Source: an uncultured bacterium
Lineage (GTDB): Bacteria > Bacillota > Clostridia > Lachnospirales > Lachnospiraceae
Length of the DNA stretch: 51,979 nt
Direction of reading: 5' to 3'
Assembly (NCBI GenBank): GCA_947063875.1
Contig: CAMSTY010000022.1
Span: forward strand, 1-51,979
Shown here: in pieces, positions 1 through 51,979 of the stretch
Numbering within the stretch: the stretch's first letter is position 1
Layout: every line of letters starts with the position of its first letter
Translations under genes and position numbers: made by a program
The notes under the pieces: generated by a model
Seen by the model: only the letters and a program-made list of their open reading frames with translations
Database searches by the model: none
What the model was told of the DNA's origin: nothing

Positions 1-90
1 GCAAGTGCCCCTCCAAAAGTCGCCAAACCCTGCCAACCCCTGGCCTGTTTTTGGGAACTCTTTCTTGATAGGTAGGGGTGCTTGCTTTGA
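1..90. repeat. Partial copy of a structured dispersed repeat
   Basis: The ends pair as a 12-bp RNA stem with two G-U pairs: GCAAGTGCCCCT at 1-12 against AGGGGTGCTTGC at 75-86. Read on the minus strand, the segment contains GGCGACTTTTG flanked by CAGGGG, GGCA and AGGG blocks. The same blocks occur in the same order in the inverted repeat at 1741-1847. I infer two members of one repeat family; the left edge of the window may cut this copy. Function unknown. Confidence 0.45.
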
Positions 91-236
91 GGTTTTTCAT
101 AAGGGTTATTTTATTTTGGATATGTGAGAGTAAGATTTAATTTGTGAAGGAGGGAAGGGGGAGGGGGATATCCTGATAGTGGTTCAATATTATAAAATAC
201 GAGAAGTTATCTTATTGTTATTTCTGGGAAAAAAGA

Positions 237-261
237 AATGTGACGTGCCTGTTGTCACATT
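237..261. promoter_or_regulatory. Palindromic operator candidate upstream of the WYL operon
   Basis: AATGTGAC (237-244) and GTCACATT (254-261) form a perfect 8-bp inverted repeat with a 9-nt spacer, 35 nt before the first gene. The size and spacing suit a dimeric repressor, and the WYL regulator encoded two genes on is the obvious candidate. No convincing -35/-10 pair was found around it, so the role is inferred. Confidence 0.45.
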
Positions 262-296
262 CCTGATGATAAAATGGGATAAAGGAGGATTGGAAT

Positions 297-644
297 ATGG
301 CATTTACGGAAATATGTATTTATCAGGTCAAGCCGCAAAAAGTGGAGGAGTTTGAAGCGGTCATGTTTGAGGCGAAGAGTTTTTTGGAAAAGCAGGAGGG
401 GGTGCTTCTGCTTCGTTTGGTCAAAAGGGGGTATCGCATAGATATGGAGCAGATTAGGGAGGGGCTTCCGCCTCTTAAGATTAACCGTATTGTAAAGAGT
501 GTTAAGTATATGCTTTACTGGGAGTTTGATACGAAAGAAAGTTATGGGACAGCGCAAAAAAATCTTTACGATAGCTATTGGAAGCCTATTGAAAAGTGTT
601 TGGTTGTTCCGCATGACAAATATTTAGGGGAGGGAGTGTTTTAA
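297..644 (+). CDS. Small conserved hypothetical protein, possible dimeric alpha-beta barrel
   Basis: This 115-residue protein begins MAFTEICIYQVKPQKVEEFE. A beta strand followed by a helix with a K/E-rich 'vkpqkveefe' turn is typical of ferredoxin-like dimeric alpha-beta barrel proteins (ABM/YdhR type). No catalytic residues can be named. The start is supported by AAAGGAGGA at 281-289, 7 nt upstream. It lies 60 nt ahead of a WYL regulator in the same direction and behind a palindrome, so the two genes are probably co-transcribed. Many WYL regulators sit beside small proteins of this kind. The fold assignment is a guess; the coding call is firm because codon structure and RBS are good. Confidence 0.75.
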   Translation: MAFTEICIYQVKPQKVEEFEAVMFEAKSFLEKQEGVLLLRLVKRGYRIDMEQIREGLPPLKINRIVKSVKYMLYWEFDTKESYGTAQKNLYDSYWKPIEKCLVVPHDKYLGEGVF

Positions 645-704
645 TGAATTTTCAAACCTATCTAAAACAACTTGCCGCAAAATACAAGGAAGAAGAGTGA
701 TGCT

Positions 705-1610
705 ATGCAGATAGACAGACTGATACAAATTGTGTTTTTCTTGTTGAGGTATGAGAATATAACGGCGAAACAACTGGCAGAGGAACTTGGTGTTTCCACC
801 CGGACAATATATAGGGACATCAATATACTTTCGGTTGCGGGCGTACCGGTTACGTCGCAGAAGGGGTATGGCGGAGGACTGTCTTTATTACAAGGGTTTT
901 CACTGGACAAGTCTTATTTTACGCGGGAGGAGCAAAACAATATTATACGGGCGTTGCAGATTTTAAAGTCGTCAAATTATCCAGACGCAGAAAAATCATT
1001 AAACAAGGTAGCCGGATTGTTTAGTCATAATTTACAGTCTGAATGGTTAGAAATTGATTTTTCCTATTGGGGAAACCCCGAAAAGGAACGAAACAACATG
1101 ACAGTTTTAGAACGGGCAATAATCAATAAATATGTGATTACCTTCACTTATTTAAATGCCGAATTGACGATAACCAGCCAAATTGCAGAACCGCTAAAAT
1201 TAGTGTTCAAATCGCACGCCTGGTATCTTATCGCCTACTCAAAGCACAAAAATGATATCCGTACCTTTAAAATCTCCCGCATAAGGAAACTCCAAATTAC
1301 AAATCAATTATTTAAACGCGAGCTGCCAAAGGATTTTTCCATTACTCCCACCTATAAGGAAGAATACAATACGCCTATATTCATATTACACTTTTCAGAA
1401 AAGATAGCATATAAAGTTTATGATGAATTTCAAGAGAAGTACATTAAAAAATTAGATGACGGCACGCTGGAAGTGGCCTTCCGATACCAGCTTAGCGATT
1501 GGACTTTCCTCTACCTGCTTTCCTTTGGTGAATATGTTGAAATTATTGAGCCAGTGGAAGCAAGAACTATTCTAAAAGAAAAAGCAAAAAAGATATTTTC
1601 CCAATACTAA
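705..1610 (+). CDS. WYL-domain transcriptional regulator (HTH_11, YafY/DeoR-like)
   Basis: The 301-residue protein has an N-terminal winged helix (residues 1-55, with ITAKQLAEELGVSTRTIYRD as the helix-turn-helix), a central linker, and a WYL domain with the motif 'AWYLIAYSKHKNDIRTFKISRI' near residues 170-195. The last third matches the WYL C-terminal extension. These regulators bind DNA as dimers and sense ligands, often nucleotides or other small molecules, through the WYL fold. I prefer ATG 705 over an earlier TTG at 672 because AAGGAAGA lies 10-18 nt upstream and the family normally starts with 'M.ID RL..I'. The probable target is the palindrome at 237-261. Confidence 0.88.
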   Translation: MQIDRLIQIVFFLLRYENITAKQLAEELGVSTRTIYRDINILSVAGVPVTSQKGYGGGLSLLQGFSLDKSYFTREEQNNIIRALQILKSSNYPDAEKSLNKVAGLFSHNLQSEWLEIDFSYWGNPEKERNNMTVLERAIINKYVITFTYLNAELTITSQIAEPLKLVFKSHAWYLIAYSKHKNDIRTFKISRIRKLQITNQLFKRELPKDFSITPTYKEEYNTPIFILHFSEKIAYKVYDEFQEKYIKKLDDGTLEVAFRYQLSDWTFLYLLSFGEYVEIIEPVEARTILKEKAKKIFSQY

Positions 1611-2192
1611 CAAAATATCCCCTCACTAATCACAATACTCAGAACAAACAAAAACAAAATTAACTAAATCCCCATCCCCCATAATATTTACAAAGCACCC
1701 ATAACAAAGCCAACAACCAGCAACCATAGGCAACGTCGCCGGAAGAGTCAGGGGCAGGCAAGGTTCGGCGACTTTTGCAGGGTCTTTTTGCCTTAGAGAC
1801 AGCAGACCCGAAACGGGAGCCGAACCTTGCCTGCCCCTGACTCTTCCTCCACTCCCTCCCCTGGTTGCGTCCCCCCTCCATTTTCTGTAACAAATGAAAC
1901 AAAACACCTCCCAATTCCCCTATATTTTCTCTAATATTGTATACAATCCCCATCCCCCCATACGATTGTCAATAGAAAATCTGCAAAAATCAGAGCCGAG
2001 GAGTACAATATAGTTTGAAAATGCCGGATTCCCGTCAATCCAAGGGGAGAATTGGCTTTTTGAATATGATATACTGAAAATACGTAAAAAGTACCGGTAT
2101 ACAACAAGAACAAAAACAAAATTTTGTGCATTTCTTATAAAAATCCGGATTTTTTTGTAAGGAGTGTGCGAAGGAAAAGGAGAATGAGAAGT
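1611..2192. other. 582-bp gene-free interval with inverted repeat and GntR-like palindrome
   Basis: No credible gene lies here; the short reading frames are shadows of low-complexity C-rich DNA and of the large inverted repeat at 1741-1847. ATTGTATACAAT at 1936-1947 is a perfect 12-bp palindrome resembling FadR/UxuR-type GntR operators. A half copy (GGTATACAAC) lies at about 2097-2106, near the TRAP genes. No promoter with both boxes is convincing. Confidence 0.6.
1741..1847. repeat. Perfect 29-bp inverted repeat, structured element
   Basis: Bases 1741-1769 are the exact reverse complement of 1819-1847. The 49-nt loop holds a nested stem, GGGTCT (1780-1785) with AGACCC (1804-1809). It is not followed by a T run, so it is not a plain terminator, although it lies after the WYL gene. 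Its left arm and loop (CAGGGG..GGCA.GGTT.GGCGACTTTTG.AGGG) match the minus strand of 1-90. This could be a miniature mobile-type repeat or a small structured RNA. Confidence 0.7.
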
Positions 2193-3215
2193 ATGAAGAA
2201 ATGGAAAAAAACGCTGGGAATTGCTGCCAGCGTAGCCGCTATTGTGGCAGTGGGGGCCACATTTTTCTCGGTAGCGGGAACTTCATCGGGGGATGTGCTG
2301 GAACTTCGCCTGGCTCATAATCAGGCAGCCGGGTCGGAGATCGCCGGGTCTATCGCCAAGATTTCGGAATTTGTGGCGGAGGACCCCGGTCAGAATCTGA
2401 AGGTTTCCATCTACGCCAGCGGAGTGCTGGGGACAGAAAAGGAGGAGATCGAGATGGTGCAGGCAGGGGTGCTGGATATGGCCAAGGTCAGTTCCAATAC
2501 CCTGGGCCAGTTCAAGGATGAGTACTCGATTTTTGCGGTGCCTTATCTGTTCCAGAGCCAGGAGCATTATTACGCGGCCTGTGAGAACAGTGAGAAAGTA
2601 AAGGAATTGTTTCAGTCTACGGCGGAGGATGGGTATATTGCCATCGGATATTATGCCAACGGCTCCCGGAACTTTTACCTGAAGGAAAATATAGCCTGTA
2701 CGGACCCGTCGGTTCTGAAGGGCAAGAAAATCCGTTCCATGCCCAGTTCCACTTCCATGGATATGATTGAATTGATGGGAGGTTCCCCGGTGCCTATGGC
2801 AGGCGGCGAGACCTACAGCGCCCTGCAGCAGGGAATCGTGGACGGGGCGGAGAATACGGAGCTGGTGTTGACGGTGGACGGACATCAGGATCTGGTGAAG
2901 GCCTATACCTACACGGAGCACCAGTATTCCCCGGACATTTACATAGTCAGCACCAGGACCTGGAACCGGATGACGGAGGGGCAGAAACAGCTTTTGGTGG
3001 ATTCCATTCAGAAGGCCAATGAGAATTTCAAGAGCCTGTATAACGGCATGATGGCAGAAGCGGTTGCAGAGGCAGAGACCCATGGAGTGACGATTTACCG
3101 GGATATTGACAAGACGGCATTTATCCAGGCGGTTCAGCCGGTCCATGAGAATTACTGTGCCAAGGGGGATAGCTACAAGGCCCTTTATGATGATATTCAG
3201 AAGTATGCAAGGTAA
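2193..3215 (+). CDS. dctP: TRAP transporter solute-binding protein, DctP family
   Basis: The 340-residue protein is the extracytoplasmic ligand binder of a tripartite ATP-independent periplasmic transporter. It has a basic signal sequence MKKWKKTLGIAASVAAIVAV (residues 1-30), then the mature start 'VLELRLAHNQAAGSEI'. The family block 'VLKGKKIRSMPSSTSMDMIELMGGSPVPM' carries the conserved arginine (in KIRSM) that binds the substrate carboxylate, and 'YSALQQGIVDGAENT' is the standard DctP motif. ATG 2193 has AAGGAG 10 nt upstream; ATG 2184 would leave only 1 nt. The dctQ and dctM genes follow at once. Neighbouring pectin genes suggest a uronate or an unsaturated galacturonyl-rhamnose ligand; that is inference. 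Confidence 0.93.
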   Translation: MKKWKKTLGIAASVAAIVAVGATFFSVAGTSSGDVLELRLAHNQAAGSEIAGSIAKISEFVAEDPGQNLKVSIYASGVLGTEKEEIEMVQAGVLDMAKVSSNTLGQFKDEYSIFAVPYLFQSQEHYYAACENSEKVKELFQSTAEDGYIAIGYYANGSRNFYLKENIACTDPSVLKGKKIRSMPSSTSMDMIELMGGSPVPMAGGETYSALQQGIVDGAENTELVLTVDGHQDLVKAYTYTEHQYSPDIYIVSTRTWNRMTEGQKQLLVDSIQKANENFKSLYNGMMAEAVAEAETHGVTIYRDIDKTAFIQAVQPVHENYCAKGDSYKALYDDIQKYAR

Positions 3216-3223
3216 GGAGGAGT

Positions 3224-3733
3224 ATGATGAAAATATTAAATAAAATTCTGGAGACGCTTCTGGGGGTTGTGGTGGCAGTGATGGTGGCGGGTTGCTTCTG
3301 GCAGGTATTTACCCGCTTTGTCCTGAACAGTCCCAGTAAGTATACGGAGGAACTGCTGCGGTATCTTCTGATCTGGATGACCATGCTGGGGGTACCCTAT
3401 GCGTACGGGAAGGACAGCCATCTGTCTATCAACCTGGTGACCCGGTCTTTTGACAAAAAGGGACTTTTGATGGCGAAAATCGGGATTGAGATTTTGATTC
3501 TGTTTTTGAGCATTTTTGTGATGATTGCAGGGGGATGGATTGTGACCATGAACTCTTCCGGGCAGATTTCCCCGGCTCTGCATATGCCTATGGAACTTTA
3601 TTATGCCTGTGTGCCGGTGGGAGGCGTGATGATGGTATTTTACTGTATTAACCGGCTGGGCGGCTTTCTGAGGGAGTGGAAGGACACATTTTCTCAGGGA
3701 AATACGGAAGATGGGAAGAAGGAGGGGAAATAA
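3224..3733 (+). CDS. dctQ: TRAP transporter small permease, DctQ family
   Basis: A 169-residue membrane protein with four predicted helices: about 8-30 (LGVVVAVMVAGCFWQVFTRF), 45-65, 85-110 and 125-145. The blocks 'FTRFVLNSPSKYTEELLRYLLIWMTMLGVPYAYGKDSHL' and 'SLAI-like INLV' are typical of DctQ, which scaffolds the large permease. ATG 3224 is used; ATG 3227 is 6 nt from AAGGAGG (3214-3220) and may be the real start. It begins 8 nt after dctP and its stop is directly followed by dctM, so the three are translated from one message. Confidence 0.92.
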   Translation: MMKILNKILETLLGVVVAVMVAGCFWQVFTRFVLNSPSKYTEELLRYLLIWMTMLGVPYAYGKDSHLSINLVTRSFDKKGLLMAKIGIEILILFLSIFVMIAGGWIVTMNSSGQISPALHMPMELYYACVPVGGVMMVFYCINRLGGFLREWKDTFSQGNTEDGKKEGK

Positions 3734-5038
3734 ATGCAGATTCAGGCGGCGATTGTTTTAATTCTGGTGTTTTTCATGCTGCTGGCTTACGGGGTGCCGG
3801 TGTCATTCAGCATTATCAGTGCGGCGTTGGTGACGATTATCATGTTTTTAAGTCCCAGTTTTGGGATGTTTATCTCGGCTCAGAAGCTGGTAGGCGGTAT
3901 TGACAGCTTCTCGTTGCTGGCGGTTCCGTTTTTTATCCTGGCCGGCCTTCTTATGAGCAGCGGCGGGATTGCAAGGCGGCTGGTAAATCTGGCCCTGCTG
4001 ATCCTGGGACGGGTGCCCGGGTCTCTGGCTTTGACTAATGTTGCGGGAAATGCGATGTTCGGTTCTATCTCTGGTTCAGGAATCGCGGCGGCTACGGCTA
4101 TCGGCGGTGTGATGAATCCTCTGGAAAAAGAGCATGGCTATGATGAGACATTTTCGGCGGCGGTAAATATCGCTTCGGCTCCGGTAGGGCAGCTGATTCC
4201 GCCTACCACGGCTCCGATTATCTATTCTACGGCAGCCGGAGGCATCTCGGTGGCAGCCCTTTTGATGGCCGGATGGATTCCGGGACTTCTGTGGGCCGGG
4301 CTGTGTATGCTGGTAGCGTTGTTATACGGAAAAAAGAAGGGGTATGTGATAAAGGGAGAAAAGGTTACTGCGGCGGCAGCCATGAAAACCATATGGGACG
4401 CAGTGCCCAGCCTGTTCCTGATTGTTATTATCATCGGCGGGATTTTGTCTGGTAAGTTTACGGCTACGGAGGCTTCCGGCGTGGCGGTGGTGTATGCTTT
4501 TGTCCTGGCGGTCTTTGTATATCGCAGTATCAAGCCTTCGGAAATCATGGGGATTCTGACCAATACTGCGGTGATGACTACCATTGTCATGCTGATTATC
4601 GGCGCTTCCACGGTGCTTAGCTTTGTCCTTTCCTTTACCGGGCTGCCTCAGGCGATCAGCAATCTGCTGCTGGGGATTTCGGACAATAAGATTGTGATTC
4701 TTCTGATTATCAACCTGATTCTGCTGATTGTGGGAACCTTTATGGATATGGCGCCGGCGCTGCTGATCTTTACCCCGATTTTCCTGCCGGTAGTCAAAAG
4801 CCTGGGGATGGATTCCATTCAGTTTGGAATCATGATGATTATGAACCTGGCCATCGGAACCATCACCCCGCCGGTGGGAAGCGTGTTGTTTGTAGGGTGC
4901 AGCGTGGCCCATCTGCCGGTGGAGGATGTGATAAAGCAGCTGATTCCTTATTTTCTGGCAGTGCTGGCAGGTCTTATGCTGGTGACTTTTGTGCCTGCGT
5001 TTTCCATGTGGCTGCCGGGAGTGCTGGGACTGCTGTAA
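3734..5038 (+). CDS. dctM: TRAP transporter large permease, DctM family
   Basis: A 434-residue, normal-length DctM subunit with about twelve hydrophobic segments. It couples sodium entry to substrate uptake. Diagnostic stretches are 'AVPFFILAGLLMSSGGIARRL' near 65-85, 'GSISGSGIAAATAIGG' near 112-127, 'IPPTTAPIIYST' near 156 and 'MNLAIGTITPPVGSVLFVG' near 370. GGAGGGGAAATA precedes the ATG with a short gap, and the gene abuts dctQ. The 3' end faces a convergent AraC gene 22 nt away. Confidence 0.95.
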   Translation: MQIQAAIVLILVFFMLLAYGVPVSFSIISAALVTIIMFLSPSFGMFISAQKLVGGIDSFSLLAVPFFILAGLLMSSGGIARRLVNLALLILGRVPGSLALTNVAGNAMFGSISGSGIAAATAIGGVMNPLEKEHGYDETFSAAVNIASAPVGQLIPPTTAPIIYSTAAGGISVAALLMAGWIPGLLWAGLCMLVALLYGKKKGYVIKGEKVTAAAAMKTIWDAVPSLFLIVIIIGGILSGKFTATEASGVAVVYAFVLAVFVYRSIKPSEIMGILTNTAVMTTIVMLIIGASTVLSFVLSFTGLPQAISNLLLGISDNKIVILLIINLILLIVGTFMDMAPALLIFTPIFLPVVKSLGMDSIQFGIMMIMNLAIGTITPPVGSVLFVGCSVAHLPVEDVIKQLIPYFLAVLAGLMLVTFVPAFSMWLPGVLGLL

Positions 5039-5060
5039 CAGGCTGGAAAAAGGTCGTGCC

Positions 5061-5969
5061 TTATATAGGGGTCCGGGCGGAAAACTGGGGATTGGGCACG
5101 TTGGTATAGGTGACCGTATTCAGGGTTTTGCGGTATTTCAGAGGGGAGAGGGTCATGTAGGTCTTGAAGGTGCGCTCAAAGTAGGTCAGGCTTTCATACC
5201 CTAAGGTATTGGCGATCTGGGAGATACTCATGTCGGTCTCTTCCAGATACCGCTTGGCCTTGCGGATGCGGTGGATGTTGGTATATTCGCTGATGGTGTA
5301 GCCAGTCACCTCCTTGAATATCCGGCAGATGTAGGATTTGCTTAAATAGAACCGGTCTGCCAGTTCATCCAGGGAAATGGGGCGTTCGCAGTTTTCGGAC
5401 AGATAGTCGGCGATGCCGTAGGCGGCCTTGTACTTGGGATTGTCGGAGTCGCTGGGAACCTCCTGGCGTTGGTGGCGGATAAAGGACATCAGCTTGAAGA
5501 ACCAGGCCATGATTTCTAAGTCGATGCCGGTTTTGTAATTGTGCTCCCGGTCGGTCAGAAAATGGCGCAAAGTGCGGAACAGGCCTAAGATCAGAGCCTG
5601 CTGCTCCCGGTCTAAGTGGTAGACGCCGTAATAGTCTTCCAGAAAGCGGACAAGCTGGAGGGACGGGTGGAGTTTGTCATAGGCGGCCATTTTTTCCCGG
5701 GTGATGTAGAGGATAATGCGGTTGTGGCCGTCGTTGGAGCCGATGAGGGAGCGGGTCATATGGATCAGGTTGGAGTCAACCAGGATCAGGTCTCCGGCCC
5801 GGGCGATGTATTCCCGGTTGTTGAAGAAGAACACCCGTTCGCCCTCGATGATGTAGAAGATTTCGTACTGGGTATGAAAATGTTTGACGCGCATGTCGAA
5901 TTTCCCGTAACGGACCATTTGCTCTAGAGCGATTCCGTCGGTTTCGCCGTAGTAGGTTACTTTTTCCAT
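5061..5969 (-). CDS. AraC-family transcriptional regulator with cupin sensor
   Basis: The 302-residue protein has an AraC-type cupin (residues 15-110; 'VKHFHTQYEIFYIIEGERVFFFNNREY'), a helical linker, and two helix-turn-helix motifs at about 195-295: 'ISLDELADRFYLSKSYICRIFKEVTG' and 'MSISQIANTLGYESLTYFERTFKTY'. The end 'LSPLKYRKTL' is the AraC signature. It is divergent from the GH105 gene and convergent to the TRAP genes, so it is the likely local activator of the pectin locus. A minus-strand promoter lies at 6018-6046. Confidence 0.9.
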   Translation of the reverse strand: MEKVTYYGETDGIALEQMVRYGKFDMRVKHFHTQYEIFYIIEGERVFFFNNREYIARAGDLILVDSNLIHMTRSLIGSNDGHNRIILYITREKMAAYDKLHPSLQLVRFLEDYYGVYHLDREQQALILGLFRTLRHFLTDREHNYKTGIDLEIMAWFFKLMSFIRHQRQEVPSDSDNPKYKAAYGIADYLSENCERPISLDELADRFYLSKSYICRIFKEVTGYTISEYTNIHRIRKAKRYLEETDMSISQIANTLGYESLTYFERTFKTYMTLSPLKYRKTLNTVTYTNVPNPQFSARTPI

Positions 5970-6017
5970 GAAGATAAGCCTTTCTGTGGAGGATGGGGTT
6001 ATGGATTCGTTATGATA

Positions 6018-6046
6018 ATTATAGTAGATTTGCGGGAGGAGCGCAA
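6018..6046 (-). promoter_or_regulatory. Promoter of the AraC gene
   Basis: On the minus strand, TTGCGC (6046-6041), a 17-nt spacer and TATAAT (6023-6018) stand about 50 nt before the AraC start. The -10 box is a perfect match and the -35 box matches at four of six positions. Confidence 0.5.
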
Positions 6047-6118
6047 GAAAGGCGTGAGAAACCCGTAGTGGAAATATAAAGAAGGCATTAGGATTGTGAT
6101 GGCCAGAATGGAGGAGAA

Positions 6119-7237
6119 ATGAAGAATATTGATAATAAAGAGCTGGAGAGAAAACTGGGGCTGGTGATTGAGAAGCTGATGAATCTGGGGGGGCCGGAGG
6201 ATGAGCAGGAACTGGCAGAGGGCGGGGAGAAGATCGGATTTTTCCGCCGGGATTTTGGGATTCATGAGTGGGACTGGCCTCAGGGGGTGGGGCTGTATGG
6301 CCTTTTGAAGATTATGCGGGTTACGAAGAGGGACGAGTACCGGGATTTTCTGTATCGCTGGTTTAAGGATAATATCAGTGCGGGACTGCCCTCTAAGAAT
6401 ATCAACACTACGACGCCGCTGCTGACCCTGGCGGAGTTGAATGAGGATTATCGGGATGAGCAGTTTGAGGAGCTTTGCCTGAAGTGGGCAGACTGGCTGA
6501 TGTGCTGCCTGCCTCGTACCTGGGAGGGCGGCTTCCAGCATGTGACCAGCGCCAACGGGGATCGCCAGGGGGTGCGTCTCAATGAGAATGAGATGTGGAT
6601 TGACACCTTGTTTATGACGGTGCTGTTTTTGAATAAGATGGGGCAGAAATACCACCGGCAGGACTGGATTGACGAATCGATTCATCAGGTGCTGATGCAT
6701 ATCAAGTATCTGTATGACAAGGAGAGCGGCCTGTTCTACCATGGCTGGACCTTCAATGAAAGGAATAATTTCGGAGGGATTTTCTGGTGCAGAGGCAACA
6801 GCTGGTTTACTCTTGGCATTTTGGATTACATCGATATGTTTGAAGGGACCATGAATGCGGGACTGAAGACGTTTATTGTCGATACTTATAAGGCTCAGGT
6901 GGCAAAGCTAAAGGAAGTGCAGGATGCGAGCGGACTCTGGCATACGGTGCTCCTGGACAATACCAGCTATCTGGAGACCTCCGGCACGGCGGCGATTGCG
7001 GCGGGAATTCTCAAGGGGATTCGCTATGGGATTTTGGATGACTCTTATCTGCCCTGTGCACAGAAGGCGATTCAGGGGATTTTGAATAATATTGATGAAG
7101 AGGGGACGGTCCTGAATGTGTCGGGAGGGACCGGCATGGGTTACAATGCGGAGCATTATAAGAATATTTTGATTGCTCCTATGGCTTACGGACAATCGCT
7201 GACCATTCTGGCGCTGGCAGAGGCATTGGCGATGTAA
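6119..7237 (+). CDS. Glycoside hydrolase family 105, unsaturated rhamnogalacturonyl hydrolase
   Basis: The 372-residue protein has the (alpha/alpha)6 barrel pattern of GH88/GH105 enzymes such as YteR. These hydrate the 4,5-double bond of unsaturated galacturonyl-rhamnose left by rhamnogalacturonan lyase, releasing rhamnose and a keto-uronate. 'HEWDWPQGVGLYGLLKI' lies at 49-65. The block 'NENEMWIDTLFMTVLFL' at 155-171 carries the likely catalytic aspartate D162. 'GGIFWCRGNSWFTLG' near 223 and 'DASGLWHTVLLDNTSYLETSGTA' near 275 are also typical. There is no signal peptide, so it acts inside the cell on imported oligosaccharide. GGAGGAG lies just upstream of the ATG. Confidence 0.92.
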   Translation: MKNIDNKELERKLGLVIEKLMNLGGPEDEQELAEGGEKIGFFRRDFGIHEWDWPQGVGLYGLLKIMRVTKRDEYRDFLYRWFKDNISAGLPSKNINTTTPLLTLAELNEDYRDEQFEELCLKWADWLMCCLPRTWEGGFQHVTSANGDRQGVRLNENEMWIDTLFMTVLFLNKMGQKYHRQDWIDESIHQVLMHIKYLYDKESGLFYHGWTFNERNNFGGIFWCRGNSWFTLGILDYIDMFEGTMNAGLKTFIVDTYKAQVAKLKEVQDASGLWHTVLLDNTSYLETSGTAAIAAGILKGIRYGILDDSYLPCAQKAIQGILNNIDEEGTVLNVSGGTGMGYNAEHYKNILIAPMAYGQSLTILALAEALAM

Positions 7238-7319
7238 GCCTGCCTTGAAATGATATTTGGCTGCCCAAAAAGGAATGGGTGAGAAAATAATTTTATGTGA
7301 GAGGAAGGGGATTGGTGTC

Positions 7320-8552
7320 ATGAAGAATCAGTTTCGTCTGTTTATCCGGGAGGCCGGCGGTTATCCGGGCAGCCTGGTGATTCCGGAGGTTTCTAATGGG
7401 TTTGATGTGACGCTGCCTCCTCTTCCTTTTGGTATGGTTCCGGTCAGTTTCTGGTCGGAACCGGTGCCGGCCGGAATCTACCGGGTGAGGATTCGGCTGG
7501 AGGCCACGGAGAATGTGGAGCGGCTTTATCTGTTTACCGGCAGGAAGCAGCTGCGGGAAATCCTTTCCCTGAAGCGGGGCCAGTGTGTGGAGCGGGTGTA
7601 TGATCTGTCCGTGATGGAGATTATTCCTCGTTTTCGGGAGGAGAGTTATCAGACGGAGCATTTGTTTTTTACCTTCTGCACGGAACACCCGGGATCTGTG
7701 AGGGCGGAGGCGGACTGGGAGGCCCCAGGGGATGAGGTGACAAGAATTTTTTTGTGCGGGGATTCTACGGTGACGGACCATGCCAGCGAATTGCCCTATC
7801 ATCCCGGGGCCTGTTATGCGGCCTGGGGGCAGGCGCTGGCGGCATTTCTGGAGGGGGATTTTGCGGTGGAGAATCAGGCCCATTGCGGACTGACTACGGA
7901 GACGTTCCGGCAGGAGGGGCATTTTGAGATTGTGAAGCGCCGTATCGGTAAAGGGGATCTCTGCCTGTTTCAGTTCGGGCATAATGATCAGAAGCTGCCC
8001 CATCTGCAGGCGGATCGGGAGTATCCAAAGAATCTGCGGCGATTTGTGGAGGAAATCCGGGAAAAGCAGGCGCATCCGGTGCTGGTGACTCCTCTGGGCA
8101 GGAATATCTGGAGCGGGGACGGAGAGTATCTGGACCTTCTGGAGGATTATGCCCGGGCGGTGCGTCAGGTGGCAAAAGAGGAGAATGTCCCCTTGCTTGA
8201 CCTGCATGGGTTTTCGGTGGATTTTATTTGTGAGAAGGGCATGGGGCCGTGCCGCAGCTATTTCCATCCGGAGGATTACACTCATACGAATGAGTATGGG
8301 GCCTGGGTTTTTGGAGAATATATGGCAAAGAGACTGGCAGAACGGTTTCCGGAGAAGCTGGGCGTAAGGGAGGCGGGGATGGATTTTGTGCCGCCGGCCG
8401 GACTCTGGGAGATGCTGGGACTTGGAGGGCGGCGGAGCGGTTCCCGGAGCCAGAGAGAGCAGTTTGACGATATGGAGAAGTCTACGGGGGAACTGCAAAG
8501 AGTGATTGAGGCGGCGAAAAGAGAGGGGAGCTGCCAGGGAAGAGGCCTTTAA
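7320..8552 (+). CDS. SGNH-family rhamnogalacturonan acetylesterase
   Basis: The 410-residue protein has a beta-rich N-terminal region (1-140) and a GDSL/SGNH hydrolase domain. Block I 'FLCGDSTVTDH' contains nucleophile S149, block III 'FQFGHNDQK' supplies the oxyanion asparagine, and 'YFHPEDYTHTNEYGAW' supplies the catalytic Asp/His region. This arrangement matches RhgT/YesT-type esterases that remove acetyl groups from rhamnogalacturonan. ATG 7320 is preferred to an upstream TTG because GAGGAAGGGG lies 9 nt ahead. There is no signal peptide, so it probably deacetylates imported oligomers together with the GH105. The N-terminal domain is longer than in the minimal esterases. Confidence 0.87.
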   Translation: MKNQFRLFIREAGGYPGSLVIPEVSNGFDVTLPPLPFGMVPVSFWSEPVPAGIYRVRIRLEATENVERLYLFTGRKQLREILSLKRGQCVERVYDLSVMEIIPRFREESYQTEHLFFTFCTEHPGSVRAEADWEAPGDEVTRIFLCGDSTVTDHASELPYHPGACYAAWGQALAAFLEGDFAVENQAHCGLTTETFRQEGHFEIVKRRIGKGDLCLFQFGHNDQKLPHLQADREYPKNLRRFVEEIREKQAHPVLVTPLGRNIWSGDGEYLDLLEDYARAVRQVAKEENVPLLDLHGFSVDFICEKGMGPCRSYFHPEDYTHTNEYGAWVFGEYMAKRLAERFPEKLGVREAGMDFVPPAGLWEMLGLGGRRSGSRSQREQFDDMEKSTGELQRVIEAAKREGSCQGRGL

Positions 8553-8673
8553 AAAGCCGCCGGTTGTTGATGTGAGCGGGGCCCAAAAAGGGAACGAATT
8601 GGAAAAGAGTAACGGAAATAAGCAGCAAAGAAGATGGTTTGGGACCGTTAGGGTCAGAAAACTGAGGTGTCAG

Positions 8674-9486
8674 ATGAAGATAGGAGTTCGTGCCCATGAT
8701 TATGGGAAAAGGAAGATTGAGGAGATGGCTGCCCTTCTTCATGATGAAGGGTATGGAGCGGCTCAGCTGGTTTTGCCGAAGGCTTTTCGGGAAATCGACG
8801 GTTATGAGGATGTGACGCCGGGAATTTTGGAGCGGGTGCGTCGGGCGTTTGAGAAAAACGGCGTGGAGATTCCGGTGCTGGGGTGTTACATGGACTTGGG
8901 TAACCCGGATGGGCAGATGCGGGAGCATGGGGTGAAAACCTTGGAAAAGTGTCTGGCCTGGGGAAAGGAACTGGGAGCCGGAGTAGTGGGGACGGAGACC
9001 GCTTATCCCCGTCTGACGGAGGAGGAGAAACGGGTGTGGAAGCCTTTTATGATGGACAGCATTAAACGGGTGATGGAGACGGCCTGCCGCGTGGATATGC
9101 GTCTGGCCCTGGAGCCGGTTTACTGGCATCCGCTGACGGATCTGGAGACGACTTTGGAGGTGGTACGGATGGTGGGGGATGAGAAGCATTTGCGGCTGAT
9201 CTTCGACGCTTCCAATCTGCTGGAATTCCCGGAGAGCACGGACCAGGATAAGCTGTGGAGCGAGTGGCTGGCGGGGATTGGGGCATATGTGGATGTTCTC
9301 CATATCAAGGATTTCAGCCTGGACCGGAGACAGCAGTATCAGCCGGAACCTCTGGGAAAAGGAGTGATACGTTATGAGGCCATCAGCCGCTGGCTGGAGG
9401 GGCAAAAGCGGGAGATCAGCCTGATCAGGGAGGAGATGAACCTTCTCTTTGTGAAGGAGGATTTGACGTTTATGCGGAATCTGTGA
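8674..9486 (+). CDS. Sugar phosphate isomerase/epimerase, xylose-isomerase-like TIM barrel
   Basis: The 270-residue protein starts MKIGVRAHDYGKRKIEEMA and follows the AP_endonuc_2/xylose-isomerase-like barrel. Likely metal ligands lie in 'GTETAYPR' (Glu), 'LALEPVYWHP' (Glu), 'LIFDASNLLEF' (Asp) and 'VLHIKDFSL' (His, Asp), in the standard order. An in-frame extension upstream to 8506 overlaps the esterase gene and looks non-coding, so ATG 8674 (GAGG 6 nt ahead) is chosen. Substrate unknown; the operon suggests a step in keto-uronate or rhamnose metabolism. Confidence 0.85.
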   Translation: MKIGVRAHDYGKRKIEEMAALLHDEGYGAAQLVLPKAFREIDGYEDVTPGILERVRRAFEKNGVEIPVLGCYMDLGNPDGQMREHGVKTLEKCLAWGKELGAGVVGTETAYPRLTEEEKRVWKPFMMDSIKRVMETACRVDMRLALEPVYWHPLTDLETTLEVVRMVGDEKHLRLIFDASNLLEFPESTDQDKLWSEWLAGIGAYVDVLHIKDFSLDRRQQYQPEPLGKGVIRYEAISRWLEGQKREISLIREEMNLLFVKEDLTFMRNL

Positions 9487-9551
9487 GAAGTAAGAAGCGA
9501 TTGTGCCGTGAAGCGTGCACAGTCTGGAGGAGAAATGAGGGTAACAAAAAT

Positions 9552-9592
9552 CCAGGGATCGGTGTAACTGATAAAATCACACCGATCCCTGG
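9552..9592. terminator. Bidirectional terminator hairpin
   Basis: CCAGGGATCGGTGT (9552-9565) pairs perfectly with ACACCGATCCCTGG (9579-9592). It is followed by TCCCTTTCTT on the plus strand and by a run of T (AAAAA at 9546-9550) on the minus strand. It lies between the convergent isomerase and surface-protein genes and can serve both. Confidence 0.8.
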
Positions 9593-9617
9593 TCCCTTTC
9601 TTAATCCCGCATAAAAG

Positions 9618-12600
9618 CTACCGTACAGGATTAAGCGTGTAAGCTGTAATAAAGTTCATCATCATTTGTGCCGCCTGCCCACGGGTGATTTGTCCCTGGA
9701 GATCCGGGTTCCCATTTTCAAAGCCATTGACAATGCCGTTTCTCATGGCCCAACTCATGGCTGCCTGGGAATCGCTGATTGGATTTGCATCCGCATAATA
9801 GGAGGGAGTAATCACGTTCACAGGAGATCCCGTGTATTTCCAGAGTATGGTAATCAGTTCCTCACCGGTCATATTGCTGTCCGGATCGGAGCCATTACTG
9901 ATGCCGCGTGCAGCCGCCCATTCCATGCTCCTGGTATACCATGCTGCGCCGCCGTTCGTCTCCGCTCCGTCGAAACGGGCCAGAGCCGTCATCAGCATAG
10001 CGCAGGACATGGGGCCATCGGGAGCAAAAGTTTCTGCGGTTGTGCCGTCGAGCAACTCTCTGGCCGTTACGAATGCCACCGCCTTCTCAAACTGGCTTCC
10101 GGCGGGAACATCCGAAAAACTCTTGCTGTTATCCATGATTTTCACTGTAACTCCATCAGGCAGAATTGCTACAACACTGTCCTTTGTGGAAACCGAAGCT
10201 TTCATCACTTCTGTGGAACCATCCTCATGGATGATAACGGCTACCGTGCCTGGGGCAGGAGACTGGGCAGGAATTGCCACCTTCGCCGGCCCGTTGCCGG
10301 TGTGGACGGTGATGGCCGGGGCCGCCGCTAAGTCTCGGACGACCAAAACTGCCGGGACCGGCAAAGAAACCGCCGCGCCGCGCAGCCGGGCATTGCTGAC
10401 TGCCGAAGAAGACAAAGTAACTTCTGCCTCCACCCTGCCGGCAGCATCGGCGCTTATCCTGGTGACGGTTCCGTCTTTCTGCGTCGTAGTAGTGATACTG
10501 GAACCGTCTGAAAATTGTTGCACATCGGTGGCAGCTTCATTGTCAGATTCATCAAAACTGCTGCTGGAACCACTCGAGGAACCACTCGAGGAGCCACCCA
10601 AAGAGCCACCGGAAGAACCGGTTGAAGGAATAGAAGCGGTCTGGCGATAATAACAGACCCTGCAATCTCGATGCCTGCTTCCGCTTTGGGAAGCCGTTGC
10701 TCTTACATCAATTATCCAGCCGCCGTAGCTGTGCATTCCGTAACCGTCTTTCTCTCTGCTGCTGGTTATATGGCAATCGCCATTGCACTCGTGCCAGTGG
10801 CTGGTCTTGTCGTAACTCCAGCTTTGAGACCAGCTGTGCTTGTGGTCAGTCTCATCGCCGTCGGGTTGGAAATCTCCCGGATCATTGGGTTCCTCGGCAA
10901 AGGGGTCGTCGAATTCAGCATTGAAAATTACTGTTGTATGCTCAAGAGACGGTTTCAGATATACCGTCATCATGCTCTCCCATTCTGCCTCACTGCCGCC
11001 GAAATATATAGTTTGTAAACGTTTGCATGAGGAAAACGGATTTTCTCCGATTTCCTTTACGTTTGCCGGAATATACAGCGAAGGGAGAGAAGAACAGGAT
11101 TCGAACATACCGGCACTAATGCGGTCTGCCATCTGAGGCAGTGTTACGCTTGTTAATTCCCAACATTGAGCGAACAAATTATCACCCAGACTTACCGTCC
11201 CTGTGCCAGGCATAAATCTCACACGGGTCATCTTAGAACAACTCGTAAATGCTCCTGCCCCCACCGAAGTAATACTTGCCGGGAAATCGATATAGGCCAG
11301 GCTCGTACAGCCGCGAAAGGCATTATCCCCAATGGTTTCCACTCCTTCAAAAACCGTCACCGAAGTGAGATTTGCGCAATCAGAGAAAGCATTGATTCCG
11401 ATATCCGCAACTGTTCCGGGAATCGTCACAGAAATCAATTTTGCCCCATTAAAAGCGCCTGTACCAATGTTCGTTACGCCATCAGGAATATAGACACTGA
11501 GAGCATCACTCCTGCAAAATACATAGTCGCCTATGCCTGTCACACCTTTCTCAATGACAATGGTGCTGACATAGTGTCCATCCCAGGGCAGAAGATCGCC
11601 GCTAGAATAATCCGGGATCTCCCCTCTGCCGGAGATCGTCAGTACCCCGGCATTGGTCAGCGACCAGTTCAGGCTTCCGATCTTCCCATCCTGTATCAGT
11701 TCTTCGTCCTCAGGGTCATCCAAGGGGGCATACCCCTCGGGATAACGCGTAATCATATAACTTGCGGTTAAAACTTCCGACTGACTCAATACGCGTCCCC
11801 AGTGAACGGATTTGTTGTGGTTGGCTTCTGCGATTACCACGCCTCCTGCGCTCTTTTGCAGCACAATCACACTATGGCTGTTATTATTTACCCTCAGGAT
11901 ATCACCGACTTTCACATCCTCAAACGTAAAACTGCCCTTTGTGATTACCCTTGCAGGTAAAGAGCCGAAGGCTTCATCGCTGAGGATGAAAGCAAAGGCG
12001 GAACAACCCACGCCACGGTTTGAGCCATATATTTTCCCGCCTTTCCAGACGTAGGAATCACCAAGAGGCCCATCATTCCCATAGGGCGTAAAATTCGTCC
12101 ATGTCATACCCTCGGGATATTCTTCCTTTAAGGCAATCATAGCCTCGTAAGCCTCCTGATAGGTCGGAACAGGCCCTGTAGCTACTCTGGCGAGCATGTC
12201 AGCCGGATCAAAGTAACCGCACTCGGTACAAACATTGTCAGCGCTATAATTGTGTTCCGCGTACCCCTCCTTCTCACTGCTGCCAGTCACAGGACATCCT
12301 TCCTCGTCACACTCATGCCAGTGGCCGTTTTCGTCATAACTCCAGTCCGCAGACCAGTTGTGTTCATGTATTTCGGATATGAGATCCTCAGACGGCTTCC
12401 CACCAGGATCTTCGGGATCGGCAAACGATTCGTCATTGGAATCTTCAGGCGAATCCTCCTCTTTAAAATCTTCGCCGATATCTGGTTTTGTTTCTTCTTC
12501 GGTATCCGGATCTGCCTCATCACCGGCATCCGGGTCTGCTGCACCTCCGGCATCCGGGTCTGCTGCACCTCCGGCATCCGGGTCTGCTGCACTTCCGGCA

Positions 12601-13079
12601 TCCGGGTCTGCGGTACCTCCGGCATCCGGGTCTGCGGTACCTCCGGCATCCGGGTCTGCTGCACTTCCGGCATCCGGGTCTGCGGTACCTCCGGCATCCG
12701 GGTCTGCGGTATTTCCGGTATTCGGGTCTGTGGTACCTCCGGCATCCGGGTCTGTGGTACCTCCGGCATCCGGGTCTGCGGTACCTCCGGCATCCGGGTC
12801 TGTTGCATTTCCGGTATCCGGGTCTGTTGCATTTCCGGTATCCGGGTCTGTTGCACCTCCGGCATCCGGGTCTGCCGTACCTCCGGTGTCCGGATCTGTC
12901 TCACCTCCGGTATCCGGATTTGCGGCCTCGCCGGTTTCCGGTCCGGCTTCTGATTTGATGTCTGTCGTTACTGTGGGGCCGGTTGGCCCATTCGCCGCTG
13001 CCGCCCCTATAGTAGAGAACACCATAGAGGAAGTAACTGCCAGCGAAAGCAGCCATTTCCGTTTCCGCTTCCAATTCAT
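9618..13079 (-). CDS. Large secreted surface protein: octapeptide repeat, cysteine-peptidase-like domain, LRRs, SLH-like repeats
   Basis: The 1153-residue protein begins with a signal peptide (1-30). A Pro/Asp/Gly octapeptide repeat spans 55-198. A His/Cys module (about 238-288, 'HNWSADWSYDENGHWHECD') recurs near 760-825. Between them is a papain-like/NlpC-type domain with C359 in 'GVGCSAFAF' and H402 in 'NNSHSVIVL', then 'VIAEANHNKS'. BspA-type LRR_5 repeats cover about 500-690. The C-terminus (about 985-1150) has SLH-like repeats ('FSDVPAGSQFEKAVAFVTARELL', 'ITRGQAAQMMMNFI') that could bind wall polymers. AAGGAGG lies 6-7 nt before the start. Probably an adhesin with hydrolase activity; function not known. 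Confidence 0.88.
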   Translation of the reverse strand: MNWKRKRKWLLSLAVTSSMVFSTIGAAAANGPTGPTVTTDIKSEAGPETGEAANPDTGGETDPDTGGTADPDAGGATDPDTGNATDPDTGNATDPDAGGTADPDAGGTTDPDAGGTTDPNTGNTADPDAGGTADPDAGSAADPDAGGTADPDAGGTADPDAGSAADPDAGGAADPDAGGAADPDAGDEADPDTEEETKPDIGEDFKEEDSPEDSNDESFADPEDPGGKPSEDLISEIHEHNWSADWSYDENGHWHECDEEGCPVTGSSEKEGYAEHNYSADNVCTECGYFDPADMLARVATGPVPTYQEAYEAMIALKEEYPEGMTWTNFTPYGNDGPLGDSYVWKGGKIYGSNRGVGCSAFAFILSDEAFGSLPARVITKGSFTFEDVKVGDILRVNNNSHSVIVLQKSAGGVVIAEANHNKSVHWGRVLSQSEVLTASYMITRYPEGYAPLDDPEDEELIQDGKIGSLNWSLTNAGVLTISGRGEIPDYSSGDLLPWDGHYVSTIVIEKGVTGIGDYVFCRSDALSVYIPDGVTNIGTGAFNGAKLISVTIPGTVADIGINAFSDCANLTSVTVFEGVETIGDNAFRGCTSLAYIDFPASITSVGAGAFTSCSKMTRVRFMPGTGTVSLGDNLFAQCWELTSVTLPQMADRISAGMFESCSSLPSLYIPANVKEIGENPFSSCKRLQTIYFGGSEAEWESMMTVYLKPSLEHTTVIFNAEFDDPFAEEPNDPGDFQPDGDETDHKHSWSQSWSYDKTSHWHECNGDCHITSSREKDGYGMHSYGGWIIDVRATASQSGSRHRDCRVCYYRQTASIPSTGSSGGSLGGSSSGSSSGSSSSFDESDNEAATDVQQFSDGSSITTTTQKDGTVTRISADAAGRVEAEVTLSSSAVSNARLRGAAVSLPVPAVLVVRDLAAAPAITVHTGNGPAKVAIPAQSPAPGTVAVIIHEDGSTEVMKASVSTKDSVVAILPDGVTVKIMDNSKSFSDVPAGSQFEKAVAFVTARELLDGTTAETFAPDGPMSCAMLMTALARFDGAETNGGAAWYTRSMEWAAARGISNGSDPDSNMTGEELITILWKYTGSPVNVITPSYYADANPISDSQAAMSWAMRNGIVNGFENGNPDLQGQITRGQAAQMMMNFITAYTLNPVR
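12486..12917 (-). repeat. 24-bp tandem repeat encoding PDAGG(T/A)AD octapeptides
   Basis: About 18 units of 24 nt (plus-strand core CCGGCATCCGGGTCTGC) encode PDAGGTAD, PDTGNATD, PDAGSAAD and similar. Units differ at a few positions, so it is in frame and of variable length by design. Every frame on the two strands stays largely open here, which creates long false ORFs. It is a stalk-like, acidic, proline-rich linker. Confidence 0.9.
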
Positions 13080-13437
13080 GTTAACCTCCTTGCAAATACA
13101 CGATCATTTGATACGATTACAGGGCCGTTTAGTGCACGGCCTGCTCCGGCGAAGCGGGAGCACCGCTCATCTGCGCCTTGCCAATGAAAAATAATACTGC
13201 GAAGATTTTGCCGGATATCATGCAGACAGCACACCAGGTTGTGCCCTTTCTTACGAGGACAGTTACATTATATTCCTTTAATCCATAAAAATCAACGAAA
13301 TCAGTGGCTATTGATCCTTCTCCCGCTGCTGACATAGCCTTTTAAGGATTGCGGAGGTTTCTCATTTAACCGGTTGTATTCCAAACAAAATTATGTTATA
13401 TGATGATACAAGGGGTATTAGGAAAAGGGGGAGCAAG
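13080..13437. other. 358-bp divergent intergenic region
   Basis: This region separates the surface protein (minus) from an AraC regulator (plus). It contains the surface-gene RBS on the minus strand, a small GC hairpin near 13150-13170, and a plus-strand promoter candidate near 13374. A 68-codon minus-strand frame at 13129-13335 lacks a ribosome binding site and protein-like composition. Confidence 0.55.
13374..13402 (+). promoter_or_regulatory. Promoter candidate for the rhamnose AraC regulator
   Basis: TTGTAT (13374-13379), a 17-nt spacer and TATATG (13397-13402) lie about 35 nt before the start of the AraC gene. Both boxes are imperfect. Confidence 0.35.
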
Positions 13438-14421
13438 ATGGATCAGGAACTGATAGACGCACTGAAAGAAATCACACCGGAGGAGCAGTCCTATCTGGAT
13501 GGGGATATCCAGGTGGATTGGGAGATTTACACCCGGAACGGTTTAAGCGAGATTGACTCTCAGCAGTTTTTGAAAAAGGGGCATTTGATTACCGTGAGAC
13601 ATCACAGCCGGTTTGTGGAGTTCCCTGCTCACCGGCACAATTATATCGAGATTATGTATGTGTGCAGCGGGACCATCACCAACTGGATAGACGGTAAGGA
13701 ACTGGTGATGCAAAAAGGGGATATTCTGCTTTTGAATCAGCAGGTAAAACATGAGGTGAAAAAGGCGGGATACGAGGATATCGGGATTAACTTTATTGCA
13801 CTGCCGGAATTTTTCGATGTGCCTCTTCAGATGATGCGGGAGAGCAATGTGATTGTGGATTTTCTGGCGGGGATTTTCCGGCAGAGCAGCTCGGTGCCCC
13901 GGTATCTGCTGTTTCAGCTTGGCCGGCAGAAGGGGATTGAGAATCTTATGGAAAATATGATCCGTTCCATGGTGAACCGGATGGAACATGAAGATGTGAT
14001 CAATCAATATTCCATGGGACTGGTGTTTTTGTATCTGGCCAATCATATGGACAGCCTGACGGAAGATTCTTCCCAAAGCTACCGGGATATTGTAATTCAG
14101 GCTACGCTGAAATATATTGACACACAATACCGGACGGCGAGTTTAAGCCATATTGCGGAGGACTTTCATCAATCGCTGTCGGTTTTAAGCAAGATGATCA
14201 AGCAGGACACAGGCTTCACCTTTCAGGAACTTCTGATACGGAAGCGCTGCCAGAAGGCGGTGATGCTGTTAGTGGAGACGGATATTCCGGTGGAGGAGAT
14301 TCTTTCCAATATCGGGTATGAAAATCAGAGCCATTTTTACCGGCAGTTTAAAAAACGGTATGGCATGACGCCGGGAAAGTATCGGGTGAGCCATAGGAGG
14401 GATGAAAGAATCCGGATTTGA
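13438..14421 (+). CDS. AraC-family regulator, probable activator of the rhamnose operon
   Basis: The 327-residue protein has a cupin (about 45-135; 'HSRFVEFPAHRHNYIEIMYVC') and an AraC DNA-binding domain at 225-320: 'ASLSHIAEDFHQSLSVLSKMIKQDTG' and 'IPVEEILSNIGYENQSHFYRQFKKRY', ending 'MTPGKYR'. ATG 13438 follows GGGGAG by 5 nt; an earlier in-frame ATG at 13393 has no RBS. It stands directly upstream of rhaMBAD in the same direction with its own gap and the operon promoter between, so a RhaR/RhaS-like role is likely, by position rather than by sequence identity. Confidence 0.88.
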   Translation: MDQELIDALKEITPEEQSYLDGDIQVDWEIYTRNGLSEIDSQQFLKKGHLITVRHHSRFVEFPAHRHNYIEIMYVCSGTITNWIDGKELVMQKGDILLLNQQVKHEVKKAGYEDIGINFIALPEFFDVPLQMMRESNVIVDFLAGIFRQSSSVPRYLLFQLGRQKGIENLMENMIRSMVNRMEHEDVINQYSMGLVFLYLANHMDSLTEDSSQSYRDIVIQATLKYIDTQYRTASLSHIAEDFHQSLSVLSKMIKQDTGFTFQELLIRKRCQKAVMLLVETDIPVEEILSNIGYENQSHFYRQFKKRYGMTPGKYRVSHRRDERIRI

Positions 14422-14459
14422 GTGGAAAATGCGGTCAGTTTGTTAGTCAAGAAACGGCA

Positions 14460-14488
14460 TTGAGGCCTCTTTTCGTTTTCGCTATAAT
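14460..14488 (+). promoter_or_regulatory. Promoter of the rhaMBAD operon
   Basis: TTGAGG (14460-14465), 17 nt, TATAAT (14483-14488). The -10 is perfect and the -35 is weak, as expected for an activator-dependent promoter. It is 62 nt before rhaM. Confidence 0.6.
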
Positions 14489-14550
14489 TGGTTTTGCGAA
14501 GACAGGAAAGAGGTCGTTTTTTTCCGCAGAGAAGGTTGGAGGGATAACAG

Positions 14551-14865
14551 ATGGTGAGAAAGGGTTTCAAAATGTTTTTGAATCCGGGCATGGCCCAGGA
14601 GTATGAGAGACGTCATAATGAGTTATGGCCGGAGATGAAGGAAATGATTCATAAGTATGGAGGGCAGAACTATTCGATTTTCCTGGATAAGGAAACGAAT
14701 GTCCTTTACGGGTATCTGGAGGTGGAGGACGAGGGGGAATGGGCCAGGTCCGCAGATACTCCGGTCAACCGGAAGTGGTGGGATTTTATGGCAGATATCA
14801 TGGAGGTGAATCCGGATAACAGCCCGGTGTGCAGGGACCTTCAGCCGGTGTTTCATCTGGATTAG
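14551..14865 (+). CDS. rhaM: L-rhamnose mutarotase
   Basis: This 104-residue protein has the full RhaM pattern: 'NPGMAQEYERRHNELWPEM' with the catalytic-region His, 'YSIFLDKETNVLYGYLEVED' and the C-terminal 'NRKWWDFMADIMEVNPDNSP..RDLQPVFHL'. It interconverts alpha- and beta-L-rhamnopyranose so that the isomerase sees the right anomer. GGAGG lies 8 nt before the ATG. First gene of the operon; rhaB begins 15 nt later. Confidence 0.96.
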   Translation: MVRKGFKMFLNPGMAQEYERRHNELWPEMKEMIHKYGGQNYSIFLDKETNVLYGYLEVEDEGEWARSADTPVNRKWWDFMADIMEVNPDNSPVCRDLQPVFHLD

Positions 14866-14880
14866 CACAAGGAGGGGACT

Positions 14881-16302
14881 ATGGGGCAGAATTATTATCT
14901 GGCGGTGGATATCGGCGCTTCCAGCGGCCGCCACATTCTGGGACACAGGGAAAAGGGAAAGATGGTCCTGGAGGAGATTTACCGTTTTGAAAACGGTATG
15001 GATAAGCAGGACGGAAAACTTTTGTGGAATACCAGGCGCCTGTTTGAAGAGATTGTAAATGGTATGGAAAAGTGCCGGGAACAGGGTAAGATACCGGTCA
15101 GCATGTCCATCGATACCTGGGCGGTGGATTATGTGCTGCTGGACAAACAGGATCAGGTACTGGGAGATACCTACGGCTACCGGGACGGCAGGACGCTTGG
15201 CATGGATAAGGAGGTATACCGGATTTTGCCGGAGGAGAGGCTGTATGAGAGAACCGGTATTCAGAAGCAGGTTTTCAATACCATTTATCAGCTGATGGCG
15301 GTGAAGCAACAGATGCCGGAACTTCTGGAAAGAGCAGAGACATTTTTGATGCTTCCCGATTATTTCCAGTTTCTGCTGACCGGGAATAAGGTTTCGGAAT
15401 ATACCAACGGCACCTCCACCCAGCTGGTGAGTCCTGTAGATAAGCAGTGGGACAGAGGGCTGATGGATATGCTGGGGTACCCGAAGGGCATGTTTCTTCC
15501 TTTGCAGATGCCGGGAACCCTGGTGGGAAGCTTGAAGGAGGAGATCCGGTCCCGTGTGGGATTTGACTGTCAGGTGACGCTCTGCGCCAGCCACGATACG
15601 GCTTCGGCGGTGATGGCTATGCCGGTAGCGGGAGATGAAGGCTGCTATATCAGTTCCGGTACCTGGTCTTTGATGGGAACGGAACTTTCCGAGGCCATCT
15701 GTACCCCGGAGGGCAGGAAAAGTAATTTTACCAATGAGGGGGGATATGAATATCGGTTCCGTTATCTGAAAAATATTATGGGCCTGTGGATGATTCAGTC
15801 GGTGCGCCACGAGCAGAAGGATGCCTATTCCTTTGCCCGGCTTTGTGAGATGGCGGCGGAGTGCAGCGATTTCCCTTCCCGGGTGGATGTAAATGATGAC
15901 AGCTTTCTTGCGCCGGCCAGCATGACGGAAGCGATCCAGGAGTACTGCCGGAAGACAGGGCAGAAGGTTCCGGCGGCAGTGGGAGAGATTGCGGCAGTGA
16001 TATATCAAAGCCTGGCTCAGAGTTACGGGCAGACGGTGAAGGAGCTGGAGACGGTTACAGGAAAGCACTTTAGCCGGATTCATGTGATCGGCGGAGGCTC
16101 TAACGCCGCTTATTTAAACCAGCTGACGGCCGATGCCACGGGAAAGAAGGTTTATGCAGGCCCCAAAGAGGCCACGGCGGTGGGGAACCTGATGGCTCAG
16201 ATGATTCAAAACGGGGAGTTTGCCGGACTTTCCGAGGCCAGGAAGTGTGTGTTTGAGTCTTTTGAGATTGAAAGCTATGAGCCTCAGGGGCGGTGGAAAT
16301 AA
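14881..16302 (+). CDS. rhaB: Rhamnulokinase
   Basis: The 473-residue FGGY-family kinase phosphorylates L-rhamnulose at O1. The N-terminal phosphate motif 'AVDIGASSGRHIL' is at 8-20, 'MSIDTWAVDYVLLD' near 76-90 carries the FGGY acidic residue, 'SSGTWSLMGTEL' is near 259 and the second ATP motif 'IHVIGGGSNAAYLNQL' is near 400. Length is normal. AAGGAGG lies 5 nt before the ATG. Located between rhaM and rhaA on one strand. Confidence 0.96.
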   Translation: MGQNYYLAVDIGASSGRHILGHREKGKMVLEEIYRFENGMDKQDGKLLWNTRRLFEEIVNGMEKCREQGKIPVSMSIDTWAVDYVLLDKQDQVLGDTYGYRDGRTLGMDKEVYRILPEERLYERTGIQKQVFNTIYQLMAVKQQMPELLERAETFLMLPDYFQFLLTGNKVSEYTNGTSTQLVSPVDKQWDRGLMDMLGYPKGMFLPLQMPGTLVGSLKEEIRSRVGFDCQVTLCASHDTASAVMAMPVAGDEGCYISSGTWSLMGTELSEAICTPEGRKSNFTNEGGYEYRFRYLKNIMGLWMIQSVRHEQKDAYSFARLCEMAAECSDFPSRVDVNDDSFLAPASMTEAIQEYCRKTGQKVPAAVGEIAAVIYQSLAQSYGQTVKELETVTGKHFSRIHVIGGGSNAAYLNQLTADATGKKVYAGPKEATAVGNLMAQMIQNGEFAGLSEARKCVFESFEIESYEPQGRWK

Positions 16303-16344
16303 ACGGATGTCAAAAAACAGGAATGATTGAAGGAGGAAATAAAA

Positions 16345-17601
16345 ATGACAGCAGCAGAGAGATATGCAGCAGCAAAGGAACAGTACGCAAGGGTTGGCGT
16401 TGACACGGATGCCGCCATTGCATGGTTAAAGGAAATTCCGGTTTCGCTTCATTGCTGGCAGGGGGATGACGTGATTGGCTTTGATCATGACGGGCCGCTG
16501 ACCGGAGGCATTCAGACTACGGGCAATTATCCGGGGAAGGCGAGGACGCCAGAGGAACTGATGGCAGATATTGACGAGGTACTGAAGCTGACGCCGGGAA
16601 AAAAGAAACTGAATCTCCATGCCAGCTATGCCATCTTTGAAGACGGAAAATTTGTGGACCGGGACAAGATTGAGCCGAAGCATTTTGCCAAATGGGTGGA
16701 GTTTGCCAAGGAGCGGGGGCTGGGGCTGGATTTTAACCCTACCTTTTTCTCTCATGACAAGATTAAGGACGGCCTGACCCTTTCCAGCCCGGATGAGGAG
16801 GTACGGCGGTTCTGGATTGAGCACGGGAAAGCCTGCATCCGTATTTCAGAGTATTTCGCCAAAGAGACCGGAGTCCCCTGTGTCATGAATATCTGGACCG
16901 GCGACGGTTCCAAGGATATTCCGGCTGACCGGTTAGGGCCCAGAGAGCGTTACCGGGCGGCTATTGAGGAGATTATCGCTGAACCCCATGACCCGAAGCT
17001 GGTGAAGCCTTGTGTGGAATCGAAGGTATTTGGCATCGGCGTGGAGTCCTATACGGTGGGAAGCGCCGAGTTTGCCCTGTCTTTTGCGGCCACTCATGAG
17101 GGATGCCTTCCTCTGATGGACAACGGGCATTATCATCCCACGGAGGTGGTTTCCGACAAGATTCCGGCCCTGCTGGCTTTCTTCCCGGAGATTGCCCTGC
17201 ACATCACCCGGCCGGTGCGGTGGGATTCGGACCATGTGGTGCTGTTTGATGATGAGACGAGGGAAATGGCTAAGGAGATTGTCCGGTCTGACGCCTTAGA
17301 CCGGGTGGATATGGCCCTGGATTATTTTGACGCCAGCATCAACCGGATTTCTGCGTGGACCGTGGGTTTTAGAAGCTGGCAGAAGGCTTTGCTTTCTGCG
17401 CTCTGCACTCCTTATGAAGAGTTGAAAAAGCTTCAGGACGACGGAAACTGGACGGAACTGATGGTGCGCCAGGAGGCGATAAAGGTTCTGCCTTTCGGGG
17501 ATGTGTGGAGCGAGTATTGCAGAAATTGCGGTACCTCAGAAGAGGAATGGTTTGCCGAAGTGAAGCGTTATGAGGCAGAGGTGTTGGCGAAGAGGGCCTG
17601 A
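16345..17601 (+). CDS. rhaA: L-rhamnose isomerase
   Basis: The 418-residue protein converts L-rhamnose to L-rhamnulose. It has the RhaA start 'AAERYAAAKEQYARVGVDTDAA', 'SLHCWQGDDVIGFD', 'NIWTGDGSKDIPADRLGPRERY' and the metal-binding block 'LMDNGHYHPTEVVSDKI'. ATG 16345 (AGGAGG 8 nt ahead) is chosen over an in-frame ATG 18 nt earlier that overlaps the RBS. Confidence 0.97.
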   Translation: MTAAERYAAAKEQYARVGVDTDAAIAWLKEIPVSLHCWQGDDVIGFDHDGPLTGGIQTTGNYPGKARTPEELMADIDEVLKLTPGKKKLNLHASYAIFEDGKFVDRDKIEPKHFAKWVEFAKERGLGLDFNPTFFSHDKIKDGLTLSSPDEEVRRFWIEHGKACIRISEYFAKETGVPCVMNIWTGDGSKDIPADRLGPRERYRAAIEEIIAEPHDPKLVKPCVESKVFGIGVESYTVGSAEFALSFAATHEGCLPLMDNGHYHPTEVVSDKIPALLAFFPEIALHITRPVRWDSDHVVLFDDETREMAKEIVRSDALDRVDMALDYFDASINRISAWTVGFRSWQKALLSALCTPYEELKKLQDDGNWTELMVRQEAIKVLPFGDVWSEYCRNCGTSEEEWFAEVKRYEAEVLAKRA

Positions 17602-17646
17602 AGGGAAACGGAAAAGGAACAAAACAGAAAAGGAGTGTAGGAAGCA

Positions 17647-18471
17647 ATGAAAATGACAGAGGCAAAATTTGTACAAGGGTTTATCCGCATGGCCAATGAC
17701 GGCTGGGAGCAGGGATGGCATGAGAGAAACGGGGGGAATCTTTCTTACCGCGTTAAAGCGGAGGAGGTTGACCAGGTGAAAGAAAACTTTATGCCTGGAG
17801 AGTGGAAACCCATCGGCACCTCGGTTCCCAAGCTGGCAAAGGAGTATTTCCTGGTGACGGGAAGCGGCAAATATTTCCGCAATGTGATTCTGGACCCGGA
17901 GGATTCCGTCTGCATGATCGAACTGGATGAGACAGGGGAGAATTACCGCATTGTCTGGGGCCTGGCAAACGGGGGGCGGCCTACGTCGGAACTGCCTTCC
18001 CATCTGATGAACCATGAGGTGAAAATGCTTGCTTCCGGCGGAAAACACAGGGTCATCTATCACGCTCACACCACCAATGTGATTGCGCTGACCTTTGTGC
18101 TTCCTCTGGAGGATAAGGTGTTTACCCGGGAACTGTGGGAGATGGCTACGGAATGCCCGGTGGTATTCCCGGACGGTGTGGGAGTTGTGCCCTGGATGGT
18201 GCCGGGAGGCAGGGAGATTGCGGTGGCCACCAGCGAACTGATGAAGAAATACGATGTGGCGATCTGGGCCCACCATGGGATGTTCGCTTCCGGGGAGGAT
18301 TTTGATCTTACCTTCGGGCTGATGCATACGGTGGAGAAGTCCGCAGAGATCCTGGTGAAAATGCTGTCCATGCAGCCGAATAAGAGACAGACTATTATGC
18401 CGGAGGATTTCCGGAATCTGGCTGTGGATTTCAAGGTTACGCTGCCGGAGGAGTTTTTGTACGAGAAGTAA
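17647..18471 (+). CDS. rhaD: Rhamnulose-1-phosphate aldolase
   Basis: A 274-residue class II zinc aldolase that splits rhamnulose-1-phosphate to DHAP and L-lactaldehyde. Zinc ligands are seen in 'IYHAHTTNVIALT' (H-x-H) and 'AIWAHHGMFASG'. 'ERNGGNLSYR' near 28 is the phosphate-binding loop. It is the last gene of rhaMBAD. No lactaldehyde reductase is present in the window. Confidence 0.96.
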   Translation: MKMTEAKFVQGFIRMANDGWEQGWHERNGGNLSYRVKAEEVDQVKENFMPGEWKPIGTSVPKLAKEYFLVTGSGKYFRNVILDPEDSVCMIELDETGENYRIVWGLANGGRPTSELPSHLMNHEVKMLASGGKHRVIYHAHTTNVIALTFVLPLEDKVFTRELWEMATECPVVFPDGVGVVPWMVPGGREIAVATSELMKKYDVAIWAHHGMFASGEDFDLTFGLMHTVEKSAEILVKMLSMQPNKRQTIMPEDFRNLAVDFKVTLPEEFLYEK

Positions 18472-18519
18472 ACGGGCGGACAGAATCCCGATTGGGAAGG
18501 CAACGGTACCGGAACGAGG

Positions 18520-19035
18520 TTACTGGGCCGTAGTCGTGGAATCGCATATAATCTCGCTGCCATCCCAGTACAAGCGGATTTCCGACGGCCATGCCCCAAA
18601 GGCAGGCGCTGCGAAATGCAGGATCCACTTCTTATCTTCCCCGGCGGAAACATTTTCCAGCTGGGGACTTGTCACATATACGTGCAAGATGTGATCGGAA
18701 TATTCCACGGCAACATCCTCGTTGGTCAGCATTTGTGTTTCCGCCTGGTTTTTCGGATAGTAGAGATAAACATCCCAGGAATCCGGGTCGGAATAGATGA
18801 AGTGCTGAAACCCTTCTTTTTCCGTCACATCCGATACCCAGTCGACGACCCGGCCGCCCATTTCATCGGCAGGGGCGATATTCAGGCCGAATGTGCTGAT
18901 CTTTCCGTCGGTTTGGTTTTTTACCTGATATTCTTCCGGGAAATAAGGCTTTTGGAGGCTGCCCGGAAGATGGGAGCAGGCAAGGAGAAGCAGGGTGCAG
19001 AGGATTATCAGGGGAATGGCAATTGTTTTTTTCAT
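18520..19035 (-). CDS. Small secreted lipoprotein, function unknown
   Basis: A 171-residue protein with a type II signal peptide: MKKTIAIPLIILCTLLLLAC, with lipobox LLAC and Cys20. The mature part is beta-rich ('FIYSDPDSWDVYLYYPKNQAETQM', 'HILHVYVTSPQLENVSAGEDKKWILHF'). No catalytic motif is visible. AAAGGTGA lies upstream of the ATG on the minus strand. It is convergent to rhaD and divergent from bioB, so it is a single-gene unit. Confidence 0.8.
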   Translation of the reverse strand: MKKTIAIPLIILCTLLLLACSHLPGSLQKPYFPEEYQVKNQTDGKISTFGLNIAPADEMGGRVVDWVSDVTEKEGFQHFIYSDPDSWDVYLYYPKNQAETQMLTNEDVAVEYSDHILHVYVTSPQLENVSAGEDKKWILHFAAPAFGAWPSEIRLYWDGSEIICDSTTTAQ

Positions 19036-19129
19036 AAAATGTCACCTTTTGATGTTTGGTTTGTTTTGGATTCCGGATGGTATTATTATACTGCAAGGGT
19101 TTTCCGGAAGGAAGAGGTTTTTTGAAAGG

Positions 19130-19164
19130 AATGTCAACCAAAATAAGCATTACAGGTTGACATT
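19130..19164. promoter_or_regulatory. BirA-type biotin operator
   Basis: AATGTCAACC (19130-19139) and GGTTGACATT (19155-19164) are a perfect 10-bp inverted repeat with a 15-nt spacer. This is the geometry of BirA boxes (roughly TTGTAAACC-N15-GGTTTACAA). The right arm covers the bioB -35 hexamer, so a bound BirA-biotin dimer would block transcription when biotin is plentiful. Confidence 0.8.
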
Positions 19165-19184
19165 TCTTGTATTTCTGATAAACT
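19157..19184 (+). promoter_or_regulatory. bioB promoter
   Basis: TTGACA (19157-19162), 16-nt spacer, TAAACT (19179-19184). The -35 is perfect and lies inside the BirA-like operator. Confidence 0.65.
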
Positions 19185-19238
19185 ATTGTCAGTTGATTTG
19201 TTGAATAAAAATTTCAATTGTTTAGAGGAGAGCGTGAT

Positions 19239-20228
19239 ATGGACCTACTTACTTTGGCACAGGAGATTATAAACGGAAGGCGGCTTGGCCGCGAAGAGGA
19301 TCTTTCTTTTTTTCTGACCTGCGATTTAAAAGAACTTTGTGAGGGAGCAGACAGAATCCGGGAGCATTTTATCGGGGATAAGGTTGACCTTTGCTCTATT
19401 ATCAACGGCCGGAGCGGCCGCTGTCCGGAAGACTGCAAATACTGTGCCCAATCGGTACATAATCACACGGACTGTGAGGCCTATGGCTTTCTTGCAGAAG
19501 AACAGATTGTAAATGCCTGCAGGATAAATGAAAGCGAAGGCGTGGACCGTTTTTCCATTGTTACTTCCGGGACTGCTTTGACAGGGGAGGAATTCGAGAA
19601 GGCCATTCACGCTTATGAAACCATGAATAAGGAATGCAAGATTGACTTGTGCGCTTCCATGGGGTTTTTGGATGAAGAACAACTGCACCGCCTTCATGAG
19701 GCGGGTGTTACCAGCTACCATCACAACATAGAGACTTCTGAACGCAATTTCCCGAATATCTGTACCACACATACCTATGCGCAGAAAATAGAAACGCTCA
19801 AAAAAGTGAAGGCAGAGGGAATGTGCGCCTGCTCCGGAGGGATCATCGGTATGGGGGAAACCTGGGAAGACCGGCTGGATATGGCAGTCAGCCTTTCTGA
19901 ACTTGGTATTGATTCTATCCCGATCAATGCTTTGATGCCGATTAAAGGCACGCCCCTGGAAAACGAAACGCGTCTGACAGAGGATGAGATTTTGCGGACG
20001 ATTGCATTTTTCCGTTACATCAATCCTCTTGCCAATATCCGCCTTGCCGCAGGACGTGCACTGCTGACAGAAGACGGCAAGATGGCTTTTCAGTCCGGTG
20101 CATCCGCAACCATCACCGGTAACATGCTGACCACTGCCGCCTGTGCGACAATCCGCAGCGACCGGAAAATGCTGGCGGACCTGGGCCGGGATGTGACGCC
20201 GCAATACCGGAAGAAGCAGTCAAATTAA
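19239..20228 (+). CDS. bioB: Biotin synthase
   Basis: The 329-residue radical-SAM enzyme inserts sulfur into dethiobiotin. The cluster motif is seen as 'GRCPEDCKYCAQS' near 62-74, matching BioB CxxxCxYC. 'YHHNIETSERNFPNICTTHTY' and 'GIIGMGETWEDRLDMA' are standard BioB blocks. The start at 19239 follows AGAGGAGAG at a normal distance; an upstream ATG 21 nt earlier overlaps the RBS. No other bio genes lie here, so it may finish imported or salvaged dethiobiotin. Confidence 0.96.
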   Translation: MDLLTLAQEIINGRRLGREEDLSFFLTCDLKELCEGADRIREHFIGDKVDLCSIINGRSGRCPEDCKYCAQSVHNHTDCEAYGFLAEEQIVNACRINESEGVDRFSIVTSGTALTGEEFEKAIHAYETMNKECKIDLCASMGFLDEEQLHRLHEAGVTSYHHNIETSERNFPNICTTHTYAQKIETLKKVKAEGMCACSGGIIGMGETWEDRLDMAVSLSELGIDSIPINALMPIKGTPLENETRLTEDEILRTIAFFRYINPLANIRLAAGRALLTEDGKMAFQSGASATITGNMLTTAACATIRSDRKMLADLGRDVTPQYRKKQSN

Positions 20229-20255
20229 TTATTTCATCCGGCCAGATTGTCCATA

Positions 20256-20294
20256 GAGCCGCCGAAAGTGACAAAGCCGGCGGCTCCTTTGTTA
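20256..20294 (+). terminator. Possible terminator after bioB
   Basis: GAGCCGCCG (20256-20264) pairs with CGGCGGCTC (20278-20286), followed by CTTTGTT. The T tract is short, so efficiency is doubtful. Confidence 0.5.
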
Positions 20295-20495
20295 TAGTCT
20301 GATTTTGCCGGCGAACAGGCGTTTGCCGGCAATCGGTTCTTTTTTCTGAAGTATTCATTTTAATAAATCCTCCTATTATTTGCCGGATTCGTTGATATGC
20401 CCGTGTGCTGCCATACTTGACAGTACGGTTTCCCATGTCTTAAAATAAGGGAAACAAATGATTTCAATGATAAAATTAGAAACGGTGATTGACCG

Positions 20496-20717
20496 GTGAA
20501 CCGTTATCTTGCTTTGCAGAAGATTGCCGGGAATGGCGGTTTTACAAAGGCGGCGAAGCTGCTGCGGCGGGCTGATTTTGATATTGTGTGCCTGCCGGCG
20601 GAACCGCCGTTATACCGCACCCTTGCCATCGGGGATAAGGGCAGGGGCAGTTTGCCTATTGCCGGTAAATATTTTATTGAGTATTTGCTACAACATAAGG
20701 AGCAACAGGCTTATTAA
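20496..20717 (+). pseudogene. LysR-family regulator with internal deletion
   Basis: The 73-residue frame starts MNRYLALQKIAGNGGFTKAA, the first helix and half of a LysR helix-turn-helix. It then jumps to 'FDIVCLPAEPPLYRTLAIGDKGRGSLPIAGKYFIEYL', which looks like the C-terminal end of a LysR effector domain. A full LysR protein is about 290-300 residues, so about 220 are missing between residues 23 and 27. It begins with GTG and has no clear RBS. An in-frame deletion remnant is the best reading. Confidence 0.6.
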
Positions 20718-20786
20718 TTCTGTACTTTTTAAATAAAAAATGATAGAATAACTCTAAAGGAAATTACAAAGAGGGGGAAGCTTGCC

Positions 20787-23700
20787 ATGAACAAGACAAA
20801 AAAGTCCTGGCAAAATGTGCTTTACGTATTGGGGCTGCTGGCTGCTATCTGCCTGTTGTTCGGATGGTACTCGACGACCAACAGTAAGCGGATTGAGATT
20901 CGTAATCTGAATTATGCGATGGATTCTGCCAGGCAGACCACGCTGCGGATTCACGGTGAACTGCTCAACGCCGAGAGGCGTGTGGGCAATTATGCCTATT
21001 TGATGGGCATGACATTAATGGAATCGGATGTTAGCACGGATATGCTTAAGAAATTGGAGGACAACTCGGATTTTGACTCCATGACTTTTAGTAACCAGAA
21101 TGGGGTTAATCTGGCTTCTGACGGGACTACCTCCAACAGCATGGATCGTGAATTTTTTATCAAAGGCATACGGGGGGAGAGCGGCAGCGAGATTGTTATG
21201 AAATCCCGGATTACCAATAAGCCTACCATGGTTTTTTATGCGCCTCTTCGTCATGAGGATGAGATTTACGGGGTGCTGTTAGGACTTTATTTTGCGGAGG
21301 ATTATCTTCGGGAAATGCTGGCTGCCAGTTATTTTGGCGAGGAGGCAGAGGTTTTTCTGTGTACCGAAGAAGGGGAGATTATGGCGGCTTCTCCCAGAGA
21401 AAAATATGACCAGCCTATTTTGGAAGCATTGGAAAATGACGGCGTCATTGATTCCCAGACTGCAAAGAATGCCAGGGAGGTGTTCCAAAACGGTTCGGAT
21501 GGAGAAGGATTTATCTGTGCGCCGGGAAGCCATACGGATAATCTGTGTGTGCTCCGTGTGCCGGACAGCGAATATATTCTCGTTCAGACCTTTCCTAAAA
21601 GTGTGACCCAGCACATGATTCAGGATGCCAATTATATCGGCATGATTTTGCAGACGATTCTGATCGGCCTGTTTGCCGTCTACATAGTGGCGTTGCTGAT
21701 CCGGAACCGGAGGGCCAGGAGGCAGCTGGAAAAGGAAAACCGGGAGATGGGTTATGTGATCAACGGGGTGAGTACCCTTTTCACACGTTTTGCGTTGGCG
21801 GATTTAGAGGAAGATTCCTATTCTTATCTGTCAGGAACGGTGGCGGAGGACCAGAAGATTCCTGTCCGGGGACGGTATGAGGATTTTATAGGATATCTGA
21901 GCGCGATTGTGGCGGATGAGGGAGAGCGGCAGGAGTATGCAAAGTTTTTGGAGCGGGAGGAAGTAATCCGGGGGTTGGAAGGCGACAACACGGATATCCA
22001 GTATGAGTACCAGACCTGGCAGGACGGGGAGCCGCTCTGGGAACATATCAATATTATCTGCCTGGAGAGGCAGGGGGAACAGGCAAGCAAGGTTTTGTTC
22101 CTCCGGCAGAATGTTACCGCCCTGAAGGAGAGGGAGCTGCAGGTCCAGGCGGAGATTTCCCTGGCCAACCGCAAGGAGCGGCAGTATCGGATTGCCATTA
22201 CTTCAAGCGCTTTCAGTACCTTTGAGTTCAATCTCACACGGGATTTGGTGGAAAACGACGTTGTGCGTATGATAGATGGAAAGCAGGTTTCCTTGCTGGA
22301 GAAGGTGGGACTTTGCGCGCCCTGCCCGGCTTCGATGTGCTTTGAGAAATGGAAAGCGTTTATTCTGGAGGAGTCTCTGGAGGAATACGGCGCTGTGGTG
22401 AATCTGGAGAACCTGAAGCGGTGCTTTGAGGCGGGAGAGTCGGAAGTCACAGTGGATTACTGGGGCCGGGTTTCGGCTGAGGAACAGATGTGCGTGCGCC
22501 AGTCCTTTATTATGACCCGGGATGACAATACGGGGGATCTGATGGTCATGGTGGTGTCCAAGGACATCACGGCCCAGGTTCAGAGGCAGCGGGAGCAGAC
22601 CCAGGCGCTTCAGGAGGCTTTGATGCAGGCCCAGCATGCCAACAGCGCCAAAACCACATTCCTTTCCAACATGTCGCACGATATCCGTACGCCAATGAAT
22701 GCCATCATTGGATTTACCACCATCGCCATCAGCCATATGGACAACCAGCGGCAGGTGGAGGAGTGCCTGAAAAAAGTATTATCTTCCAGCAACCATCTCC
22801 TCAGCCTGATTAATGATATTCTGGATATGAGCCGTATTGAGAGCGGAAAGGTTCAGATAAAGGAGCAGGAATGCAATATTTCCGAACTGACGCACAACCT
22901 GATCAACATTATCCAGCCTCAGGTCAAGTCCAAGCAGCTGGAATTGTTTATCGATACCTTCGGCGTGACGAATGAGGATGTGATCGCGGATTCCCTGAAG
23001 CTGAGCCAGGTTTTTGTGAATCTTTTGAGCAATGCGGTGAAATATACCCCGGCAGGGGGAACGGTCAGCTTCCGTATTGTCCAGGAGACTACCTTCCACC
23101 GGGGTTATGGGGACTATGTGTTTATTGTCAAGGACACAGGGATGGGAATGTCGCCGGAATTTGTGGAGCATATTTTTGAACCCTTTGAACGGGAGGCCAG
23201 CACCACCAAAACCGGCATACAGGGCACCGGGCTGGGGATGGCCATTACCAAGAACATTGTGGAGATGATGGGCGGCGTCATCACGGTCAGCAGCGAGAAG
23301 GGCAAGGGCAGTGAATTCCGGGTGGAACTGAGCCTGAAGCTTCAGGATATGGAGAAAAATGCGGCGCAGATCAGGGAACTGGAAGGACTGCGGGCCATTG
23401 TGGTGGACGACGATTGCGACAGCTGTGAGAGCGTGGTGCAGATGCTGGGGCAGATCGGCATGCGGGCGGAGTGGACCACCTCCGGCAGGGAGGCTGTCTA
23501 CCGGGCAAAGAGCGCCCACAACCATGGGGATTCTTACCACACTTACATTATCGACTGGCAGATGCCGGAGATGAGCGGCATTGAGACGGCCCGGCGTATC
23601 CGGGATGTTATCGGGCATGAGGCGCCTATTATCATTCTCACGGCCTATGACTGGACGGAGATTGAGGCGGAGGCCAAGCATGCGGGGATTAGCGCTTTCT

Positions 23701-24182
23701 GTGCCAAGCCGCTGTTTATGTCGGATTTGAAGTCTGCCCTGCTGGCGGCCAATAACCTGATAGAAAGGGAGGAGGAAGTGTCCTGGACAGAGGCAGATTT
23801 TGGCGGCAAGCGGATTCTGCTGGTGGAGGATAATGAACTGAACCGGGAAATTGCGGAAACCATTTTGGAGGAAACCGGGTTTGTCGTGGAGACGGCTCCC
23901 GACGGTACCGACGCGGTGGAGATGGTGAACCAGTCAGAGGAGCATTATTATGATGCAATTCTTATGGATGTGCAGATGCCGGTGATGGACGGCTATGAGG
24001 CCACCCGGACCATCCGCGCCCTTTCCCGGGAAGATGTGAGGGGTATGCCGATTATCGCCATGACGGCAAATGCCATGGAGGAGGATAAGGAGGCGGCCCT
24101 GAAGAACGGTATGAATGCCCATATTGCCAAACCCATTGATATTGATTTGTTCTTGGCGATTTTGGGGAGATACTTGGGGTGA
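20787..24182 (+). CDS. Hybrid sensor histidine kinase with two receiver domains
   Basis: The 1131-residue protein has a first membrane helix (about 11-28), an extracellular Cache-like sensor ('MDREFFIKGIRGESGSEI', 'VFYAPLRHEDEIYGVLLGLYF'), a second helix near 283-303, two PAS-like regions and a HisKA box 'SHDIRTPMNAIIGF' with phospho-acceptor H631. The HATPase_c domain follows (N box 'VFVNLLSNAVKYTP', 'DTGMGM', 'GTGLGMAI'). Receiver 1 has DDD at 874-876 and D923. Receiver 2 has ED at 1014-1015 and D1061. There is no HPt domain, and no separate response regulator is nearby. It stands alone, so output must go through a remote phosphotransfer protein. Confidence 0.93.
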   Translation: MNKTKKSWQNVLYVLGLLAAICLLFGWYSTTNSKRIEIRNLNYAMDSARQTTLRIHGELLNAERRVGNYAYLMGMTLMESDVSTDMLKKLEDNSDFDSMTFSNQNGVNLASDGTTSNSMDREFFIKGIRGESGSEIVMKSRITNKPTMVFYAPLRHEDEIYGVLLGLYFAEDYLREMLAASYFGEEAEVFLCTEEGEIMAASPREKYDQPILEALENDGVIDSQTAKNAREVFQNGSDGEGFICAPGSHTDNLCVLRVPDSEYILVQTFPKSVTQHMIQDANYIGMILQTILIGLFAVYIVALLIRNRRARRQLEKENREMGYVINGVSTLFTRFALADLEEDSYSYLSGTVAEDQKIPVRGRYEDFIGYLSAIVADEGERQEYAKFLEREEVIRGLEGDNTDIQYEYQTWQDGEPLWEHINIICLERQGEQASKVLFLRQNVTALKERELQVQAEISLANRKERQYRIAITSSAFSTFEFNLTRDLVENDVVRMIDGKQVSLLEKVGLCAPCPASMCFEKWKAFILEESLEEYGAVVNLENLKRCFEAGESEVTVDYWGRVSAEEQMCVRQSFIMTRDDNTGDLMVMVVSKDITAQVQRQREQTQALQEALMQAQHANSAKTTFLSNMSHDIRTPMNAIIGFTTIAISHMDNQRQVEECLKKVLSSSNHLLSLINDILDMSRIESGKVQIKEQECNISELTHNLINIIQPQVKSKQLELFIDTFGVTNEDVIADSLKLSQVFVNLLSNAVKYTPAGGTVSFRIVQETTFHRGYGDYVFIVKDTGMGMSPEFVEHIFEPFEREASTTKTGIQGTGLGMAITKNIVEMMGGVITVSSEKGKGSEFRVELSLKLQDMEKNAAQIRELEGLRAIVVDDDCDSCESVVQMLGQIGMRAEWTTSGREAVYRAKSAHNHGDSYHTYIIDWQMPEMSGIETARRIRDVIGHEAPIIILTAYDWTEIEAEAKHAGISAFCAKPLFMSDLKSALLAANNLIEREEEVSWTEADFGGKRILLVEDNELNREIAETILEETGFVVETAPDGTDAVEMVNQSEEHYYDAILMDVQMPVMDGYEATRTIRALSREDVRGMPIIAMTANAMEEDKEAALKNGMNAHIAKPIDIDLFLAILGRYLG

Positions 24183-24221
24183 GAAGAGGAATAAGAACTG
24201 TTGCTGTCTTTGGATGGCGGC

Positions 24222-24258
24222 GGGGGCGGCGCCTTGGGGGGCCGCCCCCTTATTTTGT
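24222..24258 (+). terminator. Terminator of the histidine kinase gene
   Basis: GGGGGCGGC (24222-24230) pairs with GCCGCCCCC (24241-24249), followed by TTATTTTGTT. Strong GC stem with a T-rich tail, 40 nt after the kinase stop. Confidence 0.85.
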
Positions 24259-24314
24259 TGAAATTCTCCGTCACCGGACTGATAAGAAATCCATTTTTTA
24301 CAGGCCAAAAGGGA

Positions 24315-24343
24315 TTGCAGGAGAAGTGGAATTATGGTATGAT
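24315..24343 (+). promoter_or_regulatory. Promoter of the HAD phosphatase gene
   Basis: TTGCAG (24315-24320), 17 nt, TATGAT (24338-24343). The operator copy begins 5 nt after the -10 box. Confidence 0.65.
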
Positions 24344-24347
24344 TCAT

Positions 24348-24363
24348 ATGAAATCGATTCCAC
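24348..24363. promoter_or_regulatory. LacI-family operator copy 1
   Basis: ATGAAATCGATTCCAC shares the ATGAAATCGATT core with the perfect palindrome at 25411-25426. Sited immediately after the -10 box, it fits a repressor block at the HAD promoter. Confidence 0.75.
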
Positions 24364-24417
24364 ATTAAATGATGCAAAGCGGATTAAGAGGCATACAAAA
24401 AATATAAGGAGGACGAG

Positions 24418-25251
24418 ATGGGGAGAAAGATTATATTTTTGGATATTGACGGGACTTTGACAGAGGCGGGGAGCAACGTGCCGCCGCGTTCGGCCATAGA
24501 GGCTGTCCGGGAGACGCAAAAAAAAGGAAATTATGTATTTTTGTGTACGGGAAGGAATTATGATATGCTGTCTCCTCTGCTGCCCTTTGGCTTTGACGGG
24601 GTAGTGGCAAGCTGCGGAGGGTATATCCGCTTTGGAAATCAGGTGATCTATGATTGTCCGATGACGGAGGGGCAGAAGGCGGCGGCCATGGAGGTTTTGA
24701 GGAAAAACGGGGTCTTTAGGACCGTGGAGTGCATGAATGGGTCCTACACGGATGAGGGATTTAAGGAGTTTCTTGAAAAGCATGGGAATGAGGGGAGCAA
24801 CAGTGAACTTCTTCGCTGGAGAAGGCAGATCGAGCATTCTTTAAATATCCGTCCCATGGCGGAATACCAGGGGCAGCCGGTTTATAAGATTGTGATTATG
24901 GCGGAATCAGCCGGGCAGCTGGAGGAGCCGCAGCAGGTTCTGAAAAAGGAATTCCAGCTATGTGTCCAGGAGCCGGACCGGTATGGATTTATTAACGGCG
25001 AGGTGATAAACCGGAAGTTTGACAAAGGGAAAGGGGTGGAACGGGTCTGCAGCTTTTTGGGGGTTCCTGTAGAGGACACGGTGGGCTTTGGCGACAGTAT
25101 GAATGATATGGAGATGTTAAAGACGGTGGGTTTAAGTATTTGCATGGCCAATGGAAGCAGCGCGATCAAGGAACTGGCGGATGATGTATGTCCGGCGGTG
25201 GGCGAGGATGGTTTGTACCGGGGGTTTGTAAGGCATGGACTCTGCGGATGA
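24418..25251 (+). CDS. Cof-type HAD-IIB family phosphatase
   Basis: The 277-residue protein is a cytoplasmic HAD hydrolase of the Cof/YidA type, acting on sugar phosphates or similar small phosphates. Motif I 'FLDIDGTLTE' holds the nucleophile D, motif II is 'FLCTGRN', motif III is a Lys within 'RKFDKGKGV', and motif IV 'VGFGDSMNDMEML' binds magnesium. GGAGG is close to the ATG. It shares an operator with the sucrose PTS gene, so it is probably a member of that regulon; its substrate is not known. Confidence 0.9.
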   Translation: MGRKIIFLDIDGTLTEAGSNVPPRSAIEAVRETQKKGNYVFLCTGRNYDMLSPLLPFGFDGVVASCGGYIRFGNQVIYDCPMTEGQKAAAMEVLRKNGVFRTVECMNGSYTDEGFKEFLEKHGNEGSNSELLRWRRQIEHSLNIRPMAEYQGQPVYKIVIMAESAGQLEEPQQVLKKEFQLCVQEPDRYGFINGEVINRKFDKGKGVERVCSFLGVPVEDTVGFGDSMNDMEMLKTVGLSICMANGSSAIKELADDVCPAVGEDGLYRGFVRHGLCG

Positions 25252-25311
25252 GACTGGAAAACAGGAAATCCCCCATAGGTGAAAGCGGGTAAGATAAGAA
25301 GTGCACCCGAT

Positions 25312-25327
25312 ATGAAATCGATTACAG
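25312..25327. promoter_or_regulatory. LacI-family operator copy 2
   Basis: ATGAAATCGATTACAG lies 84-99 nt upstream of the perfect copy 3 (centre to centre about 99 nt). Two copies flanking a promoter suggest DNA looping by a tetrameric or paired repressor. Confidence 0.7.
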
Positions 25328-25370
25328 CATAATCACTAAAAAAAGAAAGAATTTTTATGGATTGTGACGG

Positions 25371-25399
25371 TTTACAAGGAATTGGAAATTTTGTATAAT
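25371..25399 (+). promoter_or_regulatory. Promoter of the sucrose-type PTS gene
   Basis: TTTACA (25371-25376), 17 nt, TATAAT (25394-25399). The operator copy 3 begins 12 nt after the -10 box, covering the transcription start. Confidence 0.8.
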
Positions 25400-25410
25400 C
25401 GAACCATAAA

Positions 25411-25426
25411 GTGAAATCGATTTCAC
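25411..25426. promoter_or_regulatory. LacI-family operator copy 3, perfect palindrome
   Basis: GTGAAATCGATTTCAC is a perfect 16-bp palindrome placed over the transcription start of the PTS gene. The cognate regulator is most likely the LacI-family protein encoded at 27342. Confidence 0.85.
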
Positions 25427-25485
25427 AAAGCGCACATGATAGCAGAGTGCATCAGAAGATCAAGGAGGAAAAGGAGAGCAAAGGC

Positions 25486-27133
25486 ATGGCTATGGATTAT
25501 GGGAAGTGTGCAAAGGAGATTTTTGAGAATCTGGGGGCCGGGAGAATCTGGTAAGTGCGGCCCACTGTGCCACCAGGCTCCGGCTGGTGACGGTGGACAA
25601 CAGCAAAATCGATAGGAAGAAGCTGGAAAACATCGACGGGGTGAAGGGGGTGTTCAGCGGAAATATTTTTCTGGGCGCCGTCATCGGCATGATTATGATT
25701 CATCCGAATCTGATCAATGCCTGGTCAGTGGGAGGCATGGACCCGTCTCAGATTCCGGTATGGCGCCTGTTCGGGTTTTCCATTCGGCAGGTAGGCTATC
25801 AGGGGCATGTGATTCCGGTGATCATTGCCGTGTGGATCATGTGCCATCTGGAACGGTGGCTCCATAAGCATGTGCCGGAGATGATTGATTTGTTTGTGAC
25901 GCCTTTGTGTACGGTAATGATTACGGCGTTTCTGACCCTGGGACTGATCGGGCCGGTATTTTCTACGGCCGAGAATGACATATTAAGTTTTGCCCAGTGG
26001 ATTATCACCGTGGGCCACGGGATCGGAGCCATGATTATGGGAGGCCTGTACCCCTTTACGGTGGTCTGCGGAATCCACCATATGTACAATGTGATCGAGG
26101 CCGGCATGTTGTCTGCGGCAGATGGTTTGAATACCTGGATGCCCATCGCCTCGGCTGCCAACTTTGCCCAGGGCGCGGCCTGCCTGGCAGTGGGACTGAA
26201 GGCAAAGAATCACAAAACCAAATCCGTGGCGATTCCTTCTGCTTTATCTGCCGCCCTGGGAATCACGGAACCGGCCATTTTCGGGGTGAACCTGCGGTTT
26301 ATGAAGCCTCTTCTTTGCGGCGTGGCAGGGGGAGCCTGCGGCGCCGTGCTGGGAGCCATCTTCCGCATCGGGGCAACCTCTTATGGAGTGACGGGGCTTC
26401 CGGGTTTTCTGATTACCTGGATTATACGGCCCAGTATGCGGTTGTCCTGGCAGTGGCCTTTGCGGTGTCTTTTATTCTGACCTGGACGCTGTGGAAGGAA
26501 GAGGGAGAATCGGGAAAGGCAGGAACAGGCAGCATAGAAGTGGCAGGTAAGTCCCAGGGGCAGACCGGGACGGAAAAAGGAAATGGCAGTCAGGGAAATA
26601 AGGCTGAGGAAAATAAGAACCAAGGGGAGGATCGGATGATAGACCAACTGCTGGCTGCCATTCCTCCGATGGAGGCAGAAGCCAACACCTTGTATGCGCC
26701 AGTCAAGGGAAATGTCATCGGCAGAGATGCTATTCCGGATGAGACCTTTGCCTCCGGTATGCTGGGGGACGGCGTGGGGATTGAACCGGAGGTGGGTGTT
26801 GTGGTGGCGCCATGCGATGGGGAGATCGCGTCGCTTACCGATACCCGCCATGCCATCGGGATGGTAGGGGCCGGAGGCCTGGAACTTCTGATTCATGTAG
26901 GAGTGGATACGGTCAATATGAAAGGCGATGGTTTTAAACTGTTTGTGAAAATGGGCGATCAGGTGAAGGCCGGGCAGAAGCTTCTGACCTTTGACATCGA
27001 GAAAATCAAGGCAGCAGGCTATAGCGCGACCACAGCGGTCCTGGTGGCAAACACCTACAATTATTCCGCCTGCAAGGTGGAGAAGACAGGGAAGACGGAA
27101 CTGATGGAGAAGCTTGTGGTGATGGAAGCATAG
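25486..27133 (+). pseudogene. Sucrose-type PTS EIIBCA gene, two frameshifts and an internal deletion
   Basis: Three frames together encode one PTS protein. ATG 25486 (AAGGAGAG 7 nt ahead) opens an EIIB domain, MAMDYGKCAKEIFENLG, which frameshifts near 25531-25540 in a GGGGG run. The next frame carries 'AAHCATRLR' with the EIIB phospho-cysteine, then joins 'VKGVFSG' directly to 'NIFLGAVIGMI' inside EIIC. About 100 residues normally between these are missing. EIIC continues to 'TGLPGFLIT' near 26415, where a second one-base loss shifts the frame to 'LDYTAQYAVVLAVAF'. An intact EIIA follows with active site 'LLIHVGVDTVNM'. Promoter, operators and regulator are intact, so the decay may be recent. 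Confidence 0.88.
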
Positions 27134-27160
27134 AGAGGGGGTTTCCGTAATTCAAGTCAG

Positions 27161-27213
27161 AAAAACCGCAGGGGGCAAAGAAGAGGGATTCTTCTTCGCC
27201 CCCTGCGGTTTTT
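27161..27213. terminator. Strong bidirectional terminator
   Basis: AAAAACCGCAGGGGGC (27161-27176) pairs perfectly with GCCCCCTGCGGTTTTT (27198-27213). The stem continues inward after one mismatch with AAGAAG/CTTCTT. T runs are present on both strands. Confidence 0.92.
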
Positions 27214-27257
27214 GTATTTCGGCCATAATCTTTTGCGGTGGGATTTTCCCGTGGCCC

Positions 27258-27286
27258 TTGACGTTTTTTTAAAATTCCCGTATCCT
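27258..27286 (+). promoter_or_regulatory. Promoter of the LacI-family regulator
   Basis: TTGACG (27258-27263), 17 nt, TATCCT (27281-27286). No copy of the operator lies here, so autoregulation is not indicated. Confidence 0.5.
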
Positions 27287-27341
27287 TAAAGCAGGTAAAA
27301 GCATAAAGATCTGTTGTGAGACAGGCACAAACGGAGGAACC

Positions 27342-28328
27342 ATGAATATCGCAGAAATTGCCAGACGGGCCGGCGTATCCAGCGCTGCCGTGTCCCGTTA
27401 TTTTAATAATGGATACATATCGGAGGAGAAGCGGGAGAAGATCCGTCAGGTGGTGGAGGAGACCGGATATCGGCCGTCTCTGCAGGCCCAGACCTTGCGG
27501 ACCAGGAAGACGAAACTGATCGGGGTGATTCTGCCGAAGATTGATTCTGCCGTGGCCATAGGCAATATGGTGGCAGGGATTCTCTCGGCGTTCAATGAAA
27601 AAGGATACCAGCTTCTGCTGGCAGATACTCAGAACAGTCCGGCAAAGGAACTGGAATATCTTTCCGTTTTTAATGAGAAGCAGGTAGACGGCGTGATCTT
27701 TATTGCCACCGTGTTCAGCAGCGCCCACAAGAAAGCGTTGAAAAACATGCAGGTCCCTGTGGTTTTGGCCGGGCAGCTTTTATCCGGATATTACTGCGTT
27801 TATCACGACGATTATCATGCCCTGTATGATATGACCCGGCTGGTTTTGGAAAAAGGGAGAAGGCGTCTGGGGTTTATCAGTGTGTTTCATCAGGATCGGG
27901 CGGCGGGCCTGGACCGGTACCGGGGGTATTGTGATGCGGTAAAAGAGGCGGGCCTGGAGGAACTGGAGAAACATTTTGTGATTGCGGATTTTACCATGAA
28001 ATCCGGATATGAGAAAGCGAAGGAATTGTTTGACAAATGGGGGAGGCTGGATGGGGTCGTCTGCGCCACGGATTCCATCGCCATCGGCGCAATGCAGTAT
28101 CTGAAGGAGCAGGGCATCCGGATACCAAAGGAGGTCATGGTCACGGGGCATGGGGACTCGGTTCTTTCCCAGGTGGTGGAGCCCTCCCTTACTACCATTC
28201 GTTATTCTTATGAGGAAAGCGGCAGGCTGGCAGCGTCCATTCTCCTGGAGATATTGGAAAAGGGGGAAAGCGTGATGAAGGAAATTAAGATGGGGTATGA
28301 AATGGTGGAGAAGGAGTCGACCAGATAA
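27342..28328 (+). CDS. LacI-family transcriptional repressor, ScrR-like
   Basis: The 328-residue protein has the LacI headpiece 'MNIAEIARRAGVSSAAVSRYFNNGYISEEKREKI' (1-34) with hinge 'GYRPSLQAQTLRT', then a periplasmic-binding-like sensor ('LIGVILPKIDS', 'VDGVIFIATVFSS', 'DGVVCATDSIAIGAMQYL'). Headpieces of this form are typical of sucrose repressors. Position next to the PTS gene and the three palindromic sites makes them its likely targets. ACGGAGGAACC is 5 nt before the ATG. No sucrose-6-phosphate hydrolase lies nearby. Confidence 0.9.
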   Translation: MNIAEIARRAGVSSAAVSRYFNNGYISEEKREKIRQVVEETGYRPSLQAQTLRTRKTKLIGVILPKIDSAVAIGNMVAGILSAFNEKGYQLLLADTQNSPAKELEYLSVFNEKQVDGVIFIATVFSSAHKKALKNMQVPVVLAGQLLSGYYCVYHDDYHALYDMTRLVLEKGRRRLGFISVFHQDRAAGLDRYRGYCDAVKEAGLEELEKHFVIADFTMKSGYEKAKELFDKWGRLDGVVCATDSIAIGAMQYLKEQGIRIPKEVMVTGHGDSVLSQVVEPSLTTIRYSYEESGRLAASILLEILEKGESVMKEIKMGYEMVEKESTR

Positions 28329-28411
28329 AACAAGGCTTTCTTTGCTGCCTGCTGCACAGGCAGGGCAGCGGACAACAAAAAGCCAAAGCAGAAAATGGAG
28401 GTTTGAGGAAA

Positions 28412-28831
28412 ATGACATGTGAGGAAATTATGAGGTACAGAGATGAGAACAATCATTTCGCGGCGTTTTTGGGGATTCGGACCCTGGAGATGAGGCCTGG
28501 ATATGCCATGGGAGAGATCAAACTGCAGGAGTGCCACAAGAATGCGGTCGGGTCTGTCCATGGGGGATGTATTTTTGCCCTGGCCGATACCATCGGAGGA
28601 GCGGCGGCGGCCTCAAGGGGAACCCGTATCACTACGATTTCCGGGGATTTCCATTATCTGTCAGCGGCTATGGAGGGCAGCAAAAAGCTGATCGGGACGG
28701 CAAAGGAAATCAAATACGGAAAGAAAATCCGGGTATATGATGTGGAAATCACAGATGATGCCGGCCGGGTGATTGCCAAGGGGATTTTTTCCTATTATAA
28801 TCTGGGGACGCCCTGGGTGGAGGAAGGATAG
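28412..28831 (+). CDS. PaaI-family hotdog thioesterase
   Basis: The 139-residue protein has the hotdog fold signature 'NAVGSVHGGCIFALADTIGGAAAASRG' near 47-72 and 'TISGDFHYLSAA', typical of PaaI/YdiI acyl-CoA thioesterases. The HGG motif and the downstream Asp (in LADT) are the usual catalytic site. ATG 28412 is preferred to TTG 28403; GGAGG is at 28397-28401. The next gene, ogt, starts 20 nt later, so they are co-transcribed. Confidence 0.9.
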   Translation: MTCEEIMRYRDENNHFAAFLGIRTLEMRPGYAMGEIKLQECHKNAVGSVHGGCIFALADTIGGAAAASRGTRITTISGDFHYLSAAMEGSKKLIGTAKEIKYGKKIRVYDVEITDDAGRVIAKGIFSYYNLGTPWVEEG

Positions 28832-28851
28832 GTTTTTAAGAAAGGGGCAAA

Positions 28852-29361
28852 ATGATGCAGAAAACAAAAGAAAAAAGGGATTATGTGGGAATTCAGATGG
28901 ATTCTCCCATAGGAACTCTTTCTGTCGCGGAGGATGGGGCCGGGATTTGCGACGTATATCTGGGCGCCCTGGAGGGGTTAAGCAGTACAGAAAGCGATGT
29001 CAGGGAGCAGGAAACCCCTCTACTAGCCGAGGCGCGGCGTCAGCTTACGGAATATTTTGCAGGGACGCGGCGGGAATTTTCTCTTCCGCTTTCCCTTCAT
29101 GGCACGGAGTTTCAGATCAAAGACTGGAAAGCGTTGCAGGAGATCCCATACGGAGAAACCTGTTCCTATAAGCAGATAGCGGAAAGGATCGGCAGCCCGA
29201 AGGCTTTTCGGGCCGTGGGAATGGCAAACAATAAAAACAGGATTGCTATTATCATTCCCTGCCATCGCGTGATCGGAGCGGATGGTTCCCTGGTCGGATA
29301 CGGCGGCGGGATAGATAAGAAGATCTGGCTTCTGGAATTAGAAAAGAGAATGCTGCATTAA
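28852..29361 (+). CDS. ogt: Methylated-DNA-protein cysteine methyltransferase
   Basis: The 169-residue protein repairs O6-alkylguanine by transferring the alkyl group to its own cysteine. The active site 'IIIPCHRVIGADGSLVGYGGG' is near 140-160, and the helix-turn-helix 'PYGETCSYKQIAERIGSPKAFRAVGMANNKN' is complete. The N-terminal domain is short but complete. The pair 'QIKDWKAL' replaces the commoner 'QRKVWKAL'. Two adjacent ATGs (28852, 28855) are possible starts. Confidence 0.95.
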   Translation: MMQKTKEKRDYVGIQMDSPIGTLSVAEDGAGICDVYLGALEGLSSTESDVREQETPLLAEARRQLTEYFAGTRREFSLPLSLHGTEFQIKDWKALQEIPYGETCSYKQIAERIGSPKAFRAVGMANNKNRIAIIIPCHRVIGADGSLVGYGGGIDKKIWLLELEKRMLH

Positions 29362-29363
29362 GT

Positions 29364-29388
29364 CAGGGAGCCGGCCTGCGGCTCCCTG
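29364..29388. terminator. Hairpin between convergent genes
   Basis: CAGGGAGCCG (29364-29373) pairs with CGGCTCCCTG (29379-29388) around a 5-nt loop. No T tract follows on either strand, so it may slow or protect transcripts rather than terminate well. Confidence 0.5.
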
Positions 29389-29396
29389 CGAAAGGC

Positions 29397-30635
29397 TTAA
29401 GCGTAATATAAGGTGGTATGGGTTCCGGTTCCGCTGATGGACTGCATAAGATCGTACAGGCTGTTGTCTTCCAGGGCAGACGCAAACTGGCTGAGTTCCA
29501 GGTTATAGCGGGTGGAAAGGCTCATACGGATTTCGCCGCCGAAATTATGAAAGGTTGAGAAAAATGCGTTTCCCAGATATTTCCCGGCGCTTTTTTCTAA
29601 TGCCTGCGAGATGCTGGCTGAGGACTGATACTGCTTGATTGCATACTCAAAGGGGGCAAGGGACCTTTGGGGGTCGGTCAGTGTGCCGCCGGAATATTGG
29701 TTCAGCCATGTTTGAAAGCTTCCCAGAAGCAGAGAGGACATTTCTTCACTCATTCCAAAATGATTCAGTGTCTGAGACATCTTCATATAACGCACCGCCA
29801 GATGGATACCCACCTCCTGATCATTCATCAAAAGCAGTTCCTGGGGGTTCATTTTGAGGGCCGTCTTGGCAACAAAGCCGGCGGACTGGAGTTCTTTTAT
29901 CGTATAACCTTCCGATTTCTCCCCGGAGGCGGCTTCCTGTGCGTCCCGGCCCAGGGATTCCCCCTTTTCCCGCGCGATAAGAGCGTGTGTCTGTAGGATT
30001 AACTCCATCATGGCATAATCTTTTTCCCCGTCAAAAAGTCCGTTCTCCTGGGCATATGCTTCCATGCCTTCGATTCTTTTGTCAATAGCGGCAGGCAGGC
30101 TGTCACCCAAGGCTTTGCCCAGGCCGCTGCCTTCGGTGCGGTCAAAGAAAGCGCCCACGGTATTTTTGTAAGAGTCAGCCATTTTTCTCTTTGCCCGGGA
30201 AAGCAGGGAGTCCAGACGGTTCATATTTTCTGTCAGTTTGTCCTCCTGGCCGGCATATTTTTGCTGTATGGTATGTTTGGCGGCAACGTATAGGGACGCG
30301 ATATGGTCAGCGGAACGTTCCAGCGTGTCGGCATTATCCAAGGTAACGCCGATGGCATAATAACGTTCGATGGAGTCCCAGTCGATTCCATCTTTTTTTA
30401 ATGCTTCCGGGTCCGTGGCCGGAAGCGTCTGGCCAAAGGAAATATCGCCTGTCAGAGACAGCGTTTCTTTGGAGGCAGACGTCATGTGGTTTGCCGGCAA
30501 ACGGTCGGCAGAACGTTCGTAAGTATCCAGACGGGCGGTATGTTTGCCTTCCTGGGATTTTTGTCTGGAAACGGTTTTGGAAGAGGCCGGGGAAGCCTTA
30601 TCAGAACGGTATCCGGACGTAATCTTAATCTCCAT
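29397..30635 (-). CDS. Conserved hypothetical protein, 412 residues
   Basis: I do not recognise this protein. It has no signal peptide and no membrane segment. Residues 1-60 are polar and low in order ('SGYRSDKASPASSKTVSRQKSQEGKH'). The rest is mainly helical with conserved-looking 'DWDSIERYYAIGVTLDNADTLERSADHIASLYVAAKHTI' near 84-125 and 'FEYAIKQYQSSASISQALEKSAGKYLGNAFF' near 325-360. The start is preceded by AAAGGA. It lies 28 nt after the SpoVB-like gene and is probably co-transcribed with it. Confidence 0.75.
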   Translation of the reverse strand: MEIKITSGYRSDKASPASSKTVSRQKSQEGKHTARLDTYERSADRLPANHMTSASKETLSLTGDISFGQTLPATDPEALKKDGIDWDSIERYYAIGVTLDNADTLERSADHIASLYVAAKHTIQQKYAGQEDKLTENMNRLDSLLSRAKRKMADSYKNTVGAFFDRTEGSGLGKALGDSLPAAIDKRIEGMEAYAQENGLFDGEKDYAMMELILQTHALIAREKGESLGRDAQEAASGEKSEGYTIKELQSAGFVAKTALKMNPQELLLMNDQEVGIHLAVRYMKMSQTLNHFGMSEEMSSLLLGSFQTWLNQYSGGTLTDPQRSLAPFEYAIKQYQSSASISQALEKSAGKYLGNAFFSTFHNFGGEIRMSLSTRYNLELSQFASALEDNSLYDLMQSISGTGTHTTLYYA

Positions 30636-30663
30636 AGGTTTATCCTTTACTCCTATCTTTTTC

Positions 30664-32241
30664 TTATATATCGACGGAGTCCTTGTCTTTTATAACGTTT
30701 TTCCAGCAGCGGAGCAGCTGATGCGCCTTTTTTCCGGCAAAATGAAAGACCAGCAAAAGTCCTCCATAGCAAGAGCATAAAAACAGGATTTGAATGGCGG
30801 TTTCCACAAAAAGCGGCAGCTTGCCGGAGGCCGGGAAAAGGTCCAGCGTAAAAAAGTGGATTCCGATGGCGATCATCAAAAGAGACACAGGCTTGACAAT
30901 CATTTCCCAGGCATTCCAGGTGAAGGAGATCAGCTTTTTTAAGGACCATAGATGGAAAAGCGCTAAAAGAAGTTCGCTGATTAGCATTCCCCACAGATAA
31001 GCGAGGATGCCGAATAAGGGAATGCCAAAGAGGACAAAGCCGATACGCAGCAAAAGGCAGGCTGTGTTCTGCAAAAAGGTAGTCCGGGTCCGGCCCAGGC
31101 CGTTCAAGATACTTCCCATGGTAGTGGCCAGATAAAGGAATGGGCAGAGCCAGGCCAGAATCCGGATAAAACGTCCGGCATCCGGGTCGTGGAAGACACC
31201 CGTGCCAAGTTCTTCTCCAAACAGGGTGAAAATGCCGATGCAGAGGATTCCCATATACAGGCTGTAACGCAGAGACAGGGAAATGCTGGCGGCGATGCTG
31301 CCCTTACGGCCTTCTGCCTGGTCCTTGGCTACGCTTGGAAGAAGGAGTACGGCCAGGGAGTTGGTGATGGCGGAGGGGAAGAGGATAAAGGGCAGTGCCA
31401 TCCCCGTCAAAACTCCGTAGACAGCAAATGCCTGACTGCTCTTTAGTCCGGACATCTGAAGACGGCTGGGAATCCAGATTGCTTCCGCGCTGGCCAGGAG
31501 ATTGAGGACCAGGCGGTTTCCCATCAGGGGAAGAGCCAGGGCCATCAGCGGCGCGGCAGTGCCGGGGGCCAGAAAGCCGGCGGCAATCTCTTTTGTCTGA
31601 GGAGGGAACAGAATCAGGCAGAGGAAGGTAAACGCCGCAGAAGCAACTTCTCCGACCAGATGGCCGTAGGCGGCGAGCATGACCGTGATGGTACGGCCGG
31701 AATGAAGCCAGGAGGATGCGATAAAAAAGACTACCGCCATGCGCACGATCTGCTCTGCCACCTGAGAAAACGCGGGGACCTGGGATTTTTGCAGTCCGTA
31801 ATAATAACCGTTGATACAGGCATGAAAAGCAGCAAAGGGCACAGAGATTCCGATTAGCGGCAGGTAGGGGGCGCAGCGTGGTTCCATCAGCATAACATCA
31901 GCCAGAAATTCTGCATGCCTGCAGATCAGAAAGGCCAGCACAAAGGACATGGTCAGGGAAATAACCGTGCCGGTGCGGAAAATAGAGCGGCCTCTGGCAA
32001 TATGGGAGGCGATATGCTGGGAAAGGGCAGTTTGGACGGAGCCGGCACAGAGGGCAAAACAGATGCCGAAGATGGGATGCACCATGTTGTAAATGCCAAG
32101 CCCTTCCGCACCAATGGTCCGGGAAAGAAAAATACGGTAGAAAAAACCTAGCACCCGGCAAACCAGGCCGGTGCCGGTAAGCAGGATGGTACCGGTGAGA
32201 AAGGTTCGTTTTTTGGGAGATAATTCGGACAAGGAAATCAT
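30664..32241 (-). CDS. Polysaccharide flippase, SpoVB/MurJ-like (MVF/MOP superfamily)
   Basis: The 525-residue protein has about 14 membrane helices. The N-terminus 'FLTGTILLTGTGLVCRVLGFFYRIFLSRTIGAEGLGIYNMVHPIF' is the SpoVB/PST signature. It would export lipid-linked wall precursors, in sporulation cortex synthesis or in capsule/teichoic acid assembly. The start is supported by GGAG 6 nt upstream. Called SpoVB-like because of length and N-terminus; a MurJ role cannot be excluded. Confidence 0.88.
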   Translation of the reverse strand: MISLSELSPKKRTFLTGTILLTGTGLVCRVLGFFYRIFLSRTIGAEGLGIYNMVHPIFGICFALCAGSVQTALSQHIASHIARGRSIFRTGTVISLTMSFVLAFLICRHAEFLADVMLMEPRCAPYLPLIGISVPFAAFHACINGYYYGLQKSQVPAFSQVAEQIVRMAVVFFIASSWLHSGRTITVMLAAYGHLVGEVASAAFTFLCLILFPPQTKEIAAGFLAPGTAAPLMALALPLMGNRLVLNLLASAEAIWIPSRLQMSGLKSSQAFAVYGVLTGMALPFILFPSAITNSLAVLLLPSVAKDQAEGRKGSIAASISLSLRYSLYMGILCIGIFTLFGEELGTGVFHDPDAGRFIRILAWLCPFLYLATTMGSILNGLGRTRTTFLQNTACLLLRIGFVLFGIPLFGILAYLWGMLISELLLALFHLWSLKKLISFTWNAWEMIVKPVSLLMIAIGIHFFTLDLFPASGKLPLFVETAIQILFLCSCYGGLLLVFHFAGKKAHQLLRCWKNVIKDKDSVDI

Positions 32242-32409
32242 AGCGTCTCCGGAAATGCGAAATTATTACAATATATTGGGAAAAGCAGGGTGGTAGAACA
32301 TGGAACTTTGCCTTGCCAGGTGGAAGATGGGGGTATGGGAGGCGGGGGGTGGGGTGAGGTATTTGAATGAGGAAAAAGACAAAATACGACAATAATTGAC
32401 AAAATATTC

Positions 32410-32437
32410 TTGCAACGTGATGTTTTTTCGGTATAAT
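32410..32437 (+). promoter_or_regulatory. Promoter of the zinc-ribbon module operon
   Basis: TTGCAA (32410-32415), 16 nt, TATAAT (32432-32437), 41 nt before the first start. The -10 is perfect. Confidence 0.65.
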
Positions 32438-32477
32438 ATTACGTAAGAAAATATCTTGAAGGATGTGGGATGGCAGT

Positions 32478-33527
32478 ATGCTTGTATATCGTTGTATTGT
32501 TTGTGGATGTATTATGTATGTGGGAGGAAGCTTTTCTTCCATGCTTTGTGAACATTGCGGTGTGGTGGCGGCTATTCCACCTGATCTGGAAAAGTACGGA
32601 GATTTTTATAACGAGGCGACTTATTTCCGGCAGAAAGGAAATTATGAGAAGGCGTTGGAAATTTATGATAAACTTCTGTCGGAAGATAGAGAAGCAGCGG
32701 AAGCCTATTTTGGGAGGATGCTGTGTCGCTATGGCGTAAAATATAAAAAGGATCAGGAACAGGAGCGTTGGCGTCCGGATTGTTATCTGTCACAGAATAC
32801 GCCGATCCGTGAAGACGCGGATTATCTGAAAGCGCTGGGGTTTGCCGGTGAACGGGCACGGCATATATACAGAAAATTTGCAGAACAGATTGACTTTGTG
32901 TGGCAGAAAAAGACAAAACCTGATGAGGGAATTATCGGAGAGGTTTCAGATGAACTGCCGGTTACAGGAGAATTTCTTTTTTTCTGCAGGTTAAGTGAAA
33001 GCCAGCTGGAAACGTTTGAAAGGTCTTTGCGGCTTGGGTCAGAACGTGAAAAGAAAGACCTTTATTTTGTACATAAAAGCAGCTGTGTGGATGATAACGT
33101 TGAGATAGGAGAAGGCACGCAAATCGGCCGCTTCTGCCATATCCAGAGAGGGGCTAGGATCGGCAGAAACTGTGTGTTAGGGCAGAATGTCAATATCTCT
33201 TATAATGTACAGATCGGGGATTGTGTGGAGATTCAGAATAATGTGACCATCTGCGAAGGAGTGGAGCTGGAGGATGAGGTGTTTTGCGGGTTGTCCTGTG
33301 TATTTACCAATGAACGGATTCCCCGTGCGGGACATTCGGGCGAGTCAAAGGTATACCGGGAGACGCTGGTGAAACGGGGAGCAAGTATAGGTGCGAATGC
33401 AACGATTATCTGTGGAAACACCATAGGAGAGTATGCCTTGGTAGGGGCTGGGGCTGTGGTGACAAAAAATGTGCCGAATCACACGCTGGTGATGGGAGTG
33501 CCGGCGCGGGTGGTTCGGAGAATTTAA
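32478..33527 (+). CDS. Zinc-ribbon/helical module fused to a hexapeptide-repeat acetyltransferase
   Basis: The 349-residue protein has a zinc ribbon with C6-x2-C9 and C24-x2-C27, a helical TPR-like section (about 44-150; '[25 protein letters not shown]', '[14 protein letters not shown]'), then '[19 protein letters not shown]'. From about residue 205 it is a left-handed beta-helix: repeated '[26 protein letters not shown]', ending '[28 protein letters not shown]', as in sugar N-acetyltransferases of the WbbJ/WbpD group. ATG 32478 matches the starts of the two paralogues. The first 150 residues are shared with the next two genes. The fusion of a ribbon/TPR module to an acyltransferase is unusual; substrate unknown. 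Confidence 0.85.
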
Positions 33528-33581
33528 AAACAGGAAGAGGAAAATGGACAGAATTTCAGGGAATGAAGGGGAGAGAAAGGA

Positions 33582-35024
33582 ATGAGTGTGCGCATATTGC
33601 GTTGTGCTGTCTGTGGGGTTGGGGTGGAGGCAGATACAGAATTTTCCGTGGCGAAGTGCGGATATTGTGGTTCTGCAATTGCGGTGCCATGCAGATGTGA
33701 GCAAAAAGGGGAACGTTATGACATGGCTCATTATCTGCGCCAGAGCGGAGACTTTCCGGCTGCTGAGGGAGTTTATGATAAACTGCTTCGGGAAGGCGGA
33801 GAGGATGCGGAGGCATATTTTGGGCGTGCCCTGAGCCGTTATGGGGTGCGGTATCAGAGAAATCCGATCTCTCTAAAATGGGAGCCGGATTGCAGCCAGT
33901 GGAGGCAAAGGCCGATTCTGCAGGAGCCGGATTATCTCTGTGCCATGGAGCTGGCAGATGCCCTGACTCGGGCTGTGTACCGCCAGATGGGAGAGCAGAT
34001 TGATCAGAGATGGCAGATAAACCCGGTTGCTGACGGAGGGAAAATCCTGTTGTTTTACAGACCAGACCAGTCGGGATTGGAAAGTTTTGAGAGACGTCTG
34101 TGGGAAAAGAAGAATGACGGCAGAGAGTCCAAAGAAAATATTCTGATGGCAGACGGAAACAGTTCCTGGGTTCTGGGAAGCAAAATTAAGCGGCAGGATA
34201 TCCGCCGGATCTGCTTTTTTGCAAGTCTGGCCGAAAAGCCGGCAGACAGCTGGGATGTCTCAGCAAAAAAAGATGAAAGCGTGATAGCCTGGGTAAAACC
34301 AGATGAAGAAAAGTATGAACTGTATGTGGCGGCAGAAGGGAAAATCCGGGCCAACAGGAATTGTTACGGGCTTTTTCGAGGGTATACCTGTCTGGAAGAA
34401 ATTTGTTTCAATCACTGTTTTCAGACCTTTGGTGTGGCGAATATGGCATTTATGTTTGGGGACTGCAAGGCGTTGCGCAGGGTGGATGTGGGAGAGTTTG
34501 ATACTTCTCAGGTAACAGATATGTCGGGGATGTTTACGGGGTGTAAGAATCTCTCTGAATTGGATGTCAGTGATTTTGAGACTATCCGGGTGACGAATAT
34601 GTCCTGCATGTTTGATGGCTGCAGTGGACTGGTTAAGCTTGATGTCCGGAATCTGGAGACCTTTCAGGTTGTGAATATGTCCTGTATGTTCAACGGCTGC
34701 AGCAGTCTGACAAAACTGGATATCCGGGATTTTGACACGTTTCAGGTGACGGACATGTCCTGTATGTTTAACGGTTGTAGTAATCTTTTAAAGCTTGATG
34801 TCCGGAATTTTGATACTTCCCAGGTAAGGGATATGTCTTATATGTTTTATGGCTGCACCAGTCTTTTGAAACTGGATGTGAGCGGTTTTTGTACTAGCCA
34901 GGTGGAGGATATGCGGGGGATGTTTTATAATTGCATCAGTCTGTTTTGTTTGGATATCCAAGGATTTGACAAGTCTAATGTGAAGGAAGATACCCTGATG
35001 CTGGCAGGGACGCGGTGGGGATAA
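33582..35024 (+). CDS. Zinc-ribbon/helical module fused to DUF285 leucine-rich repeats
   Basis: The 480-residue protein starts with a zinc ribbon (C8, C11, C26, C29) and the same helical module as its upstream neighbour: 'AHYLRQSGDFPAAEGVYDKLLREG', 'AYFGRALSRYGVRYQRNP'. A middle linker has 'ILLFYRPDQSGLESFERRLW'. Residues about 285-470 are seven 26-residue repeats of the form MSxMFxGCxxLxxLDVxxFDTxQVTD, the DUF285/BspA-like LRR family often found on bacterial surface proteins. There is no signal peptide, so it is probably cytoplasmic. GGGGAG is 9 nt ahead of the ATG. Confidence 0.85.
   Translation: MSVRILRCAVCGVGVEADTEFSVAKCGYCGSAIAVPCRCEQKGERYDMAHYLRQSGDFPAAEGVYDKLLREGGEDAEAYFGRALSRYGVRYQRNPISLKWEPDCSQWRQRPILQEPDYLCAMELADALTRAVYRQMGEQIDQRWQINPVADGGKILLFYRPDQSGLESFERRLWEKKNDGRESKENILMADGNSSWVLGSKIKRQDIRRICFFASLAEKPADSWDVSAKKDESVIAWVKPDEEKYELYVAAEGKIRANRNCYGLFRGYTCLEEICFNHCFQTFGVANMAFMFGDCKALRRVDVGEFDTSQVTDMSGMFTGCKNLSELDVSDFETIRVTNMSCMFDGCSGLVKLDVRNLETFQVVNMSCMFNGCSSLTKLDIRDFDTFQVTDMSCMFNGCSNLLKLDVRNFDTSQVRDMSYMFYGCTSLLKLDVSGFCTSQVEDMRGMFYNCISLFCLDIQGFDKSNVKEDTLMLAGTRWG
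34443..34988 (+). repeat. 78-bp tandem repeats encoding DUF285 units
   Basis: Seven units of 78 nt (26 residues) begin at ATG codons at 34443, 34521, 34599, 34677 and so on. Units are diverged in sequence but identical in length, so the array is held by protein structure and not by recent slippage. Confidence 0.8.
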
Positions 35025-35049
35025 GGAAGATGGAAATGGATGAACGATT

Positions 35050-35992
35050 ATGAAGATTACGTTTTGTTGCATGATCTGTGGCTTTGAAATACAGGCGGAT
35101 ACCAGCATGTCAAAAATCCGGTGTAATTGCTGCAAGGCAGAGATTGCAGTTCCCTACAGGCCGGCAGAGAAAAGGTATGATGAGGTGACTTTTTATCGTC
35201 GGGAAGGGGATTTTCAGATGGGAAGAGCCATCTGTGAAGAAATTCTTCGGGAATACAGTAAGGATGTGGAAGCACATTTCGGGAGGCTTCTGTGCCGTTA
35301 TGGAATTTAATATAAAAGAAATCCGGCATCTATGGAATGGGAACCTCAATGTGCATTCCCGATGCAGGAAGCGGATACTTTTCTGCTATCGGCCAAATGA
35401 GCATCAGCTGGAATGTCTGGAAAGGGAGCTGCTTGGGTTCAAAGAGGCGGACGTGAATGGGAATGCGGATAAGAAGGCGGACGCGAATGAGAAGACAGAC
35501 GCAGGCAGGAAGGCAGATGTGGATAGGAAGGCGGGTGCAGACAAGAAGGCAGATGTGAACAAGACAACAGATACAGATGAAAGGAAAGAGGCGAAAAAAG
35601 AAACAGATGCGGAGGAAAAGACGCTATTGTCCGAAACAGATAAGGTGAAGCTTGCTGTACTGGAGAAAAGAGAAGATTCAAAAAGCTATTCAGAAACTGC
35701 AGTCCGATTGGCTGGCATGGGAACAGCGAAACAGAAATATTTATAGAGTCATAGCAGTTTTTTTTGTTTGCCTTTGCTGTGATTATTTTCACGGTATTAT
35801 TAACGGCGGGAGAATTTTCGGCTGGAATATTTGGTGCAGGAACTTATATCATTGCTTTTTCTGGGTGTTTTGGCTTTCTCAGCACTTCTGCCGGCGAGAA
35901 GTATTTGTATGAAAACAACATAAAAAAAGGAGAAAGGACTGGAAAAGATTGAGGAGGAGATACGGCAGATAAAGAAGAAAAGTGGCAATTAA
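35050..35992 (+). pseudogene. Eroded third paralogue: zinc-ribbon/helical module with lysine-rich linker and membrane tail
   Basis: The first 86 codons encode the shared module: zinc-ribbon 'CCMICGFEIQAD' and 'CNCCKAE', then 'AHFGRLLCRYGI', which hits TAA at 35308. Translation past the stop reads 'YKRNPASMEWEPQC', clearly homologous to the neighbour. Another frame then gives 'RILFCYRPNEHQLECLEREL' and a Lys/Asp/Ala-rich repeat (KKADANEKTDAG...). A third frame gives 'KLQSDWLAWEQRNRNIYRVIAVF'. After a T8 run a fourth gives the hydrophobic 'FAFAVIIFTVLLTAGEFSAGIF', and the end 'GLEKIEEEIRQIKKKSGN' is in yet another. At least one stop, one deletion and three frameshifts. Confidence 0.75.
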
Positions 35993-36130
35993 GATAAGGG
36001 ATCGGCCTGGTGTATTTCCGGTTTCTTCAGCGGGGATTTTGAGAAGAATCAGGACAAAAGAAAGAAGGATAAAAAAGGGGATGAAAAAACAAAAAAATTA
36101 AAACGGACGGTATCATCTATAAAAAATTCA

Positions 36131-36139
36131 TGGTATAAT
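36131..36139 (+). promoter_or_regulatory. Extended -10 promoter of the long operon
   Basis: TGGTATAAT at 36131-36139 is an extended -10 element (TGn-TATAAT), 65 nt before the first gene. No good -35 was found, which extended -10 promoters can do without. Confidence 0.55.
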
Positions 36140-36203
36140 TAAACAATATGTTGGTATACAGGCGTGTTTCCAGCATTGTCATTATAAACTCCGGAGAAAA
36201 GAC

Positions 36204-38108
36204 ATGAGAAAATTTGATTCAGAAGCAGGGTTGTGCCATCTGGTATTTGCCAATGAGGATACTTATTACACGAAAAGCCTTTTTAAATTGAATCTGCGCC
36301 AGTATTTGTATTATGAACTGCGTGGGAAGGAATATGACGCAGTTTATTTTATTTCTGGAGATGAAAGCGGATATGATCTGGTGGCGGCGGACGATAATTC
36401 GCTGGAGATTTATGAAAAATATGAAAAACAGAGTATCCTGGACTTTTTCAAAGGCAAGGGCGCAAGCCGTTTTAGAGCCGGTCAGAAAATAGAAGTGGAA
36501 GCTTATGACCAGCTGCTTTTGAAGATGATCCAGATGATGAAAAAGGAAAAAGAGGCAAAGCTGGCATTTGTCTTTACGATTGAGGCATTCAGTGACATCG
36601 CAAGGTTTCCGGATATCGTTTCTGCTGTCTGCAGGTTGTCGGAGAAAAATTACAGCCGGGGACATCTCATCCTGATTCAGGCGCCGGTGGTGGCTAATGG
36701 GAGCCTGAATTATCTGGCGGATGAAGAGGGGGTTTTCCGGTCAGAATTGTTTCCGGAGATCCAAAGGATTTTTGAGTCTCATAAAAATATAAAGGTCTAT
36801 GAATGCCTGAAGGAGGAACTGGGACAGAGGGTCAGTTTTTTAAATGCTTTGGAGAGGGAGCAGATCCACAATATGGTTTCCCGCTTCCTGATGGAGCAAT
36901 CTCCCGGACGGAGAGAAGCATTTGCCAAGGCCTGCGATTACGGGGATTTTATCTGGGGCTGGTATCATTCTTCGGGATTTCGGGAGAAGGCAGGCGCGCT
37001 TTTGCCGGAAAACGGAAAGCGTCTGATGAGCCGGATACGGAGTAGCCTGACAGATAAGTCGATTTTGGGAAAACTGGATGTGCAGATTGAAAGGATTCGC
37101 CAGGGTATGGGAAAGCAGATTTCTCTGGACAGATGGATTGCGAAGAACTATTCTTTGGATTCCTGGCTGCGGCTGATCTATGAAGACAATATGCTATTGT
37201 CCCGGCTGGAGCAGCTTTCTCTTACAAAGGTTCTGGAGAAAGCGGAAAGTTTTTCCGCAGATATGATGAAAGAAAAGTTAAAACGAATTCGGGAAGATCT
37301 TCAGAAACCGGGGCTTTTTTTTATGGATTCCCAGGCAGAGGAGTATACAAAGCGTTGTATGGATGCCATGAGAAGGGCGTGTTTGCGGGAAGATGTGGTG
37401 ACGATGGAGAAAGCAGTTTCTGCCTTGGAGTATGGAGTGTGTCCGTCCATTGCGGAAGGACAGGAGTCAGAGGAGCAGGGCGATACGCGCAGACAGCTGT
37501 ACCAGGAGGCGATCTGGGCGGCAGAGACACTTTATGATATGACACAGGCCTATGAACAGGATTGCAAACGGATTCGGGAATATGGCAGCCGGATGAAGGG
37601 CTGCATGCAGGAGCTGCGCGACTTTGAAGAACGAAACCCTCAGGTAGTGTGGGAAGAAAAGCATTTTAACGGACAGGATGGAGGCTCCCCAGGACTTCAG
37701 ACTGTGGCTGCCAAAAAGTCTGAGATTATTGCTCTTAAAAACGATATCCGCAATCTTAAATATCTGCGGGCATCTAAGCAGACTATGATGAGCCGGTGCC
37801 GGGAAAATATTCAGAAGCTGGAGATGGCCATCAGCAGTATGGCGGTAGGGAATGTTAGTCATTTAAAAGAGACGATGGATTATACCTCCAGCCTGATCCG
37901 CAGTGCGTCCCAGGAGAATCAGCAGCTGATGGCAGAACTGTCTGAGACATCTCAGGAAAGTCAGATTCAACTGGAAAATGCCGGTATGAAGGAGTGGATG
38001 TCCGCAGAAGGATGGGCAGAATTGGAACGGGAATTTGAAGCGCTGCAGAAGGAACAGGGAACGTATCAGGGGGAAATCGGAGAGGAGGAATTGCTGGCCA
38101 ATGGTTAA
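36204..38108 (+). CDS. Large helical protein, first gene of the ESCRT-like operon
   Basis: I do not recognise this 634-residue protein. The first 230 residues look globular alpha/beta: 'KLAFVFTIEAFSDIARFPDIVSAVCRLSEKN' resembles a Walker B strand and helix, followed by 'GHLILIQAPVVANGSLNYL'. No P-loop is present, so at most it is an inactive AAA-like domain. Residues 290-630 are helical with coiled-coil stretches ('QELRDFEERNPQVVWEEKH', 'ALKNDIRNLKYLRASKQTMMSRCRENIQKLEMAI'). GGAG is 7 nt before the ATG. Its stop overlaps the start of the Hsp70-like gene by 8 nt, so the two are coupled. Confidence 0.8.
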   Translation: MRKFDSEAGLCHLVFANEDTYYTKSLFKLNLRQYLYYELRGKEYDAVYFISGDESGYDLVAADDNSLEIYEKYEKQSILDFFKGKGASRFRAGQKIEVEAYDQLLLKMIQMMKKEKEAKLAFVFTIEAFSDIARFPDIVSAVCRLSEKNYSRGHLILIQAPVVANGSLNYLADEEGVFRSELFPEIQRIFESHKNIKVYECLKEELGQRVSFLNALEREQIHNMVSRFLMEQSPGRREAFAKACDYGDFIWGWYHSSGFREKAGALLPENGKRLMSRIRSSLTDKSILGKLDVQIERIRQGMGKQISLDRWIAKNYSLDSWLRLIYEDNMLLSRLEQLSLTKVLEKAESFSADMMKEKLKRIREDLQKPGLFFMDSQAEEYTKRCMDAMRRACLREDVVTMEKAVSALEYGVCPSIAEGQESEEQGDTRRQLYQEAIWAAETLYDMTQAYEQDCKRIREYGSRMKGCMQELRDFEERNPQVVWEEKHFNGQDGGSPGLQTVAAKKSEIIALKNDIRNLKYLRASKQTMMSRCRENIQKLEMAISSMAVGNVSHLKETMDYTSSLIRSASQENQQLMAELSETSQESQIQLENAGMKEWMSAEGWAELEREFEALQKEQGTYQGEIGEEELLANG

Positions 38109-39798
38109 TATCGGAATGGATTTTGGGAGCACTTACACTACGGTTTCAGTGTATAAACAGGAAAGCCGCATGCTGGAAGCACTGAGCCTGAGCCAGGGTA
38201 TGCCATATATCCCTTCGGTTGTCTCCGTGGGAAAAGGACCGATGGAGTTCGGTATGGCTGCTAAAACACAGACCGGAAAAAAGGGGGTTACTGTATTCAA
38301 GGCGTTTAAGATGATGCTTACGGAGTCGGAGCCGGAAAAGCTGAAGGCAAGGGGATTCGATGAGAATAATACTCCGGAGCAGATTGCCAGAGAGTTCATC
38401 GGAGCAGTGTTAAGACAGGTTCTGGCAGATATGCATGAGGACCGGATCGGAACATTGGTAGTAGGCGTACCGGAGGTCTGGAGCGATGGGATCGGGACTC
38501 TTGATGGCAGGACGATTGTGCGGGATATCTGCAGAAGCCTGGATTTTGTGGAGCAAGTGAAGGTGGTCAGTGAGCCGGCGGCTGCCAGCGCTTTCTTTGT
38601 ACATAATTTTAATACCAGTACAGGAAAAGACTTTGAGGGGAATATCCTGCTAGTGGATTATGGCGGCGGAACCTTGGATATCACACTCACCGAGGTGTCC
38701 GCGGGAAAAGAAAACGGAGAGAACAGCTTTGCGGAGATTAAGGTACTGGAACGGACGGGCGCCGGTGAGAACGTGGAAGGAGAAGTGGGGAAAGCCGGGA
38801 TTATCTACATGGAGACCGTGGTATCGCGGGCGATTGAAAATTCGGATATTCTGGGCGGAAAGAAGCCGGAACGTGATGGGAAATACTTTCGGGCGGTGGA
38901 CTCCCTGGAACTAGATCTCCAAACCGGAACCAAACGGATCCGGGACATGTTTGAGGAATATGGCCTTGATGATATTGATGGACTGTACGACGAAGAATTT
39001 ACCACGATCGAGTATAAGGGAGAAGATGTGGAGATTTCCTATGGCCTTCTTCTGGAAGTATACAATGATACGATTCGTGATATTTTTAACGAAAAGCTGG
39101 AAGAAATGATTCAGTTTATGCAGAGGGCGAATATCCGGTATATGGATGGCGGCCAGGACACATTTAAGATAGCCCTGGTAGGAGGTTTCGGCAATTTTTA
39201 TCTGGTAAAGAAGCAGATTGAGGACAAATTCCGTTTTAGCCTCTATGATAAACGGCGGGAGAATATCATTTTAAATAAGGCAGACTGCGAGCGGGCGATT
39301 TCTCTGGGCGCGGCCCTGCTGGCTGCCGGTGTCATCGGAATCCGCAATACTGCGGCCTATTCCATTGGGGTATGGGCTTATGATATCAACAAAAAAGTCT
39401 GCCTGAATTATGCGATTCGTTACAAGCAGGATATTGAGTTTCACAAGGTATATTATGCAAGAGGGAGTGTGGACAATGAGATTTTTGTGATTCAGGCGAT
39501 TTCGGGAGGTTTTGATAAATTCCTGGTGAATTTCGGCCATGATGACAGGACGGCCTGTTTTGCACTGGCAAAAGAGGAATTTGCCAAAAAACTGGCAAAT
39601 GTGGTGAAGAACCAGTACCACACCGCCGTTGTGGGATTTTCTATTGATCCGTCAGGGGTGGTCAGCATCCATGTTCATGATTACGATGTCTTAAAAGGAG
39701 TGATTGGAGAGGAGGATCATGAGGTGGAACTGACGAAATTCGGCGATTTGTTTGAGGTGACCTATGCGGGACAGCCTTTCGCAGACAGCAAAAAATAG
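38101..39798 (+). CDS. Hsp70/actin-fold ATPase
   Basis: The 565-residue protein has the actin/Hsp70 nucleotide motifs in order: phosphate 1 'IGMDFGSTYTTVSVYK' (4-19), connect/phosphate 2 'ILLVDYGGGTLDITLTEV' near 182-199, and the adenosine motif 'IALVGGFGNFYLVKKQI' near 358. 'VSEPAAASAFF' near 159 is the Hsp70 'EPxAAA' block. A 120-residue C-terminal extension (after 'YSIGVWAYDINKK') has beta character but is not a standard DnaK peptide-binding domain. ATG 38101 is in the GATGGTTAA overlap with the previous gene. It likely acts as a chaperone-like partner of the operon's other proteins. Confidence 0.9.
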   Translation: MVNIGMDFGSTYTTVSVYKQESRMLEALSLSQGMPYIPSVVSVGKGPMEFGMAAKTQTGKKGVTVFKAFKMMLTESEPEKLKARGFDENNTPEQIAREFIGAVLRQVLADMHEDRIGTLVVGVPEVWSDGIGTLDGRTIVRDICRSLDFVEQVKVVSEPAAASAFFVHNFNTSTGKDFEGNILLVDYGGGTLDITLTEVSAGKENGENSFAEIKVLERTGAGENVEGEVGKAGIIYMETVVSRAIENSDILGGKKPERDGKYFRAVDSLELDLQTGTKRIRDMFEEYGLDDIDGLYDEEFTTIEYKGEDVEISYGLLLEVYNDTIRDIFNEKLEEMIQFMQRANIRYMDGGQDTFKIALVGGFGNFYLVKKQIEDKFRFSLYDKRRENIILNKADCERAISLGAALLAAGVIGIRNTAAYSIGVWAYDINKKVCLNYAIRYKQDIEFHKVYYARGSVDNEIFVIQAISGGFDKFLVNFGHDDRTACFALAKEEFAKKLANVVKNQYHTAVVGFSIDPSGVVSIHVHDYDVLKGVIGEEDHEVELTKFGDLFEVTYAGQPFADSKK

Positions 39799-39824
39799 CA
39801 TCGGAAAAGGGATGGGAGACGGCA

Positions 39825-41159
39825 ATGAGATTTGACAGGATGAACACGACGATGGAAGCGTTGACTGCCCGTCAGGATTTTACTATGACGGATGTGCTGA
39901 ATGCTTTTTATGATCTGTGTGCGGATATCAAGGATGCCAGGGGAAGCACGGTTGACAAGCTTCCGGCCGGCGATGAGGATGTGGCGGTAACCAGGCTCTG
40001 CTGGATGGGCCGGACCTTTTTGCGTATGGCGGGACAGATTCCGGCAGATTCCGTGGAAGAGGAAAAGAATCAAAGGCTTCAAAAGGTGATTCGGGAACTG
40101 GAAAAGAGCGAATCAGAACTGGGAGCGGCAGAACAGAGAATCCGGGAACTAGAGAAGCAGCAAAAAGGCATGCAGGCCCAAAAGGCAGAATTGGCGGGAA
40201 GCCTGAAACGGGAAGCGGCCTTAAAACAGGAGTGCGATAGGCTGAAGGAGGAACTGGAAAGCTATAAAGAGTTGGAGATACCAGGTTTTCTGGCCAGAAA
40301 GGAGACTTTAAAGAAAGAACTGATAAAAATAAAAGACAGCCGTGATGAAGAAGAACAGCTTTGCGAGCAGTTGGAGAGGGAACTGGGGGAATCCAAAAGA
40401 GAGAAAGAACAGTCAGACAGACGGCTGGAGGACATAAGAAAACAGAAGGAAGCGGTGGAAAAACAGCTTGCCCAGACGGAGGAGAAATACAAGGAATTGA
40501 GAGAACGGGTTCAGCATTCGGATACCTTAAGACGCAGCCTTTTGGAGAAGATTGATATGCTTGAGAAAACCCTCGGATGTAAAGATACGGAAAATCTGCT
40601 TTCGTTGTATGAGGAGAAGAAACAGGAGGCGCAGGTCCGCAGAAAAGAATATCAGCAGCTGCAAGAGAAAGTACAGGAAAAGGAAGAGGAACTGGTGCGG
40701 CTGAAGGAGGATATGGTCGGGAAGAACAAATACATTCAGGAACTGGCCTGGCAGGAAGAAAATGAAAAAAAGAACGCGGAACTGGCGCTGAAAGAACTGC
40801 AGAAACGAATTGAGGACGCGCGCAGTAAAAAAAGGGATTTGCAGGTCCAGGTGCAGAATCAGGAAGAAGAAGCCGAAAGTCTGGAGGAGTGGTTCAAGAG
40901 CCTGGAAGCAGAGGCTTACGAGAAACGTTTGAAGGCCAGCGGTGCGCAGCTTGAGGTAATGCAGAAGGCCAGAGATTCTTTGGAAGAAGAATTGTCTGTT
41001 TTGTCTGGCATTGTGTCAAAGGAAGAGAGGGAAGAATTGTTCCGGTATCAGAAATATTTCCGGGATACCATGGACAATCTGGAGAGGGATCTGGAGCAGT
41101 ATCAGAAGTGTTACTGTACAGTAATGAAAGTATTTGAAAACGGGGGAAATGGCTTATGA
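39825..41159 (+). CDS. Long coiled-coil protein
   Basis: The 444-residue protein has a short globular N-terminus (1-75: 'MNTTMEALTARQDFTMTDVLNAFYDLCADIKDARG', like the co-chaperone GrpE-type N-termini but unproven). Residues 80-420 are an almost continuous coiled coil ('LQKVIRELEKSESELGAAEQRIRELEKQQKG'), with dense E/K/Q heptads. There is a proline break near 160. ATG 39825 follows GGGAG. The last four bases (ATGA, 41156-41159) are shared with the next gene. A structural or scaffolding role beside the Hsp70-like ATPase is inferred. Confidence 0.82.
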   Translation: MRFDRMNTTMEALTARQDFTMTDVLNAFYDLCADIKDARGSTVDKLPAGDEDVAVTRLCWMGRTFLRMAGQIPADSVEEEKNQRLQKVIRELEKSESELGAAEQRIRELEKQQKGMQAQKAELAGSLKREAALKQECDRLKEELESYKELEIPGFLARKETLKKELIKIKDSRDEEEQLCEQLERELGESKREKEQSDRRLEDIRKQKEAVEKQLAQTEEKYKELRERVQHSDTLRRSLLEKIDMLEKTLGCKDTENLLSLYEEKKQEAQVRRKEYQQLQEKVQEKEEELVRLKEDMVGKNKYIQELAWQEENEKKNAELALKELQKRIEDARSKKRDLQVQVQNQEEEAESLEEWFKSLEAEAYEKRLKASGAQLEVMQKARDSLEEELSVLSGIVSKEEREELFRYQKYFRDTMDNLERDLEQYQKCYCTVMKVFENGGNGL

Positions 41160-41635
41160 TCTGTTATGCTTGCCAATCAAAGATGGAAGAAGGAAGAGCG
41201 AAGTGCCCAGTCTGCGGATTTCCGGTAATCCAGAGTGTGGAGGGAAACGCCGATGAGATTGAGAGAATCCGGCAGATGGCGAAGGAGTATATGAGGCAAA
41301 GAACGAGTGGGATGACAGGAGATAATTTTGTGAATTATCTGAACAGGGATCAGAGGAATTCCAGAACCAGAACAAACAGCTGGAGAACACATAAAGACTG
41401 GGCTAATGGGCGAAAAAGCTATTCTGGCAGAAAGAAAAAAATTGCAAAGAACCGCAAAGAAGTGTTTGAAAATGGAGGAAATGGCCTATGATCTGTTATG
41501 CTTGCCAATCAAAGATGGAGGAGGGAAGAGCGAAGTGCCCAATCTGCGGATTTCCGGTAATCCAGAGTGTGGAGGGAAACACAGTTGAGATTGAAGGGGT
41601 TCGGCAGATGGCGAAGGAATATATGAAGCAATGGC
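41131..41635 (+). repeat. Tandem duplication, period 332 nt
   Basis: About 170 nt at 41131-41303 recur at 41463-41635 with only scattered changes. The unit spans the 3' end of the coiled-coil gene and the 5' end of the zinc-ribbon gene, including the ATGA junction. Confidence 0.85.
41156..41491 (+). CDS. Zinc-ribbon protein, copy 1 of a duplication, probably degraded
   Basis: The 111-residue frame starts MICYACQSKMEEGRAKCPVC, a zinc ribbon with C-x2-C-x10-C-x2-C, nearly identical to the first 50 residues of the next gene. After about residue 50 it becomes basic and low in order ('RNSRTRTNSWRTHKDWANGRKSYSGRKKK'), unlike the next protein. It ends 'KEVFENGGNGL', which is the same as the end of the coiled-coil gene. 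It was created by a duplication with a period of 332 nt. ATGA overlaps couple it to both neighbours. Functional status doubtful. Confidence 0.6.
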   Translation: MICYACQSKMEEGRAKCPVCGFPVIQSVEGNADEIERIRQMAKEYMRQRTSGMTGDNFVNYLNRDQRNSRTRTNSWRTHKDWANGRKSYSGRKKKIAKNRKEVFENGGNGL

Positions 41636-41997
41636 TGGGCGGAGCTGTGATCGGAATTGCTTCCTACAGTTATGTGGTGGAGAATCATAAACTGAAACAG
41701 GATAACATTGCAGACATAGATCTGGCTAAGGCAGATGAACTTGTGGTAGGGGAACCGCTGTGGAGCGACATTGATTTTACAAAGGTTGATGATCAGGGAA
41801 TGATTACAGTCAATGCGTTCATGAAAAAAGACGGTATCCGTTACGCTTATGAATTGCAGGCAAGGCTTCCGTCGAATACCGGCGCCTGCCATGTCGGAGT
41901 TTTGCTGATGGAGGGATTAAAAGCGCGGCTGGTACTGGGAAATAAGGAAAGCCATACATATTCCCAGCCGTTTTCCTTGGTAGTGTATCATGGATAG
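41488..41997 (+). CDS. Zinc-ribbon protein with beta-rich C-terminal domain
   Basis: The 169-residue protein has a zinc ribbon at 3-23 (MICYACQSKMEEGRAKCPIC), a short helical/hydrophobic segment 'YMKQWLGGAVIGIASYSYVV' (about 45-64) and a C-terminal domain with beta pattern ('DQGMITVNAFMKKDGIRYAYELQARLPSN', 'ACHVGVLLMEGLKARLVLGN'). I do not recognise the latter. Its start overlaps the preceding stop (ATGA). It is the intact member of the duplicated pair. Confidence 0.75.
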   Translation: MICYACQSKMEEGRAKCPICGFPVIQSVEGNTVEIEGVRQMAKEYMKQWLGGAVIGIASYSYVVENHKLKQDNIADIDLAKADELVVGEPLWSDIDFTKVDDQGMITVNAFMKKDGIRYAYELQARLPSNTGACHVGVLLMEGLKARLVLGNKESHTYSQPFSLVVYHG

Positions 41998-42009
41998 GAG
42001 GTGGTGGGA

Positions 42010-42486
42010 ATGAAACGGCCTGTGCGTCACTCGGTAGATTTGAATCTGCGCTTTGCCCAGCCGCGTTCGTCATATCGGCCAGGGCCGCTATCTGGGATTG
42101 CGGCTTTTTTGATGTTTCTGGGAGGGATTCTGGTATGGTTTTTCCTGTTTTCACTGGATGGATGGGTCAGTCGGAAGATCTTTCAGGTAGAGCTGGTGGT
42201 TAATGTGATATTGCTGGCTGCGAATGTTTTTGCAATATGCAGGATTGGATATGATGGTTTTGTGAGAAACACATCCGTCACGCTGGTATTTAATCTGCTT
42301 TTGGCAGTTATTGGTTTTTACCTTGCCGGGGTTCATATTTTGCCGGTCCCTGCCGGCGGTATGGAATGGGCGTTTAAGGCAGCAGAATTTTTTGTGTTTT
42401 TTGTGCTGGCCATATTGATGTCTATGGTGCCGACGCTGGTCATATGCCTGGTCATGTGGCTGATTATGGCAGTTTTTGGAGGCTAG
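42010..42486 (+). CDS. Four-helix integral membrane protein
   Basis: The 158-residue protein has a polar, arginine-rich N-terminus (1-30) and four membrane helices at about 32-54, 68-90, 94-116 and 125-155 ('FFVFFVLAILMSMVPTLVICLVMWLIMAVF'). ATG 42010 is 8 nt after AGGAGG; a GTG at 42001 is too close to it. No family was recognised. It is the only intact membrane protein of the operon and may be the anchor for the soluble components. Confidence 0.75.
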   Translation: MKRPVRHSVDLNLRFAQPRSSYRPGPLSGIAAFLMFLGGILVWFFLFSLDGWVSRKIFQVELVVNVILLAANVFAICRIGYDGFVRNTSVTLVFNLLLAVIGFYLAGVHILPVPAGGMEWAFKAAEFFVFFVLAILMSMVPTLVICLVMWLIMAVFGG

Positions 42487-42530
42487 TGTACTGACTCATT
42501 TGGCGAAATGTAAATGAGTCAGTACACTAG
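42483..42530. repeat. Perfect 19-bp hairpin inside the operon
   Basis: CTAGTGTACTGACTCATTT (42483-42501) and its exact complement (42512-42530) enclose a 10-nt loop. The left arm contains the stop codon of the membrane-protein gene. No T run follows, so it is not a classical terminator. It may be an RNA processing or stability element that separates the two halves of the operon. Confidence 0.85.
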
Positions 42531-42583
42531 AGCGCGTTTGCAATAGATGTATATAACAGGGAATGGGAAAGAGAGGAAAAAAG

Positions 42584-43696
42584 ATGGGTGTATTAGATAA
42601 GGTCAAAAGCGCATGGAAAGGGGAAAAAGAAGAACTGGTGACTCCCTCTGAGGAGAAAAAACAGGCGGCGGCGATCCGCGAGGCTTCGGAAACCTTGACA
42701 GGAGCCATGCAGGCATTGATATTGTCAGATGGCACAGGGCGGATTCCCAAGGAGGCTATTGATAATTATAAGATGGTAATCCGTGGACTGGTGAACCGGT
42801 TGGATCGGGCTTCGGTCTCCCTTCTGGACACCCGCAGCCTGGATAAAAGCATGGTTCATCTGACACAGCATTTGGATATAGCAGTAAGAGACGGCAGACA
42901 GGATACGGCAGACCGGATTCTCAAAGCGTTGATTTACGGAGTGGGAAAAGGACATGAACAAGTTCCTTCCGGTGACTGGGAACGTGTGGAAGAAATTATG
43001 GAGGAGCGGGAAAAAAGACTGGGCCAATACAGGACTATTGTTGAGTATTCAGAAAAGGTTGACGAGAGGCGGCGAAGCATTGAGCAGCAGCAGATCCAAC
43101 ACGAAAAAGTAAAGAAAGATTTTGAAAAGGCGAGAAAGAAGGTACTCGAAGAGGCAGAAAGGAATCCCCATCTGGTAGAGATGATCAATCAGTATGGAGA
43201 CAGTGTGAAAGATATTCATGTAGATGCCTACAATCTGGTTGTAAAACAGAAGGAGGTTGTAAAACTCTACAATAATCTGAAGGCTTTGAAGCAGCAGATG
43301 GCAATGAACGAAACCACGATCGTATCCTGCAATCAGATTATCCGGAGTGAGGAGAATGCCCTTACGGAGATGGCTCAGAAAGTGGAACAGGAGATGATTG
43401 ACGATGTGATCCGGCATGAGGCGGAGTTCAGGAATCATCTGGTGGATCTGCAAAGACAGATTGGGAAGCTGGAGGAACTGAGCGACCGGTTTGGGGATGC
43501 GATTGCAGAGATTTTCTCTTCCCCGATTATGGGTGATTATATTATCAACACCATCCTGCAATATGAGGAGATGGAGAAGGAAATAAAGCGGGAAGAAGAG
43601 GGTTGTAAGGAAGGTATGAGGTTGATGCAGGAACGGCAGCAGGAAGCAATGAATGAGGAATCGGTAATAGAGAATTCTCGGATGATTCATAATTAA
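42584..43696 (+). CDS. Helical coiled-coil protein, 370 residues, possible ESCRT-III/PspA-like
   Basis: The protein begins MGVLDKVKSAWKGEKEE, an amphipathic helix similar in character to those at the start of PspA/Vipp1 proteins. It is almost fully helical. Strong coiled coils cover about 135-210 ('ERVEEIMEEREKRLGQYRTIVEYSEKVDERRRSIEQQQIQHEK') and 215-330. ATG 42584 follows AGGAA; an in-frame ATG 21 nt earlier is less well placed. It lies directly before the ESCRT-III-like gene. Homology to PspA or ESCRT-III is a suggestion based on composition and helix pattern only. Confidence 0.75.
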   Translation: MGVLDKVKSAWKGEKEELVTPSEEKKQAAAIREASETLTGAMQALILSDGTGRIPKEAIDNYKMVIRGLVNRLDRASVSLLDTRSLDKSMVHLTQHLDIAVRDGRQDTADRILKALIYGVGKGHEQVPSGDWERVEEIMEEREKRLGQYRTIVEYSEKVDERRRSIEQQQIQHEKVKKDFEKARKKVLEEAERNPHLVEMINQYGDSVKDIHVDAYNLVVKQKEVVKLYNNLKALKQQMAMNETTIVSCNQIIRSEENALTEMAQKVEQEMIDDVIRHEAEFRNHLVDLQRQIGKLEELSDRFGDAIAEIFSSPIMGDYIINTILQYEEMEKEIKREEEGCKEGMRLMQERQQEAMNEESVIENSRMIHN

Positions 43697-43711
43697 AGGG
43701 AGGATACAGTG

Positions 43712-44338
43712 ATGAAAAAGGAACCATTATTTCCCAAAAAGGAAAAACCGGATGTGGATCATCTGATCACAGAGGCGGGGGTGCGCCTGAGAGGGCTGCA
43801 GAGGAAATACCGTGTGATTATCGAACGGGAACTGCGGGCGCTGCGGCATAGCAGAACACAGAAGAGGGACAATCCCAAGGCTGTTACTAATCTGAAAAAT
43901 GCTTATTACTCTCTGGCAATCATCAGCAGGGCCCAGGAGCGTCTGCGGGAGATTACGTCTTTTCAGGAATTGTGCAAGGCGATGAATGAGATGGGGTCAG
44001 TATTAAAGCTTATGAACCGGATTTCCGGTAAGACAGAAAAGGTGAAAGTCAACAAGCTGAATGCCGGTATCCGCAAACTGGACAAGGCGGCAGAGCGGGA
44101 TGAGGGCGGCATGCAGAATATGTTCCAGCAGCCTCTGGATGCACTGGTGGAGGATGAGATTATCGAACGTCTGCTAAAAGGGGAAAGTGTGGATTCCTGC
44201 CTTGATATGGAGGACGGAATCCTCATGGATATGGAAGAAGTCCTGCCTTTTGGCGAGAGTTTTGTCAGGGAATCTGGTGAAGAATTGGATCTGGATCAGA
44301 GCATGGCAGATATTGATGAACTGATGCGGAATCTGTAG
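43712..44338 (+). CDS. Candidate ESCRT-III (Snf7-like) protein
   Basis: The 208-residue protein is helical and basic at the N-terminus ('LRGLQRKYRVIIERELRALRHSRTQKRD', 27-53). Residues 55-115 read 'KAVTNLKNAYYSLAIISRAQERLREITSFQELCKAMNEMGSVLKLMNR', the spacing seen in Snf7 helices 2-3 ('A..LK....L..I..Q...L......EV..AMK.A...LK'). An acidic C-terminal part follows (145-208) and ends 'DLDQSMADIDELMRNL', resembling the MIM1 helix by which ESCRT-III binds the Vps4 MIT domain. Total length and charge flip (basic to acidic) fit the family. GGAGGA lies 7-8 nt before ATG 43712. The next gene is a Vps4-like ATPase. Inference, not a proven homologue. Confidence 0.6.
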   Translation: MKKEPLFPKKEKPDVDHLITEAGVRLRGLQRKYRVIIERELRALRHSRTQKRDNPKAVTNLKNAYYSLAIISRAQERLREITSFQELCKAMNEMGSVLKLMNRISGKTEKVKVNKLNAGIRKLDKAAERDEGGMQNMFQQPLDALVEDEIIERLLKGESVDSCLDMEDGILMDMEEVLPFGESFVRESGEELDLDQSMADIDELMRNL

Positions 44339-44354
44339 AGTGGGGAGCAGAGGG

Positions 44355-45644
44355 ATGGATAGCTATATTGAGAAAATGCAGGCAAGAGAGAATCTCTGCC
44401 TGGCTTATATGAAAAAGGCGGATGACACTCTGGCTGCAAACGGGAATCTGCCGTCCAAGGATGAGTGCATTTATCTGCAGAAGGCGGCCAGCCTGCGTTA
44501 TGAGATGGCGCAGATGAGCGTAGGGGAGGAACGGCTGTATCAGCAGAGAAAAGTTCAGGAACTGAATCAGAGAATCAAAAATATTGTGCGTGTTATCAAT
44601 CCGGAGCGGTTTAAGGAAATTCAGGAAAATGAGGCTCGGGCGCGGTCAGAAAAAGGCGGAAAGGATTCGTCATTAGGAAAGAATGCGGCTTCAGGGAATA
44701 AAGGTGTGGGGAATTCGGCGGCAAAGCAGCAGAATTCCTTTGAGCCACCAGTGGAGAACTGGTTTAAGGAGGCGCCGAAACATTCTTTTGCTGATGTATC
44801 TGGCATGAATGAGTTAAAGGAACAGTTAAAGGAATGCATTGCTGATTCTCAGCTGAACCGGCTGAAGGATTTCCTGAAGATGAAAAAACTACATTCTTAT
44901 TTTTTTATCGGGCCGCCGGGATGTGGCAAGACTTATATTATCGAGGCATTTGCCCATGAACTGATGGATCAGAATTACAAATATCTTTCTCTGACTGGTT
45001 CCGATATTCTTAGCCGGTTTGTGGGAGAGGCGGAAAAAATTATCACAAGACTGTTCGAGGAGGCGGAAAAAAATGCGCCTTGCATCGTGTTTATCGACGA
45101 GGTGGACGGAGTGTGTAAAAACCGTTCACAGCCTTTGCTGCCGGAGTATGCCGCTTCTTTGACTACTGCATTTCTGACAGGGTATAACCGGATCAATAGT
45201 TCCGATCAGCCGATTATTTTTATTGGAGCCACCAACTATCCGAATCAGGTGGATAATGCTATGCTGGACCGGGTGGAATTGGTACGCGTACCATTTCCGG
45301 ATGCTGAGGCCAGGACATTTTCTTTCGAGAACCATTTTTCTTCTATTATTCATCTGGAAGAGGGGTATGGCTTTGCGGATATGGCATCTTGTACGGATAC
45401 TTACAATTATCGTGATATCCAGCGGCTGGTGTCCAGAATCAAGACAATGGTGTTAAAAGACGTAATGCAGATTTACAGGAATGAGGATCTGGCGCTGGAG
45501 GCGCTTAAGGACGGAAGATACCGGCTGACCAGAGAGATGTTTGAGCAGGCCAAGGAGAACTGCCTTCCTACGCCGAAGGAAGACATTATCCGGGAATTGG
45601 ATGAGTGGGAAGAGAAATTCAAGAGAAATATGGATGAAGTATAA
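44355..45644 (+). CDS. AAA+ ATPase of the Vps4/spastin type with MIT-like N-terminus
   Basis: The 429-residue protein has an N-terminal three-helix bundle (5-80: 'ARENLCLAYMKKADDTLAANG...LQKAASLRYEMA...LYQQRKVQELNQRIKNIV') like an MIT domain, a flexible linker (95-140), and one AAA+ module. 'FADVSGMNELKEQLKE' is the Vps4-clade pre-motif, Walker A is GPPGCGKT (186-193, K192), Walker B is 'IVFIDEVDG' (D248, E249), sensor 1 'GATNYP' holds N294, and 'NAMLDRVELVRVPFPDAEAR' follows. R306 may be the arginine finger; the usual tandem arginine pair before 'TTAFLTGY' is missing. C-terminal helices end 'DELEEWEEKFKRNMDEV'-like. It would disassemble an ESCRT-III-like polymer. Confidence 0.8.
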   Translation: MDSYIEKMQARENLCLAYMKKADDTLAANGNLPSKDECIYLQKAASLRYEMAQMSVGEERLYQQRKVQELNQRIKNIVRVINPERFKEIQENEARARSEKGGKDSSLGKNAASGNKGVGNSAAKQQNSFEPPVENWFKEAPKHSFADVSGMNELKEQLKECIADSQLNRLKDFLKMKKLHSYFFIGPPGCGKTYIIEAFAHELMDQNYKYLSLTGSDILSRFVGEAEKIITRLFEEAEKNAPCIVFIDEVDGVCKNRSQPLLPEYAASLTTAFLTGYNRINSSDQPIIFIGATNYPNQVDNAMLDRVELVRVPFPDAEARTFSFENHFSSIIHLEEGYGFADMASCTDTYNYRDIQRLVSRIKTMVLKDVMQIYRNEDLALEALKDGRYRLTREMFEQAKENCLPTPKEDIIRELDEWEEKFKRNMDEV

Positions 45645-45657
45645 GGAATGGTGAGAG

Positions 45658-46635
45658 ATGGGGAAATGGCTGGAATCTTACAAGGGATTTGTGCCTTCTT
45701 ATGGCCTGGATGCCTTATATGGGTGTGAATACTGGAAAACTTTGTTTCAGGGATGCATTCCGCAGGAGCATCTGGATGCCCGATTTCGGGTGCCCAGGAG
45801 TCATGCCTTTTTGCTGTACGGACCGGCGGGGAACGGAAAAAGCACTCTGGCGCATGCTTTTGCCAAGGAACTTTCTGACGTGGGATATTCGTTTATCCAT
45901 GTTCCTGGGATGGTTTTGGCAGAAACGCCGGGGGGGATCGAGGAACTTTTTGAGGAGATTCTTTCGGAGGCTGATACGCAGGATGCCAGAGGGGTTTGCC
46001 TGTTGTTGGAGTGGTTGGAAGTACTGGCTGGTCAGGAAGAAGCCATGTGGGTTCTGAACCAGTATATTTGTACATTGAAGGAGAGGGAGATTCCCTGTAT
46101 TATCTTGGTGATAGTGGAAGAGTTTTCTGACGTTCATCCATTTTTGGAGAAAGTGATGATTCCTTGTCAGATCAGGCTTCCGGATAAAAGGGAAAGGAAG
46201 ACCTGTATAGAACAGATGTTTGGAGATGAGATTTTACTGGCGCCAGGATTGAAGTATAAGGACATGGCAGAGATGACAGAAGGATTCAGTTATGGAAGGC
46301 TTTGTGACCTGCTGCGAGTGGTCCGTATATTTTTAAAGCAGAAGGCGAGGCGGTTCTCCGGCGGTGACGGAAAGCGGCTGGAGGAGATGCTGCGGCAGGG
46401 TTATGTGATTCTTACAGAGGAGATGTTTGCGGACATTGTAAATCAGCTGAAGCCACGGTCGGCCGTGGTAGAGAATGTCCCCGTTCCTGACGTATCGGCG
46501 ATGGTTTCGGCTGTTTCTGTGGCGCAGAATCCGCAGCCGGTGATGGATAATATGGCGGATGTTATGACAGGGTTTATGAAGGAAGAGAAAGACTTTATCA
46601 GTAGTATGATGGATCTGGATTTGAATGATCTTTAA
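45658..46635 (+). CDS. Second AAA+-like ATPase with degenerate Walker B
   Basis: The 325-residue protein has Walker A GPAGNGKS at 55-62 (K61) and a general AAA fold ('SHAFLLYGPAGNGKSTLAHAFAKELSD'). Where Walker B should be, it reads 'GVCLLLEWLEVLAGQ', with L and W replacing the usual D-E pair; E118 is the only acidic residue. The sensor region 'IPCIILVIVEEFSDVHPF' lacks the usual asparagine. It may bind but not hydrolyse ATP. The tail ends 'EEKDFISSMMDLDLNDL', echoing the acidic end of the ESCRT-III-like protein, and could bind the MIT-like domain. It is the last gene of the operon, before a terminator. Confidence 0.72.
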   Translation: MGKWLESYKGFVPSYGLDALYGCEYWKTLFQGCIPQEHLDARFRVPRSHAFLLYGPAGNGKSTLAHAFAKELSDVGYSFIHVPGMVLAETPGGIEELFEEILSEADTQDARGVCLLLEWLEVLAGQEEAMWVLNQYICTLKEREIPCIILVIVEEFSDVHPFLEKVMIPCQIRLPDKRERKTCIEQMFGDEILLAPGLKYKDMAEMTEGFSYGRLCDLLRVVRIFLKQKARRFSGGDGKRLEEMLRQGYVILTEEMFADIVNQLKPRSAVVENVPVPDVSAMVSAVSVAQNPQPVMDNMADVMTGFMKEEKDFISSMMDLDLNDL

Positions 46636-46650
46636 TAAGAATGCTCCGGG

Positions 46651-46675
46651 AAAACGCGCTGTTAGCGCGTTTTTT
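46651..46675 (+). terminator. Terminator of the ESCRT-like operon
   Basis: AAAACGCGCT (46651-46660), GTT loop, AGCGCGTTTT (46664-46673) then T. A textbook rho-independent terminator 16 nt after the last stop. Confidence 0.92.
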
Positions 46676-46724
46676 CAGTACGGGCGTAAGATGATGCAAA
46701 AGCTGTCAGCAATGGGGTTTCTGG

Positions 46725-46753
46725 TTGTCAATAGAGTGAGAATCGATTATAAT
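46725..46753 (+). promoter_or_regulatory. Promoter of the DUF554 gene
   Basis: TTGTCA (46725-46730), 17 nt, TATAAT (46748-46753). Both boxes are good, 69 nt before the start. Confidence 0.7.
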
Positions 46754-46821
46754 AACAAATAGCAGGAAATAGCAGAACCTGATACCAACTCATGATACTA
46801 AAGAGTAAAGGGGGCAAAACA

Positions 46822-47553
46822 ATGGCAATTGGGGTGATTGTGAATATACTGACAGTAGTGATGGGAGGAATCTTTGGGGCGGTTGCCGGAAACTGGATGT
46901 CCCGGGATTTTGCCGACAGCCTGACCCTGGTTTTCGGGGTCTGCGCCATGGGAATGGGAATCAGTTCCATCAATCAGATGGAGAACATGCCGGCAGTGAT
47001 ACTGGCTCTGGTAGTGGGGGCCTGTGTGGGCATGGCATGCCATCTGGGAATCTGGATTCAAAAGGGCGGAGCGCTGATGCAAAAACCTATTGCAAAGCTG
47101 ATGGCGGACAAAAGCGGAAACGGTCTCTCCCAGGAGGAGTCCCTCTCTATGCTGGTGACGGCAATTGTGCTGTTCTGTGCCAGCGGGACCGGTATCTATG
47201 GCTGTTTGGATGCGGGGATGACTGGCGACAGTACGATTCTTTTGTCTAAGTCCATACTGGATTTGTTTACGGCTGCAGTGTTTGCCTGCAGCTTAGGGGC
47301 AGTGGTCTGCCTGGTGGCAGTGCCTCAGACTGTGATTTTTATGATTCTGTTTTATGGGGCGAAATGGATTCTGCCGTTGACCACGCCGGTTATGGTAGCG
47401 GATTTTAAGGCATGCGGCGGATTTCTCCTGATTGCCACGGGACTTCGGATGGCGAAGATTAAGGATTTTCCGATTGCAGACATGCTGCCGGCCATGGCGC
47501 TTGTGATGCCGCTTAGCTATCTCTGGACGAATTGGGTGATGCCATTTTTGTAA
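46822..47553 (+). CDS. DUF554 family membrane protein
   Basis: The 243-residue protein has seven hydrophobic helices. The N-terminus 'GVIVNILTVVMGGIFGAVAG' and the block 'LTLVFGVCAMGMGISSI' match DUF554 (YdfK/YqgA). The family has no agreed role; it is thought to be a transporter. ATG 46822 follows AAGGGGG; an upstream ATG in frame is discarded. Confidence 0.9.
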   Translation: MAIGVIVNILTVVMGGIFGAVAGNWMSRDFADSLTLVFGVCAMGMGISSINQMENMPAVILALVVGACVGMACHLGIWIQKGGALMQKPIAKLMADKSGNGLSQEESLSMLVTAIVLFCASGTGIYGCLDAGMTGDSTILLSKSILDLFTAAVFACSLGAVVCLVAVPQTVIFMILFYGAKWILPLTTPVMVADFKACGGFLLIATGLRMAKIKDFPIADMLPAMALVMPLSYLWTNWVMPFL

Positions 47554-47611
47554 GAGGCTGCCGGTAACGAAAAAAGGATGTCAATTGGAGCAAGGATTTT
47601 GGCAGGATTTT

Positions 47612-47640
47612 TTATTTCATATTGAAATAGTATGAAATAA
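47612..47640. promoter_or_regulatory. Palindromic operator over the nifS promoter
   Basis: TTATTTCATA (47612-47621) and TATGAAATAA (47631-47640) are a perfect 10-bp inverted repeat with 9-nt spacing. The -35 box TTGAAA lies in the spacer. A repressor or iron-sulfur sensor (IscR/Rrf2 type) is possible but none is encoded in the window. Confidence 0.7.
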
Positions 47641-47650
47641 GTGATATGAT
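47622..47650 (+). promoter_or_regulatory. Promoter of the nifS-nifU-mnmA operon
   Basis: TTGAAA (47622-47627), 17 nt, TATGAT (47645-47650), 79 nt before nifS. Confidence 0.7.
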
Positions 47651-47728
47651 AGTAGTGTATCAGTCAGGCAGTTTTGTGCTGTCAGGAACATTTGCAAAAA
47701 ATATTTCCGGAAAGGTGGATTTTGATAG

Positions 47729-48913
47729 ATGAAAAAGATAATTTATCTGGACAACGCCGCGACCACGAGAACGAGGCCGGAGGTGGCGGAGGCGATGCTT
47801 CCCTATTTCACGGAGTTCTATGGCAACCCGTCCTCTGTATATGATTTCTCTACGCCTGCGAAGAAGGCTGTGCAGGAGGCGCGGGAGATCATCGCTGGTT
47901 CCATCGGCGCCCAGGCGCGGGAGATTTATTTTACCGGCTGCGGCACGGAGGCGGATAACTGGGCGCTTAAGGCGACGGCGGATGCGTATCGGGAAAAGGG
48001 GAATCATATTATCACCAGCAAAATCGAGCACCATGCCATTTTGCATACCTGTGAGTACTTGGAAAAGCACGGTTTTGAGGTGACGTACCTTGATGTGGAT
48101 GAAAACGGGGTGGTAAAGCTGGAACAGCTTAAAAAAATGATTCGCCCCACGACGATCCTGATCTCAATTATGTTCGCCAACAATGAGATCGGCACGATAC
48201 AGCCGATTCGTGAAATCGGGGAGATTGCCAGGGAACATGACATTCTGTTCCACACGGATGCTGTGCAGGCATACGGGCATCTTCCCATCGATGTGGATGC
48301 CCTCCATATTGACATGATGAGCGCCAGCGGGCATAAGATCAACGGGCCCAAGGGCGTGGGATTTTTGTATATCCGTACCGGTGTGAAGATCCGTTCCTTT
48401 ATGCATGGAGGCGCGCAGGAACGCAAGCGCCGGGCCGGCACGGAGAACGTGCCGGGGATCGTGGGTTTTGGAAAGGCGGCGCAGCTTGCCATGCCTGCTA
48501 TGGAGGAGAGGGCCCGCTGTGAGGGAGAACTGAGGGATTATCTAATGGACCGGATTATGGAGGAAATTCCCTATACCAGAATCAACGGCGACCGTACCAA
48601 CCGGCTGCCTAATAATGCCAATTTTGCATTTCAGTTTATTGAGGGAGAGTCTCTGCTGATTATGCTGGACAGCAAGGGGATCTGCGGCTCCAGCGGCTCG
48701 GCTTGTACTTCCGGCTCTTTGGACCCATCCCATGTGCTGCTGGCCATTGGCCTCCCCCATGAGATTGCCCATGGGTCTCTGCGGCTGACTCTGAGTGAGG
48801 AAAACACGAAGGAAGAGATGGATTTTGTGGTGGACAGCATCAAGGAGATTGTGCAGGGGCTGAGAAATATGTCGCCGCTGTATGAGGATTTTATGAAGAA
48901 GCAGGAGCGGTAG
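47729..48913 (+). CDS. nifS: Cysteine desulfurase
   Basis: The 394-residue PLP enzyme takes sulfur from cysteine for iron-sulfur clusters and tRNA thiolation. It begins 'IYLDNAATTRTRPEVAEAM'. The PLP lysine is in 'SGHKINGPKGVGFLYIR', and the sulfur-carrying cysteine loop 'GICGSSGSACTSGSLDPSHVL' is near 325-345. AAAGGTGG lies upstream. A NifU scaffold and MnmA follow, so it serves both uses. Confidence 0.96.
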   Translation: MKKIIYLDNAATTRTRPEVAEAMLPYFTEFYGNPSSVYDFSTPAKKAVQEAREIIAGSIGAQAREIYFTGCGTEADNWALKATADAYREKGNHIITSKIEHHAILHTCEYLEKHGFEVTYLDVDENGVVKLEQLKKMIRPTTILISIMFANNEIGTIQPIREIGEIAREHDILFHTDAVQAYGHLPIDVDALHIDMMSASGHKINGPKGVGFLYIRTGVKIRSFMHGGAQERKRRAGTENVPGIVGFGKAAQLAMPAMEERARCEGELRDYLMDRIMEEIPYTRINGDRTNRLPNNANFAFQFIEGESLLIMLDSKGICGSSGSACTSGSLDPSHVLLAIGLPHEIAHGSLRLTLSEENTKEEMDFVVDSIKEIVQGLRNMSPLYEDFMKKQER

Positions 48914-49031
48914 GATTTTTGGGCATCTGAAAAGGACGGTATCCGGAGTCACGTATATTTTCGGAGACCAGAAGACAGGAAATAGACATGGCGCAAGGAT
49001 GACAAGAAAGAAAACAAACAGGAGAAATCAT

Positions 49032-49469
49032 ATGTATACGGAAAAAGTTATGGATCACTTTGAACATCCCAGAAATGTAGGCGAGATCGAAAACCCCAGC
49101 GGGATGGGGACAGTGGGAAATGCCAAGTGCGGCGACATTATGCGGATTTATCTGGATATTGATGAGAATCAGATCATCCGGGATGTGAAATTCAAGACCT
49201 TTGGGTGCGGCGCGGCTGTGGCTACCAGCAGCATGGCCACGGAATTGGTAAAGGGCAAGAGCGTCCAGGAGGCTATGAAGGTCACCAACCAGGCCGTGAT
49301 GGAAGCGTTGGACGGACTGCCGCCGGTGAAGGTTCATTGTTCTCTGCTGGCGGAGGAGGCGATTCATGCCGCATTGTGGGATTATGCTCAGAAGAACGGG
49401 ATTGAGATTGAGGGACTGGAACAGCCCAAGAGCGATATCAGCGAGCATGATGAGGATGAGGAATACTGA
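49032..49469 (+). CDS. nifU: Iron-sulfur cluster scaffold, NifU/IscU N-terminal type
   Basis: The 145-residue protein has the three conserved cysteines in 'VGNAKCGDIMRIYLDID', 'FKTFGCGAAVATSS' and 'VKVHCSLLAEEAI', where clusters are built. 'YTEKVMDHFEHPRNVGEIE' is the family start. ATG 49032 is 6 nt after AGGAGA. It overlaps mnmA by 1 nt (TGATG). Confidence 0.95.
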   Translation: MYTEKVMDHFEHPRNVGEIENPSGMGTVGNAKCGDIMRIYLDIDENQIIRDVKFKTFGCGAAVATSSMATELVKGKSVQEAMKVTNQAVMEALDGLPPVKVHCSLLAEEAIHAALWDYAQKNGIEIEGLEQPKSDISEHDEDEEY

Positions 49470-50542
49470 TGAGTAAAGTGGTAATAGGCATGTCAGGCGG
49501 CGTCGATTCTTCGGTAGCCGCCTGGCTTTTGCAGAAGCAGGGGTATGAGGTGATCGGCGTCACCATGCAGATCTGGCAGGATGAGGAACCGGAAGAGACT
49601 GAGGAAAACGGAGGCTGCTGCGGCCTTAGTGCCGTGGAGGACGCCCGCCGGGTGGCATGGCAGCTGGGAATCCCTCATTATGTGATGAATTTTAAGAAAG
49701 AGTTTAAGGCTCACGTGATGGATTATTTCGTGGAAGAATACATTCATGGGAGAACGCCCAATCCCTGTATTGCCTGCAATCGTTTTGTGAAATGGGAGGC
49801 CCTTCTGATGAGAAGCCTGGGCCTGGGGGCAGATTATATTGCCACCGGACATTATGCCAGGGTGGCACAGCTGGAGAATGGGCGGTATGCCTTGAAGCGG
49901 TCGGCGACGGCCGCCAAGGATCAGACCTACGCTCTCTACAATCTTACCCAGGAGCAGCTGTCTCACACGCTGATGCCGGTGGGATCTTACACCAAGGAGG
50001 AGATCCGGCAGATGGCGGAAGACCTGGGGCTTTCTGTGGCGCATAAGGCAGACAGCCAGGAGATCTGTTTCATTCCGGATCACGACTATGCCGGATTTAT
50101 CCGCCGGGAAAGGGGGCAGGTTCCGGAACCGGGGAATTTTGTAGACCGGGAAGGGAACGTGCTGGGGAGGCATAAAGGAATCATCCATTACACGGTGGGG
50201 CAGCGCAAGGGCCTGAATCTTTCCCTGGGACATCCCGTATTTGTGGTGGAAATCCGGCCTGAGACCAATGAAGTGGTTATCGGAGAGGCAAATGACGTAT
50301 TTACGGATATGCTGATCTGTGATAAACTAAACTGGATGGCAGTCGACGGACTTCAAGGAAGGGAGCGGCAGGTAACGGCAAAGATCCGTTACAGCCATCA
50401 AGGCGCGCCTTGCGTGATCCGGGAGATCAAAGGCCGGCAGGTGGAATGCCGTTTTCTGGAGCCGGTGCGGGCGGTGACGCCGGGACAGGCTGTGGTGTTC
50501 TATGAGGAGGACTATGTGCTTGGAGGAGGAACGATCCGGTGA
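49469..50542 (+). CDS. mnmA: tRNA-specific 2-thiouridylase
   Basis: The 357-residue enzyme makes 2-thiouridine at U34 of tRNA Lys, Glu and Gln with sulfur from the cysteine desulfurase. The PP-loop 'GMSGGVDSSVAAWLL' is at 8-22. The catalytic cysteines are in 'NPCIACNRFVKW' and 'KADSQEICFIPD'. Its start overlaps the nifU stop. Downstream, the amidase gene starts 51 nt later. Confidence 0.96.
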   Translation: MSKVVIGMSGGVDSSVAAWLLQKQGYEVIGVTMQIWQDEEPEETEENGGCCGLSAVEDARRVAWQLGIPHYVMNFKKEFKAHVMDYFVEEYIHGRTPNPCIACNRFVKWEALLMRSLGLGADYIATGHYARVAQLENGRYALKRSATAAKDQTYALYNLTQEQLSHTLMPVGSYTKEEIRQMAEDLGLSVAHKADSQEICFIPDHDYAGFIRRERGQVPEPGNFVDREGNVLGRHKGIIHYTVGQRKGLNLSLGHPVFVVEIRPETNEVVIGEANDVFTDMLICDKLNWMAVDGLQGRERQVTAKIRYSHQGAPCVIREIKGRQVECRFLEPVRAVTPGQAVVFYEEDYVLGGGTIR

Positions 50543-50592
50543 AAAGGGCAGAATGGTGTGAAAAAGCAGGAAATAGAAAAGAGAACAGAACA

Positions 50593-51843
50593 ATGAAGAG
50601 ATGGAAAAAATTTATGACAACGGCAGGGTTGCTGGCGGCGATGGCGGCGGCTTCCGGGTGCCAGATGAAGAATTATGAGAAGATTGAGTTGTCCAAGGCT
50701 CAGGAGTCAGAGGAAGGAACCGATGACGGGAAGGAGGACGTGAAAGAAACGGGCAATGCGTCCCCAGATCATGAGGCAGAGGTGCCGGATGCACAGCGCA
50801 GCGCGGTGAACGCCGAGATTACCAAAGAGACAGCCCCGGAGATGGAGGCAAGGGATGAAGTGGTTTATGTGGATGCCACAAATCTCAATGTGAGGACGGC
50901 GCCACGGTCGGATGCGGCGGTGGCTGCCTCCTTGAACCGTGGGGCACAGCTGAAACGCACCGGTTACAGTAAATTCTGGAGCCGGGTGATATATCAGGAT
51001 AAGGAATACTACATCGCATCCCAGTATCTTACCACAACAAAACCGGTAGAAGAGACGACGGCAGCGTCTTCAGGCACAACGGATGGGAACGCCGGGGAGG
51101 TGGGATTGAACCCGGAGTGGAAATATGCCAGTTCTTCTAAGATTAATTCCGGAAAGGCTGTTTTATACCGAGCGGAGGGAAGCAATCGCAAGGGGAAAGT
51201 GGTCTGCGTCAACGCCGGTCACGGAACCCAGGGCGGTTCCAGCGTGAAAACCCAATGTCATCCCGATGGCACGCCGAAAGTGACCGGGGGAAGCACTGCG
51301 GCCGGGGCCGTTACGGCGACCGCGATCAGCAGCGGCATGACTTTTGATGACGGGACACCGGAATCAAAGGTGACATTGGCAGTGGCAAAGGTTCTGAAGG
51401 ATAAACTTCTGGCGCGGGGGTATGATGTGCTGATGATCCGGGAGTCGGATGACGTACAGCTGGATAATATTGCACGGACTGTCCTGGCAAATAACCTGGC
51501 GGACTGCCATATTGCAATCCACTATGACTCTACTTCCAGTGACAAAGGCGCGTTTTATATGAGCGTGCCGGATGTGGCATCCTATCGGTCCATGGAACCG
51601 GTGGCGTCTCACTGGCAGCAGCATCATGCGCTGGGAGACAGTCTGATTGCGGGGTTGAAAGGAGTCGGCGTCAAACTTTTTTCGGATGGCAGGATGGCTA
51701 TGGACCTGACCCAGACCTCTTATTCAACAGTTCCTTCCGTAGATATCGAGGTCGGCGATAAGGCATCGGATCATTCGGCAGCAGCGGTAGATAAGCTGGG
51801 AAACGGCCTGGCAGACGGGGTGGAATTGTTCTTTGGAAATTAA
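50593..51843 (+). CDS. Lipoprotein N-acetylmuramoyl-L-alanine amidase with SH3b domain
   Basis: The 416-residue protein has a type II signal peptide ending in lipobox 'AASGC' (Cys about 23), an acidic linker (to about 95), an SH3b domain ('YVDATNLNVRTAPRSDAAVAASLNRG', 97-155) and an Amidase_3 domain from about 205. Zinc ligands are 'VNAGHGTQGG' (His), 'GTPESKVTLAV' (Glu) and 'CHIAIHYDSTS' (His). The catalytic Glu is in 'VDIEVGDKASDH'. It trims peptidoglycan outside the membrane. ATG 50593 is chosen because it gives the signal peptide; a GTG at 50539 overlaps mnmA. Confidence 0.93.
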   Translation: MKRWKKFMTTAGLLAAMAAASGCQMKNYEKIELSKAQESEEGTDDGKEDVKETGNASPDHEAEVPDAQRSAVNAEITKETAPEMEARDEVVYVDATNLNVRTAPRSDAAVAASLNRGAQLKRTGYSKFWSRVIYQDKEYYIASQYLTTTKPVEETTAASSGTTDGNAGEVGLNPEWKYASSSKINSGKAVLYRAEGSNRKGKVVCVNAGHGTQGGSSVKTQCHPDGTPKVTGGSTAAGAVTATAISSGMTFDDGTPESKVTLAVAKVLKDKLLARGYDVLMIRESDDVQLDNIARTVLANNLADCHIAIHYDSTSSDKGAFYMSVPDVASYRSMEPVASHWQQHHALGDSLIAGLKGVGVKLFSDGRMAMDLTQTSYSTVPSVDIEVGDKASDHSAAAVDKLGNGLADGVELFFGN

Positions 51844-51880
51844 AAAAGAGAAATTAGATTTAAAAAATGTCAGCCGGCCA

Positions 51881-51909
51881 TTTACATTTTAAAGAATATC
51901 ATGTATAAT
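51881..51909 (+). promoter_or_regulatory. tRNA-Ser promoter
   Basis: TTTACA (51881-51886), 17 nt, TATAAT (51904-51909), about 18 nt before the tRNA 5' end. Confidence 0.8.
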
Positions 51910-51927
51910 GGCTTCGTTGATGTTTTT

Positions 51928-51979
51928 GGAGATGTAGCGAAGTGGTCGTAACGCGGCGCACTCGAAATGCGTTTACCGG
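51928..51979 (+). tRNA. tRNA-Ser(CGA), truncated at the window edge
   Basis: The 5' part (GGAGATGTAGCGAAGTGGTC) matches a bacterial tRNA-Ser: acceptor start GGAGATG, D-arm AGCGAAGTGGTCGTAACGC. The anticodon arm is GCGCA-CTCGAAA-TGCGT with anticodon CGA. The long variable arm has just begun (TTACCGG) when the window ends. Confidence 0.93.

What the first reader, a model, noticed from the sequence alone, without database searches (positions are those of the whole stretch)
42584..46635. Candidate bacterial ESCRT-III/Vps4-like module
Four adjacent co-directional genes encode (a) a helical protein with an amphipathic N-terminus, (b) a 208-residue protein with Snf7-like helix spacing, basic N-terminus, acidic C-terminus and a terminal helix like a MIM1, (c) a Vps4/spastin-type AAA+ ATPase with an MIT-like three-helix bundle, and (d) a second AAA protein with a similar acidic tail. 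An ESCRT-III-like polymer beside an MIT-AAA ATPase is the defining pair of the eukaryotic and archaeal ESCRT machinery and is not something I know from Firmicutes. Seen: motifs and gene order. Inferred: homology and function.
Basis: partly seen in the sequence, partly recalled or inferred. Interest (0 to 1): 0.93.

Follow-up and report, generated by a model that had tools for sequence, protein, structure and literature searches.

The report
Bacterial ESCRT-III/Vps4-like gene island
A gene island in gut bacteria encodes a small helical protein that distantly resembles the membrane-cutting ESCRT-III proteins of our own cells, beside an ATPase like the one (Vps4) that powers them, a partnership known mainly from archaea and eukaryotes.

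Summary
The four genes are real and conserved, not chance. The 208-aa protein (g7) belongs to a family found in 66 of 81 related Clostridia loci; in 62 of these an AAA ATPase gene (g8) follows, the other four stop at contig ends. Pfam does not recognise g7 as Snf7, but profile comparison aligns it collinearly with eukaryotic ESCRT-III (70-87%, best E 4.5e-6; none of 300 block shuffles as high; reversed controls 0.2-0.3%) and not with PspA (0.4%, while ESCRT-III against PspA gives 54%). A second bacterial family beside another Vps4-like ATPase bridges both. Charge polarity (71 of 72) and a MIM1-like terminal helix (48 of 72) fit. g8 keeps its motor residues but lies outside Vps4 in a small tree, and its MIT-like domain is not proven. 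The 14.5-kb island is missing from three of four congeners examined. Ravi et al. 2024 already report some bacterial Snf7-clade/AAA neighbours.

The parts
43712..44338 (+). g7: 208-aa ESCRT-III-like helical protein; basic N-half, acidic C-half, terminal MIM1-like helix (GTG start possible at 43709)
44355..45644 (+). g8: Vps4-like classic AAA ATPase with N-terminal ~84-aa MIT-like helical domain (MIT not proven); Walker A/B, arginine finger and pore-loop aromatic intact (GTG start possible at 44340)
45658..46635 (+). g9: degenerate (pseudo-)AAA partner with acidic tail
42584..43696 (+). g6: ~370-aa helical/coiled-coil protein directly upstream of g7; no detectable ESCRT-III or PspA similarity (in-frame ATG also at 42563)
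42001..42486 (+). small protein of the module, read by eye as a membrane protein from its hydrophobic stretches (no topology program was run)
41488..41997 (+). protein of the module with a zinc-ribbon-like start (CxxC pairs; Pfam matches all below cut-off); a partial copy of its N-terminus lies at 41156-41491
39825..41159 (+). coiled-coil protein of the module
38104..39798 (+). Hsp70-like protein, the best conserved marker of the module (Pfam HSP70 4.7e-12)
36204..38108 (+). G1: 634-aa conserved protein of unknown function
33582..35024 (+). protein with a zinc-ribbon-like start, TPR-like region and DUF285 (BspA-like) repeats; related repeat proteins lie near other copies of the module
32300..46800 (.). 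extent of the island absent from three of four congeners examined (approximate ends; in two of them the match resumes only at 47.6-47.7 kb)

Best explanation
The module is a bacterial ESCRT-III/Vps4-like machine. [quoted passage not shown] g8 is the motor: a hexameric AAA ATPase whose N-terminal helical domain would bind the g7 tail (as MIT binds MIM1) and whose aromatic pore loop would pull g7 out of the polymer, remodelling it. g9, an AAA with a degenerate nucleotide site, probably sits with g8 as a regulatory partner; the presumed membrane protein anchors; the Hsp70-like, coiled-coil, zinc-ribbon and repeat proteins are the sensing or regulatory side of a horizontally acquired envelope-stress or defence island. 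Shown: gene linkage, profile similarity, charge and tail pattern, intact catalytic residues, presence/absence between congeners. Inferred: polymerisation, tail binding, hexamer, membrane action and the biological role.
For: g7 profile vs 10 ESCRT-III sequences: 69.8%, E 4.2e-5 with insert columns, reversed 0.2-0.3%; 86.6%, E 4.5e-6, score 42.8, 112 collinear columns with match columns only, 0 of 300 block shuffles reached even 37 (max 33.9). Three disjoint g7 subsets (22, 47, 3 sequences) each match: 80.5%, 73.7%, 49.4%; reversed at most 0.5%. PspA/Vipp1 profile (32 sequences): 0.4% for g7, 54.4% for ESCRT-III itself. Of single-sequence templates other than g7 copies, four of the five best are ESCRT-III (VPS2, CHMP6, fly CHMP4, CHMP2A; one coiled coil is third). 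The s197 family beside another Vps4-like AAA matches the L051-type g7 (69.1%, E 4.4e-5) and ESCRT-III (32.8%, score 31.0; maximum of 100 shuffles 26.1); the union of both bacterial families gives 89.9%, E 1.7e-6, columns 2-150 vs 3-147. An ESCRT-III HMM with filters off ranks an L051 g7 first of 9,307 ORFs (E 2.6e-4, full length; best reversed ORF E 1.3), first in 10 of 10 jackknives. Charge polarity 71 of 72 against 24 of 145 background; relaxed MIM1-like tail 48 of 72 against a shuffled mean of 8.3 (max 15). An AAA follows g7 in 62 of 66 loci, the other four end within 365 bases. g8: Walker A K 56 of 56, Walker B D 56 of 56, arginine finger 55 of 56, pore aromatic 51 of 56. AF2 model: helices 15-49, 55-80, 84-108, 113-127 and a terminal helix 194-207.
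Against: Pfam Snf7 is not among the 25 of 93 families listed for 72 g7 (so no member at E<=0.02; a worse single hit could be unlisted), nor at E<=10 in three L051-type g7; in 6 module genomes no Snf7 hit fell on g7 (one at E 3 lies in the coiled-coil gene of G230) - though that model passed its cut-off in none of 14 control genomes, Sulfolobus included. hmmsearch of the g7 profile and phmmer of L051 g7 against PDB gave no ESCRT chain. With default filters the ESCRT-III HMM lists two ORFs, the better a g7 at E 1.5, and g7 enrichment in its unfiltered top 100 (16) is nearly matched by reversed ORFs (11). Six of ten ESCRT-III single templates score within the decoy range. The L051-type and other g7 match each other only at 13.6%. 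MIT similarity not significant: 13 and 10 of 100 shuffles, 33 of 200 and 19 of 200. With window g8 alone Cdc48 chains rank first (177.8 bits in two stretches; VPS4B 116.5); g8 is outside the Vps4 group in a 28-row tree. Strict MIM1 0 of 72. The AF2 model is only fair (pLDDT 68.8; residues 105-138 mostly below 50) and no fold search was possible.
Confidence: 0.64

Rival explanations
1. g7 is not an ESCRT-III relative but an unrelated helical adaptor or substrate of a Cdc48/katanin-like unfoldase; the island is a chaperone-type complex (Hsp70-like plus AAA plus coiled coils) for protein quality control or a conflict system, with no membrane polymer.
For: An Hsp70-like protein is the best conserved gene; Cdc48-type D2 domains are close to Vps4 as matches of the g8 profile (182-192 against 193-207 bits) and rank first with window g8 alone; g8 forms its own group; repeat proteins, kinase domains, BrxL and HerA-like genes near other copies; no Snf7 or MIT family listed by Pfam.
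Against: Collinear profile match to ESCRT-III, absent from reversed, shuffled and PspA controls and stronger than all coiled-coil templates tried for the two best ESCRT-III sequences; charge polarity and terminal helix of g7; a bridge family beside a second Vps4-like AAA.
Confidence: 0.25
2. g7 is a divergent PspA/Vipp1, the known bacterial branch of the superfamily, that recruited an AAA ATPase.
For: PspA/Vipp1 are the established bacterial ESCRT-III members (PMC8281802, passages); Vipp1 also ends in a MIM1-like helix (recalled sequence); the window's genome has no PspA at E<=1e-10.
Against: g7 vs 32 PspA/Vipp1: 0.4%, no better than reversed (0.6%); g6 likewise 0.4% (reversed 1.6%). The bridge family s197 gives 4.8% with PspA against 32.8% with ESCRT-III.
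Confidence: 0.06
3. Over-reading: ordinary coiled-coil genes beside an ordinary AAA gene, similar to ESCRT by chance.
Against: Adjacency in 62 of 66 loci, significance against shuffles, intact motor residues in 56 sequences.
Confidence: 0.05

Closest known systems
Archaeal/eukaryotic ESCRT-III (Snf7, CHMPs, CdvB) with Vps4/CdvC
   Same: [quoted passage not shown] tandem paralogues in 8 loci
   Different: Sequence similarity only at profile level; strict MIM1 not met; MIT unproven; AAA not nested in Vps4; extra partners (Hsp70-like, pseudo-AAA, G1, zinc ribbons)
Bacterial PspA/Vipp1
   Same: Bacterial branch of the ESCRT-III superfamily (Liu 2021, PMC8281802, passages read)
   Different: No detectable g7-PspA similarity with the profiles that detect ESCRT-III-PspA; a 2023 review says bacteria lack a clear Vps4 homologue (PMC7615534, passages)
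Bacterial VPS4-like AAA and Snf7-clade loci of Ravi et al. 2024 (PMC11237479, passages read)
   Same: Vps4-like AAA in bacteria, and some bacterial PspA and Snf7-clade proteins (the latter with a TM segment) near AAA+ ATPases, read there too as ATP-dependent membrane remodelling
   Different: For the transferred VPS4-like AAA they say snf7 is displaced by an unrelated TPR/6TM gene; PspA co-occurs with a two-AAA protein; Snf7-with-TM operons carry ABC transporter genes. None of the passages describes this island, its Hsp70-like marker or a Clostridia case; their Table S3 was not seen
NTP-dependent conflict systems with HSP70 (Kaur et al. 2020, PMC7159879, passages read)
   Same: HSP70-type protein with NTPases, zinc ribbons, kinases and repeat proteins
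   Different: ESCRT, Snf7 and Vps4 do not occur in that text; no MoxR/vWA or GTPase family over cut-off was listed for the ten island proteins scanned

Membership tests
ESCRT-III (Snf7/CHMP/CdvB) | match to Pfam Snf7 PF03357 | tested here: not met
   not among the 25 of 93 families listed for 72 g7 members (none at E<=0.02); not at E<=10 in three L051-type members; no hit on g7 in 6 module genomes
ESCRT-III (Snf7/CHMP/CdvB) | significant profile-profile similarity over the helical core | tested here: met
   86.6%, E 4.5e-6, 0 of 300 shuffles; three disjoint subsets; union with the bridge family 89.9%
ESCRT-III (Snf7/CHMP/CdvB) | alpha1-alpha2 hairpin plus short helices and C-terminal helix | tested here: inconclusive
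   AF2 helix lengths and order compatible; pLDDT 68.8 overall; no coordinates or fold search
ESCRT-III (Snf7/CHMP/CdvB) | basic N-half, acidic C-half | tested here: met
   71 of 72 against 24 of 145 background ORFs
ESCRT-III (Snf7/CHMP/CdvB) | C-terminal MIM1 (D/E)xxLxxRLxxL(K/R) (recalled consensus) | tested here: inconclusive
   strict 0 of 72; relaxed hydrophobic pattern 48 of 72 against shuffled mean 8.3, background 32 of 145; L051 and L058 end LRERLNRF, L052 ends LRSRLNNL
ESCRT-III (Snf7/CHMP/CdvB) | membrane-bound polymer | not testable with these tools
   needs biochemistry
Vps4/CdvC | single classic AAA domain with intact motor and aromatic pore loop | tested here: met
   hhalign to Vps4/CdvC E 1.2e-48 over the AAA region
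Vps4/CdvC | N-terminal MIT domain (PF04212) | tested here: inconclusive
   no Pfam hit listed; collinear but not significant; L051-type marginal (score 19.5; 200 shuffles 95% 19.0, max 20.5)
Vps4/CdvC | placement inside the Vps4/katanin/spastin/CdvC group | tested here: not met
   28-row tree: the 17 g8 are one side of a branch, 100/97; small reference set, mostly typed
Vps4/CdvC | Vps4_C oligomerisation domain (PF09336) | tested here: inconclusive
   not among the 25 of 32 families listed for window g8; the AAA of the second locus (L147) reaches it at E 0.0012, 19.3 bits, cut-off 21.3
PspA/Vipp1 (PF04012) | profile similarity to PspA | tested here: not met
   0.4% for g7 and for g6
ESCRT system | ESCRT-III gene together with a vps4 gene | tested here: inconclusive
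   an ESCRT-III-like gene beside a Vps4-like gene in 62 of 66 loci; strict membership depends on the rows above

The most novel reading that the evidence does not exclude
Bacteria possess true ESCRT systems: at least two kinds of Clostridia loci (the Hsp70-linked island here and the SPFH-linked locus of G745) encode Snf7/CHMP-type ESCRT-III, in places as tandem paralogues, with a dedicated Vps4-like motor. They form a deep lineage that is neither PspA nor a recent transfer from known archaea, so the ESCRT-III/Vps4 pair is not confined to archaea and eukaryotes.
Probability: 0.5. Interest if true: 0.92.

Novelty: new variant of a known kind. Interest (0 to 1): 0.82.

Why it matters
Makarova et al. 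[quoted passage not shown] Ravi et al. 2024 (PMC11237479, passages) see some bacterial Snf7-clade proteins near AAA+ ATPases. A bacterial ESCRT-III-like protein with a dedicated Vps4-like motor would change the picture of how and where this machinery arose, give a simple bacterial model of polymer remodelling by an AAA motor, and make the question of an ATP-driven bacterial ESCRT directly testable; records titled Hominifimenecus microfluidus CLA-AA-H215 (L096) and Anaeromassilibacillus sp. An172 (L083) carry both genes.

Tried and rejected
Direct Pfam, NCBIfam and PADLOC scans listed no Snf7 or MIT; the weak PADLOC HerA hit on g7 (21 bits) was taken as chance. Single-sequence searches for g7 in 99 relatives, and for g7 and g6 on plasmids, found only the own genome or nothing. 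PDB sequence searches with A6, A8 and L051 g7 found no ESCRT or MIT chain. Counting g7 copies in the top 100 of the ESCRT-III HMM was rejected as evidence because reversed ORFs gave nearly the same. MIT tests stayed non-significant or marginal. g6 as a second ESCRT-III or PspA: rejected. Phage origin: no viral contig relative of the Hsp70-like protein. The BREX paper PMC12839542 was searched for ESCRT, Hsp70, Vps4 and Snf7 without a hit. Literature searches listed no paper on this island; only open-licence PMC papers are held and no supplement was read, so this is no proof of absence. Of papers I saw passages only, the rest as listings.

Rows dropped: A6 holds 72 of the 75 g7 hits (fragments L039 and L078 twice left out); A7 and A8 hold 56 of the 59 g8 found (L025, L087, L096 left out for uncertain starts). 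In one search eight g7 copies had slipped into the 71 decoys and were left out of the ranking afterwards, and only 60 of 109 coils and 20 of 32 PspA were used. The 145 background ORFs were not cleared of all g7 copies, which makes that control stricter. In one search three further matches (2e-26 to 6e-26, longer frames) were not followed.

Full report
What is there. The window (contig C22 of an unnamed 3.49-Mb genome) carries four co-directional genes at the stated place: g6 (42584-43696), g7 (43712-44338), g8 (44355-45644) and g9 (45658-46635). g8 is a classic AAA ATPase and g9 a weaker AAA; g6 and g7 have no Pfam or NCBIfam family over cut-off.

A conserved module. Searching 299 family genomes with g8 gave, besides the own genome, five others at E 4.8e-31 or better (77, 66, 42, 31 and 28% identity). 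All five have a 207-228-aa gene directly upstream of the AAA gene and a longer coiled-coil-like gene before that. All five also have the Hsp70-like protein and the ~470-630-aa protein G1; the coiled-coil, zinc-ribbon, membrane and g9 genes are not seen in all five. Of the five families aligned over six loci the Hsp70-like protein is the most conserved (mean column identity 58%), so I used it for the one genome-contig scan: 149 relatives, 80 loci kept, titled Lachnospiraceae, Oscillospiraceae and other Clostridia. Over these 80 loci plus the window, an iterated g7 profile finds 75 copies in 66 loci. Eight loci hold a tandem pair of g7 (L018, L019, L021, L022, L024, L034, L064, L068). An AAA gene follows g7 in 62 of the 66 loci (in L078 only a weak fragment, 24 bits, at the contig end); in the other four the sequence ends within 365 bases. 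The loci were drawn by a third gene, so this adjacency is not built into the search, but it was counted only inside such loci. The module is patchy: 6 of 299 family genomes by g8, but g7 in 1 of 99 relatives and 1 of 391 genomes of the class, each time only the own genome.

An acquired island. In three of four congeners examined (L160, L161, L162; 23 congeners were searched) the gene at 30.7-32.3 kb lies 141-276 bp from sequence that matches the window from 46.8 kb (L161) or 47.6-47.7 kb on; in the fourth (L163) about 1.8 kb of other sequence lies between. So about 14.5 kb, 32.3-46.8 kb, came or went as a unit; its G+C is 45-49% against mostly 48-54% in the flanks (41% in the first 2 kb). No shared stretch of 11 or more bases was found between the two ends as I cut them. 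No relative of the Hsp70-like protein was found in viral contigs.

Is g7 an ESCRT-III protein? Pfam lists no Snf7 among the first 25 of 93 weak families for 72 g7 members, so none has it at E<=0.02; three L051-type g7 lack it at E<=10; in six module genomes the Snf7 model hit nothing on g7, one chance-level hit (E 3) falling in the coiled-coil gene of G230. That model passed its cut-off in none of the 14 control genomes, Sulfolobus acidocaldarius included, so the miss is weak evidence. PDB sequence searches found no ESCRT chain. Profile-profile comparison (hhalign) does. Three disjoint subsets of g7 match separately (80.5, 73.7, 49.4%; reversed at most 0.5%). The match is specific: a profile of 32 PspA/Vipp1 gives 0.4% with g7 but 54.4% with ESCRT-III, the accepted relationship. 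With single-sequence templates (10 ESCRT-III, their reverses, 71 helical decoys, 60 coils, 20 PspA), leaving out eight g7 copies that had slipped into the decoys, the best five are VPS2 36.1, CHMP6 27.6, a coiled coil 24.5, fly CHMP4 24.1 and CHMP2A 22.8; the other six ESCRT-III lie within the decoy range. The L051-type subset matches A-type ESCRT-III at its tail, the MIM1 region (79.9%, E 1.4e-5). An ESCRT-III HMM with filters off ranks an L051-type g7 first of 9,307 ORFs, full length, E 2.6e-4, and first in 10 of 10 jackknives (E 5e-5 to 6e-3); the best reversed ORF has E 1.3. Against this, g7 enrichment among its top 100 (16) is nearly equalled by reversed ORFs (11), and with default filters only two ORFs appear, the better a g7 at E 1.5. 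g7 is basic in its N-half and acidic in its C-half in 71 of 72 (24 of 145 background ORFs) and ends in a relaxed MIM1-like hydrophobic pattern in 48 of 72 (shuffled mean 8.3, max 15; background 32 of 145); the strict eukaryotic MIM1 pattern is in 0 of 72. The AF2 model (pLDDT 68.8, pTM 0.64) has helices 15-49, 55-80, 84-108 and 113-127, with residues 105-138 mostly below pLDDT 50, and a terminal helix 194-207.

A bridge. A class-wide search with the g8 profile (391 genomes, best four candidates of each scored) found one more locus, in G745 (a 1.1-Mb genome): an AAA whose C-terminus weakly matches Pfam Vps4_C (E 0.0012, under the cut-off), beside a 197-aa protein, a 211-aa protein and an SPFH/zinc-ribbon protein. 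The 197-aa protein is found in 6 of 197 genomes of that family, its own included. HMMER with my ESCRT-III, g7 and PspA models gave it no hit. By hhalign its family matches the L051-type g7 (69.1%, E 4.4e-5, 141 columns), ESCRT-III (32.8%, score 31.0, maximum of 100 shuffles 26.1) and the whole g7 family (28.9%, score 28.1, shuffle maximum 22.6), and PspA at 4.8%; reversed controls are under 1% except 5.2% against B-type ESCRT-III, where the forward value is only 0.6%. The union of both bacterial families gives 89.9%, E 1.7e-6, columns 2-150 against 3-147 of ESCRT-III (reversed 1.0%), and 0.5% with PspA. The 211-aa protein matches nothing.

The motor. In 56 aligned g8 the Walker A lysine and Walker B aspartate are invariant, the catalytic glutamate is present in 53 (aspartate in 3), the arginine finger in 55 and the pore-loop aromatic in 51. 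The best single-domain match of the g8 profile is human VPS4B (207 bits), then yeast Vps4 (193), an archaeal VCP-like D2 (192), Cdc48 D2 (182), CdvC (170), katanin and spastin (160 each, rounded); with the window's g8 alone Cdc48 chains rank above Vps4. In a 28-row tree the 17 g8 are one side of a branch (100/97), apart from both the Vps4/katanin/spastin/CdvC group and Cdc48. So it is Vps4-like, not shown to be an orthologue of Vps4. The N-terminal 84 residues resemble an MIT domain in length, position and (by eye) helix pattern, and align in register. But similarity to six MIT domains is not significant: 13 and 10 of 100 shuffles, 33 of 200 for all N-domains pooled and 19 of 200 for the G745 type; the L051 type is marginal. 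Of 40 g9-like sequences collected after g8, 6 have GK[S/T] and 1 a canonical hhhhDE Walker B, most likely L025, whose tail is that of a g8: g9 is a pseudo-AAA.

How it most likely works. g7 polymerises on the inner membrane face through its basic core; the acidic tail holds it in check and presents the terminal helix; g8 binds tails through its N-domain and extracts g7 with ATP, remodelling the polymer and the membrane under it; g9 modulates g8; the presumed membrane protein gives a site; the Hsp70-like, coiled-coil, G1 and zinc-ribbon proteins and the variable repeat proteins beside some copies (DUF285, LRR, RCC1, MORN; kinase domains in two examined; a BrxL-like cluster in five loci, a HerA-like cluster in nine) sense or regulate. 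The patchy, acquired island with variable repeat proteins points to an accessory envelope-stress or defence role. Only linkage, profile similarity, tail pattern, motor residues and presence/absence are shown; the rest is inference.

Against what is known. Makarova et al. [quoted passage not shown] a 2023 review (PMC7615534, passages) says bacteria lack a clear Vps4 homologue. Ravi et al. 2024 (PMC11237479, passages) report Vps4-like ATPases in bacteria with snf7 displaced by an unrelated gene, and also some bacterial PspA and Snf7-clade proteins near AAA+ ATPases, for which they propose ATP-dependent membrane remodelling; so the general idea is in print, this island is not in the passages I saw. 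Liu et al. 2021 (PMC8281802, passages) established PspA/Vipp1 as the bacterial branch. No paper on this pairing appeared, in a library limited to open-licence papers. Verdict: a real, conserved, horizontally spread module with an ESCRT-III-like protein and a Vps4-like motor; membership in ESCRT-III is supported but not closed, membership of the motor in Vps4 proper is not shown.

Noticed in passing
L147:5773-13301 (G745): A second bacterial dyad: Vps4-like AAA with weak Vps4_C match, 197-aa ESCRT-III-like protein, 211-aa protein and an SPFH/Band-7 zinc-ribbon protein in a 1.1-Mb genome; the 197-aa protein occurs in 6 of 197 genomes of that family.
   Followed up: partly
window 45658-46635 and 39 relatives: g9 is a pseudo-AAA: GK[S/T] kept in 6 of 40, canonical Walker B in 1 of 40.
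   Followed up: partly
window 33582-35024; L012:5122-6630; L016:11940-14468; L034:1103-3907; L037:13941-15281; L028:3627-7814; L031:12273-14150: Proteins with very different repeats (DUF285, MORN, LRR, RCC1), several with zinc-ribbon-like starts, lie near copies of the module; a kinase domain is fused to RCC1 repeats in L034 and to NPCBM in L031.
   Followed up: partly
L065:13309-14826 and relatives in L090, L093, L094, L095; L060:17343-19289; L072:8445-10001: A BrxL-like ATPase (Pfam BrxL_ATPase 4.5e-115 in L065; the others by clustering) follows g8 in some loci; other loci have a HerA-like ATPase (L060 with a SWIM zinc finger, L072).
   Followed up: partly
window 41156-41491: A partial duplicate of the zinc-ribbon-like gene that follows it (nearly the same first ~30 residues), perhaps a decayed tandem copy.
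   Followed up: no
L015:4285-4791, L016:6793-7248, L051:7456-7971: A 150-171-aa protein ending like a biotinyl/lipoyl carrier domain (my reading by eye; Pfam gave no family for the L016 copy at E<=0.01) takes part in the module of the L051-type loci.
   Followed up: no
L018, L019, L021, L022, L024, L034, L064, L068: Tandem g7 paralogues with distinct N-termini (for example 'MKKGPLFPKK' and 'MFGRAKPDP' in L018), reminiscent of composite ESCRT-III polymers.
   Followed up: no
whole genome G000: No PspA (PF04012) at E<=1e-10 in the window's genome, while 36 of 146 genomes of the order have one.
   Followed up: no
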